Both the position numbers and the translations under genes were made by a program. DNA of 64,000 nucleotides, from contig CM027377.1 in NCBI GenBank assembly GCA_015680905.1, positions 57,495,501 through 57,559,500 on the forward strand. Direction: 5' to 3'. Below are positions 1 to 64,000 of this stretch, piece after piece. The notes under the pieces were generated by a model. It was not told the origin of the DNA. It saw only the letters and a list, made by a program, of their open reading frames with translations, and searched no databases. Each line of letters starts with the position of its first letter. Position 1 is the stretch's first letter. Origin of the DNA: Coptis chinensis (Eukaryota > Streptophyta > Magnoliopsida > Ranunculales > Ranunculaceae).

Positions 1-672
1 ACATAAAGGTTAGGTCTTTTTATCCCTAAATATTCATGGTATCTCTAGCCAACGAATATTTAGCATGAGAGGAAGTTGAAACCCATTCTCATGGTGAATG
101 AACTACCCTCTAGTATATGTTTATTTTACTTATTGCTAAATAGAAAACGCTAGACTTGAAGCTTTTTAATACAACTATTCTATACTAACACATCAAGTTT
201 TCATCAAAGCTTCAATCAAATATCTCTAATGGAGGTTTAGCTAAGGTTCATTAGACTATCATGGAATAAATAATGTGAAGAAGAAAACATAATTAAATGA
301 ATACTTGTATTAAAATAACTTAAATTATATTAATGGTGGCTAGGCTAATAAAACATAAACTAGGTTAAACTAAAAAGAAGAGATAAGAGTGTGTTAGAGT
401 TTTGTCTTAGTCTTCTTTATATAAGAGAGGGCTAGGTTTACAATTTCGTCCATGGGCTTTGGAGCTATGTTTTGGGCCACTAAGTCAAGCCCAAAACCTA
501 ATTACGTAAGTCTAAAAAGGGTTTCTCTACTGAAGATTACTGCAATAACTTTTTTGTCAACTTTTACTTCTCTGATTGGATCAAGGCCTAGACCATTAGA
601 AAGCTCTTTCCTATCCGGTCATTTTGACATATAATAGGCTCAATTCCGAGGTATGAGTCCAAAGATACTGAT
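1..672 (-). repeat. Truncated Athila-type LTR fragment
   Basis: By eye this matches the middle of the minus-strand LTRs at 16765-18753 and 61319-62821. The same landmarks follow in the same order: a CATGGTATCTC block near 36, TTTTCATCAA near 200, the CATGGGCTTTGG block at 451, and the conserved block ending GAGTCCAAAGATACTG near 672. Both LTR ends are missing: the left one is cut by the window edge and the right one stops abruptly at about 672. The 60-codon open frame at 452-634 is the same antisense frame seen in every related LTR, so I do not treat it as a gene. Confidence 0.8.
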
Positions 673-1090
673 AGGGTTATATACTAAAAGCATTACTTTT
701 GTATTAACTCTAATTCTTTATATTTTGAATGAGAATCATATAGGCAAATGTTATGCATATTATATATGTTATTAGTTATATGCATGTGTCTAATACTTTA
801 TGGTGTAGATGATATGGTGTGGACACACAATAGATCATATCATCAGTACCTTATAAAGTATAAGTAAACGTTCACAACCTAAATGGATTTGGAAGTATAA
901 TCTGGTATTAGTCTATCTTGACTATAGGATTACACTAGTACACTTTGTGTGTATTGAACAGGACCAAGTGAGGTTGTTTCTCTTTATACTGACTATATAA
1001 GAGAACAAACGCCTCTGTTATTAAGGATGTTTGTCCTCTTAATCCGAATATAATAATGGGCACTTACGTGCATTTTACATTGTTTTAAAT
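673..1090. other. Unassigned AT-rich non-coding stretch
   Basis: No credible reading frame. It separates the LTR fragment on the left from the 3' region of Ath1. It begins with TGATAGGGTTATATAC, which resembles an Athila LTR start, and contains a TATATAAG box near 1003, so it may be a piece of another LTR. I could not match it to any other part of the window. Confidence 0.4.
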
Positions 1091-2111
1091 CATCAATGAG
1101 TGAGATATGCTATGAATTGACAAATAAAAAATAAGCCTGCCCATCTTGAATGAGTCTGACAAATAGGATGAGTAAAGAAAAAAAAAGAAAGACCTGTGGA
1201 AAACCAAAATTAGTTAGTTACTTTAGAAAAGGAAAAGAAAAAGAAAAGAAAGTTTCCATCTAAAGAAAAGAAAAGAAAAATAAAAATAAAATAAAATAAA
1301 AACTCCTAAAAAACATAATCAAATGAGTCAAAAAGTCAAAACAAAAAGACTAAGGATGGAAACTAAGTGTTGAAGCAAAGTAAAGAACAAGGTTTTCTCT
1401 AGTTACATATTTTGAAGACCTTGTTATCTCATACTTGTTTATATGAATATCAATTTTGTTTCTTCTTAAACCATCACCTCAACCCCATATCACCTAATAA
1501 AGACCTCTAGCTCAATTAGGATTAATTTTGTGTGATAGTAAGTGGTAGATGTGATTGATCGACCTCGGCTCCTTTGGACGTCATCGAGATTGTGAGGAAA
1601 CGTGTGCCCATTACACACTGGAGTGAGCAAAACTTTAGTGGAAAAATTAGAGTTTTTTTGTCTTGACACATTATGAGGACCTACTTAAGGCCGCTATTCC
1701 AAAACTTTTAGAAACTGACTTGCCATTGCATTTCATAGCATAGTTCATTGCATGCATGCTTATCTTTAGATGATTTCACTATTATGCATATATTAGCTTA
1801 AGTTTCGAAAGAGTTAGTTTTATTATATTGTTAATGAGATGTATAGATATCTGAGATTAATTAGGAAATTTTATTTTTATCTCTTAGTCGTTGTAGTATA
1901 AATAAAGTTTGTGAGTACTTTATCTGGAAAACTCTCACGAGTCTATAACTCGTCTACTAGGGAATTACTAGTGCTTTAAGTCCTTATTGTATATGTCAAT
2001 GCAATCACACTCTATGAAATGAGATTAGTTAGGACCACATTTTTGGCCACTTATCTGTTTTTATTTCTCATCTTTTCTTGAGGACAAGAAAAATGTTATT
2101 TGGGGGTGGTA
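1091..2111 (+). mobile_element. Ath1: 3' non-coding region of an Athila-type element
   Basis: This stretch ends in a polypurine tract directly followed by an LTR. It is collinear, in reverse complement, with the regions next to the 3' LTRs of Ath5 (18770-20000) and Ath6 (49384-50500). Shared landmarks are the purine-rich A/G tract near 1220-1310, AACAAGGTTTTCTCTAGTTA near 1390, AAGACCTCTAGCTCAATTAG near 1500, and the stretch around 1930-1975 that mirrors the counterparts near 18900 and 49510. No protein is encoded. It is the untranslated part between the extra genes and the LTR. The rest of Ath1 lies to the left or was lost. Confidence 0.75.
2099..2110 (+). other. Polypurine tract of Ath1
   Basis: TTTGGGGGTGGT sits one base before the LTR start TGATAAGCACCC. 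This is where plus-strand DNA synthesis is primed in LTR retrotransposons. The same motif abuts the 3' LTRs of Ath4, Ath5 and Ath6 on the other strand. Confidence 0.85.
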
Positions 2112-3370
2112 TGATAAGCACCCAAAAGTGTAGTTTAAACACCTTAATAGTATTCTACTTAGGCCAATTATGTTTATAATAAATGGGAGTTAGCACTGTT
2201 TACGTGTTTTTGTGCATTTCAGGACTTGAAGTTGATTAGGTGACCAAAGACTCCATTTTTGCATGGAAAACAAGTCAAGATAATTGATGAGCAAGTTCTA
2301 TGTTTAAAGCCCAAGAATTATGAGAAAAAACCTTTTTCAAGCCCAGTCAAAGTTAATTCTGGTAGAAAAAGGATAAAAACCCATCAGAACTTCAAATGGA
2401 CATATCTCTGGACTCAGGCCTTGGAATTGGGTCTACTTTATGACAAAACGACTGGCTCAGAACCAGCTTTCCAATTGACCCAGCCTTGTCCCAAACAGAA
2501 CTGTAAAAGTGGCAAAAAGGACACTGAAGTAATTTCCAGAGGTAGTAGCCCCTTTAGACTTAACCTAATGGACTTTGCGCTCACATTAGAGGCTCAAAGT
2601 CCCCTTTTTTGGCCCATGCACAAAAATGTAACCCCAACCTTCTCCTATATAAAGAGGGTTAAGCCTAAACTAAAGCTTCTCCTCCTTACTTTTAATTATT
2701 ACCCTTTCATTAGTTTACTTTAGTTTTTAATTTAGAATTAGGGTTAGCATTGTAGTCTCCATTAATAAAGTTTTTTCAATTCAATTCAATTCAAGTTCTT
2801 ATATTATGTCTTCCTATTATTATTTAGTTTGTATGATTCTGATGACACAAGGCTAAACCTCCATTAGAGGGGGTTTATGAAGTTAGTTGAGAATGAATAG
2901 TAATTAGTTATTTATTGTTTTTGCAATAGAGTTTCAAGTCCTTTGTTGTGAGCTTCTAGAGATAGAACTTATAATGAAGGGCTAGAGATTAGAAATCTCA
3001 TCAAAGCAATTTGTGGGGGTGCTAATCTCTCATGCTAGTTAGACAATGACTATAGAGATGTAGGTTATTTACTATGGATCAAAGAAAAACGATTCAATGA
3101 CTAACTAATAGCCAATCGAATCGCATGGTTGATTAACCTTCTCTAATACCTTTTATCATTCATCAAATCACTATTTTCTACTCTTTAGTTTACTATTTTC
3201 ATGGCATATTATTACTCTCATTAGTGAATTGTTTGTTTAGTTTAGATAAGCATTAAAGTATGTGCAAATAAGAGTGGATCGAACACGACTACTCCCTTTA
3301 TTCTACGATATTGAAAGTATTATATTATTGATATTAATGAGTTTAGTACTGTTTTAACAACCTGTTATCA
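2112..3370 (+). repeat. Ath1 3' LTR
   Basis: The LTR is 1259 bp and bounded by the inverted termini TGATAA...TTATCA. Its first 80 bases are clearly related to the U3 starts of Ath5 and Ath6 (TGATAAG[AC][AG]CCCAAAA). It has a TATA box at 2646 and AATAAA at 2764, in the right order for U3-R-U5. The block at about 2399-2495 is shared with the other Athila LTRs. The flank after 3370 is decayed pol of Ath2, so Ath1 appears to have inserted into Ath2. The matching target duplication would lie beyond the left edge of the window. The 154-codon open frame at 2259-2723 lies inside U3/R and is not considered a gene. Confidence 0.85.
2646..2654 (+). promoter_or_regulatory. TATA box of Ath1 LTR
   Basis: TATATAAAG followed by GGG lies about 530 bp into the LTR. 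AATAAA follows about 110 bp downstream at 2764-2769. The spacing fits an LTR promoter with R between the two signals. The motif is seen; the function is inferred. Confidence 0.65.
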
Positions 3371-3419
3371 ATGCTACTTTTCATCTGTTATCAATTATTG
3401 TGGAATAGCATAACCCTGT

Positions 3420-4500
3420 AGAGACATTGTTACCCATTACACCTACACCTACCCTTAAGTCTCCCCCTCCCGACCTAAAATATATCTATCTTGATACCGA
3501 TAGTATTTATCCCATCATAATTTCATCCCAGCTGTCAAAAGAAGAAGAAGAGCACTTGGTTAGAGTGATTCAAGAACACCGTTCTACCATTTGTTGGTCC
3601 TTTTGATGATATAAATGGAATTGATCCAAACATTTGCACACACCAGATTAACCTGGAAGAGAATGCCAAGAACTCTAGGGAGCCACAGTGTCATTTAAAC
3701 CCGACTACTAAGGGAGGAGATCTTAAGATTACTGGATGCTGGAATCATTTATCCCATATCTGACAACGAATGTGTTAGTCATATTCATGAGGTGCCAAAG
3801 AAGTCTGGGAATACAATGGTCTGTAATGAGGAAGGTGAGTTAATTCCTGCATGAGTTCCTATCATGTGGAGGATTTGTATTGATTATCAAAAGCTGAATG
3901 CAATTGCATGGAAAGATCTTTCCCCCTACCGTTTGTAGATCAGATGCTTGAACGCTTAGTAGGGCATGTTTAATACTGTTTCTTGGACGCATATTTAGGA
4001 TATTTCCAAATCTTAATAGATGAATCCTATAAGGAAAATACTACCTTCACTTGCCCTTTTGGAACCTATACTTATGCATGTATGCCCTTCGGTCTCTGCA
4101 ATGCACCTGCCACATTTCAACGCTGCAATTTACACATTTTCAGTGATATGGTGGAGAGATTCATGGAAGTGTTTAGGATGATTTTTCCCTCTATGGAGAT
4201 TCTTTCGACGACTACCTATCCAATATTTCCAAAGTATTAGAGCATTGTTAGGAAAACAATATGGTCGTAATTGGGAAAAGTGTCACTTCATGGTAAAAAA
4301 GGGAATAATGTTAGGTCACATTGTGTCTAAAAATGGTATAGAAGTCGATAAGCTAAAATAGAAAAATTTCTACTCTACCAATTGCCCAGAACATCCGTGA
4401 CATACGAGCCTTTCTAGGCCATGCTAGATTTTATTGAAGATTCATCCAAGATTTCTCAAAAATTGCTAAACCCTTAACCAAACTTCTTATAAAAGATGCA
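3420..4500 (+). pseudogene. Ath2 reverse transcriptase (decayed)
   Basis: Athila-type Ty3/gypsy RT in scattered frames. The protease-RT linker starts at about 3440, near the residues DLKYIYLD. The fingers region with CIDYQKLNA is near 3870-3900. The palm, with GYFQILID and FTCPFGTYTYACMPFGLCNAP, lies at 3983-4110. It would copy the element RNA into DNA. It cannot function: the catalytic F-x-DD region near 4174 has lost one base and so the DD pair. Stops and shifts also occur near 3605 and 3852. The 5' part (gag and protease) was separated by the Ath1 insertion at 3370. Confidence 0.9.
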
Positions 4501-4985
4501 CCCTCTGAGTTTAACTCGGATTGCATGCAAGCTTTTGAAATATTGAAAGCTGCCTTAATAACTGCACCCATAATTCAACCTCCTGACTGGTCCAAACCAT
4601 TTGAGCTCATGTGTGACGCTAGCAACTACGCTGTTGGCGTCGTTCTAGGTCAAAAATATGATAAGGGACCTACAATTATTTACTATTCAAGTAAAACACT
4701 AAATGAGGCTCAACTGAAAAGGAATTCTTAACCATTTTCTATGCTTTAGACAAATTTTGTCCTTATTTGATATGTTCAAAAACCTTAATCTACACCGATC
4801 ATGCAACACTTAGGTACCATCTTGCAAAGAAGGATGCTAAGCAGAGGTTGATCCGATGGAATCTTCTTCTACAATAATTAACTTTGGAAATAAAAGATAA
4901 AAATTGAGTTGAAATCATAGTGGCTGACCACCTATCTAGGTTAACCAATGACAGTGACAGTGATTTCGATAATATTTTATATTCT
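4501..4985 (+). pseudogene. Ath2 RNase H (decayed)
   Basis: Follows RT as in all Ty3/gypsy pol genes. At 4525-4731 there is a clean stretch with IQPPDWSKPFELMCDAS, whose aspartate is the first RNase H catalytic residue, then [12 protein letters not shown] frameshift near 4728 follows. [20 protein letters not shown] then reads on to about 4855, and ADHLSRL at about 4925 marks the usual end of the domain. The enzyme would remove RNA from the RNA-DNA hybrid. Stops near 4875 and 4905 and the frameshift inactivate it. Confidence 0.88.
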
Positions 4986-5019
4986 TTTCCTGATGAGCAC
5001 CTTTTTGCGATCCTTTCTG

Positions 5020-6629
5020 CGCCTTGTATGTTGATATTGTGAACTATCTGGTGACTGAAGAAACTCTGCCCTTATGGAATAGAAAACAGAGGAAGAAGTT
5101 TCTAGTTCAAGTAAAGTACTATCATTGGGACAACCCATATCTTTTTAAATACTGCCCGGACCAGATCATCCGACTTTGAATTCCAGAGTGGGAACAGTCT
5201 GCTGTCCTTTCCTTTTGTCACAAGCACTCTTGTGGAGGACATTTTAGTGCAAATAAAATTGTTGCTAAACTGTTACAATGTGGATTCTACAAGTTAACAC
5301 TTTTTCATGATGCCTTTCTTCATTGCAAGGCATGCGTTCGTTTCCAACATCTTGGTCGTATTTCTTCCCATAACATAATGCCCTTAAATCCCATTCTCAT
5401 AGTGGAGATTTTATATGTCTGGGGCATCGATTTCATGGGACCTTCCCCAACTTCTAAAGGTTTCATCTACATCCTAGTAGCCTTAGACTATGTATCCAAA
5501 TGGATTGAGGCCATACCATGTCGTAATAATGATAACAAAATTATTGTGTGTTTCATAAAAGAAAACATTTTTTCAAGATTCGGTGTTCCAAAAGCCACCA
5601 TCAGTGATGGAAAATCACACTTTTGGAATTGAGTTTTTGAACATATCATGAAAAAATATGGAATAACCCACAAGGTTGCAACTCCATATCATCCTTAAAC
5701 AAGTGGCTAAGTGGAAGTCTCAAATTGAGAGATTAAGCATATCTTGGAGAAAACAGTTAATCCAAATAGGAAAGATTCTCAGAAGCTGTTGTTAAGGCCT
5801 TTAATGGCAATGCTATACCATGGGTGTTTAGAGCAAGATGGAAGCGAGCGATTACACTTCTACAGCACTGGAAACTAACCCATATTTGGAGAGAATGCAA
5901 TTTTAGTGCGGAGGCAGCAACTAGAAATGGATCCACACTATTGCAGGGAACTTCCATTTGGAGCACTAATAGACCAGATTATGTAACTATGATAGAAAGT
6001 CCTTTTAAATGAGCGAAAGTGTATCATGTTCTGTCTCTGACATTATTTTTAATAAAATTTCCTTACTGTGTGCAGAAAAAAAGGAAAGATTGGTCACTCC
6101 ATATCAATGATACATTATGGGCATACATAACCGCTTTTAAATGATCTATAGGGATGTCACCCTATATGCTTGTCTTTGGAAAACCTTGTCACCTGCCAGT
6201 TGAATTAGAACATCGTGCCCTGTGGGAAATAAAAACTCTTAATTATAATCTCGATGTGACAGGTGAAAAGCATGAACTACAAATAAACAAGATCGAAGAG
6301 ATTTGAAATGATGTTTATAACCTTTCAAAAGATTACAAAACTAACATGAAAAGGATTCATGACAAGCATATTTTACGAAACATTTTGAAATTGGTCATAA
6401 AGTTTTGCTTTATAACTCAAGATTACATCTTTTCCCATGGAAACTGAATACTCGATCGACTGGTCCATTCAAAATAACTGAAGCCACCCTTTATGGAGTC
6501 ATTACTTTAAAAAATGACAAAAATAACAGCACATTTCAAGTAAATAGACAATGCCTCAAGCATTTTCATGAGTTACGGCCTGCGGATGTCGAAGAAACCT
6601 TTCTTCAAGATCCTATCTACGAGGATTAA
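5020..6629 (+). pseudogene. Ath2 integrase, split by a LINE
   Basis: Order seen: N-terminal HHCC zinc region near 5215-5350 (HKHSCGGHF, then HCKAC); the rve core at 5378-5632 with IDFMGP (first catalytic Asp) and ISDG (second Asp); KVATPYHP and VEVSN around 5680-5735, where the third catalytic residue lies; and a C-terminal part from 6092 to 6629 ([17 protein letters not shown] in an interrupted frame, then PFKITEATLYGVITLKN, ending DPIYED). The reading is broken at 5777 by a 304-bp LINE insertion with a 10-bp target duplication. Several stops near 5630, 5696, 5708 and 5726 look like C-to-T changes in Gln or Arg codons. It was a DNA-joining enzyme and is now dead. Confidence 0.9.
5778..6081 (+). 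mobile_element. 5'-truncated L1-type LINE tail
   Basis: A 304-bp insertion lies inside the Ath2 integrase. The open part, about 5780-6012, reads as the C-terminal end of a plant LINE RNase H-like domain (WKLTHIWRECNFSAEAA matches the conserved H-x-RE-N-AD-type motif). A short 3' UTR and an A7 tail at 6075-6081 follow. Perfect 10-bp direct repeats AGGAAAGATT flank it at 5768-5777 and 6082-6091. This is the signature of target-primed reverse transcription with severe 5' truncation. Orientation is plus, the same as the host element. Confidence 0.9.
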
Positions 6630-7631
6630 ATCCTCTTTTCCACGATGTATTTCTTCCTGATTCCATTCCATCTTTTGTTTTAAAAGGGAATACATCAATA
6701 AGATAACCGAACCTCTACTTAGAGTGTGTGGTTGTAAGTGTCGGAGCCTTAGTACACTCATATCTCGCATATTCTTTATAAAATATTTTTTACTCGTCAT
6801 TTGAGTAAGTGTGAATTGGTAGAGCGAGTATACTATCTTTCTTCACATTATTTTACATTTCTTTTTTCAAAAACAGTTGTTTTCTCTGTTCTTCTAATAC
6901 AAGAATCTCGATAAATTAATAGTCATGTGATTTTTCAAAAACGGGCATTAGTTTCAAAATAGACCAATCCCTAGAACAACACAATCTAGGGGAGGTTTGA
7001 GATCAGTTTTGCTTACTAAGGGTCGATTATATCACCGAGCTATTCGCCTAGGTCAGGACATTCCATGTCTTGCGCTGTAAATGCCTCAACTCGCGTAGCT
7101 GAAGCTTTGTCTGTCTAGATTGGGTTCGCCCCTAAGCCAACATGAAAGTTGCCTGAGATTATCTATTATGGTTTGTTTTCTAGAAAATGTATTAGCATCT
7201 AGAATTAAAGCTTTTGAAGTACTAGTTTCTTAAAATACCTCTCCATAGTTTTCAAAACTAGAGGATATAAAAATGGAAATTATACGCCCCGAAATAGCCA
7301 AAATGATAACCGGATTCACGTATAATTTTATCTTCTTGTCAAAAACTTTATATGGTTAGAGATATATTTTGCTTGGGAAAACCAACTAAGAAAAAAAAAA
7401 GACGAGGCATCTCCAAACGAGAATTAAACAAATAGACTAACCCAAAGTGATAATATTCTCTGTTTAATTCTAACTTTTGCCTCCACCTCTCTATTTGTCT
7501 CGAGACTCTGACAATAAAAGACTCAAACTTGTACAATTTTTCAAAAAAAAATTCCTTTCTTCTAAAAATCTTTTCCATTTTTCTTAAAATCTTTCTCATT
7601 CCCAACCTCTCTCTTTAAAAAACTGTCAAAA
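6630..7631 (+). mobile_element. Ath2 post-pol non-coding region
   Basis: No gene seen. It aligns by eye with the reverse complement of Ath4 at about 14650-15460. Shared landmarks are a GGTTTGAGATCA stretch near 6995, a GGGTCGATTATATCACCGAGC-like segment near 7020, and CATGAAAGTTGCCTGAGA near 7140. This shows that Ath2 and Ath4 are members of one family. The conserved untranslated spacer lies between integrase and the small frame at 7632. Confidence 0.65.
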
Positions 7632-7868
7632 ATGTTGTCTGTTACGAACATAAACCCTCCACCTAGCAAGATTAGATGGATAAGTTTTAATGATCATGTG
7701 CAAGCACTTCCTAGAGAAGTGCAGCTGAAGATATGGACACTTATACCAAAAATCATTCTTAGTTTGGGTAAGAGTTCATATGCACGTAAGAGACGAGCTA
7801 TGAGAGAAGGCTGGTGCTCGAACTGTCAAACACCAACTTGTGCCCCCACCCGGTCTTCAACCTCATAG
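7632..7868 (+). CDS. Small conserved frame behind pol in Ath2
   Basis: A 78-codon frame that I do not recognise by function. Its centre (residues about 20-57, around VQLKIWTLIPKI and GKSSYARKRRAMREG) is clearly similar to a frame in the same position of Ath4 (14156-14625, around IQLDIWKRI and GKSSYACRRGAVREN). It is basic, with no membrane segment or catalytic motif evident. It could be a remnant of an Athila extra ORF or of a longer spliced product. The ATG at 7632 is the only start in this frame near the conserved part. Confidence 0.4.
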   Translation: MLSVTNINPPPSKIRWISFNDHVQALPREVQLKIWTLIPKIILSLGKSSYARKRRAMREGWCSNCQTPTCAPTRSSTS

Positions 7869-8569
7869 TGAAAATTCAATTTTCAAAGTTTTCATGTGCC
7901 AGCAACCTACTCATCGAGTACAGCTGAAGAAAGTAATCCAACCATCTGGTTGGGATTGAGTCAAGTTTTCAAAAAATTCAAAGTCTTGGGAATCTGACTT
8001 AAACGACCCACCTATTTAAAAAAATTAGTTAATATTCAAAAATCCAAAAAAAAAAAATTTAATTAAAATTTTCCTTCTTTTGTTTGTATATATTTCCATA
8101 CAATTCTTTTCCATTTCTTTCCCTTATCTATTTTTTATCCACGGTTGGATGTGAGTGTGCCCTATATCTCTGCGTGTCATTTTCGATGTTGATCATTTTT
8201 GTACCTCACGGGTCAAGATCGGATGAGTAACGAACTATGGATCGGCTTTTGAAGTTAGCAAGGCACTAAGGACATGATCGGAATTACCTGATTTCATTTG
8301 GGCTTGGGTCAAAATTTCAAAAACTACTTATAAGGAACGTGCAAGGGACGTGCCATTAAACCTTTGTAAGCATCGCGACCGCCCAACCAACCTTGTCTTC
8401 CCCAAAATTTCTCAACCTTAGCCGCAGCTAACCACGCGCGCTTCTGCCCTCTTTAACCGCATAACCGCCTACCCACCTATACACACCACCACTCCAATTT
8501 CTTACAACCTGCTCCATTTTCAATTGCAATTCCAACCAACAAAACTGATTTCATCAATCCCTACTCTAA
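7869..8569 (+). mobile_element. Ath2 region upstream of the extra ORF
   Basis: Non-coding. At 7940-8010 it carries a block (CATCTGGTTGGGATTGA, then CTTGGGAATCTGACTTAAA) also seen in Ath4 (near 14150-14200), Ath5 (near 22370-22400) and Ath6 (near 54800-54830). A TATAAGG box at 8329-8335 and a CA-rich leader (8460-8520) precede the ATG at 8570. The same plan is seen ahead of the extra ORFs of Ath5 and Ath6. Confidence 0.55.
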
Positions 8570-8840
8570 ATGGCTAGAGTTCTAAAAATCGTGCCGGAGC
8601 AAAATTTTGAACCCCTCATTCGAAGTTTATTCTTACAAATTCGTGTTTATCAAATGGCACCGCTGCCATCTGAAATATATCAAGACAAGACATTTATTGT
8701 TTGAATCAAAAGGGAAATCCCCCATTCTCAACCCACCCACCCACCCTTTTAATTTTTCGTTCTTGTTTTTTGTGTTTTCTTTAAGTTTTTACTAGATATT
8801 CTTATTGTCAATTTTTTTCTTACTGTCGATTGGAGCATAC
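8570..8840 (+). pseudogene. Ath2 extra ORF, N-terminal stub
   Basis: The ATG at 8570 opens a frame whose first residues include KIVPEQNFEP. This parallels VIPEQSF at the start of the extra ORFs of Ath5 (21482) and Ath6 (52122). The frame runs 44 codons to a TGA at 8702-8704 and is then cut at 8841 by the insertion of Ath3. Function is unknown. The family looks like the plant-transposon-associated domain found behind pol in Athila elements, but that assignment is from memory of the pattern only. Confidence 0.5.
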
Positions 8841-9055
8841 TGATCAACTCCCAAATGTGCATTTTATTACCCTCACATTACTGCATTATAGCCCTTCTTA
8901 CGCATAATGAAAAGACAACCCATCGCTTTTATTGTCTTTTTCAGGTTACAGAGCAATTCAGACAACTTATCATAAAAGTTGAGTCTTAGCACCAAAAGGA
9001 GTCTTATTTATGCTTATTATCAAGACTCGAAACTGCTATGAAAAAGTGCTAAAAA

Positions 9056-9096
9056 AGTCAAAGTCAAAGGTCAAAGGTCAAAGGTCAAAGGTCAAG
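9056..9096 (+). repeat. Short tandem GTCAAAG repeat with W-box cores
   Basis: Five to six near-tandem 7-bp units (GTCAAAG), in the U3 of Ath3 about 190-230 bp upstream of the TATA box. On the minus strand each unit reads TTGAC, the core of WRKY-binding W-boxes. The repeat itself is directly visible; a regulatory role is inferred. Confidence 0.7.
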
Positions 9097-9285
9097 GACT
9101 CCAAACTAGAAAGCTGAAAGTCAGGTCTTGAACTAAAAATACCATAGATAGATGTCGTTGACACAAAAGAAGGTTTTCCCTAAAACCTAGGTTGATCAAG
9201 AAGAAATCAAAAATGAAAAAGGAAAAGCATAAAGCAAAGTTAGTGAGGCGTCTTGATTGTAGAGGGAGAGGGCAAATCAATATTT

Positions 9286-9293
9286 TATAAAAG
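9286..9293 (+). promoter_or_regulatory. TATA box of Ath3 LTR
   Basis: TATAAAAG, with a second TATAAAAA about 15 bp further on, lies about 445 bp into the LTR. The position is consistent with the end of U3. Inferred from motif and placement. Confidence 0.6.
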
Positions 9294-9705
9294 TAGGGGT
9301 ATAAAAACTCAAAAGTAGGATGAGAGAATTCACCTAGACTTATAATAGTGTCATGTAGGAGTAGTGTAGTATTTTATTTTTAAGTCGTTTACATTCAAGT
9401 TCTTTACTTTTTGCTCTTCAATTCAATCAAGTTATTTCTTTATTTGTTCTTCATTTCAATCAAGTTATTTCCTTAAATTGTTCTTCATTTCTTCAACTTA
9501 TTTCTTTCTTTCAATGTTTGTGCTTTCAATCCTTCATTCAACAAGTCTTTCTAATGTTCTTCATACAACTAGAGTTAGCTAAACAAGTCCTAAAAGAAAT
9601 CTACCTTCTTTCCTTCTTAAACTCCCAATCATTCAAGCTCCAAACAATTTATGGTGAACCTCATTCAAAACAACTTTGAAGTACAACCACAACTATAACA
9701 TCGAA

Positions 9706-9720
9706 TGGCGCCGCCGTCAT
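9706..9720 (+). other. Primer binding site of Ath3
   Basis: TGGCGCCGCCGTCAT, five bases after the LTR end. The first eight bases match the complement of the plant tRNA-Asp 3' end, as used by Athila and Tat elements. It fixes the orientation of Ath3 as plus. Confidence 0.75.
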
Positions 9721-10045
9721 AGATTGGAGGAGCATGAACTTTGGTTGAGCATCTAAAGAGGGAAGTGATTTTTGGATAGTAGTGGTATTGGGTATGTTGT
9801 TCATCTTAGATCATTTGTTAGGAGGAAGGGGTTTTATGATTGGAAAACCTCTTTCTAACCTTTATACTCTTTCTTTAACTTGTTCGTGATGTTTAAATGG
9901 TGGAAAACACTAGTTCTTGCATTGAATGGTTAAAACATGAATAAAACTATTGATTTAATAAAGAAAACATGTATGGAATGATTTAGTTGGGATAGCTTGC
10001 TCACAAAGTTATACTCATTTGAACATGTCAAATGAGTATGACCAG
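9721..10045 (+). mobile_element. Ath3 untranslated leader
   Basis: Leader between primer site and gag. No frame of interest is visible. It is cut at 10046 by the left end of the Ath4 3' LTR, so gag and pol of Ath3 must lie right of the window if they survive. Confidence 0.55.
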
Positions 10046-10753
10046 TGTTTTAGGGTTTTGATGCAAAATTAGAAGAAGTAATGAGGTAGAAGACAAAGTT
10101 GAAAACTTTGTATTGAAGACAATAAGAACTTGATTCATCAACCAAAGCTTGAAGAATATTAAAATGAAAAACACTTAATTAAAAGCAATAAAAACAAATA
10201 AAGACAATAATAAAAACTAATTATATTAAAACAAGTAAAATGCTACTTGGTTTGTCAATCCAAGAGGGTTCTAAAAGTGAGCCATCTCTTCACTTATATA
10301 GTGTGAAGAGATTGACCCTTTTAGTCCTCTAATTTCTTGGACTTTAAGAAACCTAATTCTAAAACTTTCTTTAGCTTTCTTGAGTGGATTGGGCTTTGGC
10401 CTTTTGTCTTCTGCAGCTTCCTTTGTAGTGTCCAGGTCTTGGAAGGAGTTAGGTTTTGATTATAGCAGTCTTAGAATAATCTTTTGAGCTTTTGACTTTT
10501 TTGGTCCTTTAGTTGACTTTGACCTCGACCTTTGACTTTGACGTTTGACTTTTAGCACTTTCTCCTTATCTTCCCAATTGGTCCTTTTTAGGGTCATTTT
10601 GACTCTAGAATGCATACTTTGAGGTTCATGATTCTAAAATAGGTTTGTAACCTGAAAGGCAATAAGAAGGTGGTTATTCTATGTTATTGATCATAATATT
10701 GACTAAATTGAAATATTGTAAAGGGATAGAAATTCCTATTTGAGTCCTGATCA
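10046..10753 (-). repeat. Ath4 3' LTR
   Basis: About 708 bp, read on the minus strand. It starts TGATCAGGACTC at 10753 and ends near 10046 (plus strand TGTTTTAGGG). The start is set by the adjoining polypurine tract; the end is less certain. A TATATAAG box on the minus strand lies at 10293-10300. U3 carries six TTGAC cores between 10491 and 10550. It is related to the Ath3 LTR but shorter. Confidence 0.72.
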
Positions 10754-10767
10754 ACTACCCCCAAATA
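10754..10767 (-). other. Polypurine tract of Ath4
   Basis: Minus strand CTATTTGGGGGTAGT abuts the LTR start TGATCAGG. The next bases inward (GCAGTTTGTTTGTCC on plus) match the same position in Ath5 and Ath6. Confidence 0.8.
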
Positions 10768-12321
10768 GCAGTTTGTTTGTCCCCAAGCAAATATGAGAAA
10801 TTAAAATAGAAGAAGTCAAATATGTGTTCATTATATTAATCTTGTTTTGCGGACTGCGATTAGATTGACCATGTGCAACAAGGCCTTAAACTACTTGGAA
10901 TTCCCTAGTGGACGAGCTTAAGTCTCGTGAGAGTTTTCCCAAGAAGGTACTACAAACTTCCTCTATCTAGTACAAAGGGTCTTGTTTCCTTGTTATTCTC
11001 AGAAGTTTATAAATCTTATTAGCGGGGGAATAAGGAAAAGCTCCTTTGAACTCAGAATAACATATACACAGTAATTTAATCATCTAAAGATAAACGTACA
11101 AAACATTAACAGTAAAATGCAAAAGCATAATCGTATTTAAAACTTTTGGAGAGCGTCCTTAAGGTGGGTTCTCACAGGAGTGTGTTGCAATCACAACTCT
11201 CTGATAGATTCTCTCAAGTTTTGTTTTCTCAAATGCAGAGGGCACTTATATTCCTCACATACATGAATGATTAATTACAATATCCACTTACTATCACACC
11301 ATCCTATTCCTAGTTGAGCTAGAGGTCTTTCATTATGAATTACAGGGATAAAGTAGTGGTTTAGAAATAAAAATGACTAGAAAACAAACTCTAATAAGTT
11401 GAGAAATTGGGTCTTCAGGACATTAGTAATTAGAGAAGAACCTCGCTTTATTCTTTTACTTCCGAATTTGTGATTCATTCTTTAGCCCTTTGGCTTTGTG
11501 ACTCCATATGATTTTGATTTTTGGGAGTTCTAACTTTGTTTTTGTTTCTTTTGAAATTGACTCCTTTTGATTTTGAACTTTTGGGAGATTTTGATTTTTA
11601 AATCTTTTCTTTCTTTTCTTTTTGAAGCTTCTAACTATTCTGTTTTTGTACAAAGTCATCTCTTCTCTTTTTACTGTTCATCCAATTCTCAATTCGATAG
11701 TTGGGTACACTTTTTATTGTGTGTAGTAACGGTTAAGGGATTGATGGCAAAGTAATAAAATGGTTTAATAAATTATGAAGGCTCATACGAGGAACAAGAG
11801 GAAAAACTATCTTTTTGGGTTTTTAACATTTATTTGGCTATATCGATACAAAAAAGGCCTAAATTCTCTCCTATGATATGGCGTGGTGATCAACCAAGTG
11901 GACGTTATCTTTCTATCTGGACATCTTTTGTGTCATCACTCAATAATTATTCAGATGAGGCTTTTGGCTAGATTCTCACAGGATATGGAACTTAATTGTT
12001 CTAGCCTCGGTTTCGGAAACTTACTACTATATACAATCAATGACGCTGATGCATGCCATTCATGAAAAGATGCAGAAACTATTGTATGTATATTAGTCTA
12101 AGTTCGAAGAATGAATCTTTACTCTATTGCTATAATGAGACTTCTAAACCAGTTGTTCATCATAGAAAAAGGAAAACATGACTTTTAGTACTAAATAGAA
12201 AAATATTTTTGGTCTTTTCGAAATTTGTTTACAGAAAGAAATAAATATAGAAATATACTTCATATATCTAATATAAAAATTGTTATATAATAAATGTCTA
12301 GTTTTTGCAGAATGTTGCTAT
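10768..12321 (-). mobile_element. Ath4 3' non-coding region
   Basis: Collinear with Ath5 18770-20300 and Ath6 49384-50957: CAACAAGGCCTTAAAC near 10878, CTAGTGGACGAG near 10907, GAGCTAGAGGTCTTT near 11315, a T-rich segment at 11510-11620, and the stretch TCGATACAAAAAAGGCCTAAATTC-like near 11845. No coding potential recognised; frames on either strand are short and not conserved. Confidence 0.65.
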
Positions 12322-12362
12322 ACCACCCTCAAATAGAAATATGTTTTGTCTTTGAAGTATGA
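12322..12362 (-). other. Second polypurine-like module of Ath4
   Basis: Plus strand ACCACCCTCAAATAGAAATA then TTTTGTC. This repeats the layout of the true polypurine tract at 10754, including the nearby TTTGTC element. It lies about 1.57 kb inside the element, between the 3' non-coding region and the extra ORF. Ath5 (20301) and Ath6 (50958) have the same module at the same place. Confidence 0.6.
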
Positions 12363-12440
12363 AGAGAAGGAAATAGATTACCATGGGAACATAAGCAAAA
12401 CCGGTAGTAACCTGTACTTTGTTCTTCGTGATGAGAATAT

Positions 12441-12469
12441 ACCACCCCCAAACAAGTTTGGAGGGTGGT
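12441..12469. repeat. Palindrome of two facing polypurine tracts
   Basis: ACCACCCCCAAAC and TTTGGAGGGTGGT face each other across about 3 bases, forming a 12-bp stem with one bulge. The plus-strand half is directly followed by TTGATAG, resembling an LTR start. It lies downstream of the Ath4 extra ORF. Confidence 0.7.
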
Positions 12470-12779
12470 TTGATAGATATAGAATAAGAATCTCAGCGTT
12501 TATCTAAAAAGTATATTACGTAATTATTCTAACATGAAATTTTTAGGGTTTTGGATTTATTTTAGGAAACACGCATAGTGTATAAATAAGAAAATTTCAG
12601 CATGATGTATTTGTTTATCTTTCTGCTCATATACCAAAATCGCATACAAATCCATATAAACATGCATCCATATATACTACATCTATACTACTATAAGTGC
12701 AGAAGGCAAAGACATGTACTAAAATGAAAATAAACTACATATAACTATGAGTACACTAGGGAACTGCCTAATCAAAATC

Positions 12780-13484
12780 CACGCGGGGTAACTAACTACG
12801 TCGAGACGAACTCGAACTACTCCTATCTCTTCCCTCTCATTGAGCTCTCTCAGCGTAGGAGCCTGTGGAACTATCTCATCGCTCAGCTCCTGAAGCATCT
12901 GGAGAGTGCTGGGCAGAAAGTCGCACTGCTCTTGCTAAATCGTACTGAACTGCTGATGTACTTGATGTTGACTCTCATGCATGAATCTCAAAGCATCTAT
13001 GGGTCGCGTGAACTAAGACAGAGCTCCTATAGCAAAATAGTCTACTGGAGGTGGAAATGGAGAGGCGTCATTGTCAAGACCGTGCTCAATCTCTTCTACA
13101 GCCTCTGGGGACCAGTCGTGTTGAACGCGACATGAGTGAATGTGGCAAACTTCACTGCCACGTAGTTACTCAGAACTGCTGACTCTTGGGGACCTCGTGT
13201 CGCGCTTCGATACCCAAAACTGACCCAATTAACTGCCTAGTCAACTCATGCGAGCCTCCCCTAAGAAGAAATGGTAACCAAACCTTCGTTATTGCAAGCT
13301 AAGGCACGATAGAAAGCTTGAACAAGAGAAGAGGAGTAATGAGCAGAGGGTTCTAGCAAGAGCAGCCTCCAAACTTTTCTAAGGATATGTCCCTTGAAGA
13401 AAACATCAAACCCCCCCCCCCCCCCCCCGAACCAAATAGATTAGAAAAATCAATTTTGGGTATAATCTTTCGATTGGCAACCAT
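12780..13484 (-). pseudogene. Ath4 extra ORF
   Basis: The minus-strand ATG at 13484 opens a frame reading KIIPKIDFSNLFGS, then a poly-G run (13411-13428) that puts the remainder out of frame, then HYSSSLVQAFYRALACNNEG near 13290-13350. The HYS-x3-L-x3-FY pattern and the I-P-x3-F start match the extra ORFs of Ath5 and Ath6. The 3' part around 12900-13000 appears rich in Gln and Leu, perhaps a coiled coil. No known enzyme motif is visible. A TATAAAA box lies about 50 bp upstream. Function is unknown; it could be an env-like or accessory protein of the Athila lineage. The frame is broken by several stops. Confidence 0.5.
13411..13428 (+). repeat. C18 homopolymer
   Basis: Eighteen C in a row on plus, G18 on the coding (minus) strand of the Ath4 extra ORF. 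The true length is uncertain in any assembly, and the run decides the reading frame across it. Confidence 0.85.
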
Positions 13485-13533
13485 GGGTGGATGTTATTGT
13501 TAAATTAAAATTGGATATGAGGTGGCGTGAGGG

Positions 13534-13540
13534 TTTTATA
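13534..13540 (-). promoter_or_regulatory. TATA-like box ahead of Ath4 extra ORF
   Basis: TATAAAA on the minus strand, about 50 bp upstream of the ATG at 13484 and followed by a CA-rich leader. The motif alone is weak evidence in AT-rich DNA. The comparable placement in Ath2, Ath5 and Ath6 supports it. Confidence 0.4.
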
Positions 13541-14155
13541 GAATCTGTAGGAAAGGTTTTGAAATTGGTGAAGAAAGAGGTGAGGCGTGGGTCGAGTTGG
13601 CGTGGGGTCGAGTTGAATTTTGTAAGTTAGGGCTTTGTGTGAAAGAAAAGGTAAGTTGGATGGTTGCGCGGTTGGATTTTAAACCCACGTACAACTGTCG
13701 GTTGTTGGATTATTAAGGTTTTGAATTTGGCCCAAGCCCATATGAAATTCGGAAATACCAAAAAGGTCATGTTCCTTCTCGTAACTCGTAAAATGCAAAT
13801 CCCCGCTTCGTTACCAGTCCAATTTGGAGAAATGAACTGTCTAAATGATTAGCACAAAAAATCTTATCCAATGGTATATCACATGCTTTGATCTAAGGGT
13901 GTATGACACACAAGATGATAGATGAACGCCTTAGAGCGTGCAGATGACATAAGTTATAGACACGAATGAGCTCTAAAAAGAGAATAAAGTGTGCCAACTT
14001 GAAAGAAAGGTGCACGAATAGTGGAATGAATCAAAAAGAGTGTTACAGGAGCAAAGGGAACGGATGGTGGAAATAATATACAAACGTGAAATTAAAGAGT
14101 AATTAATTTTTTTAGATTAAATTTTCAAAAAATGTAAAAGTGTGGGTCATTTTAG
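13541..14155 (-). mobile_element. Ath4 spacer between small frame and extra ORF
   Basis: No gene seen. The segment CCCGCTTCGTTACCAGTCC at about 13802 is shared with Ath6 near 54488, placing the two regions as homologous. Confidence 0.55.
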
Positions 14156-14625
14156 TCAGATTCTGAAGACTCGAGTCAATCCCAACCAGATGGTTTGATT
14201 ACTCTGTGAAGCTAGGCTATGTTTTTTGGTATAAGACACATGTAGACTGTAAATATTGAACCCTCGCTTATCGGCTAAAGTCCAGGGCAGTCTGGTGTTT
14301 GACATCTCAAGCCCTAGTTCTCCCTGACTGCACCTCGTCTGCACGCATAGGAACTTTTTCCTACACCAGGTGTGATGGTGTGAATTCTCTTCCAAATGTC
14401 AAGTTGAATATCAATCAGAAGAGATGTAAAAACTTTAGAATCGTATGGTACACATTTCCATTGAGCATTACTCAGTGGAGAAGAACTGTTTTTAGACAAT
14501 TTGAAAGGTTTGTAGAAAGGGGCGAGAAAATAAGTTTTTGAAATTTTTGCACAAAATGAGTCTTTTAACGTCAGATTCTTGAGAAAATAATAGAGAGGTG
14601 CATAAGATAGAATTAAACATATCAT
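14156..14625 (-). CDS. Small conserved frame behind pol in Ath4
   Basis: Counterpart of the Ath2 frame at 7632-7868, with best similarity around IQLDIWKRI and GKSSYACRRGAVREN (14314-14480), after which Ath4 continues in a second frame (CQTPDCP-like residues near 14290). It is 103 codons from the first ATG at 14625. The first third lacks a counterpart in Ath2, so the true start may be internal. No domain is recognised. It lies after the integrase remnant and before the extra ORF. Confidence 0.38.
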
Positions 14626-15464
14626 GATTTCACTTTAGGTTACACCATTTGTTTAATTCTAGATTTCGACACCTTGTTAGTTTTTTTTTTTTTTTTGTTC
14701 TTGTTTTTCTTAAAAGGAATCTCTAACCATATAGAGGGTTTTCAATGAGAAGATAAAATCATACATTTATCCAGTATGACCTAGGTTGCTCTGGGACGTA
14801 AGATTTTTAATTTTTTATATCCTCAAGTTTTTGGAAAACTATGTAGAGATGTTATAAAGATAACTTGTACAAACACAGTGATTAAAAGCATACAATAATA
14901 GATTGTCTTAGGCAACTTTCATGTCGACTCTGAGGCAAATTCAATCTAGATAGCCATAGCTTCAGTTATATGAGTTGGGGGATCTACTACCCAAGATATG
15001 ATATGTACTGACCCATGTGAATAGTGCAGTGATATAGGCAACCCTTAATAAGCAAAATTGATCTCAAACCTCCCCTATATTGCATTTTTCTAGGGGTTGG
15101 TCCTTGTAGAATCCATTGCCCATTTTGAAACAAAAATCACATGACTGGTGTTATATCGAGAATCCTCTATTATAAGAACTGGAAAAACCAAGAATTTTTG
15201 TAAAAACAACAATGAAAAGCTATTTCTAACAAAAAGAATATAAAATAAAGAAAAAGAAAAAAAAATAGTTGCTCTATAGAGGTACACTACTCAAACTACG
15301 AGTAAAAGTGCTAACAAGGAATATAAAAGGTATACGTGAACTCATGGCTCCAACACTTACAACCACACACTCCAAGTAAAGGATCTAGTTACCTTTATGA
15401 TGTATTCCATAGAAGCAAATGTAAGAGAATGAATAGATTGGAAATACATCACGAAAAAGAGGAT
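14626..15464 (-). mobile_element. Ath4 post-pol non-coding region
   Basis: Reverse-complement counterpart of Ath2 6630-7631. No coding sequence recognised. T- and A-rich runs at 14680 and 15245. Confidence 0.6.
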
Positions 15465-15532
15465 TTAATCCTCATAGATAAGATCATGGAGAAAGGTTTC
15501 TTCTACATCCGTAGACCGTAACTCATGATAGT
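15465..15532 (-). pseudogene. Ath4 integrase C-terminal stub
   Basis: Only the last 20 or so codons of pol survive, reading HELRSTDVEETF and ending at a TAA (15467-15465). They match the end of the Ath2 integrase (HELRPADVEETF at about 6566-6605). They abut gag directly, so protease, RT, RNase H and nearly all of integrase are deleted. The stub fixes the deletion junction at about 15526-15536. Confidence 0.75.
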
Positions 15533-15535
15533 GTT

Positions 15536-16764
15536 TTAGGTGCTTGTAGCTTCCAAGGCTGAGTTTGCTTGTTTAGGATTGGGAACTGCTTGTTCTGGGA
15601 ACACACCTTTCTGGGCTTTCTCATGAGTTAGAAGGTTTAAAGATTGTTGTATGAACACCAAGATTTGAGATTGTTGTTGCACCAAAGATAGTAGCATCTC
15701 TGATGTTTTATCTAATGGGACATTAGTAGGTTGGGCAACTGGAAATAGGCCTCTTTGGTTGTTGATGGTTTGATTTTGGTAGTTCTGGTGAAAATTGGAT
15801 GGAATCATCACTATATTATGATTGTTGTAGGTACCTTGTCCTTGTCTGAAATGATTCAATGTATTTTTGTGGTTTGACATGATTTGTGAACCCTAGAGGT
15901 GGTTGGGGTTGTGGATTAGTATTCCATTGAAAATTTGGGTGTTGCCTCCATAGTGCATTTGGTACATTCATAGCACAAACTTCTTCTGGTTGAAGTGATG
16001 TTATGTTGTTAAGCAAGGGACAATGGGTAAATTCATGATTTAAATCGAAATAGAAAGTGCACGGTACTATATCTATGTTCATGACTGGTTGGGGAGTATG
16101 TTTTTTTTTTTTTTTTGTGATGTCATTTATCTTTCTTATGAGGGTTTCGATTAGTGTTTTAATCTCTAGATTGGATTTTGCCTAAAATATACCATTGGTT
16201 TTAGAGGTACTAGGCTGGGATGTTCTGGAATTGTTTGTGTCACCCCAATGAGTAATCTTTTCTGCTTGTTCTCCAAGAAAGATTAGAGCTTCTGTGGCAC
16301 CTTTATCTAAAAAGTTTCCATTACTCATGATATCCAGTATGACCTTTGAAAAAACATTGGACAAGAGTGTATTTTTCTAGTTTATGGTGAGGACATGAAT
16401 GGAGTAGGTCAGAGAATGTATCCCATGCTTTGGAGAATGTCTCACTCGGACTCTGTCTAAAGAACTATATCTTGCTTACTATCTCATCTGTTTTCTTCGG
16501 TAGATAGTACTTCTTCATGAAGGAGAACATTACCTTTCCCTAAGTATCAAAAAAATCGAGCTTCTAAGATAGAAGCCATGCGTGGATTTTGCCAGCTAGA
16601 GTGAAGGAAAACACTCTTAGTTCAACCTAAACATCATAAATGCCTGGATGATTGAAAGTATTGCATACCTCATGTATCCGGCGTAGGTGTTCGTATGGTA
16701 ACTCGTGTTCAAAACCGTGAAAGATAGGTAAGAGATTGTACATGTTTAGGTGGATGCGAAAATA
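15536..16764 (-). pseudogene. Ath4 gag (3' two thirds, broken)
   Basis: Athila-type capsid gene read from right to left. The gag domain lies near 16360-16560 (SKAWDTFSDLLHSCPHHKLEKY, in pieces). A linker with WRTSRK-like residues is followed by 16182-16364. A cysteine/histidine segment at about 16010-16060 (CTFYFDLNHEFTHC) sits where Athila gag has its zinc-knuckle-like motif. The Pro/Gln/Asn-rich tail follows to 15536, including QQSQILVFIQQSLNLLTHEKAQ, which matches Ath5 and Ath6. Frameshifts and stops separate the pieces. The N-terminal part lies beyond the Ath5 insertion at 16765. The gene would form the virus-like particle core. Confidence 0.82.
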
Positions 16765-18753
16765 TGATAAAATGTAAAAACAAATAGTTTTACCTACGCA
16801 TAAGCTACGAGACTCAAACACAAGTAAAACTAAAACTAATTTCAGCTTAATTATCAAAGTTTTCTACTCTCGATGCTATTGCAATAAGTTGGAGTAGAGA
16901 ATTCGTTCTACTCCTAGTTCTTTAGAATTCACGTTAACTAAGATTATCAGTTTTATCAAAGTTGATGAGAGTAATGATGGAAATTATACTAATCAAGATG
17001 TGATAATTCAAAATACAAAAATACTAAATGGGATGAATTCAAAATATGAAAATACTAAATTGACTATATGATAATGAATTAGGGGGATTTGATTCCACCT
17101 TAATTCAACTTAATCAACTAGCAAGGAATTGTCGTAATCCAAATTGTAATGCTTCCGCATACCAATTGGGTGTTTCTAATCCCTAATTGTTCATGGTAAT
17201 CTCTACCAACTAACAACTAGCATGTGAAGCAATCAAACTAATTCTCATGGTGAACTAATTACTTTCTAGAATGGAATAGAATATTACGAACTATTCTACG
17301 CTAATAACAATCAAGTTTTCATCAAGGCTTCTTCAAACCCCTCCATTGGAGGTTTTAGCATTGAATCATTACACTATCATTTCTAACACAAGAGCACATA
17401 GAACAACCCCATTGAATAAATGATTAAACTTATAAATCTAATTGAACAATAATAATAATGATTCCAAATGAATTAAAACAAGATTTAAACGTAATCTAGA
17501 ACTAAGATGATGATTAACTAATTATCAAATTAATACAACCTAATTATGAATTTAAGATAACTAAATCTAAATAAGGATTAAATCAATAAACTAAATTGAT
17601 ATGAAAAACTAATAATTTATTATAAAACTAAATCTACTTCTAAATAATATTCATTCTTTGTTCTAACTAATCTATTGGAATGGAAAAACTAATTTTATGA
17701 AGTAAAAACTAGATCTAAAACAAGTTATTGGATAATTGGTAAGTAAAAAAAAACTAGGTGCTTAAAAGCCTTGAATCATTACACTATCATTTCTAACACA
17801 AGAACACATAGAACAACCCATTATTAAATAAATTATTAAACTTATAAATCCAATTGAACAATAATAATAATGATTCCAAATGAATTAAAACAAGATTTAA
17901 ACCTAATCTAGAACTAAGATGATGATTAACTAATTATCAAATTAAGACAACCTAATTATGAATTTAAGACAACTAAATCTAAATAAAGATTGAATCAATA
18001 AACTAAATTGAAATAAAAAACTAATAATTTATTATAAAACTAAATTTGATTCTAAATAATATTCATTCTTTGTTTTAACTAATCTATTGGAATGGAAAAA
18101 CTAATTCTATGAAGTAAAAACTAGATCTAAAATAAGTTATTGGATAATTGCTAAGTAAAAAAAACTAGGTGCTTAAGAGCTAAGTCTTGTGTCTTCAAAT
18201 AGAAGAGACAAGATCCACTTTTTCATGCATGAGCTGAGGAGCCATGTTTTGGGGTGAAAAATCGAGCCCAAAACCCAATTTCTTCAGTCCACAAAGGGGT
18301 TTTCATCTGGATTTGACTTCAATAGTCTTTTTGTCCACTTCTACTCCTCTGATTGGGTCAAGGCTTAGACCATTAGAAAGCCTCGTTCCGAGCCGGTCGT
18401 TTTGACATAATGTAGGCCTAATTCCAAGGTCTGAGTCCAAAGATACGGCTTCTGGAATTTCTGTTGACTTTTGTGTGTTATTTCTGCCCGCGTTGACTCT
18501 GACTTTTTAGCTTTGACCGGGCTTTAAATGGGCTTTTTCTCCTTGGATCTTGGTCTTTAATCATAGAACTTCTTAACAACCAACCCTTGCTCCATTATCT
18601 TACAAAAAGGGGTGCATTTCTACATATATTCGACTCCAATGCCTGAAATACATAAGAACACGATAACAGTACTAACTCTTACTTATTAATCACATAATTG
18701 GTCAAAAAGCAATATTGTTAAAGGGTTAAAACTACAGTTTTGGGCTCTTATCA
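16765..18753 (-). repeat. Ath5 3' LTR with internal duplication
   Basis: Minus-strand LTR, 1989 bp. It starts TGATAAGAGCCCAAAAC at 18753 beside the polypurine tract and ends at TGATAA on plus (16765). It is collinear with the Ath6 LTR (same start, same conserved block at 18300-18440, same TTTTCATCAAGGCTTC near 17312). It is about 410 bp longer because of a tandem duplication. U3 holds TTGAC cores around 18465-18520. It is inserted in Ath4 gag. Confidence 0.88.
17361..18180. repeat. 410-bp tandem duplication inside the Ath5 LTR
   Basis: Copy 1 is 17361-17770 and copy 2 is 17771-18180. Both begin TTGAATCATTACACTATC, and both end GTGCTTAA[AG]AGC. They differ at only about a dozen or so sites by eye (for example GAGCACATAG against GAACACATAG). 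It lies between the polyadenylation side and the TATA side of the LTR. Confidence 0.93.
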
Positions 18754-18769
18754 AACCACCCCCAAACAG
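18754..18769 (-). other. Polypurine tract of Ath5
   Basis: Minus strand CTGTTTGGGGGTGGTT abuts the LTR start TGATAAGAGCC. Confidence 0.88.
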
Positions 18770-20300
18770 CATTTTGTTTGTCCTCAAGCAAATATGAGAA
18801 ATTAGAATAAATTACCAAAAATGAAGTTCTAACTAATCTCGTTTCGCCGAGTGCGATTGCATTGACCATATGCAACAAGGCCTTAAACCACTAGAAATTC
18901 CCTAGTGGATGAGTTATAGCTTCGTGAGAGTTTTTCAGTGAAGATACTCACAAACTTCATCTATACTACAACGACTAAGAAATAAAACTAGTGTTTCCTT
19001 ATTTATGTCTCATTTATCTATACATCTCACTAACAATGAATACAGAAAAATCAAGTCGAAACCTAAGCTAATACATGCATAATAATCAATCATCTATGAA
19101 GAAACATATATACAATGAGTAATACTATGAAATGCACTAACAGGTCCGTTTATGAAACCTTGGAATAACATCCTTAAGTAGGTCCCCACATAAATGTCAA
19201 GACAAAAACACTCTGATTTTTTTGGCTCAAGTTTTCATCTATTAAAGTGCAAGTGGCACACTTTACCTTACAATCTCAATGACACACAAGGAAGCCGAAG
19301 TCGATCGAACACATATGCCACTTACTATCAAACGAACCTATTCCTAATTGAGCTAAAGGTCTTTATTAGGTATTGCGGGGATTAGGTGATGGTTTAAGAA
19401 TGAAGGAATGGATATTCAAAAAGAACCAGTCTGAGATAATAGAATCTTCATATTCTGTAACTAGAGAAAACCTTGTTCTTTACTTTTGCTTCTACACTTT
19501 GTTTCCATCCTTATCCATTATTTTTTTCTTTGGCTTTTGACTCCTTTGATTCTGTTTTTGGAGTTCTATCTTTTTTTTTTTTTATTTTTTATTTTTTTTT
19601 ATTTGGATGGAAACTTACTTTTCTTATTTGAAGCGACTAAGAAATTCTTGATTTCAAAGGTCTTTCCCTTTTCTATTCTTCATCTCTAATCTCAGACTCG
19701 TTCTAAAATGGGTAGGTTGATTTTTTATATTGTTTTGTTTTTGTAAAAGGTTAAAGGATTTGCGGTTTATGAAGGGCTAAAGAAAGGCTCAAAGGGGCGA
19801 CTAGCGGAAAATAATTCATTGGTTTGAATTTCTGGCTATATCGATCCAAAGAAGGCCTAAATTCTCGCTTAAGATATGGTATAGTGATCAAGCAAGTGGA
19901 AGTGTGATTTCTCTATCCGCAATTTACTTCTCCCTTGTGTCATTTCTCAAATATTCCACTCATATAAGGCTTTTAGGCTATATTCTCATAGGATTTGTAG
20001 AATAAGTACTCTAGCCTAGATTTCATAAACTTACTGCCAACAATCATAAATACTCATGCAATATATTTATAGAAAGATGCAAAGATTATTATCTATATAT
20101 TAACCTAAGTTTCTAAAAACTATTCAAATGCAAAAGGTAACGTGAAACTTCTAGATTATTAAGAGCAGAGAGAAAGAAAACAATACCAACATTCCTAAGT
20201 GTATAGCATCATTTTTTTTTTTGAAATTTTTGCGAGAAAACAAGTGCATATTCTACATATCTATATCCTAACAAATGCCTTAATTACACATGTTTCTATG
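18770..20300 (-). mobile_element. Ath5 3' non-coding region
   Basis: Collinear with Ath6 49384-50957 and related to Ath1 1091-2111. The long T-rich segment at 19500-19660 and the TCGATCCAAAGAAGGCC segment near 19850 are shared landmarks. No gene seen; open frames here are low-complexity. Confidence 0.7.
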
Positions 20301-20340
20301 CCACCCTCAAACAAGAAGCATGCTTTGTCCGCAAAGTATT
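20301..20340 (-). other. Second polypurine-like module of Ath5
   Basis: Plus strand CCACCCTCAAACAAGAAGCA then TGCTTTGTCC. It resembles the true tract (CCACCCCCAAACAGCATTTT, then GTTTGTCC) 1.55 kb away at 18754. Confidence 0.6.
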
Positions 20341-20529
20341 GAAATAAAAAGGGTAGAAAAATATCATGGAAACGCATGAAATTTCGGAACATTTGCAAAA
20401 CAAAGTTAAAATATACTAATATAGAAAAATAAAAACAGACATAACTTTATATGAGTTCTACCCGTTATGGCAATAACAAGAATCAAATTGCTTGGGACAT
20501 AAACAGACACTAACTGAAATAAAAACTTA

Positions 20530-21482
20530 CCTTATCTCCAGCGTTTAAGCGTCATCCTCCTCTTCTTCATATAAAGAAATGAAGTTCCTTCGCATCCTGC
20601 CACGCCATGATGATTTGCCAGGCTTCACGCCATTTATCATCTACGATTGCTAACCTGTTAAGCGCCACTTGGTCGGATGGGGTGTAAGGGGCAACTTGAT
20701 GAGGTTTTATCCTCCACCCTTGCCAAGTTAGTGCATGGAAAGATCAAATAATACAATTGGTGGGTCTCACAATGTCGACCCCAACCCAATCCATAAAGCG
20801 GGCACAAAAAACTGGGAAGAAACATAGCATAATACAACAAACTAAAACAGGCATAAGAAGGTACTTATGCCTCATGCTATGGGCTCGTGCTAAACTAGAC
20901 ATTAGGGTCTGGGGAATATCATAGAGTATATGTCCCCCAGCTAAAGCAAGGAAAATATCACAAGTATCGTCATTCGAAGAAGAATAACGTCATTCCCCTC
21001 TAATGTTTAGCATGATCTAAAACATAATAGTGCCCACGTTCATGGACAGGCTTCCAAGGGCGACATTATATTCCACTTGGTCCTCTATCCTAAAGATTCC
21101 TGCCCCATAATGCTCATGTAAATCCTCATAGTAAATCCTCATAGTTATAAAGGTACATATTATCGACCAAATAGGCCTGTGAGTCTTGTATTTTAGCGGG
21201 CATGGCAAGTCCAAGAACAAAGGCTAGCAAGAACCTGGTAATTTCCATTGGTTCATCTTCAATGGTGATGGAGAACACTTATTCTCCATCTGGTCTATCA
21301 AAGAACTTACAATTATCATAAAAATAAGATGTAAGTGCTGGAGAATAATGTTCATCAGGTCTTACCATTAGCGGTTCCCAGCCTACGTGTATGATCACCT
21401 CGCGGAACCAAGCACCATAGGTGTCGCTTCCCAACAAGTCTTTGAAAGACTGCTCAGGTATGACTGTAGGAGATGTCATCAT
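20530..21482 (-). pseudogene. Ath5 extra ORF
   Basis: Starts at the minus-strand ATG pair 21477-21482 with VIPEQSFKDLLGSDTYG. Then comes HYSPALTSYFYDNCKFF (about 21300-21340), and it runs in several frames to about 20540 (acidic end, near KKRRMTLK). The Ath6 homologue at 51160-52122 shares VIPEQSF, GTDTYGA and the FFYNN-type segment, so the frame was coding. Stops at 21279 and further left inactivate it. No transmembrane or catalytic motif could be assigned. The pattern resembles the plant-transposon-associated domain seen behind pol in Athila elements; this is inference. A TATA box and leader precede it. Confidence 0.55.
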
Positions 21483-21793
21483 AATAACTACTCTCTAGAA
21501 AAGCTGCAAACGACCCTAGAAAACTCATAAAAAATCAGAAAATTTCTGGGGCTACGAAGGTTAGGGCCCATGGTGCGCTCAGAAATGGTCTTGGTAGGGC
21601 GCGGGTCGCGCTCCTATCAAATTTGAGTTACAGTGTTTTCAGTGCAAGTTGTGCTCAGAAATGGGGTGTGTTGGGCGTGGGGCGCGCTCCGTGTATGAAG
21701 AACAGGGTGCAGTGAAAAACAAGAGGAAAATTGGAGGTTTAAGGTGAGAGATGAAACTGAGATGTGTGGGTTTTGAATGTAGAATGAAGGAAG

Positions 21794-21802
21794 TATATAT
21801 AA
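21794..21802 (-). promoter_or_regulatory. TATA box ahead of Ath5 extra ORF
   Basis: TTATATATA on minus, about 310 bp upstream of the ATG at 21482. The aligned position in Ath6 reads TATTTAAA (52515-52522), between matching flanks (CC before, ACTTCC after). The leader is CA- and CT-rich. An internal promoter or a splice-leader role is inferred. Confidence 0.45.
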
Positions 21803-22329
21803 GGTTTTAGTTTCTGAAACGAATTAACAAGTTGCCAAAAAAATTTAAGGCAATTGTCGAAAACAAAATATTTCCAAAACCTAAAATGGAAACAACCCAG
21901 ATTCATTATTCCAAAACCAACCTAATAGCTTTTAGATTGAATTTAGAATAACAACTTCCTAACACATTGAAATTTATCCTACCACAATATCTAATCATAG
22001 CCACACCAATAATGGCAACCTCTCAACCAACTCATTGCAAAATTAGTTCTAAAATGGTGGATCAGATAAAAGCAATGCTAAAAATAATAATACCACCCCC
22101 AAACAATTCGGGAAGGTGGGATTTACGCAAAAATCATCGCATGCTTAGACAAACCCAAAGTTAAATTCAAATAGAAATTCAAATAATAATTAACTACAGA
22201 ATTCAAATTTAACTACTAAATTTAACAACTTAACATCCAATCTACTAAAAACAATAAAAACATCAAAACAACAAATTTATAGAACAGAGTTTAGGATGGA
22301 AATACCAACACCCCACCCCAAAACAAATT
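21803..22329 (-). mobile_element. Ath5 spacer before the extra ORF
   Basis: Non-coding. It carries two further polypurine-like motifs (plus strand CCACCCCCAAACAATTC near 22093 and ACACCCCACCCCAAAAC near 22310). The second marks the point where Ath5 and Ath6 (54750) rejoin after the pol region that Ath5 lacks. Confidence 0.55.
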
Positions 22330-23562
22330 TTATAGAATAGAGTTTAGAAAATTTGTTTTAAATGTGGGTCTTTTAAAATTAGATTCCCAAGACTTCATCT
22401 CTAACATATGTATATAATGAACATGCAGTTTACCATATATCAACAACCGAAATAGTTGTGGATCGGTCCATAAATAATGATCACAGGAAACATACCCAAA
22501 CACAATCAAGCACCAAGATTTCCCGTGACGTGGCGTAGTGGAATTAGAGTGAATGCAGATAGACGTAGAACCTAACCTAGCATGCAAAGTCTTCTTTTTC
22601 CTCCAACGAAAGGGTGTCCAAGTGAATGATCGTGAGAAAATGGATGTTTGTGGAAGATAAGTTGGATATGTATAAGTTTCAGAAGGAAAGAATGGAAAGA
22701 ATGGGAATGTGGGTTTAGCACAAAACTCATTCATGGTGTAGGTAGGAACTGTCTCAATTCTGAAAATAAAGGTGTCAAGTGCCTTTTCCTTAGGAATTAT
22801 TTCCGTATTAGGAGAATTTAGAAAATTATTAAGCACAAGAGAAACAAGAGGGTCAAGTGCAAACTCAAGGTTCCTTTGAAAAGGTGGAAGGTGGGGAAAA
22901 TTGGTGATGGAATATGAATGAGTGACAGGATGATGTGAGGTGGATGAATGGGGCTCGGCTAGAGCTCTCAGGTCTCGATTATCAGAAGTCTTGAGATATG
23001 CAAGACATTCCTCAATAGGTGGGTCAAAAGAATCACTGGGATAGAGGGTGAAAAATCCATCTTCCGTCATAGCGTCAAGGGATGAATGGATGTTGACATG
23101 GAGGGACTCGCGAGGTGGCAAGGAAGAGTTGCAAAAGAGTCGAAGGAAATATTTCTCGACTTCCAAGGAGTTATCGTCGAAGTTGGAACTTCCAAAGGAA
23201 ATGAATTTGTGCATCTGGTTATCAAGAAATGTGGTTTTGAAAAAATCTTGAGCTAAGCTCTCGATCATGCTAACCTTTCCATCCAAAGTCGTATCTGGGA
23301 ACTGTTTTGTCATTTTAAAAGCATTAACCTCAACAGAAAGATAGCCAAAAGACATGGACATCGAACCATCGTGGCAGTTTATGAGCGCGTTGGTAGTAGC
23401 CAAGAAAGGATGCCATAAAATGATGGGAACAAAGTCGTTAGCAACTTTTGTATCAAGGATAACAAAATCAACAGGATAGTAGAAATCTTGAACCTTAACA
23501 AGCATGTTTTCAACCACACCCTTAGGATACTTAATAGACCAATCAGCTAATTGCAACGTCAT
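22330..23562 (-). CDS. Ath5 protease C-terminus fused to a unique tail
   Basis: An open frame of 410 codons, the longest uninterrupted one in the window. Residues 1-140 are Athila protease and linker: SIKYPKGVVENMLVKV, YPVDFVILDTKVAND and VSMIESLAQDFFKTT, each matched in Ath6 (58058-58560). After about residue 145 (near 23130) similarity stops. A tail of about 265 residues follows, rich in Ser, Pro and aromatic residues (LPPFQRNLEFALDPLVSLVL; PTFPFFPFFPSETYTYPTYL; RWRKKKTLHARLG). RT, RNase H and integrase are absent. The ATG used is not the natural start, since the frame continues upstream through a single stop near 23618 into gag. The function of the tail is unknown. Confidence 0.72.
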   Translation of the reverse strand: MTLQLADWSIKYPKGVVENMLVKVQDFYYPVDFVILDTKVANDFVPIILWHPFLATTNALINCHDGSMSMSFGYLSVEVNAFKMTKQFPDTTLDGKVSMIESLAQDFFKTTFLDNQMHKFISFGSSNFDDNSLEVEKYFLRLFCNSSLPPRESLHVNIHSSLDAMTEDGFFTLYPSDSFDPPIEECLAYLKTSDNRDLRALAEPHSSTSHHPVTHSYSITNFPHLPPFQRNLEFALDPLVSLVLNNFLNSPNTEIIPKEKALDTFIFRIETVPTYTMNEFCAKPTFPFFPFFPSETYTYPTYLPQTSIFSRSFTWTPFRWRKKKTLHARLGSTSICIHSNSTTPRHGKSWCLIVFGYVSCDHYLWTDPQLFRLLIYGKLHVHYIHMLEMKSWESNFKRPTFKTNFLNSIL

Positions 23563-24856
23563 TTTAGTAGGTTTAATCTCTTGTAGACCTATTTGTTTAT
23601 ATAAATAATACGGAAGTAACTAAACACTCGTCCCCAGGTCTAATAGCGTGGTCATCGTGTGGGAATCTCCTAAGGTGCATTGTACAGTAGGACGACCAGG
23701 GTCCTTAAACTTAACGATTTCATTATGTTCTGATAAAGTTGGAAATTGTTCAGTTAAAAAGGCGTCTTTAGGAATATTTGTCTTACGCCTAGTAGTACAC
23801 AACTCTTTAAGAAACTTAGCATGGTGAGATAACTTTTTAATTACTTCAAGAAAGGGTAGGTTTATCGTTAGATTTTTTAAAACTTCCTTAATCTCATCAA
23901 AGTTTGTATCCTTGTTTAACATTGCTAATCTCTGGGGAAATGGTGGTTTCTTTCTATATTTAGCATATGGATCAATAGGATGTCTAACCATGGCTTTTTG
24001 TTTGTTAGGTTGTGGTTTAACTGGTACCTCTACAGGGGTAGGATCTTTAGTTTCTATTTCGGTATCTAGTTCAATATCTAGTGTAGGGACTATTGGTGGG
24101 GTAACTACAAGCATAGTTACGGCATTATCAACCACTCTGCCAGAAAGGAGAGTGGTGATGGCATTTAGCTCACCTACGTTTGCATTTTCCTTACTAGTAT
24201 TACTGTTTACCTCAAAGTCTGCGTTTATTATTTTAGGATTAGGTATCGCTTGACCTAGAAACACACCTTTTAGTTGTACTTTCTCTTGTGCTAACTGTTG
24301 TAAGGAAAGTTGGATGGACTGTAAAATCTGTTGTTGGGTTTGCATAAAGGCGTCGAAACGATCCGGTTGTGGAGGAGTGTTTGCTATAGCTTATGTGATA
24401 GGAACTATGTCACGTTGATTATTAACAGGTGGGTTGTGATATTTATGATTAACCTGAACGATACCTCTATTAGCATTATAATTATTATTATTATAATTAT
24501 TATAATTACCTTGACCTTGTCTTTGTCCTTATCGTGGTGGAGCTTGGTTGTAATTGTTTGCTGGCCTAATATTTTGATTATTATACCTTGGAGGTGTAAC
24601 TTGTTGATTATTTCACCAACCGTAGTTGGGGTTTTGTCGCCAAGGTGCATTAGGTTTTCTATTAATGGAACAAACATTGTCCGGCTGTGTGGATAGTTGT
24701 TCATAGACTAGAGGACAATAGGAGTCGGGATATGCAAAACTCAAACAGAAATTACATGGAATAGAGTTGATATTCATGACAGGGGTAGGCTTTTGTTGAA
24801 TAGAAATAGCTTCTACCTTTTTAGTGAGGGATTCAATTAGAGTTTTAAGCTCAGGA
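23563..24856 (-). pseudogene. Ath5 gag and protease N-terminus
   Basis: Read right to left. A Cys/His segment CNFCLSFAYPDSYC (near 24720-24770) stands in the zinc-knuckle position. Next is an Asn/Gln/Tyr-rich tail encoded by AAT repeats (24470-24500), then QQQILQSIQLSLQQLAQEK. The basic capsid-protease linker (24345-23640: PPFPQRLAMLNKDTNFDEI, HHAKFLKELCTTRRK) follows, and then the protease start LLDLGTSV, with L in place of the usual T or S after the catalytic D. Stops occur near 24620, 24530, 24390 and 23618; most look like C-to-T changes in Gln or Arg codons. The N-terminal gag half is displaced by CACTA1 at 24857. Confidence 0.85.
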
Positions 24857-26227
24857 CACTACCAAAAAAGTGGCTTTTAGCCACAGGCTTTTTGCCGCTG
24901 TAAGGGGTTTGGTTGCTATATGATGCATGTTGCCACAACTAGTAGAAGTCGAGGCAAGAAGTAACTTTTTGCTGCACGGTTCTCCTTCTGCGGCAAAAGG
25001 TACTTTTCTTGCAACAGATGTAGTCGAGTCGTCGTTTTAAGTTAGACCTCTAGCAACAAGCAACAAGGAAGTTGTGGCCGCGGATTTAAGCAAGTCTAAA
25101 TCGTGAAAAATTATTATTTTACTATTATTAATTTATATTTGCTAAAAATAATATAAAAGGCAAGTTTTACACATTAGTTCACGCGTCTGTTTTTGTTCCT
25201 TCCTTTTTTTATTTTTGGTGAAAAGTTGAATCCCGAACCTCAAATAACAAAGTTTAGCGAGAAATAAACAAAACCAAGTAACCAAAAGAATAAAAAAAAT
25301 CATAAAAGCCCTTAATCTTTTTCACCGCTTCTTTACTTCCTACCACTGCTTTGTTCTTCACTTGACTGATCTCCATCCCCATGTTTCCTTCATCCTAGCT
25401 TCGCAGGTACTAACCTACTTGAATTGGCTGAATGATTTAATTTGATTTTTAGGTTCTCTAATTTTGTGTTTGCAATGGAATTAATGGATTGAGTTTATAA
25501 TTTTATTCTACACTATATCTGGATGAAAGGTGTGACTTTTAAGTTTAAAGCTTCTGCTTCCTTTTTATTTAAAGGGAAAGTTTAGAACTTGTGCATTTAC
25601 TTTTTGTTTTATACATCCAACTTCCATTGTTATAGATTTGTGACTATTACTGAGGGATTCCTATATTTTTTTTTACTTTATAGATATTTTTCGGACTTGT
25701 AAAGTTGGGATGTTTAATTTTGATAGGTTTTTTATTGTATGCTTAGATATTAATATTGGTATACGTGAATATATATTGGGTCAATGGACGTCCATATACT
25801 CCGCATGTGTTTCTTAAGTTGAGGCATGTTATTTATAGTAGTGTCAAACTAATCAAAATTATCTTTTGAAATTGTCAAAGTAAAATGTTAATTGTTATCT
25901 AGATAAAGATTTAATGTTACTTTTACTTCTCAGATATTGTTAATGTCATGTTGCAGAGCAAAGAGTTTGGTGACTCCTCTTGTTACTTTTATGGTAAATG
26001 CTATTCTCTGAGACTTAGATTTATTTTACTTTTTTGCAGTTGCAAGTATGGTTCCACATGCCGCTATAATCATCCTTACCGAAGTGGTATGCTTGCATTT
26101 CTTCCCAAATAGTTTGTGACATGCTTGTATTTGTGGCCATCTGTTAATTTATTAAAATCCTTTGATGGGATATATTGCAGTTATAAATCCTCCAGTTGCT
26201 ACTAGTCTAAGCAATGCTGTAATCAAC
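24857..26227 (+). mobile_element. CACTA1: left end of a CACTA-type transposon
   Basis: CACTACCAAAAAAGTGGC begins exactly where Ath5 gag stops matching; the preceding GGA would be the 3-bp target duplication. Subterminal repeats of the type TTGCCGC or TGCGGCAA follow (24890-25080), and a small hairpin GTGGCT-TTT-AGCCAC sits at 24869-24883, all typical of CACTA (CMC/EnSpm) ends. The right end is not in the window, because Copia1 and whatever lies beyond 64000 intervene. No transposase is seen. The interior has exons of a host-type gene, suggesting gene-fragment capture. Confidence 0.7.
25957..26227 (+). pseudogene. CCCH zinc-finger gene exons inside CACTA1
   Basis: Three short exons bounded by plausible splice sites. 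The first is 25957-25993 (ends before GTAAAT; residues SKEFGDSSCYFY). The second is 26040-26086, after TTTTTTGCAG and before GTATGC, reading CKYGSTCRYNHPYRS, the C-x5-C-x3-H half of a C-x8-C-x5-C-x3-H finger. The third starts at 26181 after ATATTGCAG and reads VINPPVATSLSNAVIN, in phase with exon 2. Exon 1 does not join exon 2 in phase and the first cysteine spacing is short, so the copy is decayed or a piece is missing. A 5' exon ending at about 25404 before GTACTAAC may precede. Copia1 cuts the third exon at 26228. Such proteins bind RNA or DNA. Confidence 0.68.
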
Positions 26228-26922
26228 TGTTGGGCTGTGGAACTGTCGAGCGAATGAAGCTCTGGTATCTCACCAGGAAGCTTGAACGACATGTGTGCAT
26301 CGTGTGGGAAGAGAGCCAAACGACTTGGCGAAGTCGTTTGAGAAAAGCGTTGAGCGGTCTACGCGCACCGTTTGGAAGTAATGTTGCAAGTTTTACCTCC
26401 CAACGACCTGATGGTGTCGTTTGAAGTTAGAGTTCTGAAACTTTTCAAAATTTCGACAGATTATCGATATTTCGGCCCAAAGCCCATATTTCTCACCTTT
26501 TTCTATGTGTACCTATATAAAGGAAATAGATTAGGGTTTTGAGACAACTTTGAGAGATTCATTTCTTGGGTATTGTGGGAGCTCTATTGAGCTAGGGTTT
26601 TGAGTGAGGCCTCTTGTTCTTGATTCTTGATATCTCTTGTAAACTCTCCAATCTTTGTTATAAAGGAAACTTGGCTCTTGTGTGGATGTAGGTAACATTT
26701 ACCGAACCACAAATCTTTATGTCTCTTTGCATATTTACTTCCTTATTAATTGTTAGCTTGTTATGGGTGATGATAAATTAGTGGCTTTGCTTGTTTGAGT
26801 TTGTTGTGATAACTACCAAAGTCTTGGGTGGGTTATTTCCTTGGTGTGAGCTCCAAGTTGAAATCATTTGGGATAGAAAGTAGCTAGATTGAGGTGTAAC
26901 TTTCTAGTGAAATCTCCCAACA
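26228..26922 (+). repeat. Copia1 5' LTR
   Basis: 695 bp, bounded by TGTTGGG...CCCAACA inverted termini. A TATATAA box lies at 26514-26520. The hairpin CAAACGACTT-GGCG-AAGTCGTTTG is at 26317-26340. The same LTR recurs at 63833-64000, where the visible 168 bases differ at roughly 11 positions, mostly transitions. It is inserted in the CCCH exon; the 5 bp before it are TCAAC. Confidence 0.92.
26514..26520 (+). promoter_or_regulatory. TATA box of Copia1 LTR
   Basis: TATATAA followed by AGG, 287 bp into the LTR, with GAGACAACTTTGAGAG downstream as the likely start of R. Motif plus position. Confidence 0.6.
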
Positions 26923-26924
26923 AG

Positions 26925-26936
26925 TGGTATCGAAGC
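26925..26936 (+). other. Primer binding site of Copia1
   Basis: TGGTATCGAAGC, two bases after the LTR. It matches the initiator tRNA-Met complement (TGGTATCAGAGC) except for two swapped bases. Standard for Ty1/copia. Confidence 0.85.
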
Positions 26937-27058
26937 ACGGTTTTGAATCATTGGAACAAAGTGAGTGAGGAAAGACTCCACCTTTAGCATTGAGAGCTAG
27001 GCATTTAAAGAAACTCCTCTGAGAGGTTCTCCACCGTTGTTTTGGTTCAGTGGAAGTC

Positions 27059-27876
27059 ATGACAACTGAAAAAGAAAGCTACAAGATAGAAAAGTTTGAC
27101 GGAACAAACTTCGCTATTGGAAGATGCAAATCGAGGACGTACTCTATCAAATGGATTTGATGGAAACATTGATAAGTGAAAAGCCCGATGAGATTCCGCA
27201 AGACAAATGGGATTTGCAAGATAGAAAGGCATTGGCCACAATCCAATTGAGTCTCTCGAAGTCGGTAGCCTTCAATATTAAAATCGAGAAGACGGCGAAG
27301 TCTCTCATGGAGGCACTTACTACAATGTATGAACAAACCTCGGCCGCGAACAAAGTCTATTTGATCACCAAACTATTTAGTATGAGAATGTCAGAGGGGA
27401 CCTCCTTCAAGGATCACCTAAATGAATTCAACCAAACTAAGGACCAATTGGAGTCGGTTGAGATTACATTTAGCGATGAGGTGCTAGCTTTGGCGATACT
27501 TGGACAATTGCCTCAAAGTTGGAAGGCGACTATGGCGGCTATTAGTGGCTTTGCGGAAATGACCAAGTTGAAGTTTGAGCATGTTGGTAGTATGGTACTA
27601 ACCGAGGAAATCTGGAGACAGGTTGTCCTTCATCTTTGGGTCAACTTCAGGGTCAGCATTGTTAATCGAAAGTAGGGAAGAAATTCAAACAGAGTCGTAG
27701 TAAGAAAAGTGGAGGGGAGATCAAAATCTCAAGCCCCGATTGCAAAGCGTTGAACACAATCCTCGAGACATAAGTGAAGTTGTATGTTACAATTGTGGTA
27801 AGCATGACCACTATAGTAACAATTGCCCGGCACCAAGAAACAACAACAACATTAATAAGAACAAGAAAAAGAATTA
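27059..27876 (+). pseudogene. Copia1 gag
   Basis: Begins at the ATG 27059 (TEKESYKIEKFDGTNF). One base is missing near 27117, so the rest reads in the frame of 27124-27675. The copia-type gag domain (UBN2 group) spans LSLSKSVAFNI, MEALTTMYEQ, KLFSMRMSEGTSFKDHLNEF and ILGQLPQSWK. A CCHC zinc knuckle, CYNCGKHDHYSNNC, is at about 27785-27826 in the frame of the protease. Gag coats the RNA and builds the particle. It is inactivated by the frameshift near 27117, the end of frame at 27675 and a TAA near 27876. Confidence 0.9.
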
Positions 27877-30096
27877 AGAAGCTAATGTTGTTGATATAGT
27901 AGATGATGCTTTGATATGTTCAATGGAGCACAAGGAGTTTTGGGTACTTGATTCCGGCGCATCTTTCCATGCTACCTCACATCGAGAGTTCCTTGAGAAC
28001 TACACCGAAGGTGACCTTGGAACGGTCTTTCTCAGTGATGACCAACCTTATGACATTATCGGCAAGGGTGACGTGCATGTCAAGATGAATGGCTCGTCAT
28101 GGTCATTGAGGGACGTCAGACACGTTCCGGATTTGAGGAAGAATTTGATTTCTGTGGGGCAATTGGCAAGTGAAGGATTTGTTACAATCTTCACCGGTGA
28201 TACTTGGAAGGTTTCGAAGGGTTCAATGGTTGTTGCAAATGGTAAGAAAGATGGTACTCTCTACATGACTGCACATGGTTGTGAGTCGATTGTCGTGGCA
28301 TATGGCAAAGAGGATCTGAATGTTTGGCACCGCAGACTTGGTCACATGAGTGAGAAAGGAATGAAAATCCTTCACTCTTCTGGTAAACTCCCAAAGTTAC
28401 AGCCGACTGAAATTGACTTTTGTGAGAACTATGTATTTGGAAAGCAGAAGCGGGTGAGTTTTCAGAGAATGGGTCAGACTCCGAAAGCTAGAAGGCATGA
28501 GTTGATTCATACAGATGTCTGGGGGCCAGCTAATGTCTCTTCACATGGCGGAAAGTCATAATTTGTGACTTTCATTGATGACCATATTAGGAAGGTGTGA
28601 GTCTATTTCTTAAGACACAAGTCAGAAGTATTTGAAGTGTTCAAGACTTGGAAGACATGGTTGAGAATGAGACAAGCTTGAAAGTAAAGAAGCTGAGATC
28701 CGGCAACGGTGGAGAGTATGAGGATTCAGGTTTTAAGAAGTACTGTGCTGACAATGGCATCAAGATGGAAAAGACTTTGCCAAGGACACCTCAGCAGAAT
28801 GGGGTTGCAGAGCAGATGAATAGAACACTTACAGTGAGAGCTAGGTGTATGCGTACACTAGCAGGCTTCCCCAAGCACTCTGGGCAGAAAGTGTTAGCAC
28901 AGCAGCTTACCTGATCAATAGAAGACCATCAGTACCTTTGGATTTTAAGATTCCCGAGGAAGTGTGGAGCGGGAAGGATGTGAACCTTTCCCATTTGAAG
29001 GTGTTTGGTTGTGTGTCCTATGTCCACATTAGTGACCAAGCTAGAAGCAAGCTTGATGCTAAGTCACTAAAGTGCACCTTCATCGGCTAGGGCGGTGATG
29101 ATTTTGGGTATCATTTTTGGGATGATCAAAATTGGAAAAGCATACGTAGTAGAGATGTTGTGTTTAATGAGAAGGTGATGTACAAGGACAAAGATGAAGC
29201 ACAAACCAAGGAATCGGGTACAGAGTATGTTGAGTTGGAAGACTTCGATGTAAGTCGCAGTATAGTGGGAGCCCCACAGTCAGAGGATGACAGTAGTAGT
29301 GACTTAGAGAATAATGAGGATACTTTACCACCGAGTCCATCTCCACCTCGCGCCCCAAGGAAGACATCCAAGCCACATGTACCGAGTACGAGATATCCGC
29401 CCTCCACTTATGTGAATTTCTTGCTACTTACTAATGGTGGCGAGCCTCAATGCTATGATGAAGCATTGGAAGCGAGTGATGCAAGCAAGTGGGAGCTTTC
29501 TATGCAAAATGAGATGAAGTCCTTCATCTCTAATGGCACGTGGGAGTTAGCCAAACTACCCATGGGCAAGAAGGCTCTAAAGAACAAATGGGTGTTTAGA
29601 GTCAAAGAGGAACATGATGGTTCCCAAAGATACAAAGCGAGGCTAGTAGTCAAAGGTTTTCAGCAGAAAGTAAGAGTTGACTTCACAAAGATATTCTCCC
29701 CAGTGGTGAAACTGAATACTATTTGGTCAATGTTGAGTATTGTTGCAGCGGAAGATTTGTATCTTGAGCAGTTGGATGTTAAAACTGCCTTCCTCCATGG
29801 TGACCTAGTTGAGGAAATTTACATGCAGCAACCGGAGGGTTTCTTCAAGAAGGGTAAAGAGAATATAGTATGCAGGCTCAGAAAGAATTTTTATGGTTTG
29901 AAACAAGCCCCTAGGAAGTGGTACAGGAAGTTTGATAACTTCATGCAAGGAAATGGCTACTATAAGTGCAATGCTGACCATTATTGCTACTTCAAGAGGT
30001 TCGACTCCAGCTATATCATCCTATTACTATATGTTGATGATATGTTAGTAGCGAGTTCTGATATGTCAGAAATTGGGAGATTGAAAGAGAAGTTGG
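27877..30096 (+). pseudogene. Copia1 pol, first part (protease, integrase, RT)
   Basis: Domains in order: protease with WVLDSGASFHAT (27950, catalytic DSG); pre-integrase zinc region with LNVWHRRLGHMSEKGMKIL (28318) and a C-x-Y-C-type segment now CENYVFGKQKRVSF; integrase core with HTDVWGP (28507) and then TPQQNGVAEQMNR (28785, catalytic Glu); RT from 29490 with WVFRVKEEHDG, QLDVKTAFLHGDL, YGLKQAPRKWY and YVDDM (30030, catalytic pair). The gene order PR-INT-RT and the sequence place it near Tnt1/Tork. Stops at about 28559, 28601 and 29088 and shifts near 28640 and 28880 kill it. At 30097 Ath6 interrupts RT; reading resumes at 62827. Confidence 0.93.
30092..30096 (+). repeat. Target site duplication of Ath6, left copy
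   Basis: GTTGG directly before TGATAAATG; the identical GTTGG follows the right LTR at 62822-62826. The Copia1 RT frame continues across if one copy is skipped. Confidence 0.95.
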
Positions 30097-31583
30097 TGAT
30101 AAATGTAAAATGAATAGTCTACCTACGAAATGAACGATGAATTCATATGCGTAAGTAAACTAAAACTAATCTTTTACTATCTCAATTATCAAAGTTTCTA
30201 CTACTCGATTTAATTGCACTAAGTGGAGTAGGAAGTTCGTTCCACTCCTAATTCCCTAGCATGGATTGTCTTCTAAATCTAAGAAATCAGTCTTAAGTCA
30301 ATGAGAGCTTTACGAAATGTTATGCTAACAAGACGCGTTATTTTAAATAACTAGATATAATAAATAACAAGATAAAATATAAACTAAAGTTAATCTACGG
30401 CTACCGGAAATACGATTGTTTGAATCTAGATAAATAAATTAGAGGGGAATTGAATCCACCTCGAATCCAACTTAACGACCTAGCGTAGAATGTTGTATCT
30501 CAATTCTCACGTTCTTACGTGAGAATTTCGAAGTTCTAATCCCTAGTGTTCATGGCATTCCTACCGGATACTAACTAGCATGTGAGGTCGCCCACCCATT
30601 CTCATGGCTTAAACAGACCTTCTAGAGTGGAATAGATTCTACAACCAATTCTATACTAACCACTAAGTTTTCATCAAGGCTTCATCAACCCCTCTAATGG
30701 AGGTTTTAGCCTTGATTCATCAAACTAACATTTCCCATTGAATTTAAACTAAACATAATGTAAGAAATGTTGATTTACTTAATTAAACAATAATGAATCT
30801 AATTTAATGGCTGGAATGAAATAAGAACAAGAATTGAAATTAGATCTAGAATGGAAATGACAAAATCGAAATTAACAAACTAACTATTTTATTTATCTAA
30901 TCAATCAAGAACAATGATTCAAGAATTTAATCTAAAATAGGAATTGAAATGGAACTAACACTTAATTAATTAATAAAACAAGATCTAGAATTCTATATAT
31001 TAATTTAGGTCTAACTAGCTACCATTAACAAAGAGTGAAGCTTTTGTTTTTATACATCCAGATCCAAAAATCGTGCATGGGCTTGGGGCCATGTTTTGGG
31101 CCAGAAAATCAGGCCCAAAACCCAATTCTTTCAGTCCAAAAAGGCCTCTTCAACTGCAGTTCGCTTCAACAGACTTTTCGTCCAATTCTGCTCCTCTGAT
31201 TGGGTCAAGGCTCGGACCATTGGAAAGCTCTTTCCGAGCCGGTCGTTTTGACATAAGGTAGGCCCAATTCCGAGGTTGGAGTCTAAAGATATGGTCTTCG
31301 AAAGTTCTGTTGACTTTGTGCACTGTTTCTGCCTGCGTGGACTTTGACTTTTCATCTTTTAACCAGGCTTCACAAAGGCTTTGTCTTCTTGAATCTTGGC
31401 CTTTAATCACCGAACTCCTTAGTAACCAACCATTGCTCCTTTATCTCATCAAAGTGGCACATTCCTCGCACATAATTGACTTTGAAGCCCGAAATACATA
31501 AAACACGTAATCGGGCCTTTAACTCTTACTTATTACTCACATAATTGGTCTAAAAGTATGACTGCTAAGGGGTTAAAACTACA
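30097..31583 (-). repeat. Array unit 1 (left edge)
   Basis: Carries the intact outer terminus TGATAAATGT. Its U3 variants (GATTGGGTCAAGG at about 31197, CCTTTAATCACC at about 31400) match the single 5' LTR rather than the core units. Confidence 0.95.
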
Positions 31584-33063
31584 ATGTAAAATGAATAGTC
31601 TACCTACGAAATGAACGATGAATTCATATGCGTAAGTAAACTAAAACTAATCTTTTACTATCTCAATTATCAAAGTTTCTACCTCTCGTCGAATAATTGC
31701 ACTAAGTGGAGTAGGAAGTTCGTTCCACTCCTAGTTCCCTAGCATGGATTGTCTTCTAAATCTAAGAAATCAGTCTTAAGTCAATGAGAGCTTTACGAAA
31801 TGTTATGCTAACAAGACGCGTTATTTTAAATAACTAGATATAATAAATAACAAGATAAAATATAAACTAAAGTTAATCTACGAAGCTACGGAAATACGAT
31901 TGTTTGAATCTAGATAAATAAATTAGAGGGGAATTGAATCCACCTCGAATCCAACTTAACGACCTAGCGTAGAATGTTGTATCTCAATTCTCACGTTCTA
32001 CGGGAGAATTTCGAAGTTCTAATCCCTAGTGTTCATGGCATTCCTACCGGATACTAACTAGCATGTGAGGTTGTCCACCCATTCTCATGGCTTAAACACG
32101 ACCTTCTAGAGTGGAATAGATTCTACAACCAATTCTATACTAACCACTAAGTTTTCATCAAGGCTTCATTAACCCTCTAATGGAGGTTTTAGCCTTGATT
32201 CATCAAACTAACATTTCCCATTGAATTTAAACTAAACATAATGTAAGAAATGTTGATTTACTTAATTAAACAATAATGAATCTAATTTAATGGTGGAATG
32301 AAATAAGAACAAGAATTGAAATTAGATCTAGAATGGAAATGACAAAATCGAAATTAACAAACTAACTATTTTATTTATCTAATCAATCAAGAACAATGAT
32401 TCAAGAATTTAATCTAAAATAGGAATTGAAATGGAACTAACACTTAATTAATTAATAAAACTAGATCTAGAATTCTATATATTAATTTAGGTCTAACTAG
32501 CTACCATTAACAAAGAGTGAAGCTTTTGTTTTTATACATCCAGATCCAAAAATCGTGCATGGGCTTGGGGCCATGTTTTGGGCCAGAGAATCAGGCCCAA
32601 AACCCAATTCTTTCAGTCCAAAAAGGCCTCTTCAGCTGCAGTTCGCTTCAACAGACTTTTCGTCCACTTCTGCTCCTCTGATTTTGGCAAATCTTGGACC
32701 ATTGGAAAGCACTTTCCGAGACGGTCGTTTTGACATAAGGTAGGCCCAATTCCGAGATCGGAGTCTACAGATATGGTATTCGGAAGTTCTATTGACTTTG
32801 TGCACTGTTTCTGCCTGCGTGGACTTTGACTTTTCATCTTTTGACCAGGCTTTACAAAGGCTTTGTCTTCTTGAATCTTGGCCTTAAATCACCGAACTCC
32901 TTAGTAACCAACCATTGCTCCTTTATCTCATCAAAGTGGCACATTCCTGCACATAATTGACTTTGAAACCTGAAATACATAAAAACACGCAATCAGTCTT
33001 AACTCTTACTTATTACTCACATAATTGGTCTAAAAGTATGACTGCTAAGGGGTTAAAACTACA
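31584..33063 (-). repeat. Array unit 2
   Basis: Core-type U3 (GATTTTGGCAAATC near 32680; CCTTAAATCACC near 32883). Confidence 0.95.
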
Positions 33064-34541
33064 ATGTAAAATGAATAGTCTAACTACGAAATGAACGATG
33101 AATTCATATGCGTAAGTAAACTAAAACTAATCTTTTACTATCTCAATTATCAAAGTTTCTACTCTCGATGCGAATTGCACTAAGTGGAGTAGGAAGTTCG
33201 TTCCACTCCTAGTTCCCTAGCATGGATTGTCTTCTAAATCTAAGAAATCAGTCTTAAGTCAATGAGAGCTTTACGAAATGTTATGCTAACAAGACGCGTT
33301 ATTTTAAATAACTAGATATAATAAATAACAAGATAAAATATAAACTAAAGTTAATCTAACGGCTACGGAAATACGATTGTTTGAATCTAGATAAATAAAT
33401 TAGAGGGAATTGAATCCACCTCGAATCCAACTTAACGACCCAGTAGAATGTTGTATCTCAATTCTCACGTTCTACTTACCGAGAATTTCGAAGTTCTAAT
33501 CCCTAGTGTTCATGGCATTCCTACGGATACTAACTAGCATGTGAGGTCGCCCACCCATTCTCATGGCTTAAACACCGACCTTCTAGAGTGGAATAGATTC
33601 TACAACCAATTCTATACTAACCACTAAGTTTTCATCGAGGCTTCATCAACCCCTCTAATGGAGGTTTTAGCCTTGATTCATCAAACTAACATTTCCCATT
33701 GAATTTAAACTAAACATAATGTAAGAAATGTTGATTTACTTAATTAAACAATAATGAATCTAATTTAATGGCTGGAATGAAATAAGAACAAGAATTGAAA
33801 TTAGATCTAGAATGGAAATGACAAAATCGAAATTAACAAACTAACTATTTTATTTATCTAATCAATCAAGAACAATGATTCAAGAATTTAATCTAAAACA
33901 GGAATTGAAATGGAACTAACACTTAATTAATTAATAAAACTAGATCTAGAATTCTATATATTAATTTAGGTCTAACTAGCTACCATTAACAAAGAGTGAA
34001 GCTTTTGTTTTTATACATCCAGATCCAAAAATCGTGCATGGGCTTGGGGCCATGTTTTGGGCCAGAGAATCAGGCCCAAAACCCAATTCTTTCAGTCCAA
34101 AAAGGCCTCTTCAGCTGCAGTTTGCTTCAACAGACTTTTCGTCCACTTCTGCTCCTCTGATTTTGTCAAAGCTTAGACCATTGGAAAGCACTTTCCGAGC
34201 CGGTCGTTTTGACATAAGGTAGGCCCAATTCCGAGGTCGGAGTCTAAAGATATGGTATTCGGAAGTTCTATTGACTTTGTGCACTGTTTCTGCCTGCGTG
34301 GACTTTGAGTTTTCATCTTTTGACCAGGCTTTACAAAGGCTTTGTCTTCTTGAATCTTGTCCTTAAATCACCGAACTCCTTAGTAACCAACCATTGCTCC
34401 TTTATCTCATCAAAGTGGCAGATTCCTGCACATAATTGACTTTGAAGCCTGAAATACATAAAAACACGAATCGGTCTTAACTCTTACTTATTACTCACAT
34501 AATTGGTCTAAAAGTATGACTGCTAAGGGGTTAAAACTACA
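33064..34541 (-). repeat. Array unit 3
   Basis: Core-type U3 (GATTTTGTCAAAGC near 34159); GTCCTTAAATC near 34360. The next seam shows TGTACAATGAAT instead of TGTAAAATGAAT. Confidence 0.95.
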
Positions 34542-36023
34542 ATGTACAATGAATAGTCTACCTACGAAATGAACGATGAATTCATATGCGTAAGTAAACT
34601 AAAACTAATCTTTTACTATCTCAATTATCAAAGTTTCTACTCTCGATGCGAATTGCACTAAGTGGAGTAGGAAGTTCGTTCCACTCCTAGTTCCCTAGCA
34701 TGGATTGTCTTCTAAATCTAAGAAATCAGTCTTAAGTCAATGAGAGCTTTACGAAATGTTATGCAAACAAAACGTGTTATTTTAAATAACTAGATATAAT
34801 AAATAACAAGATAAAATATAAACTAAAGTTAATCTACGAAGCTACGGAAATACGATTGTTTGAATCTAGATAAATAAATTAGAGGGGAATTGAATCCACC
34901 TCGAATCTAACTTAACGACCTAGCGTAGAATGTTGTATTTCAATTCTCACGTTCTTACGACGAGAATTTCGAGTTCTAATCCTTAGTGTTCATGGCATTC
35001 CTACCGGATACTAACTAGCATGTGAGGTCGTCCACCCATTCTCATGGCGAAACACGACCTTCTAGAGTGGAATAGATTCTACAACCAATTCTATACTAAC
35101 CACTAAGTTTTCATCGAGGCTTCATCAACCCTCTAATGGAGGTTTTAGCCTTGATTCATCAAACTAACATTTCCCATTGAATTTAAACTAAACATAATGT
35201 AAGAAATGTTGATTTACTTAATTAAACAATAATGAATCTAATTTAATGGTGGAATGAAATAAGAACAAGAATTGAAATTAGATCTAGAATGGAAATGACA
35301 AAATCGAAATTAACAAACTAACTATTTTATTTATCTAATCAATCAAGAACAATGATTCAAGAATTTAATCTAAAAACAGAATTGAAATGGAACTAACACT
35401 TAATTAATTAATAAAACTAGATCTAGAATTCTATATATTAATTTAGGTCTAACTAGCTACCATTAACAAAGAGTGAAGCTTTTGTTTTTATACATCCAGA
35501 TCCAAAAATCGTGCATGGGCTTGGGGCCATGTTTTGGGCCAGAGAATCAGGCCCAAAACCCAATTCTTTCAGTCCAAAAAGGCCTCTTCAGCTGCAGTTT
35601 GCTTCAACAGACTTTTCGTCCACTTCTGCTCCTCTGATTTTGTCAAAGCTTGGACCATTGGAAAGCACTTTCCGAGCCGGTCGTTTTGACATAAGGTAGG
35701 CCCAATTCCGAGATCGGTGTCTAAAGATATGGTATTCGGAAGTTCTATTGACTTTGTGCACTGTTTCTGCCTGCGTGGACTTTGACTTTTCATCTTTTGA
35801 CCAGGCTTTACAAAGGCTTTGTCTTCTTGAATCTTGGCCTTAAATCACCGAACTCCTTAGTAACCAACCATTGCTCCTTTATCTCATCAAAGTGGCACAT
35901 TCCTGCACATAATTGACTTTGAAACCCGAAATACATAAAACACGAATCGGGCCTTTTAACTCTTCTTACTTATTACTCACATAATTGGTCTAAAAGTATG
36001 ACTGCTAAGGGGTTAAAACTACA
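34542..36023 (-). repeat. Array unit 4
   Basis: Core-type U3 (GATTTTGTCAAAGC near 35637). The only unit with AAACAAAACGTG instead of the usual AACAAGACGCG, near 34765. Confidence 0.95.
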
Positions 36024-37505
36024 ATGTAAAATAAATAGTCTAACTACTGAAATGAGCGATGAATTCATATCGTAAGTAAACTAAAACTAATCTTTTACTA
36101 TCTCAATTATCAAAGTTTCTACTCGATTTAATTGCACTAAGTGGAGTAGGAAGTTCGTTCCACTCCTAGTTCCCTAGCATGGATTGTCTTCTAAATCTAA
36201 GAAATCAGTCTTAAGTCAATGAGAGCTTTACTGAAAATGTTATGCTAACAAGACGCGTTATTTTAAATAACTAGATATAATAAATAACAAGATAAAATAT
36301 AAACTAAAGTTAATCTAATGAATCTACGGAAATACGATTGTTTGAATCTAGATAAATAAATTAGAGGGAATTGAATCCACCTCGAATCCAACTTAACGAC
36401 CTAGCGTAGAATGTTGTATCTCAATTCTCACGTTCTTACGACGAGAATTTCGAGTTCTAATCCTTAGTGTTCATGGCATTCCTACCGGATACTAACTAGC
36501 ATGTGAGGTCGCCCACCCATTCTCATGGCTAAAACACGACCTTCTAGAGTGGAATAGATTCTACAACCAATTCTATACTAACCACTAAGTTTTCATCGAG
36601 GCTTCATCAACCCCTCTAATGGAGGTTTTAGCCTTGATTCATCAAACTAACATTTCCCATTGAATTTAAACTAAACATAATGTAAGAAATGTTGATTTAC
36701 TTAATTAAACAATAATGAATCTAATTTAATGGTCGGAATGAAATAAGAACAAGAATTGAAATTAGATCTAGAATGGAAATGACAAAATCGAAATTAACAA
36801 ACTAACTATTTTATTTATCTAATCAATCAAGAACAATGATTCAAGAATTTAATCTAAAACAGGAATTGAAATGGAACTAACACTTAATTAATTAATAAAA
36901 CTAGATCTAGAATTCTATATATTAATTTAGGTCTAACTAGCTACCATTAACAAAGAGTGAAGCTTTTGTTTTTATACATCCAGATCCAAAAATCGTGCAT
37001 GGGCTTGGGGCCATGTTTTGGGCCAGAGAATCAGGCCCAAAACCCAATTCTTTCAGTCCAAAAAGGCCTCTTCAGCTGCAGTTTGCTTCAACAGACTTTT
37101 CGTCCACTTCTGCTCCTCTAATTTTGTCAAAGCTTGGACCATTGGAAAGCACTTTCCGAGCCGGTCGTTTTGACATAAGGTAGGACCAATTCCGAGGTCG
37201 GAGTCTAAAGATATGGTATTCGGAAGTTCTATTGACTTTGTGCACTGTTTCTGCCTGCGTGGACTTTGACTTTTCATCTTTTGACCAGGCTTTACAAAGG
37301 CTTTGTCTTCTTGAATCTTGGCCTTAAATCACCGAACTCCTTAGTAACCAACCATTGCTCCTTTATCTCATCAAAGTGGCACATTCCTCGCACATAATTG
37401 ACTTTGAAACCACGAAATACATAAAACACGTAATCGGCCTTTAACTCTTACTTATTACTCACATAATTGGTCTAAAAGTATGACTGCTAAGGGGTTAAAA
37501 CTACA
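36024..37505 (-). repeat. Array unit 5
   Basis: Core-type U3 (AATTTTGTCAAAGC near 37120); divergent CG-containing sites near 36055 and 36120. Confidence 0.95.
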
Positions 37506-38988
37506 ATGTAAAATGAATAGTCTAACTACTTAAATGAACGATGAATTCATATCGTAAAGTAAACTAAAACTAATCTTTTACTATCTCAATTATCAAAGTT
37601 TCTACTACCGATGATTAATTGCTAAGTGGTTCGAGTAGGAAGTTCGTTCCACTCCTAGTTCCCTAGCATGGATTGTCTTCTAAATCTAAGAAATCAGTCT
37701 TAAGTCAATGAGAGCTTTACGAAATGTTATGCTAACAAGACGCGTTATTTTAAATAACTAGATATAATAAATAACAAGATAAAATATAAACTAAAGTTAA
37801 TCTACGAATCTACGGAAATACGATTGTTTGAATCTAGATAAATAAATTAGAGGGGAATTGAATCCACCTCGAATCCAACTTAACGACCTAGCGTAGAATG
37901 TTGTATCTCAATTCTCACGTTCCTACGACGAGAATTTCGAGTTCTAATCCCTAGTGTTCATGGCATTCCTACCGGATACTAACTAGCATGTGAGGTCGTC
38001 CACCCATTCTCATGGCGAAACACGACCTTCTAGAGTGGAATAGATTCTACAACCAATTCTATACTAACCACTAAGTTTTCATCAAGGCTTCATCAACCCC
38101 TCTAATGGAGGTTTTAGCCTTGATTCATCAAACTAACATTTCCCATTGAATTTAAACTAAACATAATGTAAGAAATGTTGATTTACTTAATTAAACAATA
38201 ATGAATCTAATTTAATGGCTGGAATGAAATAAGAACAAGAATTGAAATTAGATCTAGAATGGAAATGACAAAATCGAAATTAACAAACTAACTATTTTAT
38301 TTATCTAATCAATCAAGAACAATGATTCAAGAATTTAATCTAAAACAGGAATTGAAATGGAACTAACACTTAATTAATTAATAAAACTAGATCTAGAATT
38401 CTATATATTAATTTAGGTCTAACTAGCTACCATTAACAAAGAGTGAAGCTTTTGTTTTTATACATCCAGATCCAAAAATCGTGCATGGGCTTGGGGCCAT
38501 GTTTTGGGCCAGAGAATCAGGCCAAAAACCCAATTTTTTCAGTCCAAAAAGGCCTCTTCAGCTGCAGTTCGCTTCAACAGACTTTTCGTCCACTTGTGCT
38601 CCTCTGATTGGGTCAATGCTTGGACCATTGGAAAGCTCTTTCCGAGCCGGTCGTTTTGACATAAGGTAGGCCCAATTCCGAGGTCGGAGTCTAAAGATAT
38701 GGTATTCGGAAGTTCTCATTGACTTTGTCTGCTTCATTTACTGCGTGGACTTTGACTTTTCATCTTTTGACCAGGCTTTACAAAGGCTTTGTCTTCTTGA
38801 ATCTTGGCCTTAAATCACCGAACTCCTTAGTAACCAACCATTGCTCCTTTATCTCATCAAAGTGGCACATTCCTGCACATAATTGACTTTGAAGCCCGAA
38901 ATACATAAAACACGTAATCGGTCTTAACTTTCGACTTATTACTCACATAATTGGTCTAAAAGTATGACTGCTAAGGGTTAAAACTACA
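37506..38988 (-). repeat. Array unit 6
   Basis: U3 has TTGTGCTCCTCTGATTGGG and GGGTCAATGC at 38594-38620, shared only with unit 9. The right half starts the first higher-order block. Confidence 0.95.
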
Positions 38989-40468
38989 ATGTAAAATGAA
39001 TAGTCTACCTACGAAATGAACGATGAATTCATATGCGTAAGTAAACTAAAACTAATCTTTTACTATCTCAATTATCAAAGTTTCTACTCTCGATGCGAAT
39101 TGCACTAAGTGGAGTAGGAAGTTCGTTCCACTCCTAGTTCCCTAGCATGGATTGTCTTCTAAATCTAAGAAATCAGTCTTAAGTCAATGAGAGCTTTACG
39201 AAATGTTATGCTAACAAGACGCGTTATTTTAAATAACTAGATATAATAAATAACAAGATAAAATATAAACTAAAGTTAATCTACGAAGCTACGGAAATAC
39301 GATTGTTTGAATCTAGATAAATAAATTAGAGGGAATTGAATCCACCTCGAATCCAACTTAACGACCTAAGCGTAGAATGTTGTATCTCAATTCTCACGTT
39401 CTTACGACGAGAATTTCGAGTTCTAATCCCTAGTGTTCATGGCATTCCTACCGGATACTAACTAGCATGTGAGGTCGTCCACCCATTCTCATGGCGAAAC
39501 ACGACCTTCTAGAGTGGAATAGATTCTACAACCAATTCTATACTAACCACTAAGTTTTCATCAAGGCTTCATCAACCCCTCTAATGGAGGTTTTAGCCTT
39601 GATTCATCAAACTAACATTTCCCATTGAATTTAAACTAAACATAATGTAAGAAATGTTGATTTACTTAATTAAACAATAATGAATCTAATTTAATGGCTG
39701 GAATGAAATAAGAACAAGAATTGAAATTAGATCTAGAATGGAAATGACAAAATCGAAATTAACAAACTAACTATTTTATTTATCTAATCAATCAAGAACA
39801 ATGATTCAAGAATTTAATCTAAAACAGGAATTGAAATGGAACTAACACTTAATTAATTAATAAAACTAGATCTAGAATTCTATATATTAATTTAGGTCTA
39901 ACTAGCTACCATTAACAAAGAGTGAAGCTTTTGTTTTTATACATCCAGATACAAAAATCGTGCATGGGCTTGGGGTCATGTTTTGGGCCAGAGAATCAGG
40001 CCCAAAACCCAATTCTTTCAGTCCAAAAAGGCCTCTTCAGCTGCAGTTTGCTTCAACAGACTTTTCGTCCACTTCTGCTCCTCTACTTTTGTCAAAGCTT
40101 GGACCATTGGAAAGCACTTTCCGAGCCGGTCGTTTTGACATAAGGTAGGCCCAATTCCGAGGTCGGAGTCTAAAGATATGGTATTCGGAAGTTCTATTGA
40201 CTTTGTGCACTGTTTCTGCCTGCGTGGACTTTGACTTTTCATCTTTTGACCAGGCTTTACAAAGGCTTTGTCTTCTTGAATCTTGTCCTTAAATCACCGA
40301 ACTCCTTAGTAACCAACCATTGCTCCTTTATCTCATCAAAGTGGCACATTCCTGCACATAATTGACTTTGAAGCCTGAAATACATAAAAACACGTAATCA
40401 GTCTTAACTCTTACTTATTACTCACATAATTGGTCTAAAAGTATGACTGCTAAGGGGTTAAAACTACA
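38989..40468 (-). repeat. Array unit 7
   Basis: U3 has CTCTACTTTTGTC near 40081 and GATACAAAAATCG near 39948, with CAATGATTC near 39799. This combination is repeated in unit 10. Confidence 0.95.
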
Positions 40469-41947
40469 ATGTAAAATGAATAGTCTACCTACGAAATGAA
40501 CGATGAATTCATATGCGTAAGTAAACTAAAACTAATCTTTTACTATCTCAATTATCAAAGTTTCTACTCTCGATGCGAATTGCACTAAGTGGAGTAGGAA
40601 GTTCGTTCCAGTCCTAGTTCCCTAGCATGGATTGTCTTCTAAATCTAAGAAATCAGTCTGAAGTCAATGAGAGCTTTACGAAATGTTATGCTAACAAGAC
40701 GCGTTATTTTAAATAACTAGATATAATAAATAACAAGATAAAATATAAACTAAAGTTAATCTACGAAGCTACGGAAATACGATTGTTTGAATCTAGATAA
40801 ATAAATTAGAGGGGAATTGAATCCACCTCGAATCCAACTTAACGACCTAGCGTAGAATGTTGTATCTCAATTCTCACGTTCTTATGGCGAGAATTTCGAG
40901 TTCTAATCCCTAGTGTTCATGGCATTCCTACCGGATACTAACTAGCATGTGAGGTCGTCCACCCATTCTCATGGCGAAACACGACCTTCTAGAGTGGAAT
41001 AGATTCTACAACCAATTCTATACTAACCACTAAGTTTTCATCAAGGCTTCATTAACCCCTCTAATGGAGGTTTTAGCCTTGATTCATCAAACTAACATTT
41101 CCCATTGAATTTAAACTAAACATAATGTAAGAAATGTTGATTTACTTAATTAAACAATAATGAATCTAATTTAATGGCTGGAATGAAATGGGAACAAGAA
41201 TTGAAATTAGATCTAGAATGGAAATGACAAAATCGAAATTAACAAACTAACTATTTTATTTATCTAATCAATCAAGAACACTGATTCAAGAATTTAATCT
41301 AAAACAGGAATTGAAATGGAACTAACACTTAATTAATTAATAAAACTAGATCTAGAATTCTATATATTAATTTAGGTCTAACTAGCTACCATTAACAAAG
41401 AGTGAAGCTTTTGTTTTATACATCCAGATACAAAAATCGTGCATGGCTTTGTCATCATGTTTTGGGCCGCAGAATCGGCCCAAAACCCAATTCTTTCAGT
41501 CCAAAAAGGCCTCTTCAGCTGCAGTTTGCTTCAACAGACTTTTCGTCCACTTCTGCTCCTCTACTTTTGTCAAAGCTTGGACCATTGGAAAGCACTTTCC
41601 GAGCCGGTCGTTTTGACATAAGGTAGGCCCAATTCCGAGGTCGGAGTCTAAAGATATGGTATTCGGAAGTTCTATTGACTTTGTGCACTGTTTCTGACTG
41701 CGTGGACTTTGACTTTTCATCTTTTGACCAGGCTTTACAAAGGCTTTGTCTTCTTGAATCTTGTCCTTAAATCACCGAACTCCTTAGTAACCAACCATTG
41801 CTCCTTTATCTCATCAAAGTGGCACATTCCTGCACATAATTGACTTTGAAGCCTGAAATACATAAAAACACGTAATCAGTCTTAACTCTTACTTATTACT
41901 CACATAATCGGGTCTAAAAGTATGACTGCTAAGGGGTTAAAACTACA
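40469..41947 (-). repeat. Array unit 8
   Basis: Carries CCAGTCCTAG (40608), GTCTGAAGTC (40657), ATGGGAACAAG (41189) and CTCTACTTTTGTC (41560). The full set recurs only in unit 11. Confidence 0.95.
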
Positions 41948-43422
41948 ATGTAAAATGAATAGTCTACCTACGAAATGAACGATGAATTCATATGCGTAAG
42001 TAAACTAAAACTAATCTTTTACTATCTCAATTATCAAAGTTTCTACTCTCGATGCGAATTGCACTAAGTGGAGTAGGAAGTTCGTTCCAGTCCTAGTTCC
42101 CTAGCATGGATTGTCTTCTAAATCTAAGAAATCAGTCTGAAGTCAATGAGCTTTTCTTAAATGTTATGCTAACAAGACGCGTTATTTTAAATAACTAGAT
42201 ATAATAAATAACAAGATAAAATATAAACTAAAGTTAATCTGAAATGGCTACGGAAATACGATTGTTTGAATCTAGATAAATAAATTAGAGGGAATTGAAT
42301 CCACCTCGAATCCAACTTAACGACCTAGCGTAGAATGTTGTATCTCAATTCTCACGTTCTTATGACGAGAATTTCGAGTTCTAATCCCTAGTGTTCATGG
42401 CATTCCTACTGGGATACTAACTAGCATGTGAGGTCGCCCACCCATTTCTCATGGCGAAACACGACCTTCTAGAGTGGAATAGATTCTACAACCAATTCTA
42501 TACTAACCACTAAGTTTTCATCAAGGCTTCATTAACCCCTCTAATGGAGGTTTTAGCCTTGATTCATCAAACTAACATTTCCCATTGAATTTAAACTAAA
42601 CATAATGTAAGAAATGTTGATTTACTTAATTAAACAATAATGAATCTAATTTAATGTTTGGAATGAAATGAGAACAAGAATTGAAATTAGATCTAGAATG
42701 GAAATGACAAAATCGAAATTAACAAACTAACTATTTTATTTATCTAATCAATCAAGAACACTGATTCAAGAATTTAATCTAAAACAGGAATTGAAATGGA
42801 ACTAACACTTAATTAATTAATAAAACTAGATCTAGAATTCTATATATTAATTTAGGTCTAACTAGCTACCATTAACAAAGAGTGAAGCTTTTGTTTTATA
42901 CATCCAGATCAAAAATCGTGCATGGGCTTGGGGCCATGTTTTGGGCCGAAGAATCGGGCCAAAACCCATTTTTTCGATCAAAAGGCCTCTTCAGCTGCAG
43001 TTCGCTTCAACAGACTTTTCGTCCACTTGTGCTCCTCTGATTGGGTCAATGCTTGGACCATTGGAAAGCTCTTTCCGAGGCGGTCGTTTTGACATAAGGT
43101 AGGCCCAATTCGGGAGGTCGGAGTCTAAAAGATATGGTATTCGGAAGTTCTGTTGACTTTTGACTTTGTGCGCACTGCGTGGACTTTGACTTTTCATCTT
43201 TTGACCCGGGCTTTACAAAGGCTTTGTCTTCTTGAATCTTGGCCTTAAATCACCGAACTCCTTAGTAACCAACCATTGCTCCTTTATCTCATCAAAGTGG
43301 CACATTCTGCACATAATTGACTTTGAAGCCCGAAATACATAAAAACACGTAATCGGTCTTAACTCGACTTATTACTCACATAATTGGTCTAAAAGTATGA
43401 CTGCTAAGGGGTTAAAACTACA
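41948..43422 (-). repeat. Array unit 9 (hybrid)
   Basis: The left half is like unit 12 (CCAGTCC, GTCTGAAGTC, ATGAGAACAAG near 42668). The right half is like unit 6 (TTGTGCTCCTCTGATTGGG near 43027). It is the junction of the two higher-order blocks. Confidence 0.95.
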
Positions 43423-44901
43423 ATGTAAAATGAATAGTCTACCTACCGAAATGAGCGATGAATTCATATCGTAAGTAAACTAAAACTAATCTTTTACTAT
43501 CTCAATTATCAAAGTTTCTACTCTCGATGCGAATTGCACTAAGTGGAGTAGGAAGTTCGTTCCACTCCTAGTTCCCTAGCATGGATTGTCTTCTAAATCT
43601 AAGAAATCAGTCTTAAGTCAATGAGAGCTTTACGAAATGTTATGCTAACAAGACGCGTTATTTTAAATAACTAGATATAATAAATAACAAGATAAAATAT
43701 AAACTAAAGTTAATCTACGAAGCTACGGAAATACGATTGTTTGAATCTAGATAAATAAATTAGAGGGGAATTGAATCCACCTCGAATCCAACTTAACGAC
43801 CTAGCGTAGAATGTTGTATCTCAATTCTCACGTTCTTACGACGAGAATTTCGAGTTCTAATCCCTAGTGTTCATGGCATTCCTACCGGATACTAACTAGC
43901 ATGTGAGGTCGTCCACCCATTCTCATGGCGAAACACGACCTTCTAGAGTGGAATAGATTCTACAACCAATTCTATACTAACCACTAAGTTTTCATCAAGG
44001 CTTCATCAACCCCTCTAATGGAGGTTTTAGCCTTGATTCATCAAACTAACATTTCCCATTGAATTTAAACTAAACATAATGTAAGAAATGTTGATTTACT
44101 TAATTAAACAATAATGAATCTAATTTAATGGCTGGAATGAAATAAGAACAAGAATTGAAATTAGATCTAGAATGGAAATGACAAAATCGAAATTAACAAA
44201 CTAACTATTTTATTTATCTAATCAATCAAGAACAATGATTCAAGAATTTAATCTAAAACAGGAATTGAAATGGAACTAACACTTAATTAATTAATAAAAC
44301 TAGATCTAGAATTCTATATATTAATTTAGGTCTAACTAGCTACCATTAACAAAGAGTGAAGCTTTTGTTTTTATACATCCAGATACAAAAATCGTGCATG
44401 GGCTTGGGGTCATGTTTTGGGCCAGAGAATCAGGCCCAAAACCCAATTCTTTCAGTCCAAAAAGGCCTCTTCAGCTGCAGTTTGCTTCAACAGACTTTTC
44501 GTCCACTTCTGCTCCTCTACTTTTGTCAAAGCTTGGACCATTGGAAAGCACTTTCCGAGCCGGTCGTTTTGACATAAGGTAGGCCCAATTAAGGTCGGAG
44601 TCTAAAGATATGGTATTAGGAAGTTCTATTGACTTTGTGCTTTGTTTTACTTTTGCGTGGACTTTGACTTTTCATCTTTTGACCAGGCTTTACAAAGGCT
44701 TTGTCTTCTTGAATCTTGTCCTTAAATCACCGAACTCCTTAGTAACCAACCATTGCTCCTTTATCTCATCAAAGTGGCACATTCCTGCACATAATTGACT
44801 TTGAAGCCTGAAATACATAAAAACACGTAATCAGTCTTAACTCTTACTTATTACTCACATAATTGGTCTAAAAGTATGACTGCTAAGGGGTTAAAACTAC
44901 A
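43423..44901 (-). repeat. Array unit 10
   Basis: Same variants as unit 7 (CTCTACTTTTGTC near 44515, GATACAAAAATCG near 44384). Confidence 0.95.
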
Positions 44902-46382
44902 ATGTAAAATGAATAGTCTACCTACGAAATGAACGATGAATTCATATGCGTAAGTAAACTAAAACTAATCTTTTACTATCTCAATTATCAAAGTTTCTAC
45001 TCTCGATGCGAATTGCACTAAGTGGAGTAGGAAGTTCGTTCCAGTCCTAGTTCCCTAGCATGGATTGTCTTCTAAATCTAAGAAATCAGTCTGAAGTCAA
45101 TGAGAGCTTTACGAAATGTTATGCTAACAAGACGCGTTATTTTAAATAACTAGATATAATAAATAACAAGATAAAATATAAACTAAAGTTAATCTACGAA
45201 GCTACGGAAATACGATTGTTTGAATCTAGATAAATAAATTAGAGGGGAATTGAATCCACCTCGAATCCAACTTAACGACCTAGCGTAGAATGTTGTATCT
45301 CAATTCTCACGTTCTTATGACGAGAATTTCGAGTTCTAATCCCTAGTGTTCATGGCATTCCTACCGGATACTAACTAGCATGTGAGGTCGTCCACCCATT
45401 CTCATGGCGAAACACGACCTTCTAGAGTGGAATAGATTCTACAACCAATTCTATACTAACCACTAAGTTTTCATCAAGGCTTCATTAACCCCTCTAATGG
45501 AGGTTTTAGCCTTGATTCATCAAACTAACATTTCCCATTGAATTTAAACTAAACATAATGTAAGAAATGTTGATTTACTTAATTAAACAACAATAATGAA
45601 TCTAATTTAATTTTGGAATGAAATGGGAACAAGAATTGAAATTAGATCTAGAATGGAAATGACAAAATCGAAATTAACAAACTAACTATTTTATTTATCT
45701 AATCAATCAAGAACACCGATTCAAGAATTTAATCTAAAAAACAGAATTGAAATGGAACTAACACTTAATTAATTAATAAAACTAGATCTAGAATTCTATA
45801 TATTAATTTAGGTCTAACTAGCTACCATTAACAAAGAGTGAAGCTTTTGTTTTTATACATCCAGATACAAAAATCGTGCATGGGCTTGGGGTCATGTTTT
45901 GGGCGAAGAATCGGGGCCCAAAACCCAATTCTTTTCAATCAAAAAGGCCTCTTCAGCTGCAGTTTGCTTCAACAGACTTTTCGTCCACTTCTGCTCCTCT
46001 ACTTTTGTCAAAGCTTGGACCATTGGAAAGCACTTTCCGAGGCGGGTCGTTTTGACATAAGGTAGGCCCAATTCGAGGTCGGAGTCTAAAGATATGGTAT
46101 TCGGAAGTTCTATTGACTTTGTGCATCAAGTTTCTGCGTGGACTTTGACTTTTCATCTTTTGACCGGGCTTTACAAAGGCTTTGTCTTCTTGAATCTTGT
46201 CCTTAAATCACCGAACTCCTTAGTAACCAACCATTGCTCCTTTATCTCATCAAAGTGGCACATTCCGCACATAATTGACTTTGAAGCCTGAAATACATAA
46301 AAACACGTAATCGGGCCTTAACTCTTACTTATTACTCACATAATTGGTCTAAAAGTATGACTGCTAAGGGGTTAAAACTACA
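44902..46382 (-). repeat. Array unit 11
   Basis: Same variants as unit 8 (CCAGTCCTAG near 45040, ATGGGAACAAG near 45624, CTCTACTTTTGTC near 45998). Confidence 0.95.
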
Positions 46383-47869
46383 ATGTAAAATGAATAGTCT
46401 ACCTACTTTAAATGAACGATGAATTCATATCGTAAGTAAACTAAAACTAATCTTTTACTATCTCAATTATCAAAGTTTCTACTCTCGTCGCGAATTGCAC
46501 TAAGTGGAGTAGGAAGTTCGTTCCAAATCCTAGTTCCCTAGCATGGATTGTCTTCTAAATCTAAGAAATCAGTCTGAAGTCAATGAGAGCTTTACTTAAA
46601 TGTTATGCTAACAAGACGCAAGGCGTTATTTTAAATAACTAGATATAATAAATAACAAGATAAAATATAAACTAAAGTTAATCTACGAAGCTACGAAATA
46701 CGATTGTTTGAATCTAGATAAATAAATTAGAGGGAATTGAATCCACCTCGAATCCAACTTAACGACCTAGCGTAGAATGTTGTATCTCAATTCTCACGTT
46801 CTTATGACGAGAATTTCGAAGTTCTAATCCCTAGTGTTCATGGCATTCCTACCGGATACTAACTAGCATGTGAGGTCGCCCACCCATTCTCATGGCTTAA
46901 ACCGACCTTCTAGAGTGGAATAGATTCTACAACCAATTCTATACTAACCACTAAGTTTTCATCAAGGCTTCATTAACCCCTCTAATGGAGGTTTTAGCCT
47001 TGATTCATCAAACTAACATTTCCCATTGAATTTAAACTAAACATAATGTAAGAAATGTTGATTTACTTAATTAAACAATAATGAATCTAATTTAATGGTC
47101 GGAATGAAATGAGAACAAGAATTGAAATTAGATCTAGAATGGAAATGACAAAATCGAAATTAACAAACTAACTATTTTATTTATCTAATCAATCAAGAAC
47201 ACTGATTCAAGAATTTAATCTAAAACAGGAATTGAAATGGAACTAACACTTAATTAATTAATAAAACTAGATCTAGAATTCTATATATTAATTTAGGTCT
47301 AACTAGCTACCATTAACAAAGAGTGAAGCTTTTGTTTTTATACATCCAGATCCAAAAATCGTGCATGGGCTTGGGGCCATGTTTTGGGCCAGAGAATCAG
47401 GCCCAAAACCCAAATCTTTCAGTCCAAAAAGGCCTCTTCAGCTGCAGTTCGCTTCAACAGACTTTTCGTCCACTTCTGCTCCTCTGATTTTGTCAAAGCT
47501 TGGACCATTGGAAAGCACTTTCCGAGCCGGTCGTTTTGACATAAGGTAGACCCAATTCCGAGATCGGAGTCTAAAGATATGGTATTCGGAAGTTCTATTG
47601 ACTTTGTGCACTGTTTCTGCCTGCGTGGACTTTGACTTTTCATCTTTTGACCAGGCTTTACAAAGGCTTTGTCTTCTTGAATCTTGGACTTAAATCACCG
47701 AACTCCTTAGTAACCAACCATTGCTCCTTTATCTCATCAAAGTGGCACATTCCTGCACATAATTGACTTTGAAGCCTGAAATACATAAAAACACATAATC
47801 AGTCTTAACTCTTACTTATTACTCACATAATTGGTCTAAAAGTATGACTGCTAAGGGGTTAAAACTACA
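46383..47869 (-). repeat. Array unit 12 (hybrid)
   Basis: The left half is like unit 9 (GTCTGAAGTC near 46572, ATGAGAACAAG near 47107, ACTGATTC near 47200). The right half returns to core type (GATTTTGTCAAAGC near 47485). Confidence 0.95.
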
Positions 47870-49370
47870 ATGTAAAATGAATAGTCTACCACCAATGAAA
47901 TGAACGATGAATTCATATGCGTAAGTAAACTAAAACTAATCTTTTACTATCTCAATTATCAAAGTTTCTACTCTCGATGTGAATTGCACTAAGTGGAGTA
48001 GGAAGTTCGTTCCACTCCTAGTTCCCTAGCATGGATTGTCTTCTAAATCTAAGAAATCAGTCTTAAGTCAATGAGAGCTTTACTTAAATGTTATGCTAAC
48101 AAGACGCGTTATTTTAAATAACTAGATATAATAAATAAGAAGATAAAATATAAACTAAAGTTAATCTAACGGCTACGGAAATACGATTGTTTGAATCTAG
48201 ATAAATAAATTAGAGGGAATTGAATCCACCTCGAATCCAACTTAACAACCTAGCGTAGAATGTTGTATCTCAATCATGAAACGTTCTTACGACGAGAATT
48301 TCGAGTTCTAATCCCTAGTGTTCATGGCATTCCTACCGGATACTAACTAGCATGTGAGGTCGTCCACCCATTCTCATGGCGAAACACGACCTTCTAGAGT
48401 GGAATAGATTCTACAACCAATTCTATACTAACCACTAAGTTTTCATCAAGGCTTCATCAACCCCTCTAATGGAGGTTTTAGCCTTGATTCATCAAACTAA
48501 CATTTCCCATTGAATTTAAACTAAACATAATGTAAGAAATGTTGATTTACTTAATTAAACAATAATGAATCTAATTTAATGGTTGGAATGAAATAAGAAC
48601 AAGAATTGAAATTAGATCTAGAATGGAAATGACAAAATCGAAATTAACAAACTAACTATTTTTATTTATCTAATCAATCAAGAACAATGATTCAAGAATT
48701 TAATCTAAAACAGGAATTGAAATGGAACTAACACTTAATTAATTAATAAAACTATATCTAGAATTCTATATATTAATTTAGGTCTAACTAGCTACCATTA
48801 ACAAAGAGTGAAGCTTTTGTTTTTATACATCCAGATCCAAAAATCGTGCATGGGCTTTGGGCCATGTTTTGGGCCAGAGAATCAGGCCCAAAACCCAATT
48901 CTTTCAGTCCAGAAAGGCCTCTTCAACTGCAGTTCGCTTCAATAGACTTTTCGTCGACTTTTGCTCCTCTGATTGGGTCAAGGCTTGGACCATTGGAAAG
49001 TTCTTTCCGAGCCGGTCGTTTTGACATAAGGTAGGCCCAATTCGGAGGTTTGAGTCTAAAGATATGGTCTTCGGAAGTTCTGTTGACTTTGTGCACTGTT
49101 TCTGCCTGCGTGGACTTTGACTTTTCATCTTTTGACCAGGCTTTACAAAGGCTTTGTCTTCTTGAATCTTGGCCTTTAATCACCGAACTCCTTAGTAACC
49201 AACCATTGCTCCTTTATCTCATCAAAGTGGCACATTTCCGCACATAATTGACTTTGAAGCCGAAAATACATAAAACACGTAATCGGCCTTAACTCTTACT
49301 TATTACTCACATAATTGGTCTAAAAGTATGACTGCTAAGGGGTTAAAACTACAGTTTTGGGCTCTTATCA
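47870..49370 (-). repeat. Array unit 13 (right edge, next to polypurine tract)
   Basis: Complete LTR start TGATAAGAGCCC (49370 leftward). U3 variants as in the single 5' LTR (GATTGGGTCAAGG near 48970, CCTTTAATCACC near 49181). This is the copy in the normal 3' LTR position. Confidence 0.95.
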
Positions 49371-49383
49371 ACCACCCCAAACA
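49371..49383 (-). other. Polypurine tract of Ath6
   Basis: Minus strand TGTTTGGGGTGGT directly before the LTR start. It fixes Ath6 as a minus-strand element with the array in its 3' LTR position. Confidence 0.9.
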
Positions 49384-50957
49384 GCATTTTGCTTGTCCTC
49401 AAGCAAATATGAGAAATTAGCATAAGTGACCAAAAATGGAGTTCTATCTACTCGCCTCACTGAGTGCGATTGCATTGACCATATATGCAACAAGGCCTTA
49501 AACCACTAGGAATTCCCTAGTGGACGAGTTATAGCCTCGTGAGAGTTTTCCGATTGAAGGTACTCACAAACTTCATCTATACTACAACGACTAAGAAATA
49601 AAACTATTGTTTTCTCATTCATGTCTCAACTATCTATACCTCTCACTAGCAAATACATATGAATAAACAAATGTAACCCTAAGCTAATATATGCACAATA
49701 ATCAATCATCTAAAATAAACATATAACAATGAGTAATACTATGAAATATAATAGCAGGTCTGTTTTGAAAACTTCGAATAAGCGCCCTTAAGTAGGTCCT
49801 CACATAAATGTCAAGACAAAACCACTCGATTTTTCCACTCAAGTTTCACGCTCCAGCAGCAGGTGGGCACACTTTACCTTATAATCTCAATGACAACAAG
49901 GAAGCCGGAGTCGATCAAACACATCTGCCACTTACTATCACACTAACCTATTCCTAATTGAGCTAGAGGTCTTTATTAGGTGTTGCGGGGATTAGGAGAT
50001 GGTTTAAGAAGGAAGGAAATTGATATTCAAACGGACAAGTCTGAGATAATAGAGTCTTCATATTATGTAACTTAGAGAAAACCTTGTTATTTTCTTTTGC
50101 TTCTATACTTTGTTTTCATCCTTAGCCATATTTTTCTTTTTTTTTTCTTTGGCTTTTGACTCCCTTTATTCTATTTTTGGAGTTTTTATTTATTTCTATT
50201 TTATTTTTTATTTTTTATTTTTTTTTCTTTCTTGGATGGAAACTTCTTTTCTTTTTCTGAAGCAACTACTAATTTTTGTTTACACAGGTTTTTCTCTTTT
50301 TCTTTCTTCCTCATTCTATTCTCAGACTTATTCTAAATTGGGTAGGTTGATTTATACTTTTTTTTTTTAATTTTGTTTTTGTTTTTGTAACAGGGTAAAG
50401 GAATTGTGGTTTATGGAAGGCTAAAGAAAGGCTCAGAGGGGCGACTATCGGAAAATAATTCATAGGTTTGAATTTCTGGCTATATCGATCCAAAGAGGAC
50501 CTAAATTCTCGCTTAGGATATGGCATAGTGATCAAGCAAGTGGACGTGTGATTTCTCTATCCGGATTTTACTTCTCCCTTGTGTCATTTCTCAAATGTTT
50601 TGCTCATATAAGGCTTTAGGCTATATTCTCACAGGATTTGTAGAATAAGTACTCTAGCCTAGATTTCAGAAACTTACTACTAACAATCATAGATAATCAT
50701 GTAATATATTTATAGATAAATGCAAAGATTATTACCTACATATTAACCTAAGTTTCTAACAATTATTCTGATGCAAAAGCTATGTGAGACTTCTAAATTG
50801 TTAAGAGCATAGAGAAAGAAAACAATACCAATATTCCTAAGTGTATAGCATACTTTTTTATTTATATTTTTGAATTTTTGAAATTTTAACTAGAAAACAA
50901 GTGCATATTATACAAATCTATATCCTAACAGATGTCTTAATTACACGTGTTTCTATG
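49384..50957 (-). mobile_element. Ath6 3' non-coding region
   Basis: Collinear with Ath5 18770-20300: CAACAAGGCCTTAAACC near 49488, TCTATACTACAACGACTAAG near 49579, a T-rich segment at 50130-50240, and ATCGATCCAAAGAGGACC near 50484. No gene recognised. The 86-codon frame at 50110-50370 is low-complexity Phe. Confidence 0.72.
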
Positions 50958-51000
50958 CCCCCCCCCCAAACAAGAAGCATGCTTTGTCCTCAAAGCATTT
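50958..51000 (-). other. Second polypurine-like module of Ath6
   Basis: Plus strand C9-10 then AAACAAGAAGCATGC and TTTGTCCTCAAAGC. It has the same composition as the tract at 49371, including the TTTGTCCTCAA element, 1.59 kb inside the element. Confidence 0.62.
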
Positions 51001-51159
51001 AAATAAAGAGGGTAGGAAAAATACCATTGAAGCAGCGTGAAATTCGGGAACATCTGCAAAACAAGGTTAAAACATACAAATATAGTAATATAAAAACCGA
51101 CGAACTCTATAAGAGTTCCACCCATTATGGGGTTAATGTAATGAAATTGCTTGGGACAT

Positions 51160-52122
51160 AAGCAGACACTAACTTAACTAAAAACTTACCCGCACCCGGC
51201 ATTTACTCGTCATCCTCCTCTTCTATATGAGGTTCTTTTCAAGATCTGCGCCATGCCATAACAACTTGCCCGCCTTCCGTGGTGTATCATCAACTAGTGC
51301 TAACCTCTCTAGTGTTACTTGGTCTGATGGGGTGTAAGGGGGCAACCAAATGTGGTTGCACCTCGCCATCCCCGCCAAGTCATGGCTCGGAATGATCTTA
51401 CCCGCAGCGATTGGTGGGTCTCATGGTTTCGACCCTTTCCCAATCTGGTAATGCGTACTAGAGAATATGGGTAGGCAAGTAGGCATAATGCGGCAAACCA
51501 AGACAGGCATAAGAAGGTACTTATGCCTCATGGTATGGCCTCGCCTTGAGTAGCAACTAAAACTTCGGGGAATGTCATACCGACGACGTCCCCTCGCCTA
51601 AAGCAAGGAAAATGTCACCAGCGATATATTATTGGCGAAGTAAACTGCCGTTCCCTAGAATGTTCATCATGATGAACAACATGGTTGTGCCTACATTCAG
51701 CGATAGGCTACTCGTAGGCGATGTTATATTGGTCTTGGTCCATGATATTTAAAACACCCTCCCCATAATACTCATGGAAATAGGCATATTCATATAGGTA
51801 TGAGTTATCGTCATATATCCCCTTGTGCGTAGCAGGGGGTCGTAATGGCAACCCTCAAAACCAAAGCTATCAATTGCTTATTGAATTCCATAGTCGTGCC
51901 ATGAATAGCAAGGGAAAATTTTTGTTTTCCTTCTTGGGTACAAAAAAAAGTAATATTATTATAGAAGAATTCAGTTAGTTTAGGTGAAAAAGAATCGTCA
52001 TCACTCACCAGAAGATGCCACCATCCTAACTACACGATCCGCTCGCGGAACGATGCTCCATAGGTATCGGTTCCCATCAAGTCTTCAAATGACTGTTCGG
52101 GAATCACTATAGGAGGTGTCAT
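51160..52122 (-). pseudogene. Ath6 extra ORF 2
   Basis: The minus-strand ATG at 52122 begins TPPIVIPEQSFEDLMGTDTY, close to the Ath5 extra ORF. The segment at 51811-52008 (SFSPKLTEFFYNNITFF, then a stretch with IHGTTMEFNKQLIALVL) follows after a stop near 52035. The remainder to about 51200 reads in pieces, ending acidic (from the plus-strand TCATCCTCCTCTTC near 51211). Breaks are mainly single-base shifts. No domain with known activity is seen. The alternation of short conserved blocks fits the plant-transposon-associated domain of Athila accessory ORFs, by pattern only. Confidence 0.5.
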
Positions 52123-52204
52123 CTCAAAACTACTCTGTAGAACAGCTGCGAAAACCTGGAAGAAACCTCAGAAAATCGGAATTTCCTGTGCTTACGGGAG
52201 GAGA

Positions 52205-52240
52205 GCGCGGGCGCGCTCGTATAGGGCGCGAGTCGCGCTC
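52205..52240 (-). repeat. GC-rich repeat, copy 1
   Basis: A 36-bp segment (GCGCGGGCGCGCTCGTATAG, then GGCGCGAGTC...) that recurs at 54391-54426 with one mismatch. A partial relative (TAGGGCGCGGGTCGCGCTC) is in Ath5 at 21595-21613. It lies in the leader of extra ORF 2. Confidence 0.85.
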
Positions 52241-52514
52241 GTAGGTTTTTGGAATTACAGTGTTTGCGCTGGTCGCGCTTGGCGTGGCCTTCGTGATTTT
52301 TTTTCGATTTGTAGTTGTAGGGCGAGTCGCTCTGCTTGGCGCCGGCTCGAAAAAAAAATTTATGGAAGTGTATAGCAGCGTGTTTTAACCGAAGCGGCGG
52401 CTTCGTAGCGTAAAAAAAAGTGTTTACAAGAAAAACAAGCAGAAAAAGCTTGGAGTGAAAGGTGAGAGATGATTGTGGGGTGTAGTATGGGTTGTGAGTG
52501 TAGATTGATGGAAG

Positions 52515-52522
52515 TTTAAATA
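52515..52522 (-). promoter_or_regulatory. TATA-like box ahead of Ath6 extra ORF 2
   Basis: TATTTAAA on minus, about 395 bp before the ATG at 52122. Aligned with TATATATA of Ath5 (21794). Inferred promoter. Confidence 0.4.
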
Positions 52523-52929
52523 GGTTCTGGGTTTCCAAAACGAATCGGCAAGTTGCCAAATTGTTTTAAGGCAATTTCGAAATAGAAACCGCCAAACCCG
52601 AAAACGGAAACTAACCATAGTTTTGATTTCCTAACAACCCTGGTATCTTTTAAACTTGGTTTAGAATAGTAACTTCTAAACTCTACTACATATCATGCTA
52701 CCACTACACAAAAATCATAGATATGCCGATATCGGCCTAATTTTCAACTTTGACTCCAAGACAACTTTACGAAAGATGATCAAAATAAATTATATTAAAA
52801 TAATATGAAATCCAAGCAATCGAAAACAAACAACTTAATATTCAAATCTAACTACTGAAATAAAATTCCACTAACAAAACAATAATAAAAAAATGAAATA
52901 ACGGGACACAACCGATGGTGAACACCTAG

Positions 52930-54065
52930 GGTGTGAAGAAGATGGTCCCAGGATGGAGCGGTTCGTGGTGAAGAATGGCTTGAGCCATCCGGCTGCGGCG
53001 ACGACGCTCATGCCTCTCGGACTCACCGAGACGGACTCATCCACGAAAGTGGCATGCGTCGTAGCATCTCTATCTGAACAAGCCGTGCTTCCATCTCAGT
53101 CTTGAGTATCGCGATACGGGCTTGGTGATTACGGTGGATAATCTCCAAGTTAGACAAGATATCTTCGACCCTTTCGAGCATTTCAACTCTTGTCCGAAAA
53201 GTTCGTTTGCTTATTTCGGTACAATTTGTCTATGTCGGATATCTTCACGATCGATAACCGCGATCGTAAAAAACCGGTTTTTGGCATTATCATTCGCTCT
53301 AAATTAGAAGTATGACTATCGAAATTATCCTCAACCAACCATGTCATATCTTCCCTTCATTATGCGACTCAACTTCATTCTCTGCAGACAACGGCCAAGT
53401 CTCTTGGATGCATTCATTATAAATACTTGCATTAGAATGCAATTTGATCTTAATAGGAGCAGATTTAGCGACGCTCTAAATGAGAGCATAATCTTAGTGA
53501 TCAATATGGGAAGAGGCCATGCTCTTTCCCACTCCTCTAATCACATTCAAAATTAAATCGAGGATGCAGAAATTACACTCATTCGCTTGCAAAATCCAGA
53601 GAACGTCGCGGCATTAATCGAAGTCCGATGTCGCTGACTTTGTCTTTCAGGAGGGCGTTCCTACCAATCCACCGAGCTACTGGCCGGTTGATTGGTTCTC
53701 GTGGTCGCCCGACGCGAATGAGATATCGTATTGTATTCACCCTCTATGACCGTATCTTTCATCAAAACAGAACCGCAGATACCGATTCCCGAATGGTCGT
53801 GATCTAGGTTGGTTACAGGCGTGATTCCTAAATAGCTCACCAACAACCTGTCTTGTTACTTCCCTCCTCGTCCTCGCTATCCTAATGAAAATCCTATTTC
53901 CTCCAATTCTCGTTTCTTATAAAACTGTTCTACCAAATCATAGTGATAGAACTCATCGTCGAATACCACGATCTGTTCCAATCCCTCTTAATCATATTGG
54001 CCGTAAAATGGTGCGAAATGGTCGGCCTCAAACGCGTGCTCGGCAACATTCTTCGTCAGCGCCAT
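52930..54065 (-). pseudogene. Ath6 extra ORF 1
   Basis: The minus-strand ATG at 54065 (ALTKNVAEHAFEADHF) is followed by DEFYHYDLVEQFYKKRELEE near 53900-53960, matching HYSSSLVQAFYRAL of the Ath4 extra ORF. Then comes a stretch ending near 53661 (SYLGITPVTNLDH, GIGICGSVLMKD). A C-terminal region with HQARIAILKTEMEARL and QIEMLRR (about 53050-53135) is probably a coiled coil. It is broken by shifts and stops. It lies upstream of extra ORF 2, so Ath6 carries two related genes behind pol. Function unknown. Confidence 0.48.
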
Positions 54066-54750
54066 TGAAGTTTCTTAGATAACTAATGGTTTTTGTAGCC
54101 CGTGGGGAGGCGAGTTTGATAAAAAAAACAACGAGAAACAATGGTGGTGGCGGTGGTGGTTACGGTGGCATGTTTGAAAACTTGAATTGGTGGGTGTTTT
54201 CTTGGTGGAAACGGTTGGAGATTGTGTTGGTGTTTCACAAAGGGGGGGTGGTCTTTCTATTTTGATGTATTCTATTTTTATTTTTATTTCTTTATTTTTT
54301 TATTTTTTTATTTTTGGTTGCTAGGGTTTAATTTGAATTGGTGAAAGGCGGTTTGAGAAGATGAAGTCGCGATTCTGTTTTGGAGGATGGGCGCGGGCGC
54401 GCTCGTATAGGGCGCGAGTCACGCTCAAAGCCCAATTCGATTTTTCGACTTTCGTCGATTTTTAGCGCAACTTCAAACTAAATTTCCCGCTTCGTTATCG
54501 GTCCAATTTTTGCGAATGAGATATGGAAATGATCAGGAGAGAATTTCCAATCCAATGATCCATAAACTACTCTATTCCGACCTTGGGTGACATATAAGAT
54601 AGTGGAAAACGCCTCGAAGTGCGTGCATGACGTAAGTTATGCGAACGAATGAACACTAAATTAGATGGCGTCAACCCCAATGAACTATTCTAATGGACCT
54701 AAGAAACACAAATAGAAAGTTCGAGCAATCCGGATGGAAAGACTGATTTC
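54066..54750 (-). mobile_element. Ath6 leader region of extra ORF 1
   Basis: Non-coding. It contains GC-rich repeat copy 2 and a T-rich segment (54270-54320). The piece CCCGCTTCGTTATCGGTCC (about 54487) is shared with Ath4 (13802). Confidence 0.55.
54391..54426 (-). repeat. GC-rich repeat, copy 2
   Basis: Near-identical to 52205-52240, 2.19 kb away in the same orientation. Each copy sits upstream of one of the two extra ORFs. Confidence 0.85.
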
Positions 54751-55240
54751 CCACCCCCCAAACAAATTTTTAAACACAAAATTTGTTTTAACATGGGTCG
54801 TTTAAAGTCAGATTCCCAAGACTTGTTGGATTGCTAGTTCTTTGGGTTTAGATATATATCTATATCTAAAAATGAAAACAATTATTATTATTATTATTAT
54901 TTTATTTTATTTTTTTTTTATTTTATTTTTTTATTATTTTTTTTTAATAAGCAAATAAAGACATAATTCACACCGTAGAGAAACATGACTCAAAAATCCG
55001 AGAAAACATGCAAGAGTGGAAAACGTGAACTATATGAACCGTGGACTTAGGATCCGGTACTTACAGCCACACGCTCCATAGGGAGGGCCCGGTTACCTTA
55101 ATGGTGCACTTACCATTAAATGGAAGTGAAAGGAAGTACACCAATGACAAGGGTCATTCCTCATATATAGTGGTCCCCGTAAAAGGACTTCCTCTATATC
55201 GAGGGGACGAAGTTCGTGAAAATGTTTTAATTGTTGACCG
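54751..55240 (-). mobile_element. Ath6 spacer between integrase and extra ORF 1
   Basis: Starts with another polypurine-like motif (plus CCCACCCCCCAAACAAATTT, 54752) and the conserved CAGATTCCCAAGACTTG block (54819). An ATT/ATTTT microsatellite lies at about 54881-54947. No gene. Confidence 0.6.
54881..54947. repeat. ATT/T-rich microsatellite
   Basis: ATT repeated about seven times, then T-runs broken by A. Low complexity. Confidence 0.9.
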
Positions 55241-56380
55241 TTAACTTGAAAGGTACTTTGTTGTCCTTGGGATTTACCAAGGTAATTGCCCCGTAAGGGG
55301 TGACTTGAGAACTTAAAAGGACCGGACCAACGGGTTTTTAGTTTCCCGGGAAAATATGTAGACGGGAGTTGTAAAGCAAAACCTTTTGTCCGACCACAAA
55401 CTCTTTCGCGAAGATATGCTTATCATGAACCGCGTTTCATGTTAGCTTTATAATCCTTCATGCGAGATATTAAGAAGAATCGCCACGGATTTCTTCAAGC
55501 TCATTTAATTGTAACTTGCGTTTGACACCGCCTCATCAATATTGAAGTTAAGGCTTTTATAGCCCACGAGCCACGGTGCTCTAATTGGCGGGCAAATGAC
55601 ATGGTTTCCCAAATACAAGTCTAAAGGGAGACATACCTATAGGAGTTTTGAAAGCAGTTCTATATGCCCATAAGGCATCCGATAGACGCTTCGACCAGTC
55701 TTTCCTATCAGGGTTTACTGTTGTTTCTAAAATCTTTTTGATTTCCCTATTAGAAACTTCTACTTGTCCGCTAGTTTGTGGATGATAAGGAGTTGCTACT
55801 TTGTGTGTAACTCCATACTTTTTCACTAGGGATGCAACAACTCTGTTGCAAAAATGTGTTCCACCATCACTAATGATGGCTTTAGGAATGCCAAACCGAC
55901 AGAAAATATATTCTTTAATAAAAAATACAACGGTCTTATGGTCATTGCTACGGCAAGCTAGGGCCTCTATCCATTTAGACACGTAGTCCACGGCAACTAG
56001 AATATAAATATAACCGTGGGAAACAGGGAAAGGGCCCATGAAATCAATACCCCAAACATCAAAAATTTCTACTATCAAGATTGGATTTAATGGCATCATA
56101 TTACGCGGCCAGGATTAAGCCCAAGTTGTTGTAAAACGAATACACGCCTTTGCAATGCACTTGGGCATCCTTAAAAAGGGTAGGCCAATAAAATCCACAT
56201 TGAAGAACTTTAGCGGCTGTTTTCATTCCACTAAAGTGGCCACCACACTCTTTGTCATGGCGTAACGATAGAACTTCATTATATTCCCACCGGGAATGCA
56301 ACGACAAATAATCGATCCGCACAATACTTAAAAGGTAGGGCTCATCCCAAAGAGTATAACTTGACTCGGCCAAGAACTTC
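55241..56380 (-). pseudogene. Ath6 integrase
   Basis: The rve core is intact over 172 codons (56099-55581): [17 protein letters not shown] (first Asp), [10 protein letters not shown] (second Asp) and [15 protein letters not shown] (third catalytic residue, Glu), ending [12 protein letters not shown]. The N-terminal zinc region reads RHDKECGGHFSG and VHCKGVYSF (about 56160-56280); the last Cys of HHCC is not where expected. The C-terminal part continues in pieces to about 55245 (VNPKDNKVPFKLTVNN-like residues). Compared with Ath2 it has almost no nonsense codons but several shifts. It inserts the cDNA in chromosomal DNA. Confidence 0.92.
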
Positions 56381-56524
56381 TACGTTCATTTCTTGACCAA
56401 TTATAAGGCATAACATCAGCCGCTAAATAATTTACGATGTCCGTGATACCATGGTGATGAAAAATAGCATACAGATGCTCATCGAGGAAAAGAGTCCGGT
56501 ATGGACTCGTAATCACTACTATCG

Positions 56525-57001
56525 CCATTTGTAAGTCTAGATAAGTGGTCGGCAACCACGTTTCGACCCCTCTTTTTGTCCTTTATTTCTAATGTGAACT
56601 CTTGCGGGAGAAGAATCCATCGGATTAATCGCTTAGCATCCTTCTTTGCAAGAAGGTACCTAAGGCCGCATGGTCCGTGTAAACTAAAGTTTTAGAACCA
56701 ACCAAATAACGAATTTAAACTTATCTAAAGCATAAATGACAGCTAAGAATTCTTTTTCAGTAGTTGTATAATTCCGTTGAGCGTCGTTTAATGTTTTACT
56801 AGCATAATAAATAACAGTGGACTTATTATCTAGTTTCTGTCCCAAGACGGCACCAACTGTATAGTCACTAGCATCACACATGAGTTCGAAAGGTTTAGAC
56901 CAATCAGGAGGCTGTATAATAGGTGCAGTGGTTAGGGCGGCTTTTAAGGTTCCAAAAGCCTGTTTACAGTTAAAATTAAAATAAAAAATTGCATCCTTCA
57001 A
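56525..57001 (-). pseudogene. Ath6 RNase H
   Basis: 105 clean codons (57001-56684): CKQAFGTLKAALTTAPI, then FELMCDASDYTVGAVLGQ (catalytic Asp) and TTTEKEFLAVIYALDKF (catalytic Glu). A shift follows, and VADHLSRL at about 56540 marks the end. It lies directly downstream of RT in the standard Ty3/gypsy order. Confidence 0.92.
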
Positions 57002-57029
57002 AAGCAGGTTAGTTAAAGGCCTAGCTATT

Positions 57030-57960
57030 TTCTAAAAATCTTTAATGAAACGCCTATAAAACCCTGCATGGCCTAGAAAGGCTCTAATCTCACGGACAGT
57101 CCGTGGTTTAGGTAGGGTCGCTATCTTATCTAGTTTGGCTTTATGACCTAGTACTATGCCCTTTTTGACCATGAAATGACACTTTTCCCAATTTAAAACG
57201 AGGCTCTTTTCTTCACACCGTGTCAAGACCTTAGACAAAGTTAGACAAGCATTCTCTGTAAAGGAGTCTCCATAGATAGAAAAATCATCCATGAACACTT
57301 CCATAAAGCGCTCTACCATGTCACTAAATATATGAAGCATACATCGCTGGAAGGTACCAGGGGCATTACAAAGGCCAAAAGGCATTCGATTATAGGCATA
57401 TGTTCGAAGGGACATGTGAAGGTTGTCTTTTCTTGGTCATCAATATCAATAATAATCTGAAAATAGCCGAGTAGCCATCCGAGAAAACAATAAAAGGCAT
57501 GACCAGCTAGACATTCTAGCATCCGATCTATAAATGGTAAGGGAAAGTGATCCTTTCGTGTCATAGCATTTAAACGTCTCGTGAATCAATACTGATTCTC
57601 CATTTCATAGGACCTCGAGTGACAACATAGTCACCCTTCCCGTTACGCACCATGGTAACTCCCCGATTTCTTAGGAACTACATGAATGGGACTTACCCAT
57701 TCGCTATCGGAGATTGGGTATATAATACCCCAAGATCGAAAGTAATCGCGAAGACTTCTTCCCTAACCACCTCTTTCATGGCGGGGTTCAAGCGATGCCG
57801 AGGTTAGCGAGAAATCTTGGCGTTATCCTCCAAATGGATACGATGAGTGCAAACATTAGGGTCAATTCCTTAATGTCGGCTAGGGACCAACCAATCGCAG
57901 ACCGATGTTCCCTAATCACCCTTATTAAACATGTCTCTTCATCCTTAGTTAACAGAGAAG
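57030..57960 (-). pseudogene. Ath6 reverse transcriptase
   Basis: In order on the minus strand: fingers part with WRISID near 57590; MTRKDHFPLPFIDRMLE; GYFQIIIDIDDQEKTTFTCP; MPFGLCNAP; and FMDDFSIYG (57280-57300), with the catalytic Asp pair intact. It ends with the thumb, ending FLGHAGFYRRFIKDF (57032). About ten residues normally found after the VLGHK segment are missing in frame (near 57150). One shift near 57415 splits the fingers from the palm. Confidence 0.93.
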
Positions 57961-58057
57961 ATATAATTATCGGGTGACTACCATCCGGATCAAGTTGAAT
58001 ATATTTTAACTCCGTTGATGTTTCATAAGTGTCCTTATTTGCGTAATGAAGACTTGC

Positions 58058-58704
58058 TTAGGTAGCAAGTCTTCGTAATCGATATATGGAGCAACCGACG
58101 GGTCTAATTGGTGTGGACTCGGGGATGGTGTTGACTTCCTCTAAGTAGGAGTCATTTACAAAATCTGAAGTTCCAAAAGAAAGGAATTTGTACATATTGT
58201 TTTCAGGAAACGTGTTGTTAAAATAATCTTGAGCTAAACTCTCGATCATGCTAACCTCCCCATCTACGCATCTAATCGGTAACTGTTTCATCATTTTAAA
58301 ACATTTACCTCGATAGAAAGATGGCCAAAAGATAAGGACATCTTTCCATCGCGACAATTTATAAGCCGCATTGGTTGCCAAGAAGGGGCGCCCTAAGATG
58401 ATCGGTATGAGTCATTAGCGACTTTCGTATTGAGGATAACAAAATCAGCCGGGATAGTAGAAATCCCGAACCTTAACAAGCACGTTTTTTCCACTACACC
58501 TTTAGGATACTTAATTGACTGTCCGCTAATTGCAACGTTATTTTTGTAGGTTGCATTTCGTAGACCTATTTGTTTATACAAGTAATACGGGAGTAAGTTA
58601 ACACTCGCCCCCGTGTCTAATAAGGCGGATCGTCGCGGTGGGAATCTCCTAAGGTGCATTTTACAAGATGGGACGACCGTGGTCCTTATACTTAACAATT
58701 CCAT
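58058..58704 (-). pseudogene. Ath6 protease and linker
   Basis: Aspartic protease with LLDTGASVNLLPYYLYKQIG (58610-58640; DTGA active site retained, unlike Ath5), then IKYPKGVVE, DFVILNTKVAND and the linker SMIESLAQDYFNNTF (58240). Shifts near 58390 and 58550. It would cut the Gag-Pol polyprotein. Confidence 0.88.
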
Positions 58705-60751
58705 TATTTTTAGGATAAAGTTGGAAACCGCTCGTTAAAAGCGCCTTTAGGTATGTTGGTCTTACGCCTAGTAGTGCACAACTCTTTAAGAAACTTAGCG
58801 TGGTTAGGTAGCTTTTTAATAGCCGAGAAAAGGAAGGTTTATCGTTAGATTCTTGAAAACGTTCCTAATTTCCTCAAAGTTTGTATCCCCGGGTTAGCAT
58901 GGCTAATTTTTTGAGGGGTGGTGGTTTCGCTCTATATTTCGCGATATGGCTCTACTTGGCTGTATAACCTTGGCTTTCGGTTTCTTTGGTTGTGATTTAA
59001 CCGGTACCTCTATCGTGGTAGGCTCCTCGGTTTCTATTCGCGGTATCTAGTTCGATATCCGGTGTAGGAGTAATCTTGATGGGGTAACTATAGGCCTAGT
59101 TACTTTTGTTATCAACCACTCTTCCGTAACGGAGAGTGGTGATGGCATTTAGGTCACCTACGATTGTAGTTTCCGTACTAGAATTACCGTTTACCTCAAA
59201 GGCTGTGTTTGCTGTTTTAGGGTTTGGTATAAACTTGTCCCGAAACACGCCTTTAGGTTGGAGCTTTTGGCTTGGGCTAACTGTTGTATGCCCCGATTTA
59301 TGGATTGTAAAATCTGTTGGTTTGATTGAGTCATTGTCCGGAAAAGTTGTTGGGTAACTTGTATAAAGCGCCGATACTGATCCGGTTGTGTAGGTGTAGT
59401 AGTCATGGGTGGTGCGATTTGGAACTATCTCTCGTTGATTATTTATGGGTGGGTTGTGATAGTTATTATTATTAACCGAACGATACCTCTATTGGTATTA
59501 TAATTATTATAATTATTCTCGACCTTGTGCTTGACCTTGTCGTGGTTGGCGCTTTGGTTGTTATAATTATTATAATTCCTTGACCTTGTCCTTGCCTAGG
59601 TGGAGCTTGGTTATAATTGTTTGCTTGCCTAACGTTTTGATTATTATACCGGAGGTGTTACTTGTTGATTATTTCTCCAACCGAAGTTGGGATGTTGTCT
59701 CCAAGTTAGGAATAGGATAGTTATTAATAGAGTAAACATTATCTTGTTCTCGGTGGTTGTTGTTCATAAGCTAGAGGACAATAATCGCCGGTGCTCGACT
59801 CAAACAGAAATTACATGGGTTGGAGTTTACATTCATGACGGGATAGGCTTTTGTTGAGCAGAAATAGCCTCTACTTTTTAGTTAGAGATTCGATTAGATT
59901 TTTAAGTTTCGATCGGTTTTCTTCTCAAACATACCGGGCGTGCCTTGGATGTTGAAGAAGAACTACTCGAAAGGGGGATATCGTCACTACCCCCAATTAT
60001 TATTCCGTTTAGTTTGGTCTTCTAAAAATTTGTAAGCCTCCGAGGCTCCTTTTCTTAGGAAACTACCCCCATTCATTATGTCAAGGACTTCTTTATGGTG
60101 GTGTAGAAGACCTTTGAAAAAAGGCACGAACTAATGTGTTTTTCGCTAAGTTATGATGTGGACACTCTATAAGGAGATCGGTGAAATGATTCCATGCCTC
60201 TAAAATGATTCATGAGGATTCTCGCCGAAAAAAATGAATCTTTGAAAGCATCTCATCCGTCTTTAGGGGTGGGTAAAAATGTTCCATAAACAATTTGAAC
60301 AAGTTTAGCCCACAAGTCCATAAAATTAGGGCTTTGGGCAGTTAACCAAGACGCCAGCTTTATCGGGCTAATGTGAAAGGGAATACCCTCGGTTTAATTT
60401 GTTCCGCACCTACCGTAGGATGATGGAATGTTGTAAGGACTTGTTCAATCCCACGATGTAGCCGATAAGGTTTTTCATGGTCTAACCCATGAAAACGGGT
60501 AACAAATTAAATATGTTTGGGGGATTTGAAAATCCCCCAATCGGGTCCGCTAGAACGATGCACGATTTAGGGCTATCGCTCAAGGCTTTGTAGAAGTCGG
60601 AGAGAGTCTCTCTTTCTTCCCCATTATGTCGGTGGTGTGGTGTGTGTGAAATAGTAGCTAGAGGTGGTGTGTGTGAAATACTAGATAGACTTGTTTGTTG
60701 CCGTGTAATTACGTTTTTGTTTTTTTTCGACCGGACCTTAATCTCATGCAA
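58705..60751 (-). pseudogene. Ath6 gag
   Basis: Probable start at the ATG 60751 (basic N-terminus, then ISHTPPLATISHTPHH). The capsid domain is near 60080-60300 (EAWNHFTDLLIECPHH; LDIMNGGSFLRKGASEAYKF). The Cys-containing segment CNFCLSRAP is near 59800. An Asn/Gln/Tyr-rich tail from AAT repeats lies at 59460-59580, then QQILQSINRGIQQLAQAK (59280) and the basic linker toward protease. Frames change often through single-base indels near CG dinucleotides, while stops are fewer than in Ath2. Confidence 0.85.
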
Positions 60752-61303
60752 GACTAAGTTGAGCTTAACTAAACATGCAACACTCCAAACAATTTCGATA
60801 TACTAGTAGAAAACCTCTAACCGGAAATGCAGGTATGGAAGAAAGGAATACCCGATAAAGCGTCCTTGCTTCGCTTTTATGAATAGCGTCTTGTATGCAG
60901 CGTGTTCGGTGTATATAAGAGATTAGAACACCGAAAAATATGAAAGATCAAAGTTTGAATCAAAACCGCCGAAACCGAAAAATTTAACACGTATGCCGCA
61001 GCCAAGATAGGGCTCTCCGGTAATTAATCAAGTTGAGTGTTTTTTAGATTGGTCGCTCAGTGTAAATTCAATTACAGATGTTTGAGCTGGTGGTCGGTAT
61101 GGTATGGCTGGCCAAATTGGTAGACGAAATTCCAGAACTTAGCTGGTCGCTCACATAGCTGGCGTCCGCCCGTATTTTCTCGCCGAATTTGTCAACGCTA
61201 AAATGGGCAACCACAGTATGAAACAAACAAGGGTGGGTGGGTTTAATGGGACTTAAAAATGACTACTTCTACTATGAAAATAATGCTAAAGTGCAACTAA
61301 GAT
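60752..61303 (-). mobile_element. Ath6 untranslated leader
   Basis: Between primer site and gag. No gene. Several GGTCGCTCA-type pieces recur (61050, 61145). Confidence 0.65.
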
Positions 61304-61316
61304 GGCAGCGGCGCCA
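61304..61316 (-). other. Primer binding site of Ath6
   Basis: Minus strand TGGCGCCGCTGCC, two bases from the LTR end. It matches the tRNA-Asp complement with one change in the first 13 bases. Confidence 0.88.
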
Positions 61317-61318
61317 TT

Positions 61319-62821
61319 TGATAAATGTAAAATGAATAGTCTACCTACGAAATGAACGATGAATTCATATGCGTAAGTAAACTAAAACTAATCTTTTACT
61401 ATCTCAATTATCAAAGTTTCTACTCTCGATGCGAATTGCACTAAGTGGAGTAGGAAGTTCGTTCCACTCCTAGTTCCCTAGCATGGATTGTCTTCTAAAT
61501 CTAATAAATCAGTCTTAAGTCAATGAGAGCTTTACGAAATGTTATGCTAACAAGACGCGTTATTTTAAATAACTAGATATAATAAATAACAAGATAAAAT
61601 ATAAACTAAAGTTAATCTACGAAGCTACGGAAATACGATTGTTTGAATCTAGATAAATAAATTAGAGGGGAATTGAATCCACCTCGAATCCAACTTAACG
61701 ACCTAGCGTAGAATGTTGTATCTCAATTCTCACGTTCTTACGGTGAGAATTTCGAGTTCTAATCCCTAGTGTTCATGGCATTCCTACCGGATACTAACTA
61801 GCATGTGAGGTCGCCCACCCATTCTCATGGCTTAAACACGACCTTCTAGAGTGGAATAGATTCTACAACCAATTCTATACTAACCACTAAGTTTTCATCA
61901 AGGCTTCATCAACCCTCTAATGGAGGTTTTAGCCTTGATTCATCAAACTAACATTTCCCATTGAATTTAAACTAAACATAATGTAAGAAATGTTGATTTA
62001 CTTAATTAAACAATAATGAATCTAATTTAATGGCTGGAATGAAATAAGAACAAGAATTGAAATTAGATCTAGAATGGAAATGACAAAATCGAAATTAACA
62101 AACTAACTATTTTATTTATCTAATCAATCAAGAACAATGATTCAAGAATTTAATCTAAAACAGGAATTGAAATGGAACTAACACTTAATTAATTAATAAA
62201 ACTAGATCTAGAATTCTATATATTAATTTAGGTCTAACTAGCTACCATTAACAAAGAGTGAAGCTTTTGTTTTTATACATCCAGATCCAAAAATCGTGCA
62301 TGGGCTTGGGGCCATGTTTTGGGCCAGAGAATCAGGCCCAAAACCCAATTCTTTCAGTCCAAAAAGGCCTCTTCAGCTGCAGTTTGCTTCAACAGACTTT
62401 TCGTCCACTTCTGCTCCTCTGATTGGGTCAAGGCTTGGACCATTGGAAAGCTCTTTCCGAGCCAGTCGTTTTGACATAAGGTAGGCCCAATTCCGAGGTC
62501 TGAGTCTAAAGATATGGTCTTCGGAAGTTCTGTTGACTTTGTGCACTGTTTCTGCCTGCGTGGACTTTGACTTTTCATCTTTTGCCCAGGCTTTACAAAG
62601 GCTTTGTCTTCTTGAATCTTGGCCTTTAATCACCGAACTCCTTAGTAACCAACCATTGCTCCTTTATCTCATCAAAGTGGCACATTCCCGCACATAATTG
62701 ACTTTGAAGCCCGAAATACATAAAAACACGTAATCAGTCTTAACTCTTACTTATTACTCACATAATTGGTCTAAAAGTATGACTGCTAAGGGGTTAAAAC
62801 TACAGTTTTGGGCTCTTATCA
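61319..62821 (-). repeat. Ath6 5' LTR (single copy)
   Basis: 1503 bp, complete with TGATAA...TTATCA ends. It is the only single LTR of this element and the reference for the 13-unit array; it differs from array unit 13 by a few per cent, unevenly. U3 (62821 to about 62280) holds TTGAC cores near 62532, 62569 and 62579. The TATA box is at 62270-62277 and a polyadenylation-type AATAAA at 62111-62116, all on minus. Confidence 0.96.
62270..62277 (-). promoter_or_regulatory. TATA box of Ath6 LTR
   Basis: TATAAAAA on minus within GGATGTATAAAAACAAAAGC. The same box is present in nearly every array unit, so the array is also a row of promoters facing left. Confidence 0.72.
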
Positions 62822-62826
62822 GTTGG
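62822..62826 (+). repeat. Target site duplication of Ath6, right copy
   Basis: GTTGG, identical to 30092-30096. Confidence 0.95.
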
Positions 62827-63722
62827 CAAGTGAGTTCTCTATGAAGGACTTAGGTGCAGCGAAATAGATTCTAGGGATGAGGATAAGAAGGGATAGGCAG
62901 AAAGGTATTCTGGAGTTGTCTCAGGCTGAGTATGTTGAGAAGGTATTGAAGAGGTTCAACATGGGTAGTACGAAACCAGTTTGCACACCTTTGGCAGTCC
63001 ACTTCAAGTTGTCCAAAGAACACTCTCCCAAAACTGTTGAGGAAAGAAACTTCATGGCTATGGTACCATACGCCTCTGCCATTGGAAATCTTATGTATGC
63101 CATGGTTTTCACACGTCCGGATATAGCCCAAGCAGTGGGAGCTGTCAATCGATTTATGTCTAATCCTGGCAAGCAATATTGGGAAGTTATGAAGTGGATA
63201 TTGAGATATCTAAGAGGTACCACAGAGAAATGCCTATGTTATGGAAGGGGTGTTATGAACCTGCAAAGGTATGTGGATGCCGATTTTGCAGGTGAGGTAG
63301 ATCGCAGAAGAAGCACTACTAGTTATGTCTTTACAGTAGGTGCTACTGCAGTAAGTTAGATTTCTCAGTTACAGAAGATTGTTGCTTTGTCTACCACAGA
63401 AGCAGAGTATGTGGCCGTTACAGAGGCAAGCAAGGAGATGATCTAGTTACATGGATTGATGGAAGAGCTTGGGATGAAGCAAGAGAGGAGTATGTTACAC
63501 AGTGATAGTCAGAGTGCTATACATCTTGCTAAGAATTCTGCCTTTCATTCTAGGACCAAGCACATTGGTCTCTGGTATCATTTTATCCGATCTCTATTGG
63601 AGGATGAGGTTTTGGCACTTGAGAAGATCCAAGGGAGTGAGAATCCGGCGGATATGTTGACCAAGATCGTGCCTACTGAGAAGTTGAAGTTGTGTTCAAC
63701 TTTGGTGGGTCTTCTTGATTGA
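62827..63722 (+). pseudogene. Copia1 pol, second part (RT end, RNase H)
   Basis: Continues RT from 30096: FSMKDLG near 62840, GMRIRRDRQKGILELSQAEY, MVPYASAIGNLMYAMVFTRP (63055-63115) and WILRYLRGT (63196). RNase H follows, with YVDADFAGE (catalytic Asp, 63275), LSTTEAEYVA (Glu, 63390), HSDSQSAIHLAKN (Asp, 63500) and KHIG. The end is LVGLLD at 63722, the usual position before the polypurine tract. TAG stops at 62865, 63357 and about 63443 stand where Gln or Trp codons are expected. The intact part shows no other frameshift. Confidence 0.93.
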
Positions 63723-63819
63723 AGACCATGATGAATGAGCCGAGTGTTTCTTTAGTAAATTGGAATTGGATGGAATTGTTACAATTGAGATGTGATGTGC
63801 ATGTAGAATCTCGAAGGTT

Positions 63820-63832
63820 CCAAGTGGGAGAT
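63820..63832 (+). other. Polypurine tract of Copia1
   Basis: CCAAGTGGGAGAT directly before the LTR start TGTTAGG; typical for copia. Confidence 0.85.
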
Positions 63833-64000
63833 TGTTAGGCTGTGGAACCGTCGAGCGAATGAAGCTTTGATATCTCACCAGCAAGCTTGAACAACATGTG
63901 GGCATCATGTGGGAAGAGAGCCAAACGACTTGGCGAAGTCGTTTGAGAAAAGCGTTGAGCGGTCTACGCGCACCGTTCGGAAGTAATGTTGCTGGTTTTA
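63833..64000 (+). repeat. Copia1 3' LTR (cut by window end)
   Basis: First 168 bases of the LTR, matching 26228-26396 with roughly 11 differences, mostly transitions. The hairpin CAAACGACTT-GGCG-AAGTCGTTTG at 63922-63945 is unchanged. Confidence 0.94.

Follow-up and report, generated by a model that had tools for sequence, protein, structure and literature searches.

The beginnings of a satellite are hard to read once its founder has been lost. An array of LTRs in Coptis chinensis, still attached to a retrotransposon, raises the question whether such a beginning can be seen at a single locus, and by which steps it was reached. In the window, by which the whole stretch of 64,000 nucleotides analysed is meant, 13 head-to-tail LTR units, U01 to U13, occupy the 3' LTR position of one element (30097-49370, minus strand). 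The reading preferred here is that of one insertion, one founding junction and growth by unequal exchange, to which a probability of about 0.75 is assigned.

Identical 5-bp TSDs, GTTGG, were read directly at 30092-30096 and 62822-62826. Since they enclose both the array and the element, the whole 32.7 kb is regarded as one insertion, the host of which is a copia element. A single internal region is present between the array and the 5' LTR. This single and complete LTR of 1503 bp, used as the reference S, is located at 61319-62821 on the minus strand. It is followed after 2 nt by a primer-binding-like site, TGGCGCCGCTGCCATC (61301-61316, minus strand), which we take to resemble the 3' end of tRNA-Asp. 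At the other end of the internal region, a purine-rich tract, TTTGGGGTGGT in minus-strand letters, adjoins the array at 49371-49385, and its role as PPT is suggested by position and composition; PBS and PPT were both judged by eye. On the same strand, an aspartyl protease-like piece (PF13650, 58396-58734; 22 bits versus a cut-off of 24.3), pieces of RNase H (PF17919/PF17917) and reverse transcriptase (PF00078) at 56687-57436, and the integrase core (PF00665) with integrase zinc-binding pieces in a broken frame at 55584-56379 (zinc-binding 25.4 versus a cut-off of 25.5) were identified. The order PR-RT-RH-INT between LTRs, together with PBS, PPT and 5-bp TSD, is that of a Ty3/gypsy element, with the protease and zinc-binding pieces remaining below cut-off. 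This order, the minus-strand primer-binding-like site by 61319 and the purine tract by 49371 place the array on the 3' LTR side.

The spacing from S to U13 of 13,449 bp falls within the 13,225-13,492 bp that delimit the longest class common among ordinary copies. This class consists of 12 neighbouring perfect matches among the matches listed; among these matches, other LTR-spacing classes lie near 10.9-11.1 and 8.2-8.4 kb. The name Ath6, given to the element in the first-pass annotation, can mean at most Athila-like, as the assembly of 935.6 Mb is far larger than the genome of Arabidopsis thaliana. A scan of 18 of the 36 interior minus-strand pieces of at least 55 amino acids gave no Athila ORF-1 (PF03078); a passage in PMC6317226 gives this ORF as present in only 16% of Athila elements. 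Protein searches yielded a broad range of plant retroelement relatives among the 120 matches listed for each. Rfam at gathering scores gave no match in 30000-62900, and ARAGORN with the bacterial code gave no tRNA within the window.

The 13 direct copies follow each other with a spacing of 1474-1488 bp over 19.3 kb. U01 (30097-31583), the outer edge unit, has an intact outer end (TGATAA on the plus strand) beside the TSD, and U13 (47870-49370), the inner edge unit, has an intact inner end (TTATCA on the plus strand) beside the purine tract; both units are on the minus strand. Between neighbouring units, the same junction, AAAACTACA joined directly to ATGTA, was identified at 12 of 12 seams, which are its 12 occurrences in the window. 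The first seam is located at 31575-31588 (plus strand), and the remaining 11 start at 33055, 34533, 36015, 37497, 38980, 40460, 41939, 43414, 44893, 46374 and 47861. Compared to the intact ends, every seam lacks 23 bp, 17 from one LTR end and 6 from the other, and has a microhomology of at most 1 bp. Counting substitutions, the units are 94.2-99.3% alike, and their identity to the element's own 5' LTR is 95.6-98.2%. Because all 12 seams are identical and have the same trimmed ends, the array is considered to be founded by one joining event.

The first-pass annotation had proposed 13 head-to-tail LTR copies at the 3' LTR position of one insertion with one LTR on its 5' side. The copies were borne out by spacing, seams and element orientation, and the one insertion by the matching TSDs and the single internal region; the 5' LTR was also found as proposed, beyond the interval originally annotated. 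The unit length of 1475-1487 bp that it had given for each copy applies to U01-U12, but not to U13, which has 1501 bp because the 17-bp inner end is retained.

When the assembly of 935.6 Mb was searched with a seam 30-mer and up to 3 mismatches, 12 places were found, all in the array, ten of them exact and two with one mismatch, while the reversed-pattern control was found at none. The family's LTR ends, in contrast, are present by the thousands. Chance is excluded by the likeness of the units together with a seam 30-mer present 12 times at one locus and absent from its control. A 14-mer of the seam was found at 28 genomic places outside the array, with 14 for the reversed-pattern control; these 28 were rejected as seams, 26 having no LTR similarity and two being similar only about 700 bp or more away. 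Four additional matches, to a looser pattern, resemble chance hits or lone LTR ends, and arrays whose LTR ends have diverged may exist elsewhere in the genome. Another direct LTR-LTR junction was identified at C3:83058610. It is probably formed by two abutting elements, since the joined LTRs are 92.6% alike, compared to 97.3% for the left element's own pair; it may also be a dimer, for which 1766 bp of internal regions that are 96.4% alike would speak.

Copy number and order of units are taken from a single assembly, which bears signs of systematic base-calling error. The same odd differences turn up again in LTR pairs that are independent of each other, and much of the apparent divergence of the units therefore looks like such error. 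Twenty of these differences are identical in at least two independent insertions, the array being treated as a single one; homopolymer length alone is concerned in 11 of them, and eight are in CG/CHG context. For comparison, 10 dispersed LTR pairs were used, in which one LTR each is 4.5-8.6% different from the element's 5' LTR. These pairs contain 127 distinct indel or multi-base differences, of which 12 are also present in the array. Of their 50 complex events, 46 fall in CG/CHG context, a raw count with no chance expectation alongside. CG/CHG-centred complex differences were thus rejected as specific for the array and, being shared by the dispersed pairs, were masked as probable error, although they may derive from a real CG-targeted mutation process. 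In a 168-bp copia LTR pair, no indels were found, only single-base changes and one two-base difference. Context-specific base-calling error has probably raised the LTR divergence seen in the Coptis chinensis assembly.

At the clean sites, a block of three units was found twice by its match at a lag of three units. The first copy (38530-42935) consists of the right part of U06, U07, U08 and the left part of U09, and the second (42970-47370) of the right part of U09, U10, U11 and the left part of U12, with approximate boundaries set by hand from unit starts and alignment sites. The longest run of lag-3 matches was 84 when 25 strict variable sites per unit were used, a length reached in none of 2000 unit permutations; with 52 sites it was 72, reached in 9 of 1000. 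U07 equals U10 at all 867 clean columns, and four differences appear over 974 columns when CG/CHG sites are included. U08 and U11 have six differences in 867 columns, and within the block U06 departs from U09 at the four adjacent sites 1216-1219. By this pattern, U09 is best described as the hybrid crossover unit of a three-unit duplication.

A further pattern distinguishes the edge units from the inner ones. At sites 1100, 1101, 1107, 1127 and 1302, S, U01 and U13 have common states, all five of which are changed in nine of the 11 inner units; no unit but the two at the edges retains every 5' LTR state in this block of sites. Among 20 dispersed LTRs, the S state at 1100, 1101, 1107 and 1127 is present in 19, 20, 18 and 19, respectively, and the inner-unit state at any of these four sites in none; the S state also occupies all five sites in a more distant LTR within the window. 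On the basis of these 20 LTRs, a tiny sample compared to the family, it was rejected that the inner-unit block had been imported from elsewhere in the family. Both the lag-3 and the edge tests were devised after the pattern was seen. At strict sites, neighbouring units are more alike than expected by chance (reached in 22 of 2000 permutations); when the inner units are taken by themselves, distance dependence does not reach significance (Mantel r 0.17, p 0.16). A tree of whole units, nearly a star with one of 11 inner branches well supported, is uninformative because of recombination and errors. Taken from the sequence pattern, the duplicated three-unit block, the crossover unit U09 and the different states of edge and inner units support a satellite-like growth of the array by unequal exchange.

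Homogenisation by this growth is partial, since the inner units still differ by 1.21% among themselves at clean sites. This value nearly equals their divergence of 1.37% from the 5' LTR, implying that the array began early in the life of the insertion; the three-unit exchange is later than this start. The array had been described as a satellite at its birth with the founder still attached. The attached founder, the derivation from an LTR, the single-origin seam and the unequal exchange remain from this description, but the words "at its birth" are not supported, given the early start. The 23 bp missing from the seam and the error-like share of the divergence had not been noted there.

From these data, the following course of events is suggested. 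A full-length Athila-like Ty3/gypsy element inserted once into the copia element. Around this time or shortly thereafter, two LTR ends were presumably joined, 6 and 17 bp being lost, which left an LTR-LTR dimer in the 3' LTR position. This junction would most likely stem from cDNA termini that were linked by end joining, as happens in a 2-LTR circle or in an end-joined cDNA dimer, after which a second internal region would have been lost. The tandem LTRs would then have permitted mispairing of sister chromatids or homologues and unequal exchange up to 13 units. Here the exchange itself is shown by the sequence pattern, whereas its partners are only presumed. No function was found for the unit, whose growth is most likely a consequence of what tandem homology allows. 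Taken alone, the cDNA origin of the founding junction is considered slightly better than an even bet. The polarity of the seam, from outer U3 end to outer U5 end, and the trimming by 6 and 17 bp fit a 2-LTR junction. However, a chromosomal duplication yields the same seam, so that the seam alone does not separate extrachromosomal end joining from illegitimate duplication in the chromosome, and the cDNA route needs the extra step of losing the second internal region, for which no intermediate was found.

The strongest alternative departs from this course only at the outset. Here, an error of replication or repair would have copied nearly the whole 3' LTR in place, purely in the chromosome and with no extrachromosomal DNA, and unequal exchange would have followed. 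This explanation takes the fewest steps and leaves no second internal region to be lost, and maize CRM1TR and CRM4TR arrays have been ascribed to illegitimate recombination in the pertinent part of PMC3648361. Nevertheless, neither breakpoint is more than 17 bp away from an LTR end; with random uniform endpoints in the LTR, trimming by 23 bp or less is expected in about 2.8e-4 of duplications, in a model that ignores fragile LTR-end sequence. The purely chromosomal first step is a real possibility, with the odds against it. It is unlikely that a small LTR circle was copied by a rolling-circle mechanism and that the resulting multimer entered the 3' LTR through a single recombination step. While identical seams from one event and the divergence values of 1.21% and 1.37%, as from a single early burst, would agree with this, the three-unit block and the edge-inner difference require unequal exchange anyway, and the likeness of neighbours at strict sites, which is not significant among inner units at all sites, also argues against it. 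Expansion of one 3' LTR by misassembly of noisy reads is improbable: the 20 recurring error-like differences would fit, but not one novel seam shorter by 23 bp found 12 times with both outer ends intact, nor the units' own clean variants, the edge states and the three-unit block. That a family satellite existing elsewhere was captured is hardly credible, because, even though LTR-like satellites exist in plants according to a section of PMC3648361, the array lies inside the TSDs, its edge units match the states of this element's own 5' LTR and the seam occurs at no other place in the assembly.

With one insertion, one founding junction and unequal exchange as the preferred course, the array appears to work like an incipient satellite. 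It consists of head-to-tail monomers with one junction type, homologous to the LTR of a resident family. It is not yet a satellite family, because there is one array of 19.3 kb in place of long or many arrays, and no sign of spread as a genomic satellite was found in the assembly. Since founder, seam, edge units and exchange block share a locus of 33 kb, models of the first satellite steps become testable on alleles of one site, with the unduplicated sister 5' LTR in the same locus serving as outgroup. Tentatively, and at somewhat less than even odds, end-joined cDNA ends may seed a satellite directly, the seam being a 2-LTR-type fossil that entered the chromosome with the element, while the later steps can still be read with the founder in place.

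LTR-derived satellites are already known, and the present array, made of LTRs only and lying within its founder, is a variant of these. For maize, the tandem repeats CRM1TR and CRM4TR were described from centromeric retrotransposons, with 187 and 39 full-length monomers extracted, respectively. Like the present array, they are derived from Ty3/gypsy LTRs with one characteristic junction, and the CRM4TR monomers of 1369-1391 nt are listed as a likeness to the present units; their growth was ascribed to homology-dependent exchange or gene conversion. However, their monomers consist of an LTR part and UTR with a UTR-LTR junction, whereas here the LTR alone is repeated and founder and TSDs are present (all from the relevant part of PMC3648361). 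The Sobo satellite of wild potato also resembles a gypsy LTR and is located at one chromosome site, but it has a monomer of 4.7 kb over about 360 kb, and its description in the same part of that paper names no founder insertion (PMC3648361). In tandem LTR-retrotransposons (LTR-int-LTR-int-LTR), extra LTRs are contained in one TSD-bounded insertion, as found here, and Athila is enriched among them in Arabidopsis, almond and cotton. Yet these alternate LTRs with internal regions, in contrast to the 13 directly joined LTRs and one internal region of the present element (PMC11899658, in the portion on these elements). The Lathyrus satellites from Ogre tandem subrepeats are likewise an expansion from within an LTR retrotransposon, with short 3'UTR subrepeats as their source instead of an LTR, according to an excerpt of PMC7004042. 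For plant 2-LTR circles, LTR ends joined with small indels were attributed to non-homologous end joining in the corresponding passage of PMC9324142; these circles are extrachromosomal and derive from an intact linear copy, and by analogy they may be tied to the seam found here.

At 30097-49370, an array of 13 LTR units in head-to-tail arrangement was identified (U01 at the outer edge to U13 at the inner edge), with a spacing of 1474-1488 bp, and a lone LTR of the same sequence, designated S and 1503 bp long, is located at 61319-62821. The window reads GTTGG in the 5 bp preceding the array and again in the 5 bp following S, so that array, internal region and S represent one insertion of 32.7 kb. 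This insertion interrupts a copia element, with a copia reverse transcriptase (PF07727) encoded in its left flank and a copia-like direct repeat at 26228-26395 and 63833-64000 (93.5% identity, the second copy being clipped by the window end). Between the LTRs, the minus strand contains protease-like, reverse transcriptase, RNase H and integrase pieces in that order, every frame being short and broken. Since a primer-binding-like site lies just after S and a purine tract just before the array, in agreement with the domain order, the array occupies the position of the 3' LTR. From the unit coordinates, S and U13 are spaced by 13,449 bp, which falls within the longest common spacing class seen genome-wide between the starts of adjacent LTRs (13,225-13,492 bp; at least 12 pairs among the matches listed, the 12 having been selected from these by hand); further classes near 10.9-11.1 and 8.2-8.4 kb occur among the matches listed. 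The locus therefore resembles a normal full-length element to which 12 LTRs have been added.

Elsewhere in the window, a related LTR at 17357-18180 carries an internal tandem duplication of 415 bp, whose copies are 94% identical and differ mostly by single bases. On the minus strand at 22333-24390, two long open frames of 429 and 256 amino acids were found, both with zero Pfam matches at E 0.001; the 429-aa frame is similar to plant retroelement proteins, some of them with an aspartyl protease domain. Judged by its retroelements, the DNA would be that of a plant.

The intact LTR ends, present at the outer end of U01, at the inner end of U13 and in S, read TGATAAATGTA... and ...AAAACTACAGTTTTGGGCTCTTATCA on the plus strand. 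The joint between neighbouring units, the seam, is AAAACTACA followed directly by ATGTA in 12 of 12 cases, each being short of 17 bp from one LTR end and 6 bp from the other, with a microhomology of at most 1 bp. A 30-mer crossing the seam matched 12 places in the 935.6 Mb assembly at up to 3 mismatches, 12 of 12 in the array (control 0). From the sequence, all 12 seams descend from one event, and the locus consists of one insertion with one seam. With the same mismatch limit, 26-mers of the U5-side and U3-side LTR ends matched 2,612 and 28,379 places in the assembly, respectively (controls 0). By these counts, the LTR belongs to a very large family, in which the U5 end is probably much more variable than the U3 end.

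Under uniform random duplication endpoints in the LTR, a loss of 23 bp or less was calculated for about 2.8e-4 of cases, so that a joining of LTR ends as such is favoured. For plant LTR-LTR circles, the available part of one report describes small indels, ascribed to end joining (PMC9324142). We infer, with a probability of roughly 0.55, that the first two LTRs were joined by cDNA end joining. A chromosomal duplication, to which the calculation on random endpoints applies, is a less likely alternative for their origin. The LTR start (minus strand, 62790-62821) contains a small inverted repeat, AAAAC-TGTA-GTTTT, and the seam breakpoint coincides with the edge of its loop, which may be chance.

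A direct junction of two same-family LTRs was also found at C3:83058610-83058656. Here, one LTR end minus 3 bp is followed by ATT and the intact U5-side end; the joined LTRs are 92.6% alike, and 1766 bp of internal region are 96.4% alike. This junction probably represents two abutting elements, a dimer being the less likely reading. The genome-wide searches for LTR-LTR junctions covered those with exact anchor sequences.

Between the units, 51 of 65 distinct complex events lie within 1 bp of CG/CHG (18.2 expected), as do 23 of 44 indels (8.6 expected) and 23 of 70 single substitutions (11.1 expected). Inside 10 pairs of dispersed same-family LTRs, 46 of 50 complex events, by raw count, are in CG/CHG context. 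With the array counted as one insertion, 20 identical odd differences are common to at least two independent insertions: 11 of pure homopolymer length, 8 in CG/CHG context and 1 other. Because the same odd states recur independently, mutation is a poor explanation, and the likely cause lies in systematic base-calling error at methylated DNA and homopolymers. Such error would make insertions in this assembly look older than they are when dated from their LTRs. The analysis was therefore based on a clean set of 867 alignment columns not near gaps or CG/CHG, and on a strict set of 840 with clustered differences also removed, which reduced the variable ungapped columns from 183 to 52 and 25, respectively.

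Along the array, U06-U07-U08-U09 matches U09-U10-U11-U12. In a test which, like the edge comparison below, was devised after the pattern was seen and in one assembly, the longest run of matching variable sites at a lag of three units was 72 at 52 sites per unit (reached in 9 of 1000 permutations). At the strict sites, of which there are 25 per unit, it was 84 (0 of 2000). Lags of 1, 2 and 4 units gave runs that 547, 222 and 222 of 2000 permutations reached. U07 and U10 differ at 0/867 columns (4/974 once CG/CHG sites are included), and U08 and U11 at 0/840 strict and 6/867 clean columns. U09 equals U12 as far as site 987 and, from about site 1024 onward, U06 save for four adjacent sites, 1216-1219, as would be expected of a crossover unit. 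With all differences used, whole-unit similarity declines with distance: Mantel r is 0.32 overall (p 0.012) and 0.17 among the inner units by themselves (p 0.16). An unequal exchange with a three-unit shift is apparent from the unit sequences. The array would have grown by sister or homologue exchange, growth by rolling circle being disfavoured. No function was found for the LTR unit, and nothing is proposed beyond growth by homology.

At sites 1100, 1101, 1107, 1127 and 1302, one state is common to S, U01 and U13, and another is present at all five in 9 of the 11 inner units; U06 and U09 agree with S at 1100, 1101 and 1127, carry a third letter at 1107 and side with the other inner units at 1302. 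In 20 dispersed LTRs, the S state was identified in 19, 20, 18 and 19 at the first four sites, and the inner state in none; at 1302, a letter is present in 2 of 20, both matching S. S is likewise matched at 5/5 sites by a more distant LTR of the window. The dispersed LTRs favour the inner-unit state at site 1194 (18 of 20) and are divided at 1207, so that no older state is indicated at these two. Given exactly two old-state units, the chance of their falling at both ends of 13 is 1 in 78. Both array edges retain older states.

At clean sites, the inner units diverge by 1.21% between one another versus 1.37% to S, and in the strict set by 0.52% versus 0.55%; for all 13 units the order flips (1.40% versus 1.29%). 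As judged from the inner-unit divergences, the array would have begun early in the life of the insertion. Between S and either edge unit, U01 or U13, 7/867 columns differ, and between the two edge units 10/867. Assuming 7e-9 substitutions per site per year, 7/867 corresponds roughly to 0.6 million years, as an order of magnitude only.

An LTR-only array in a complete founder bounded by a target site duplication was not found in the accessible portions of the open-licence PubMed Central literature, and absence in print is claimed for these searches only. Retrotransposon-derived tandem repeats are already established, as described in the available parts of the reports on CRM1TR/CRM4TR and Sobo (PMC3648361), on satellites derived from Ogre elements (PMC7004042) and on tandem LTR-retrotransposons (PMC11899658), among which Athila is enriched in three genomes. 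The present locus differs from all of these, as far as those parts describe them, in being an LTR-only array inside its complete founder bounded by a target site duplication.
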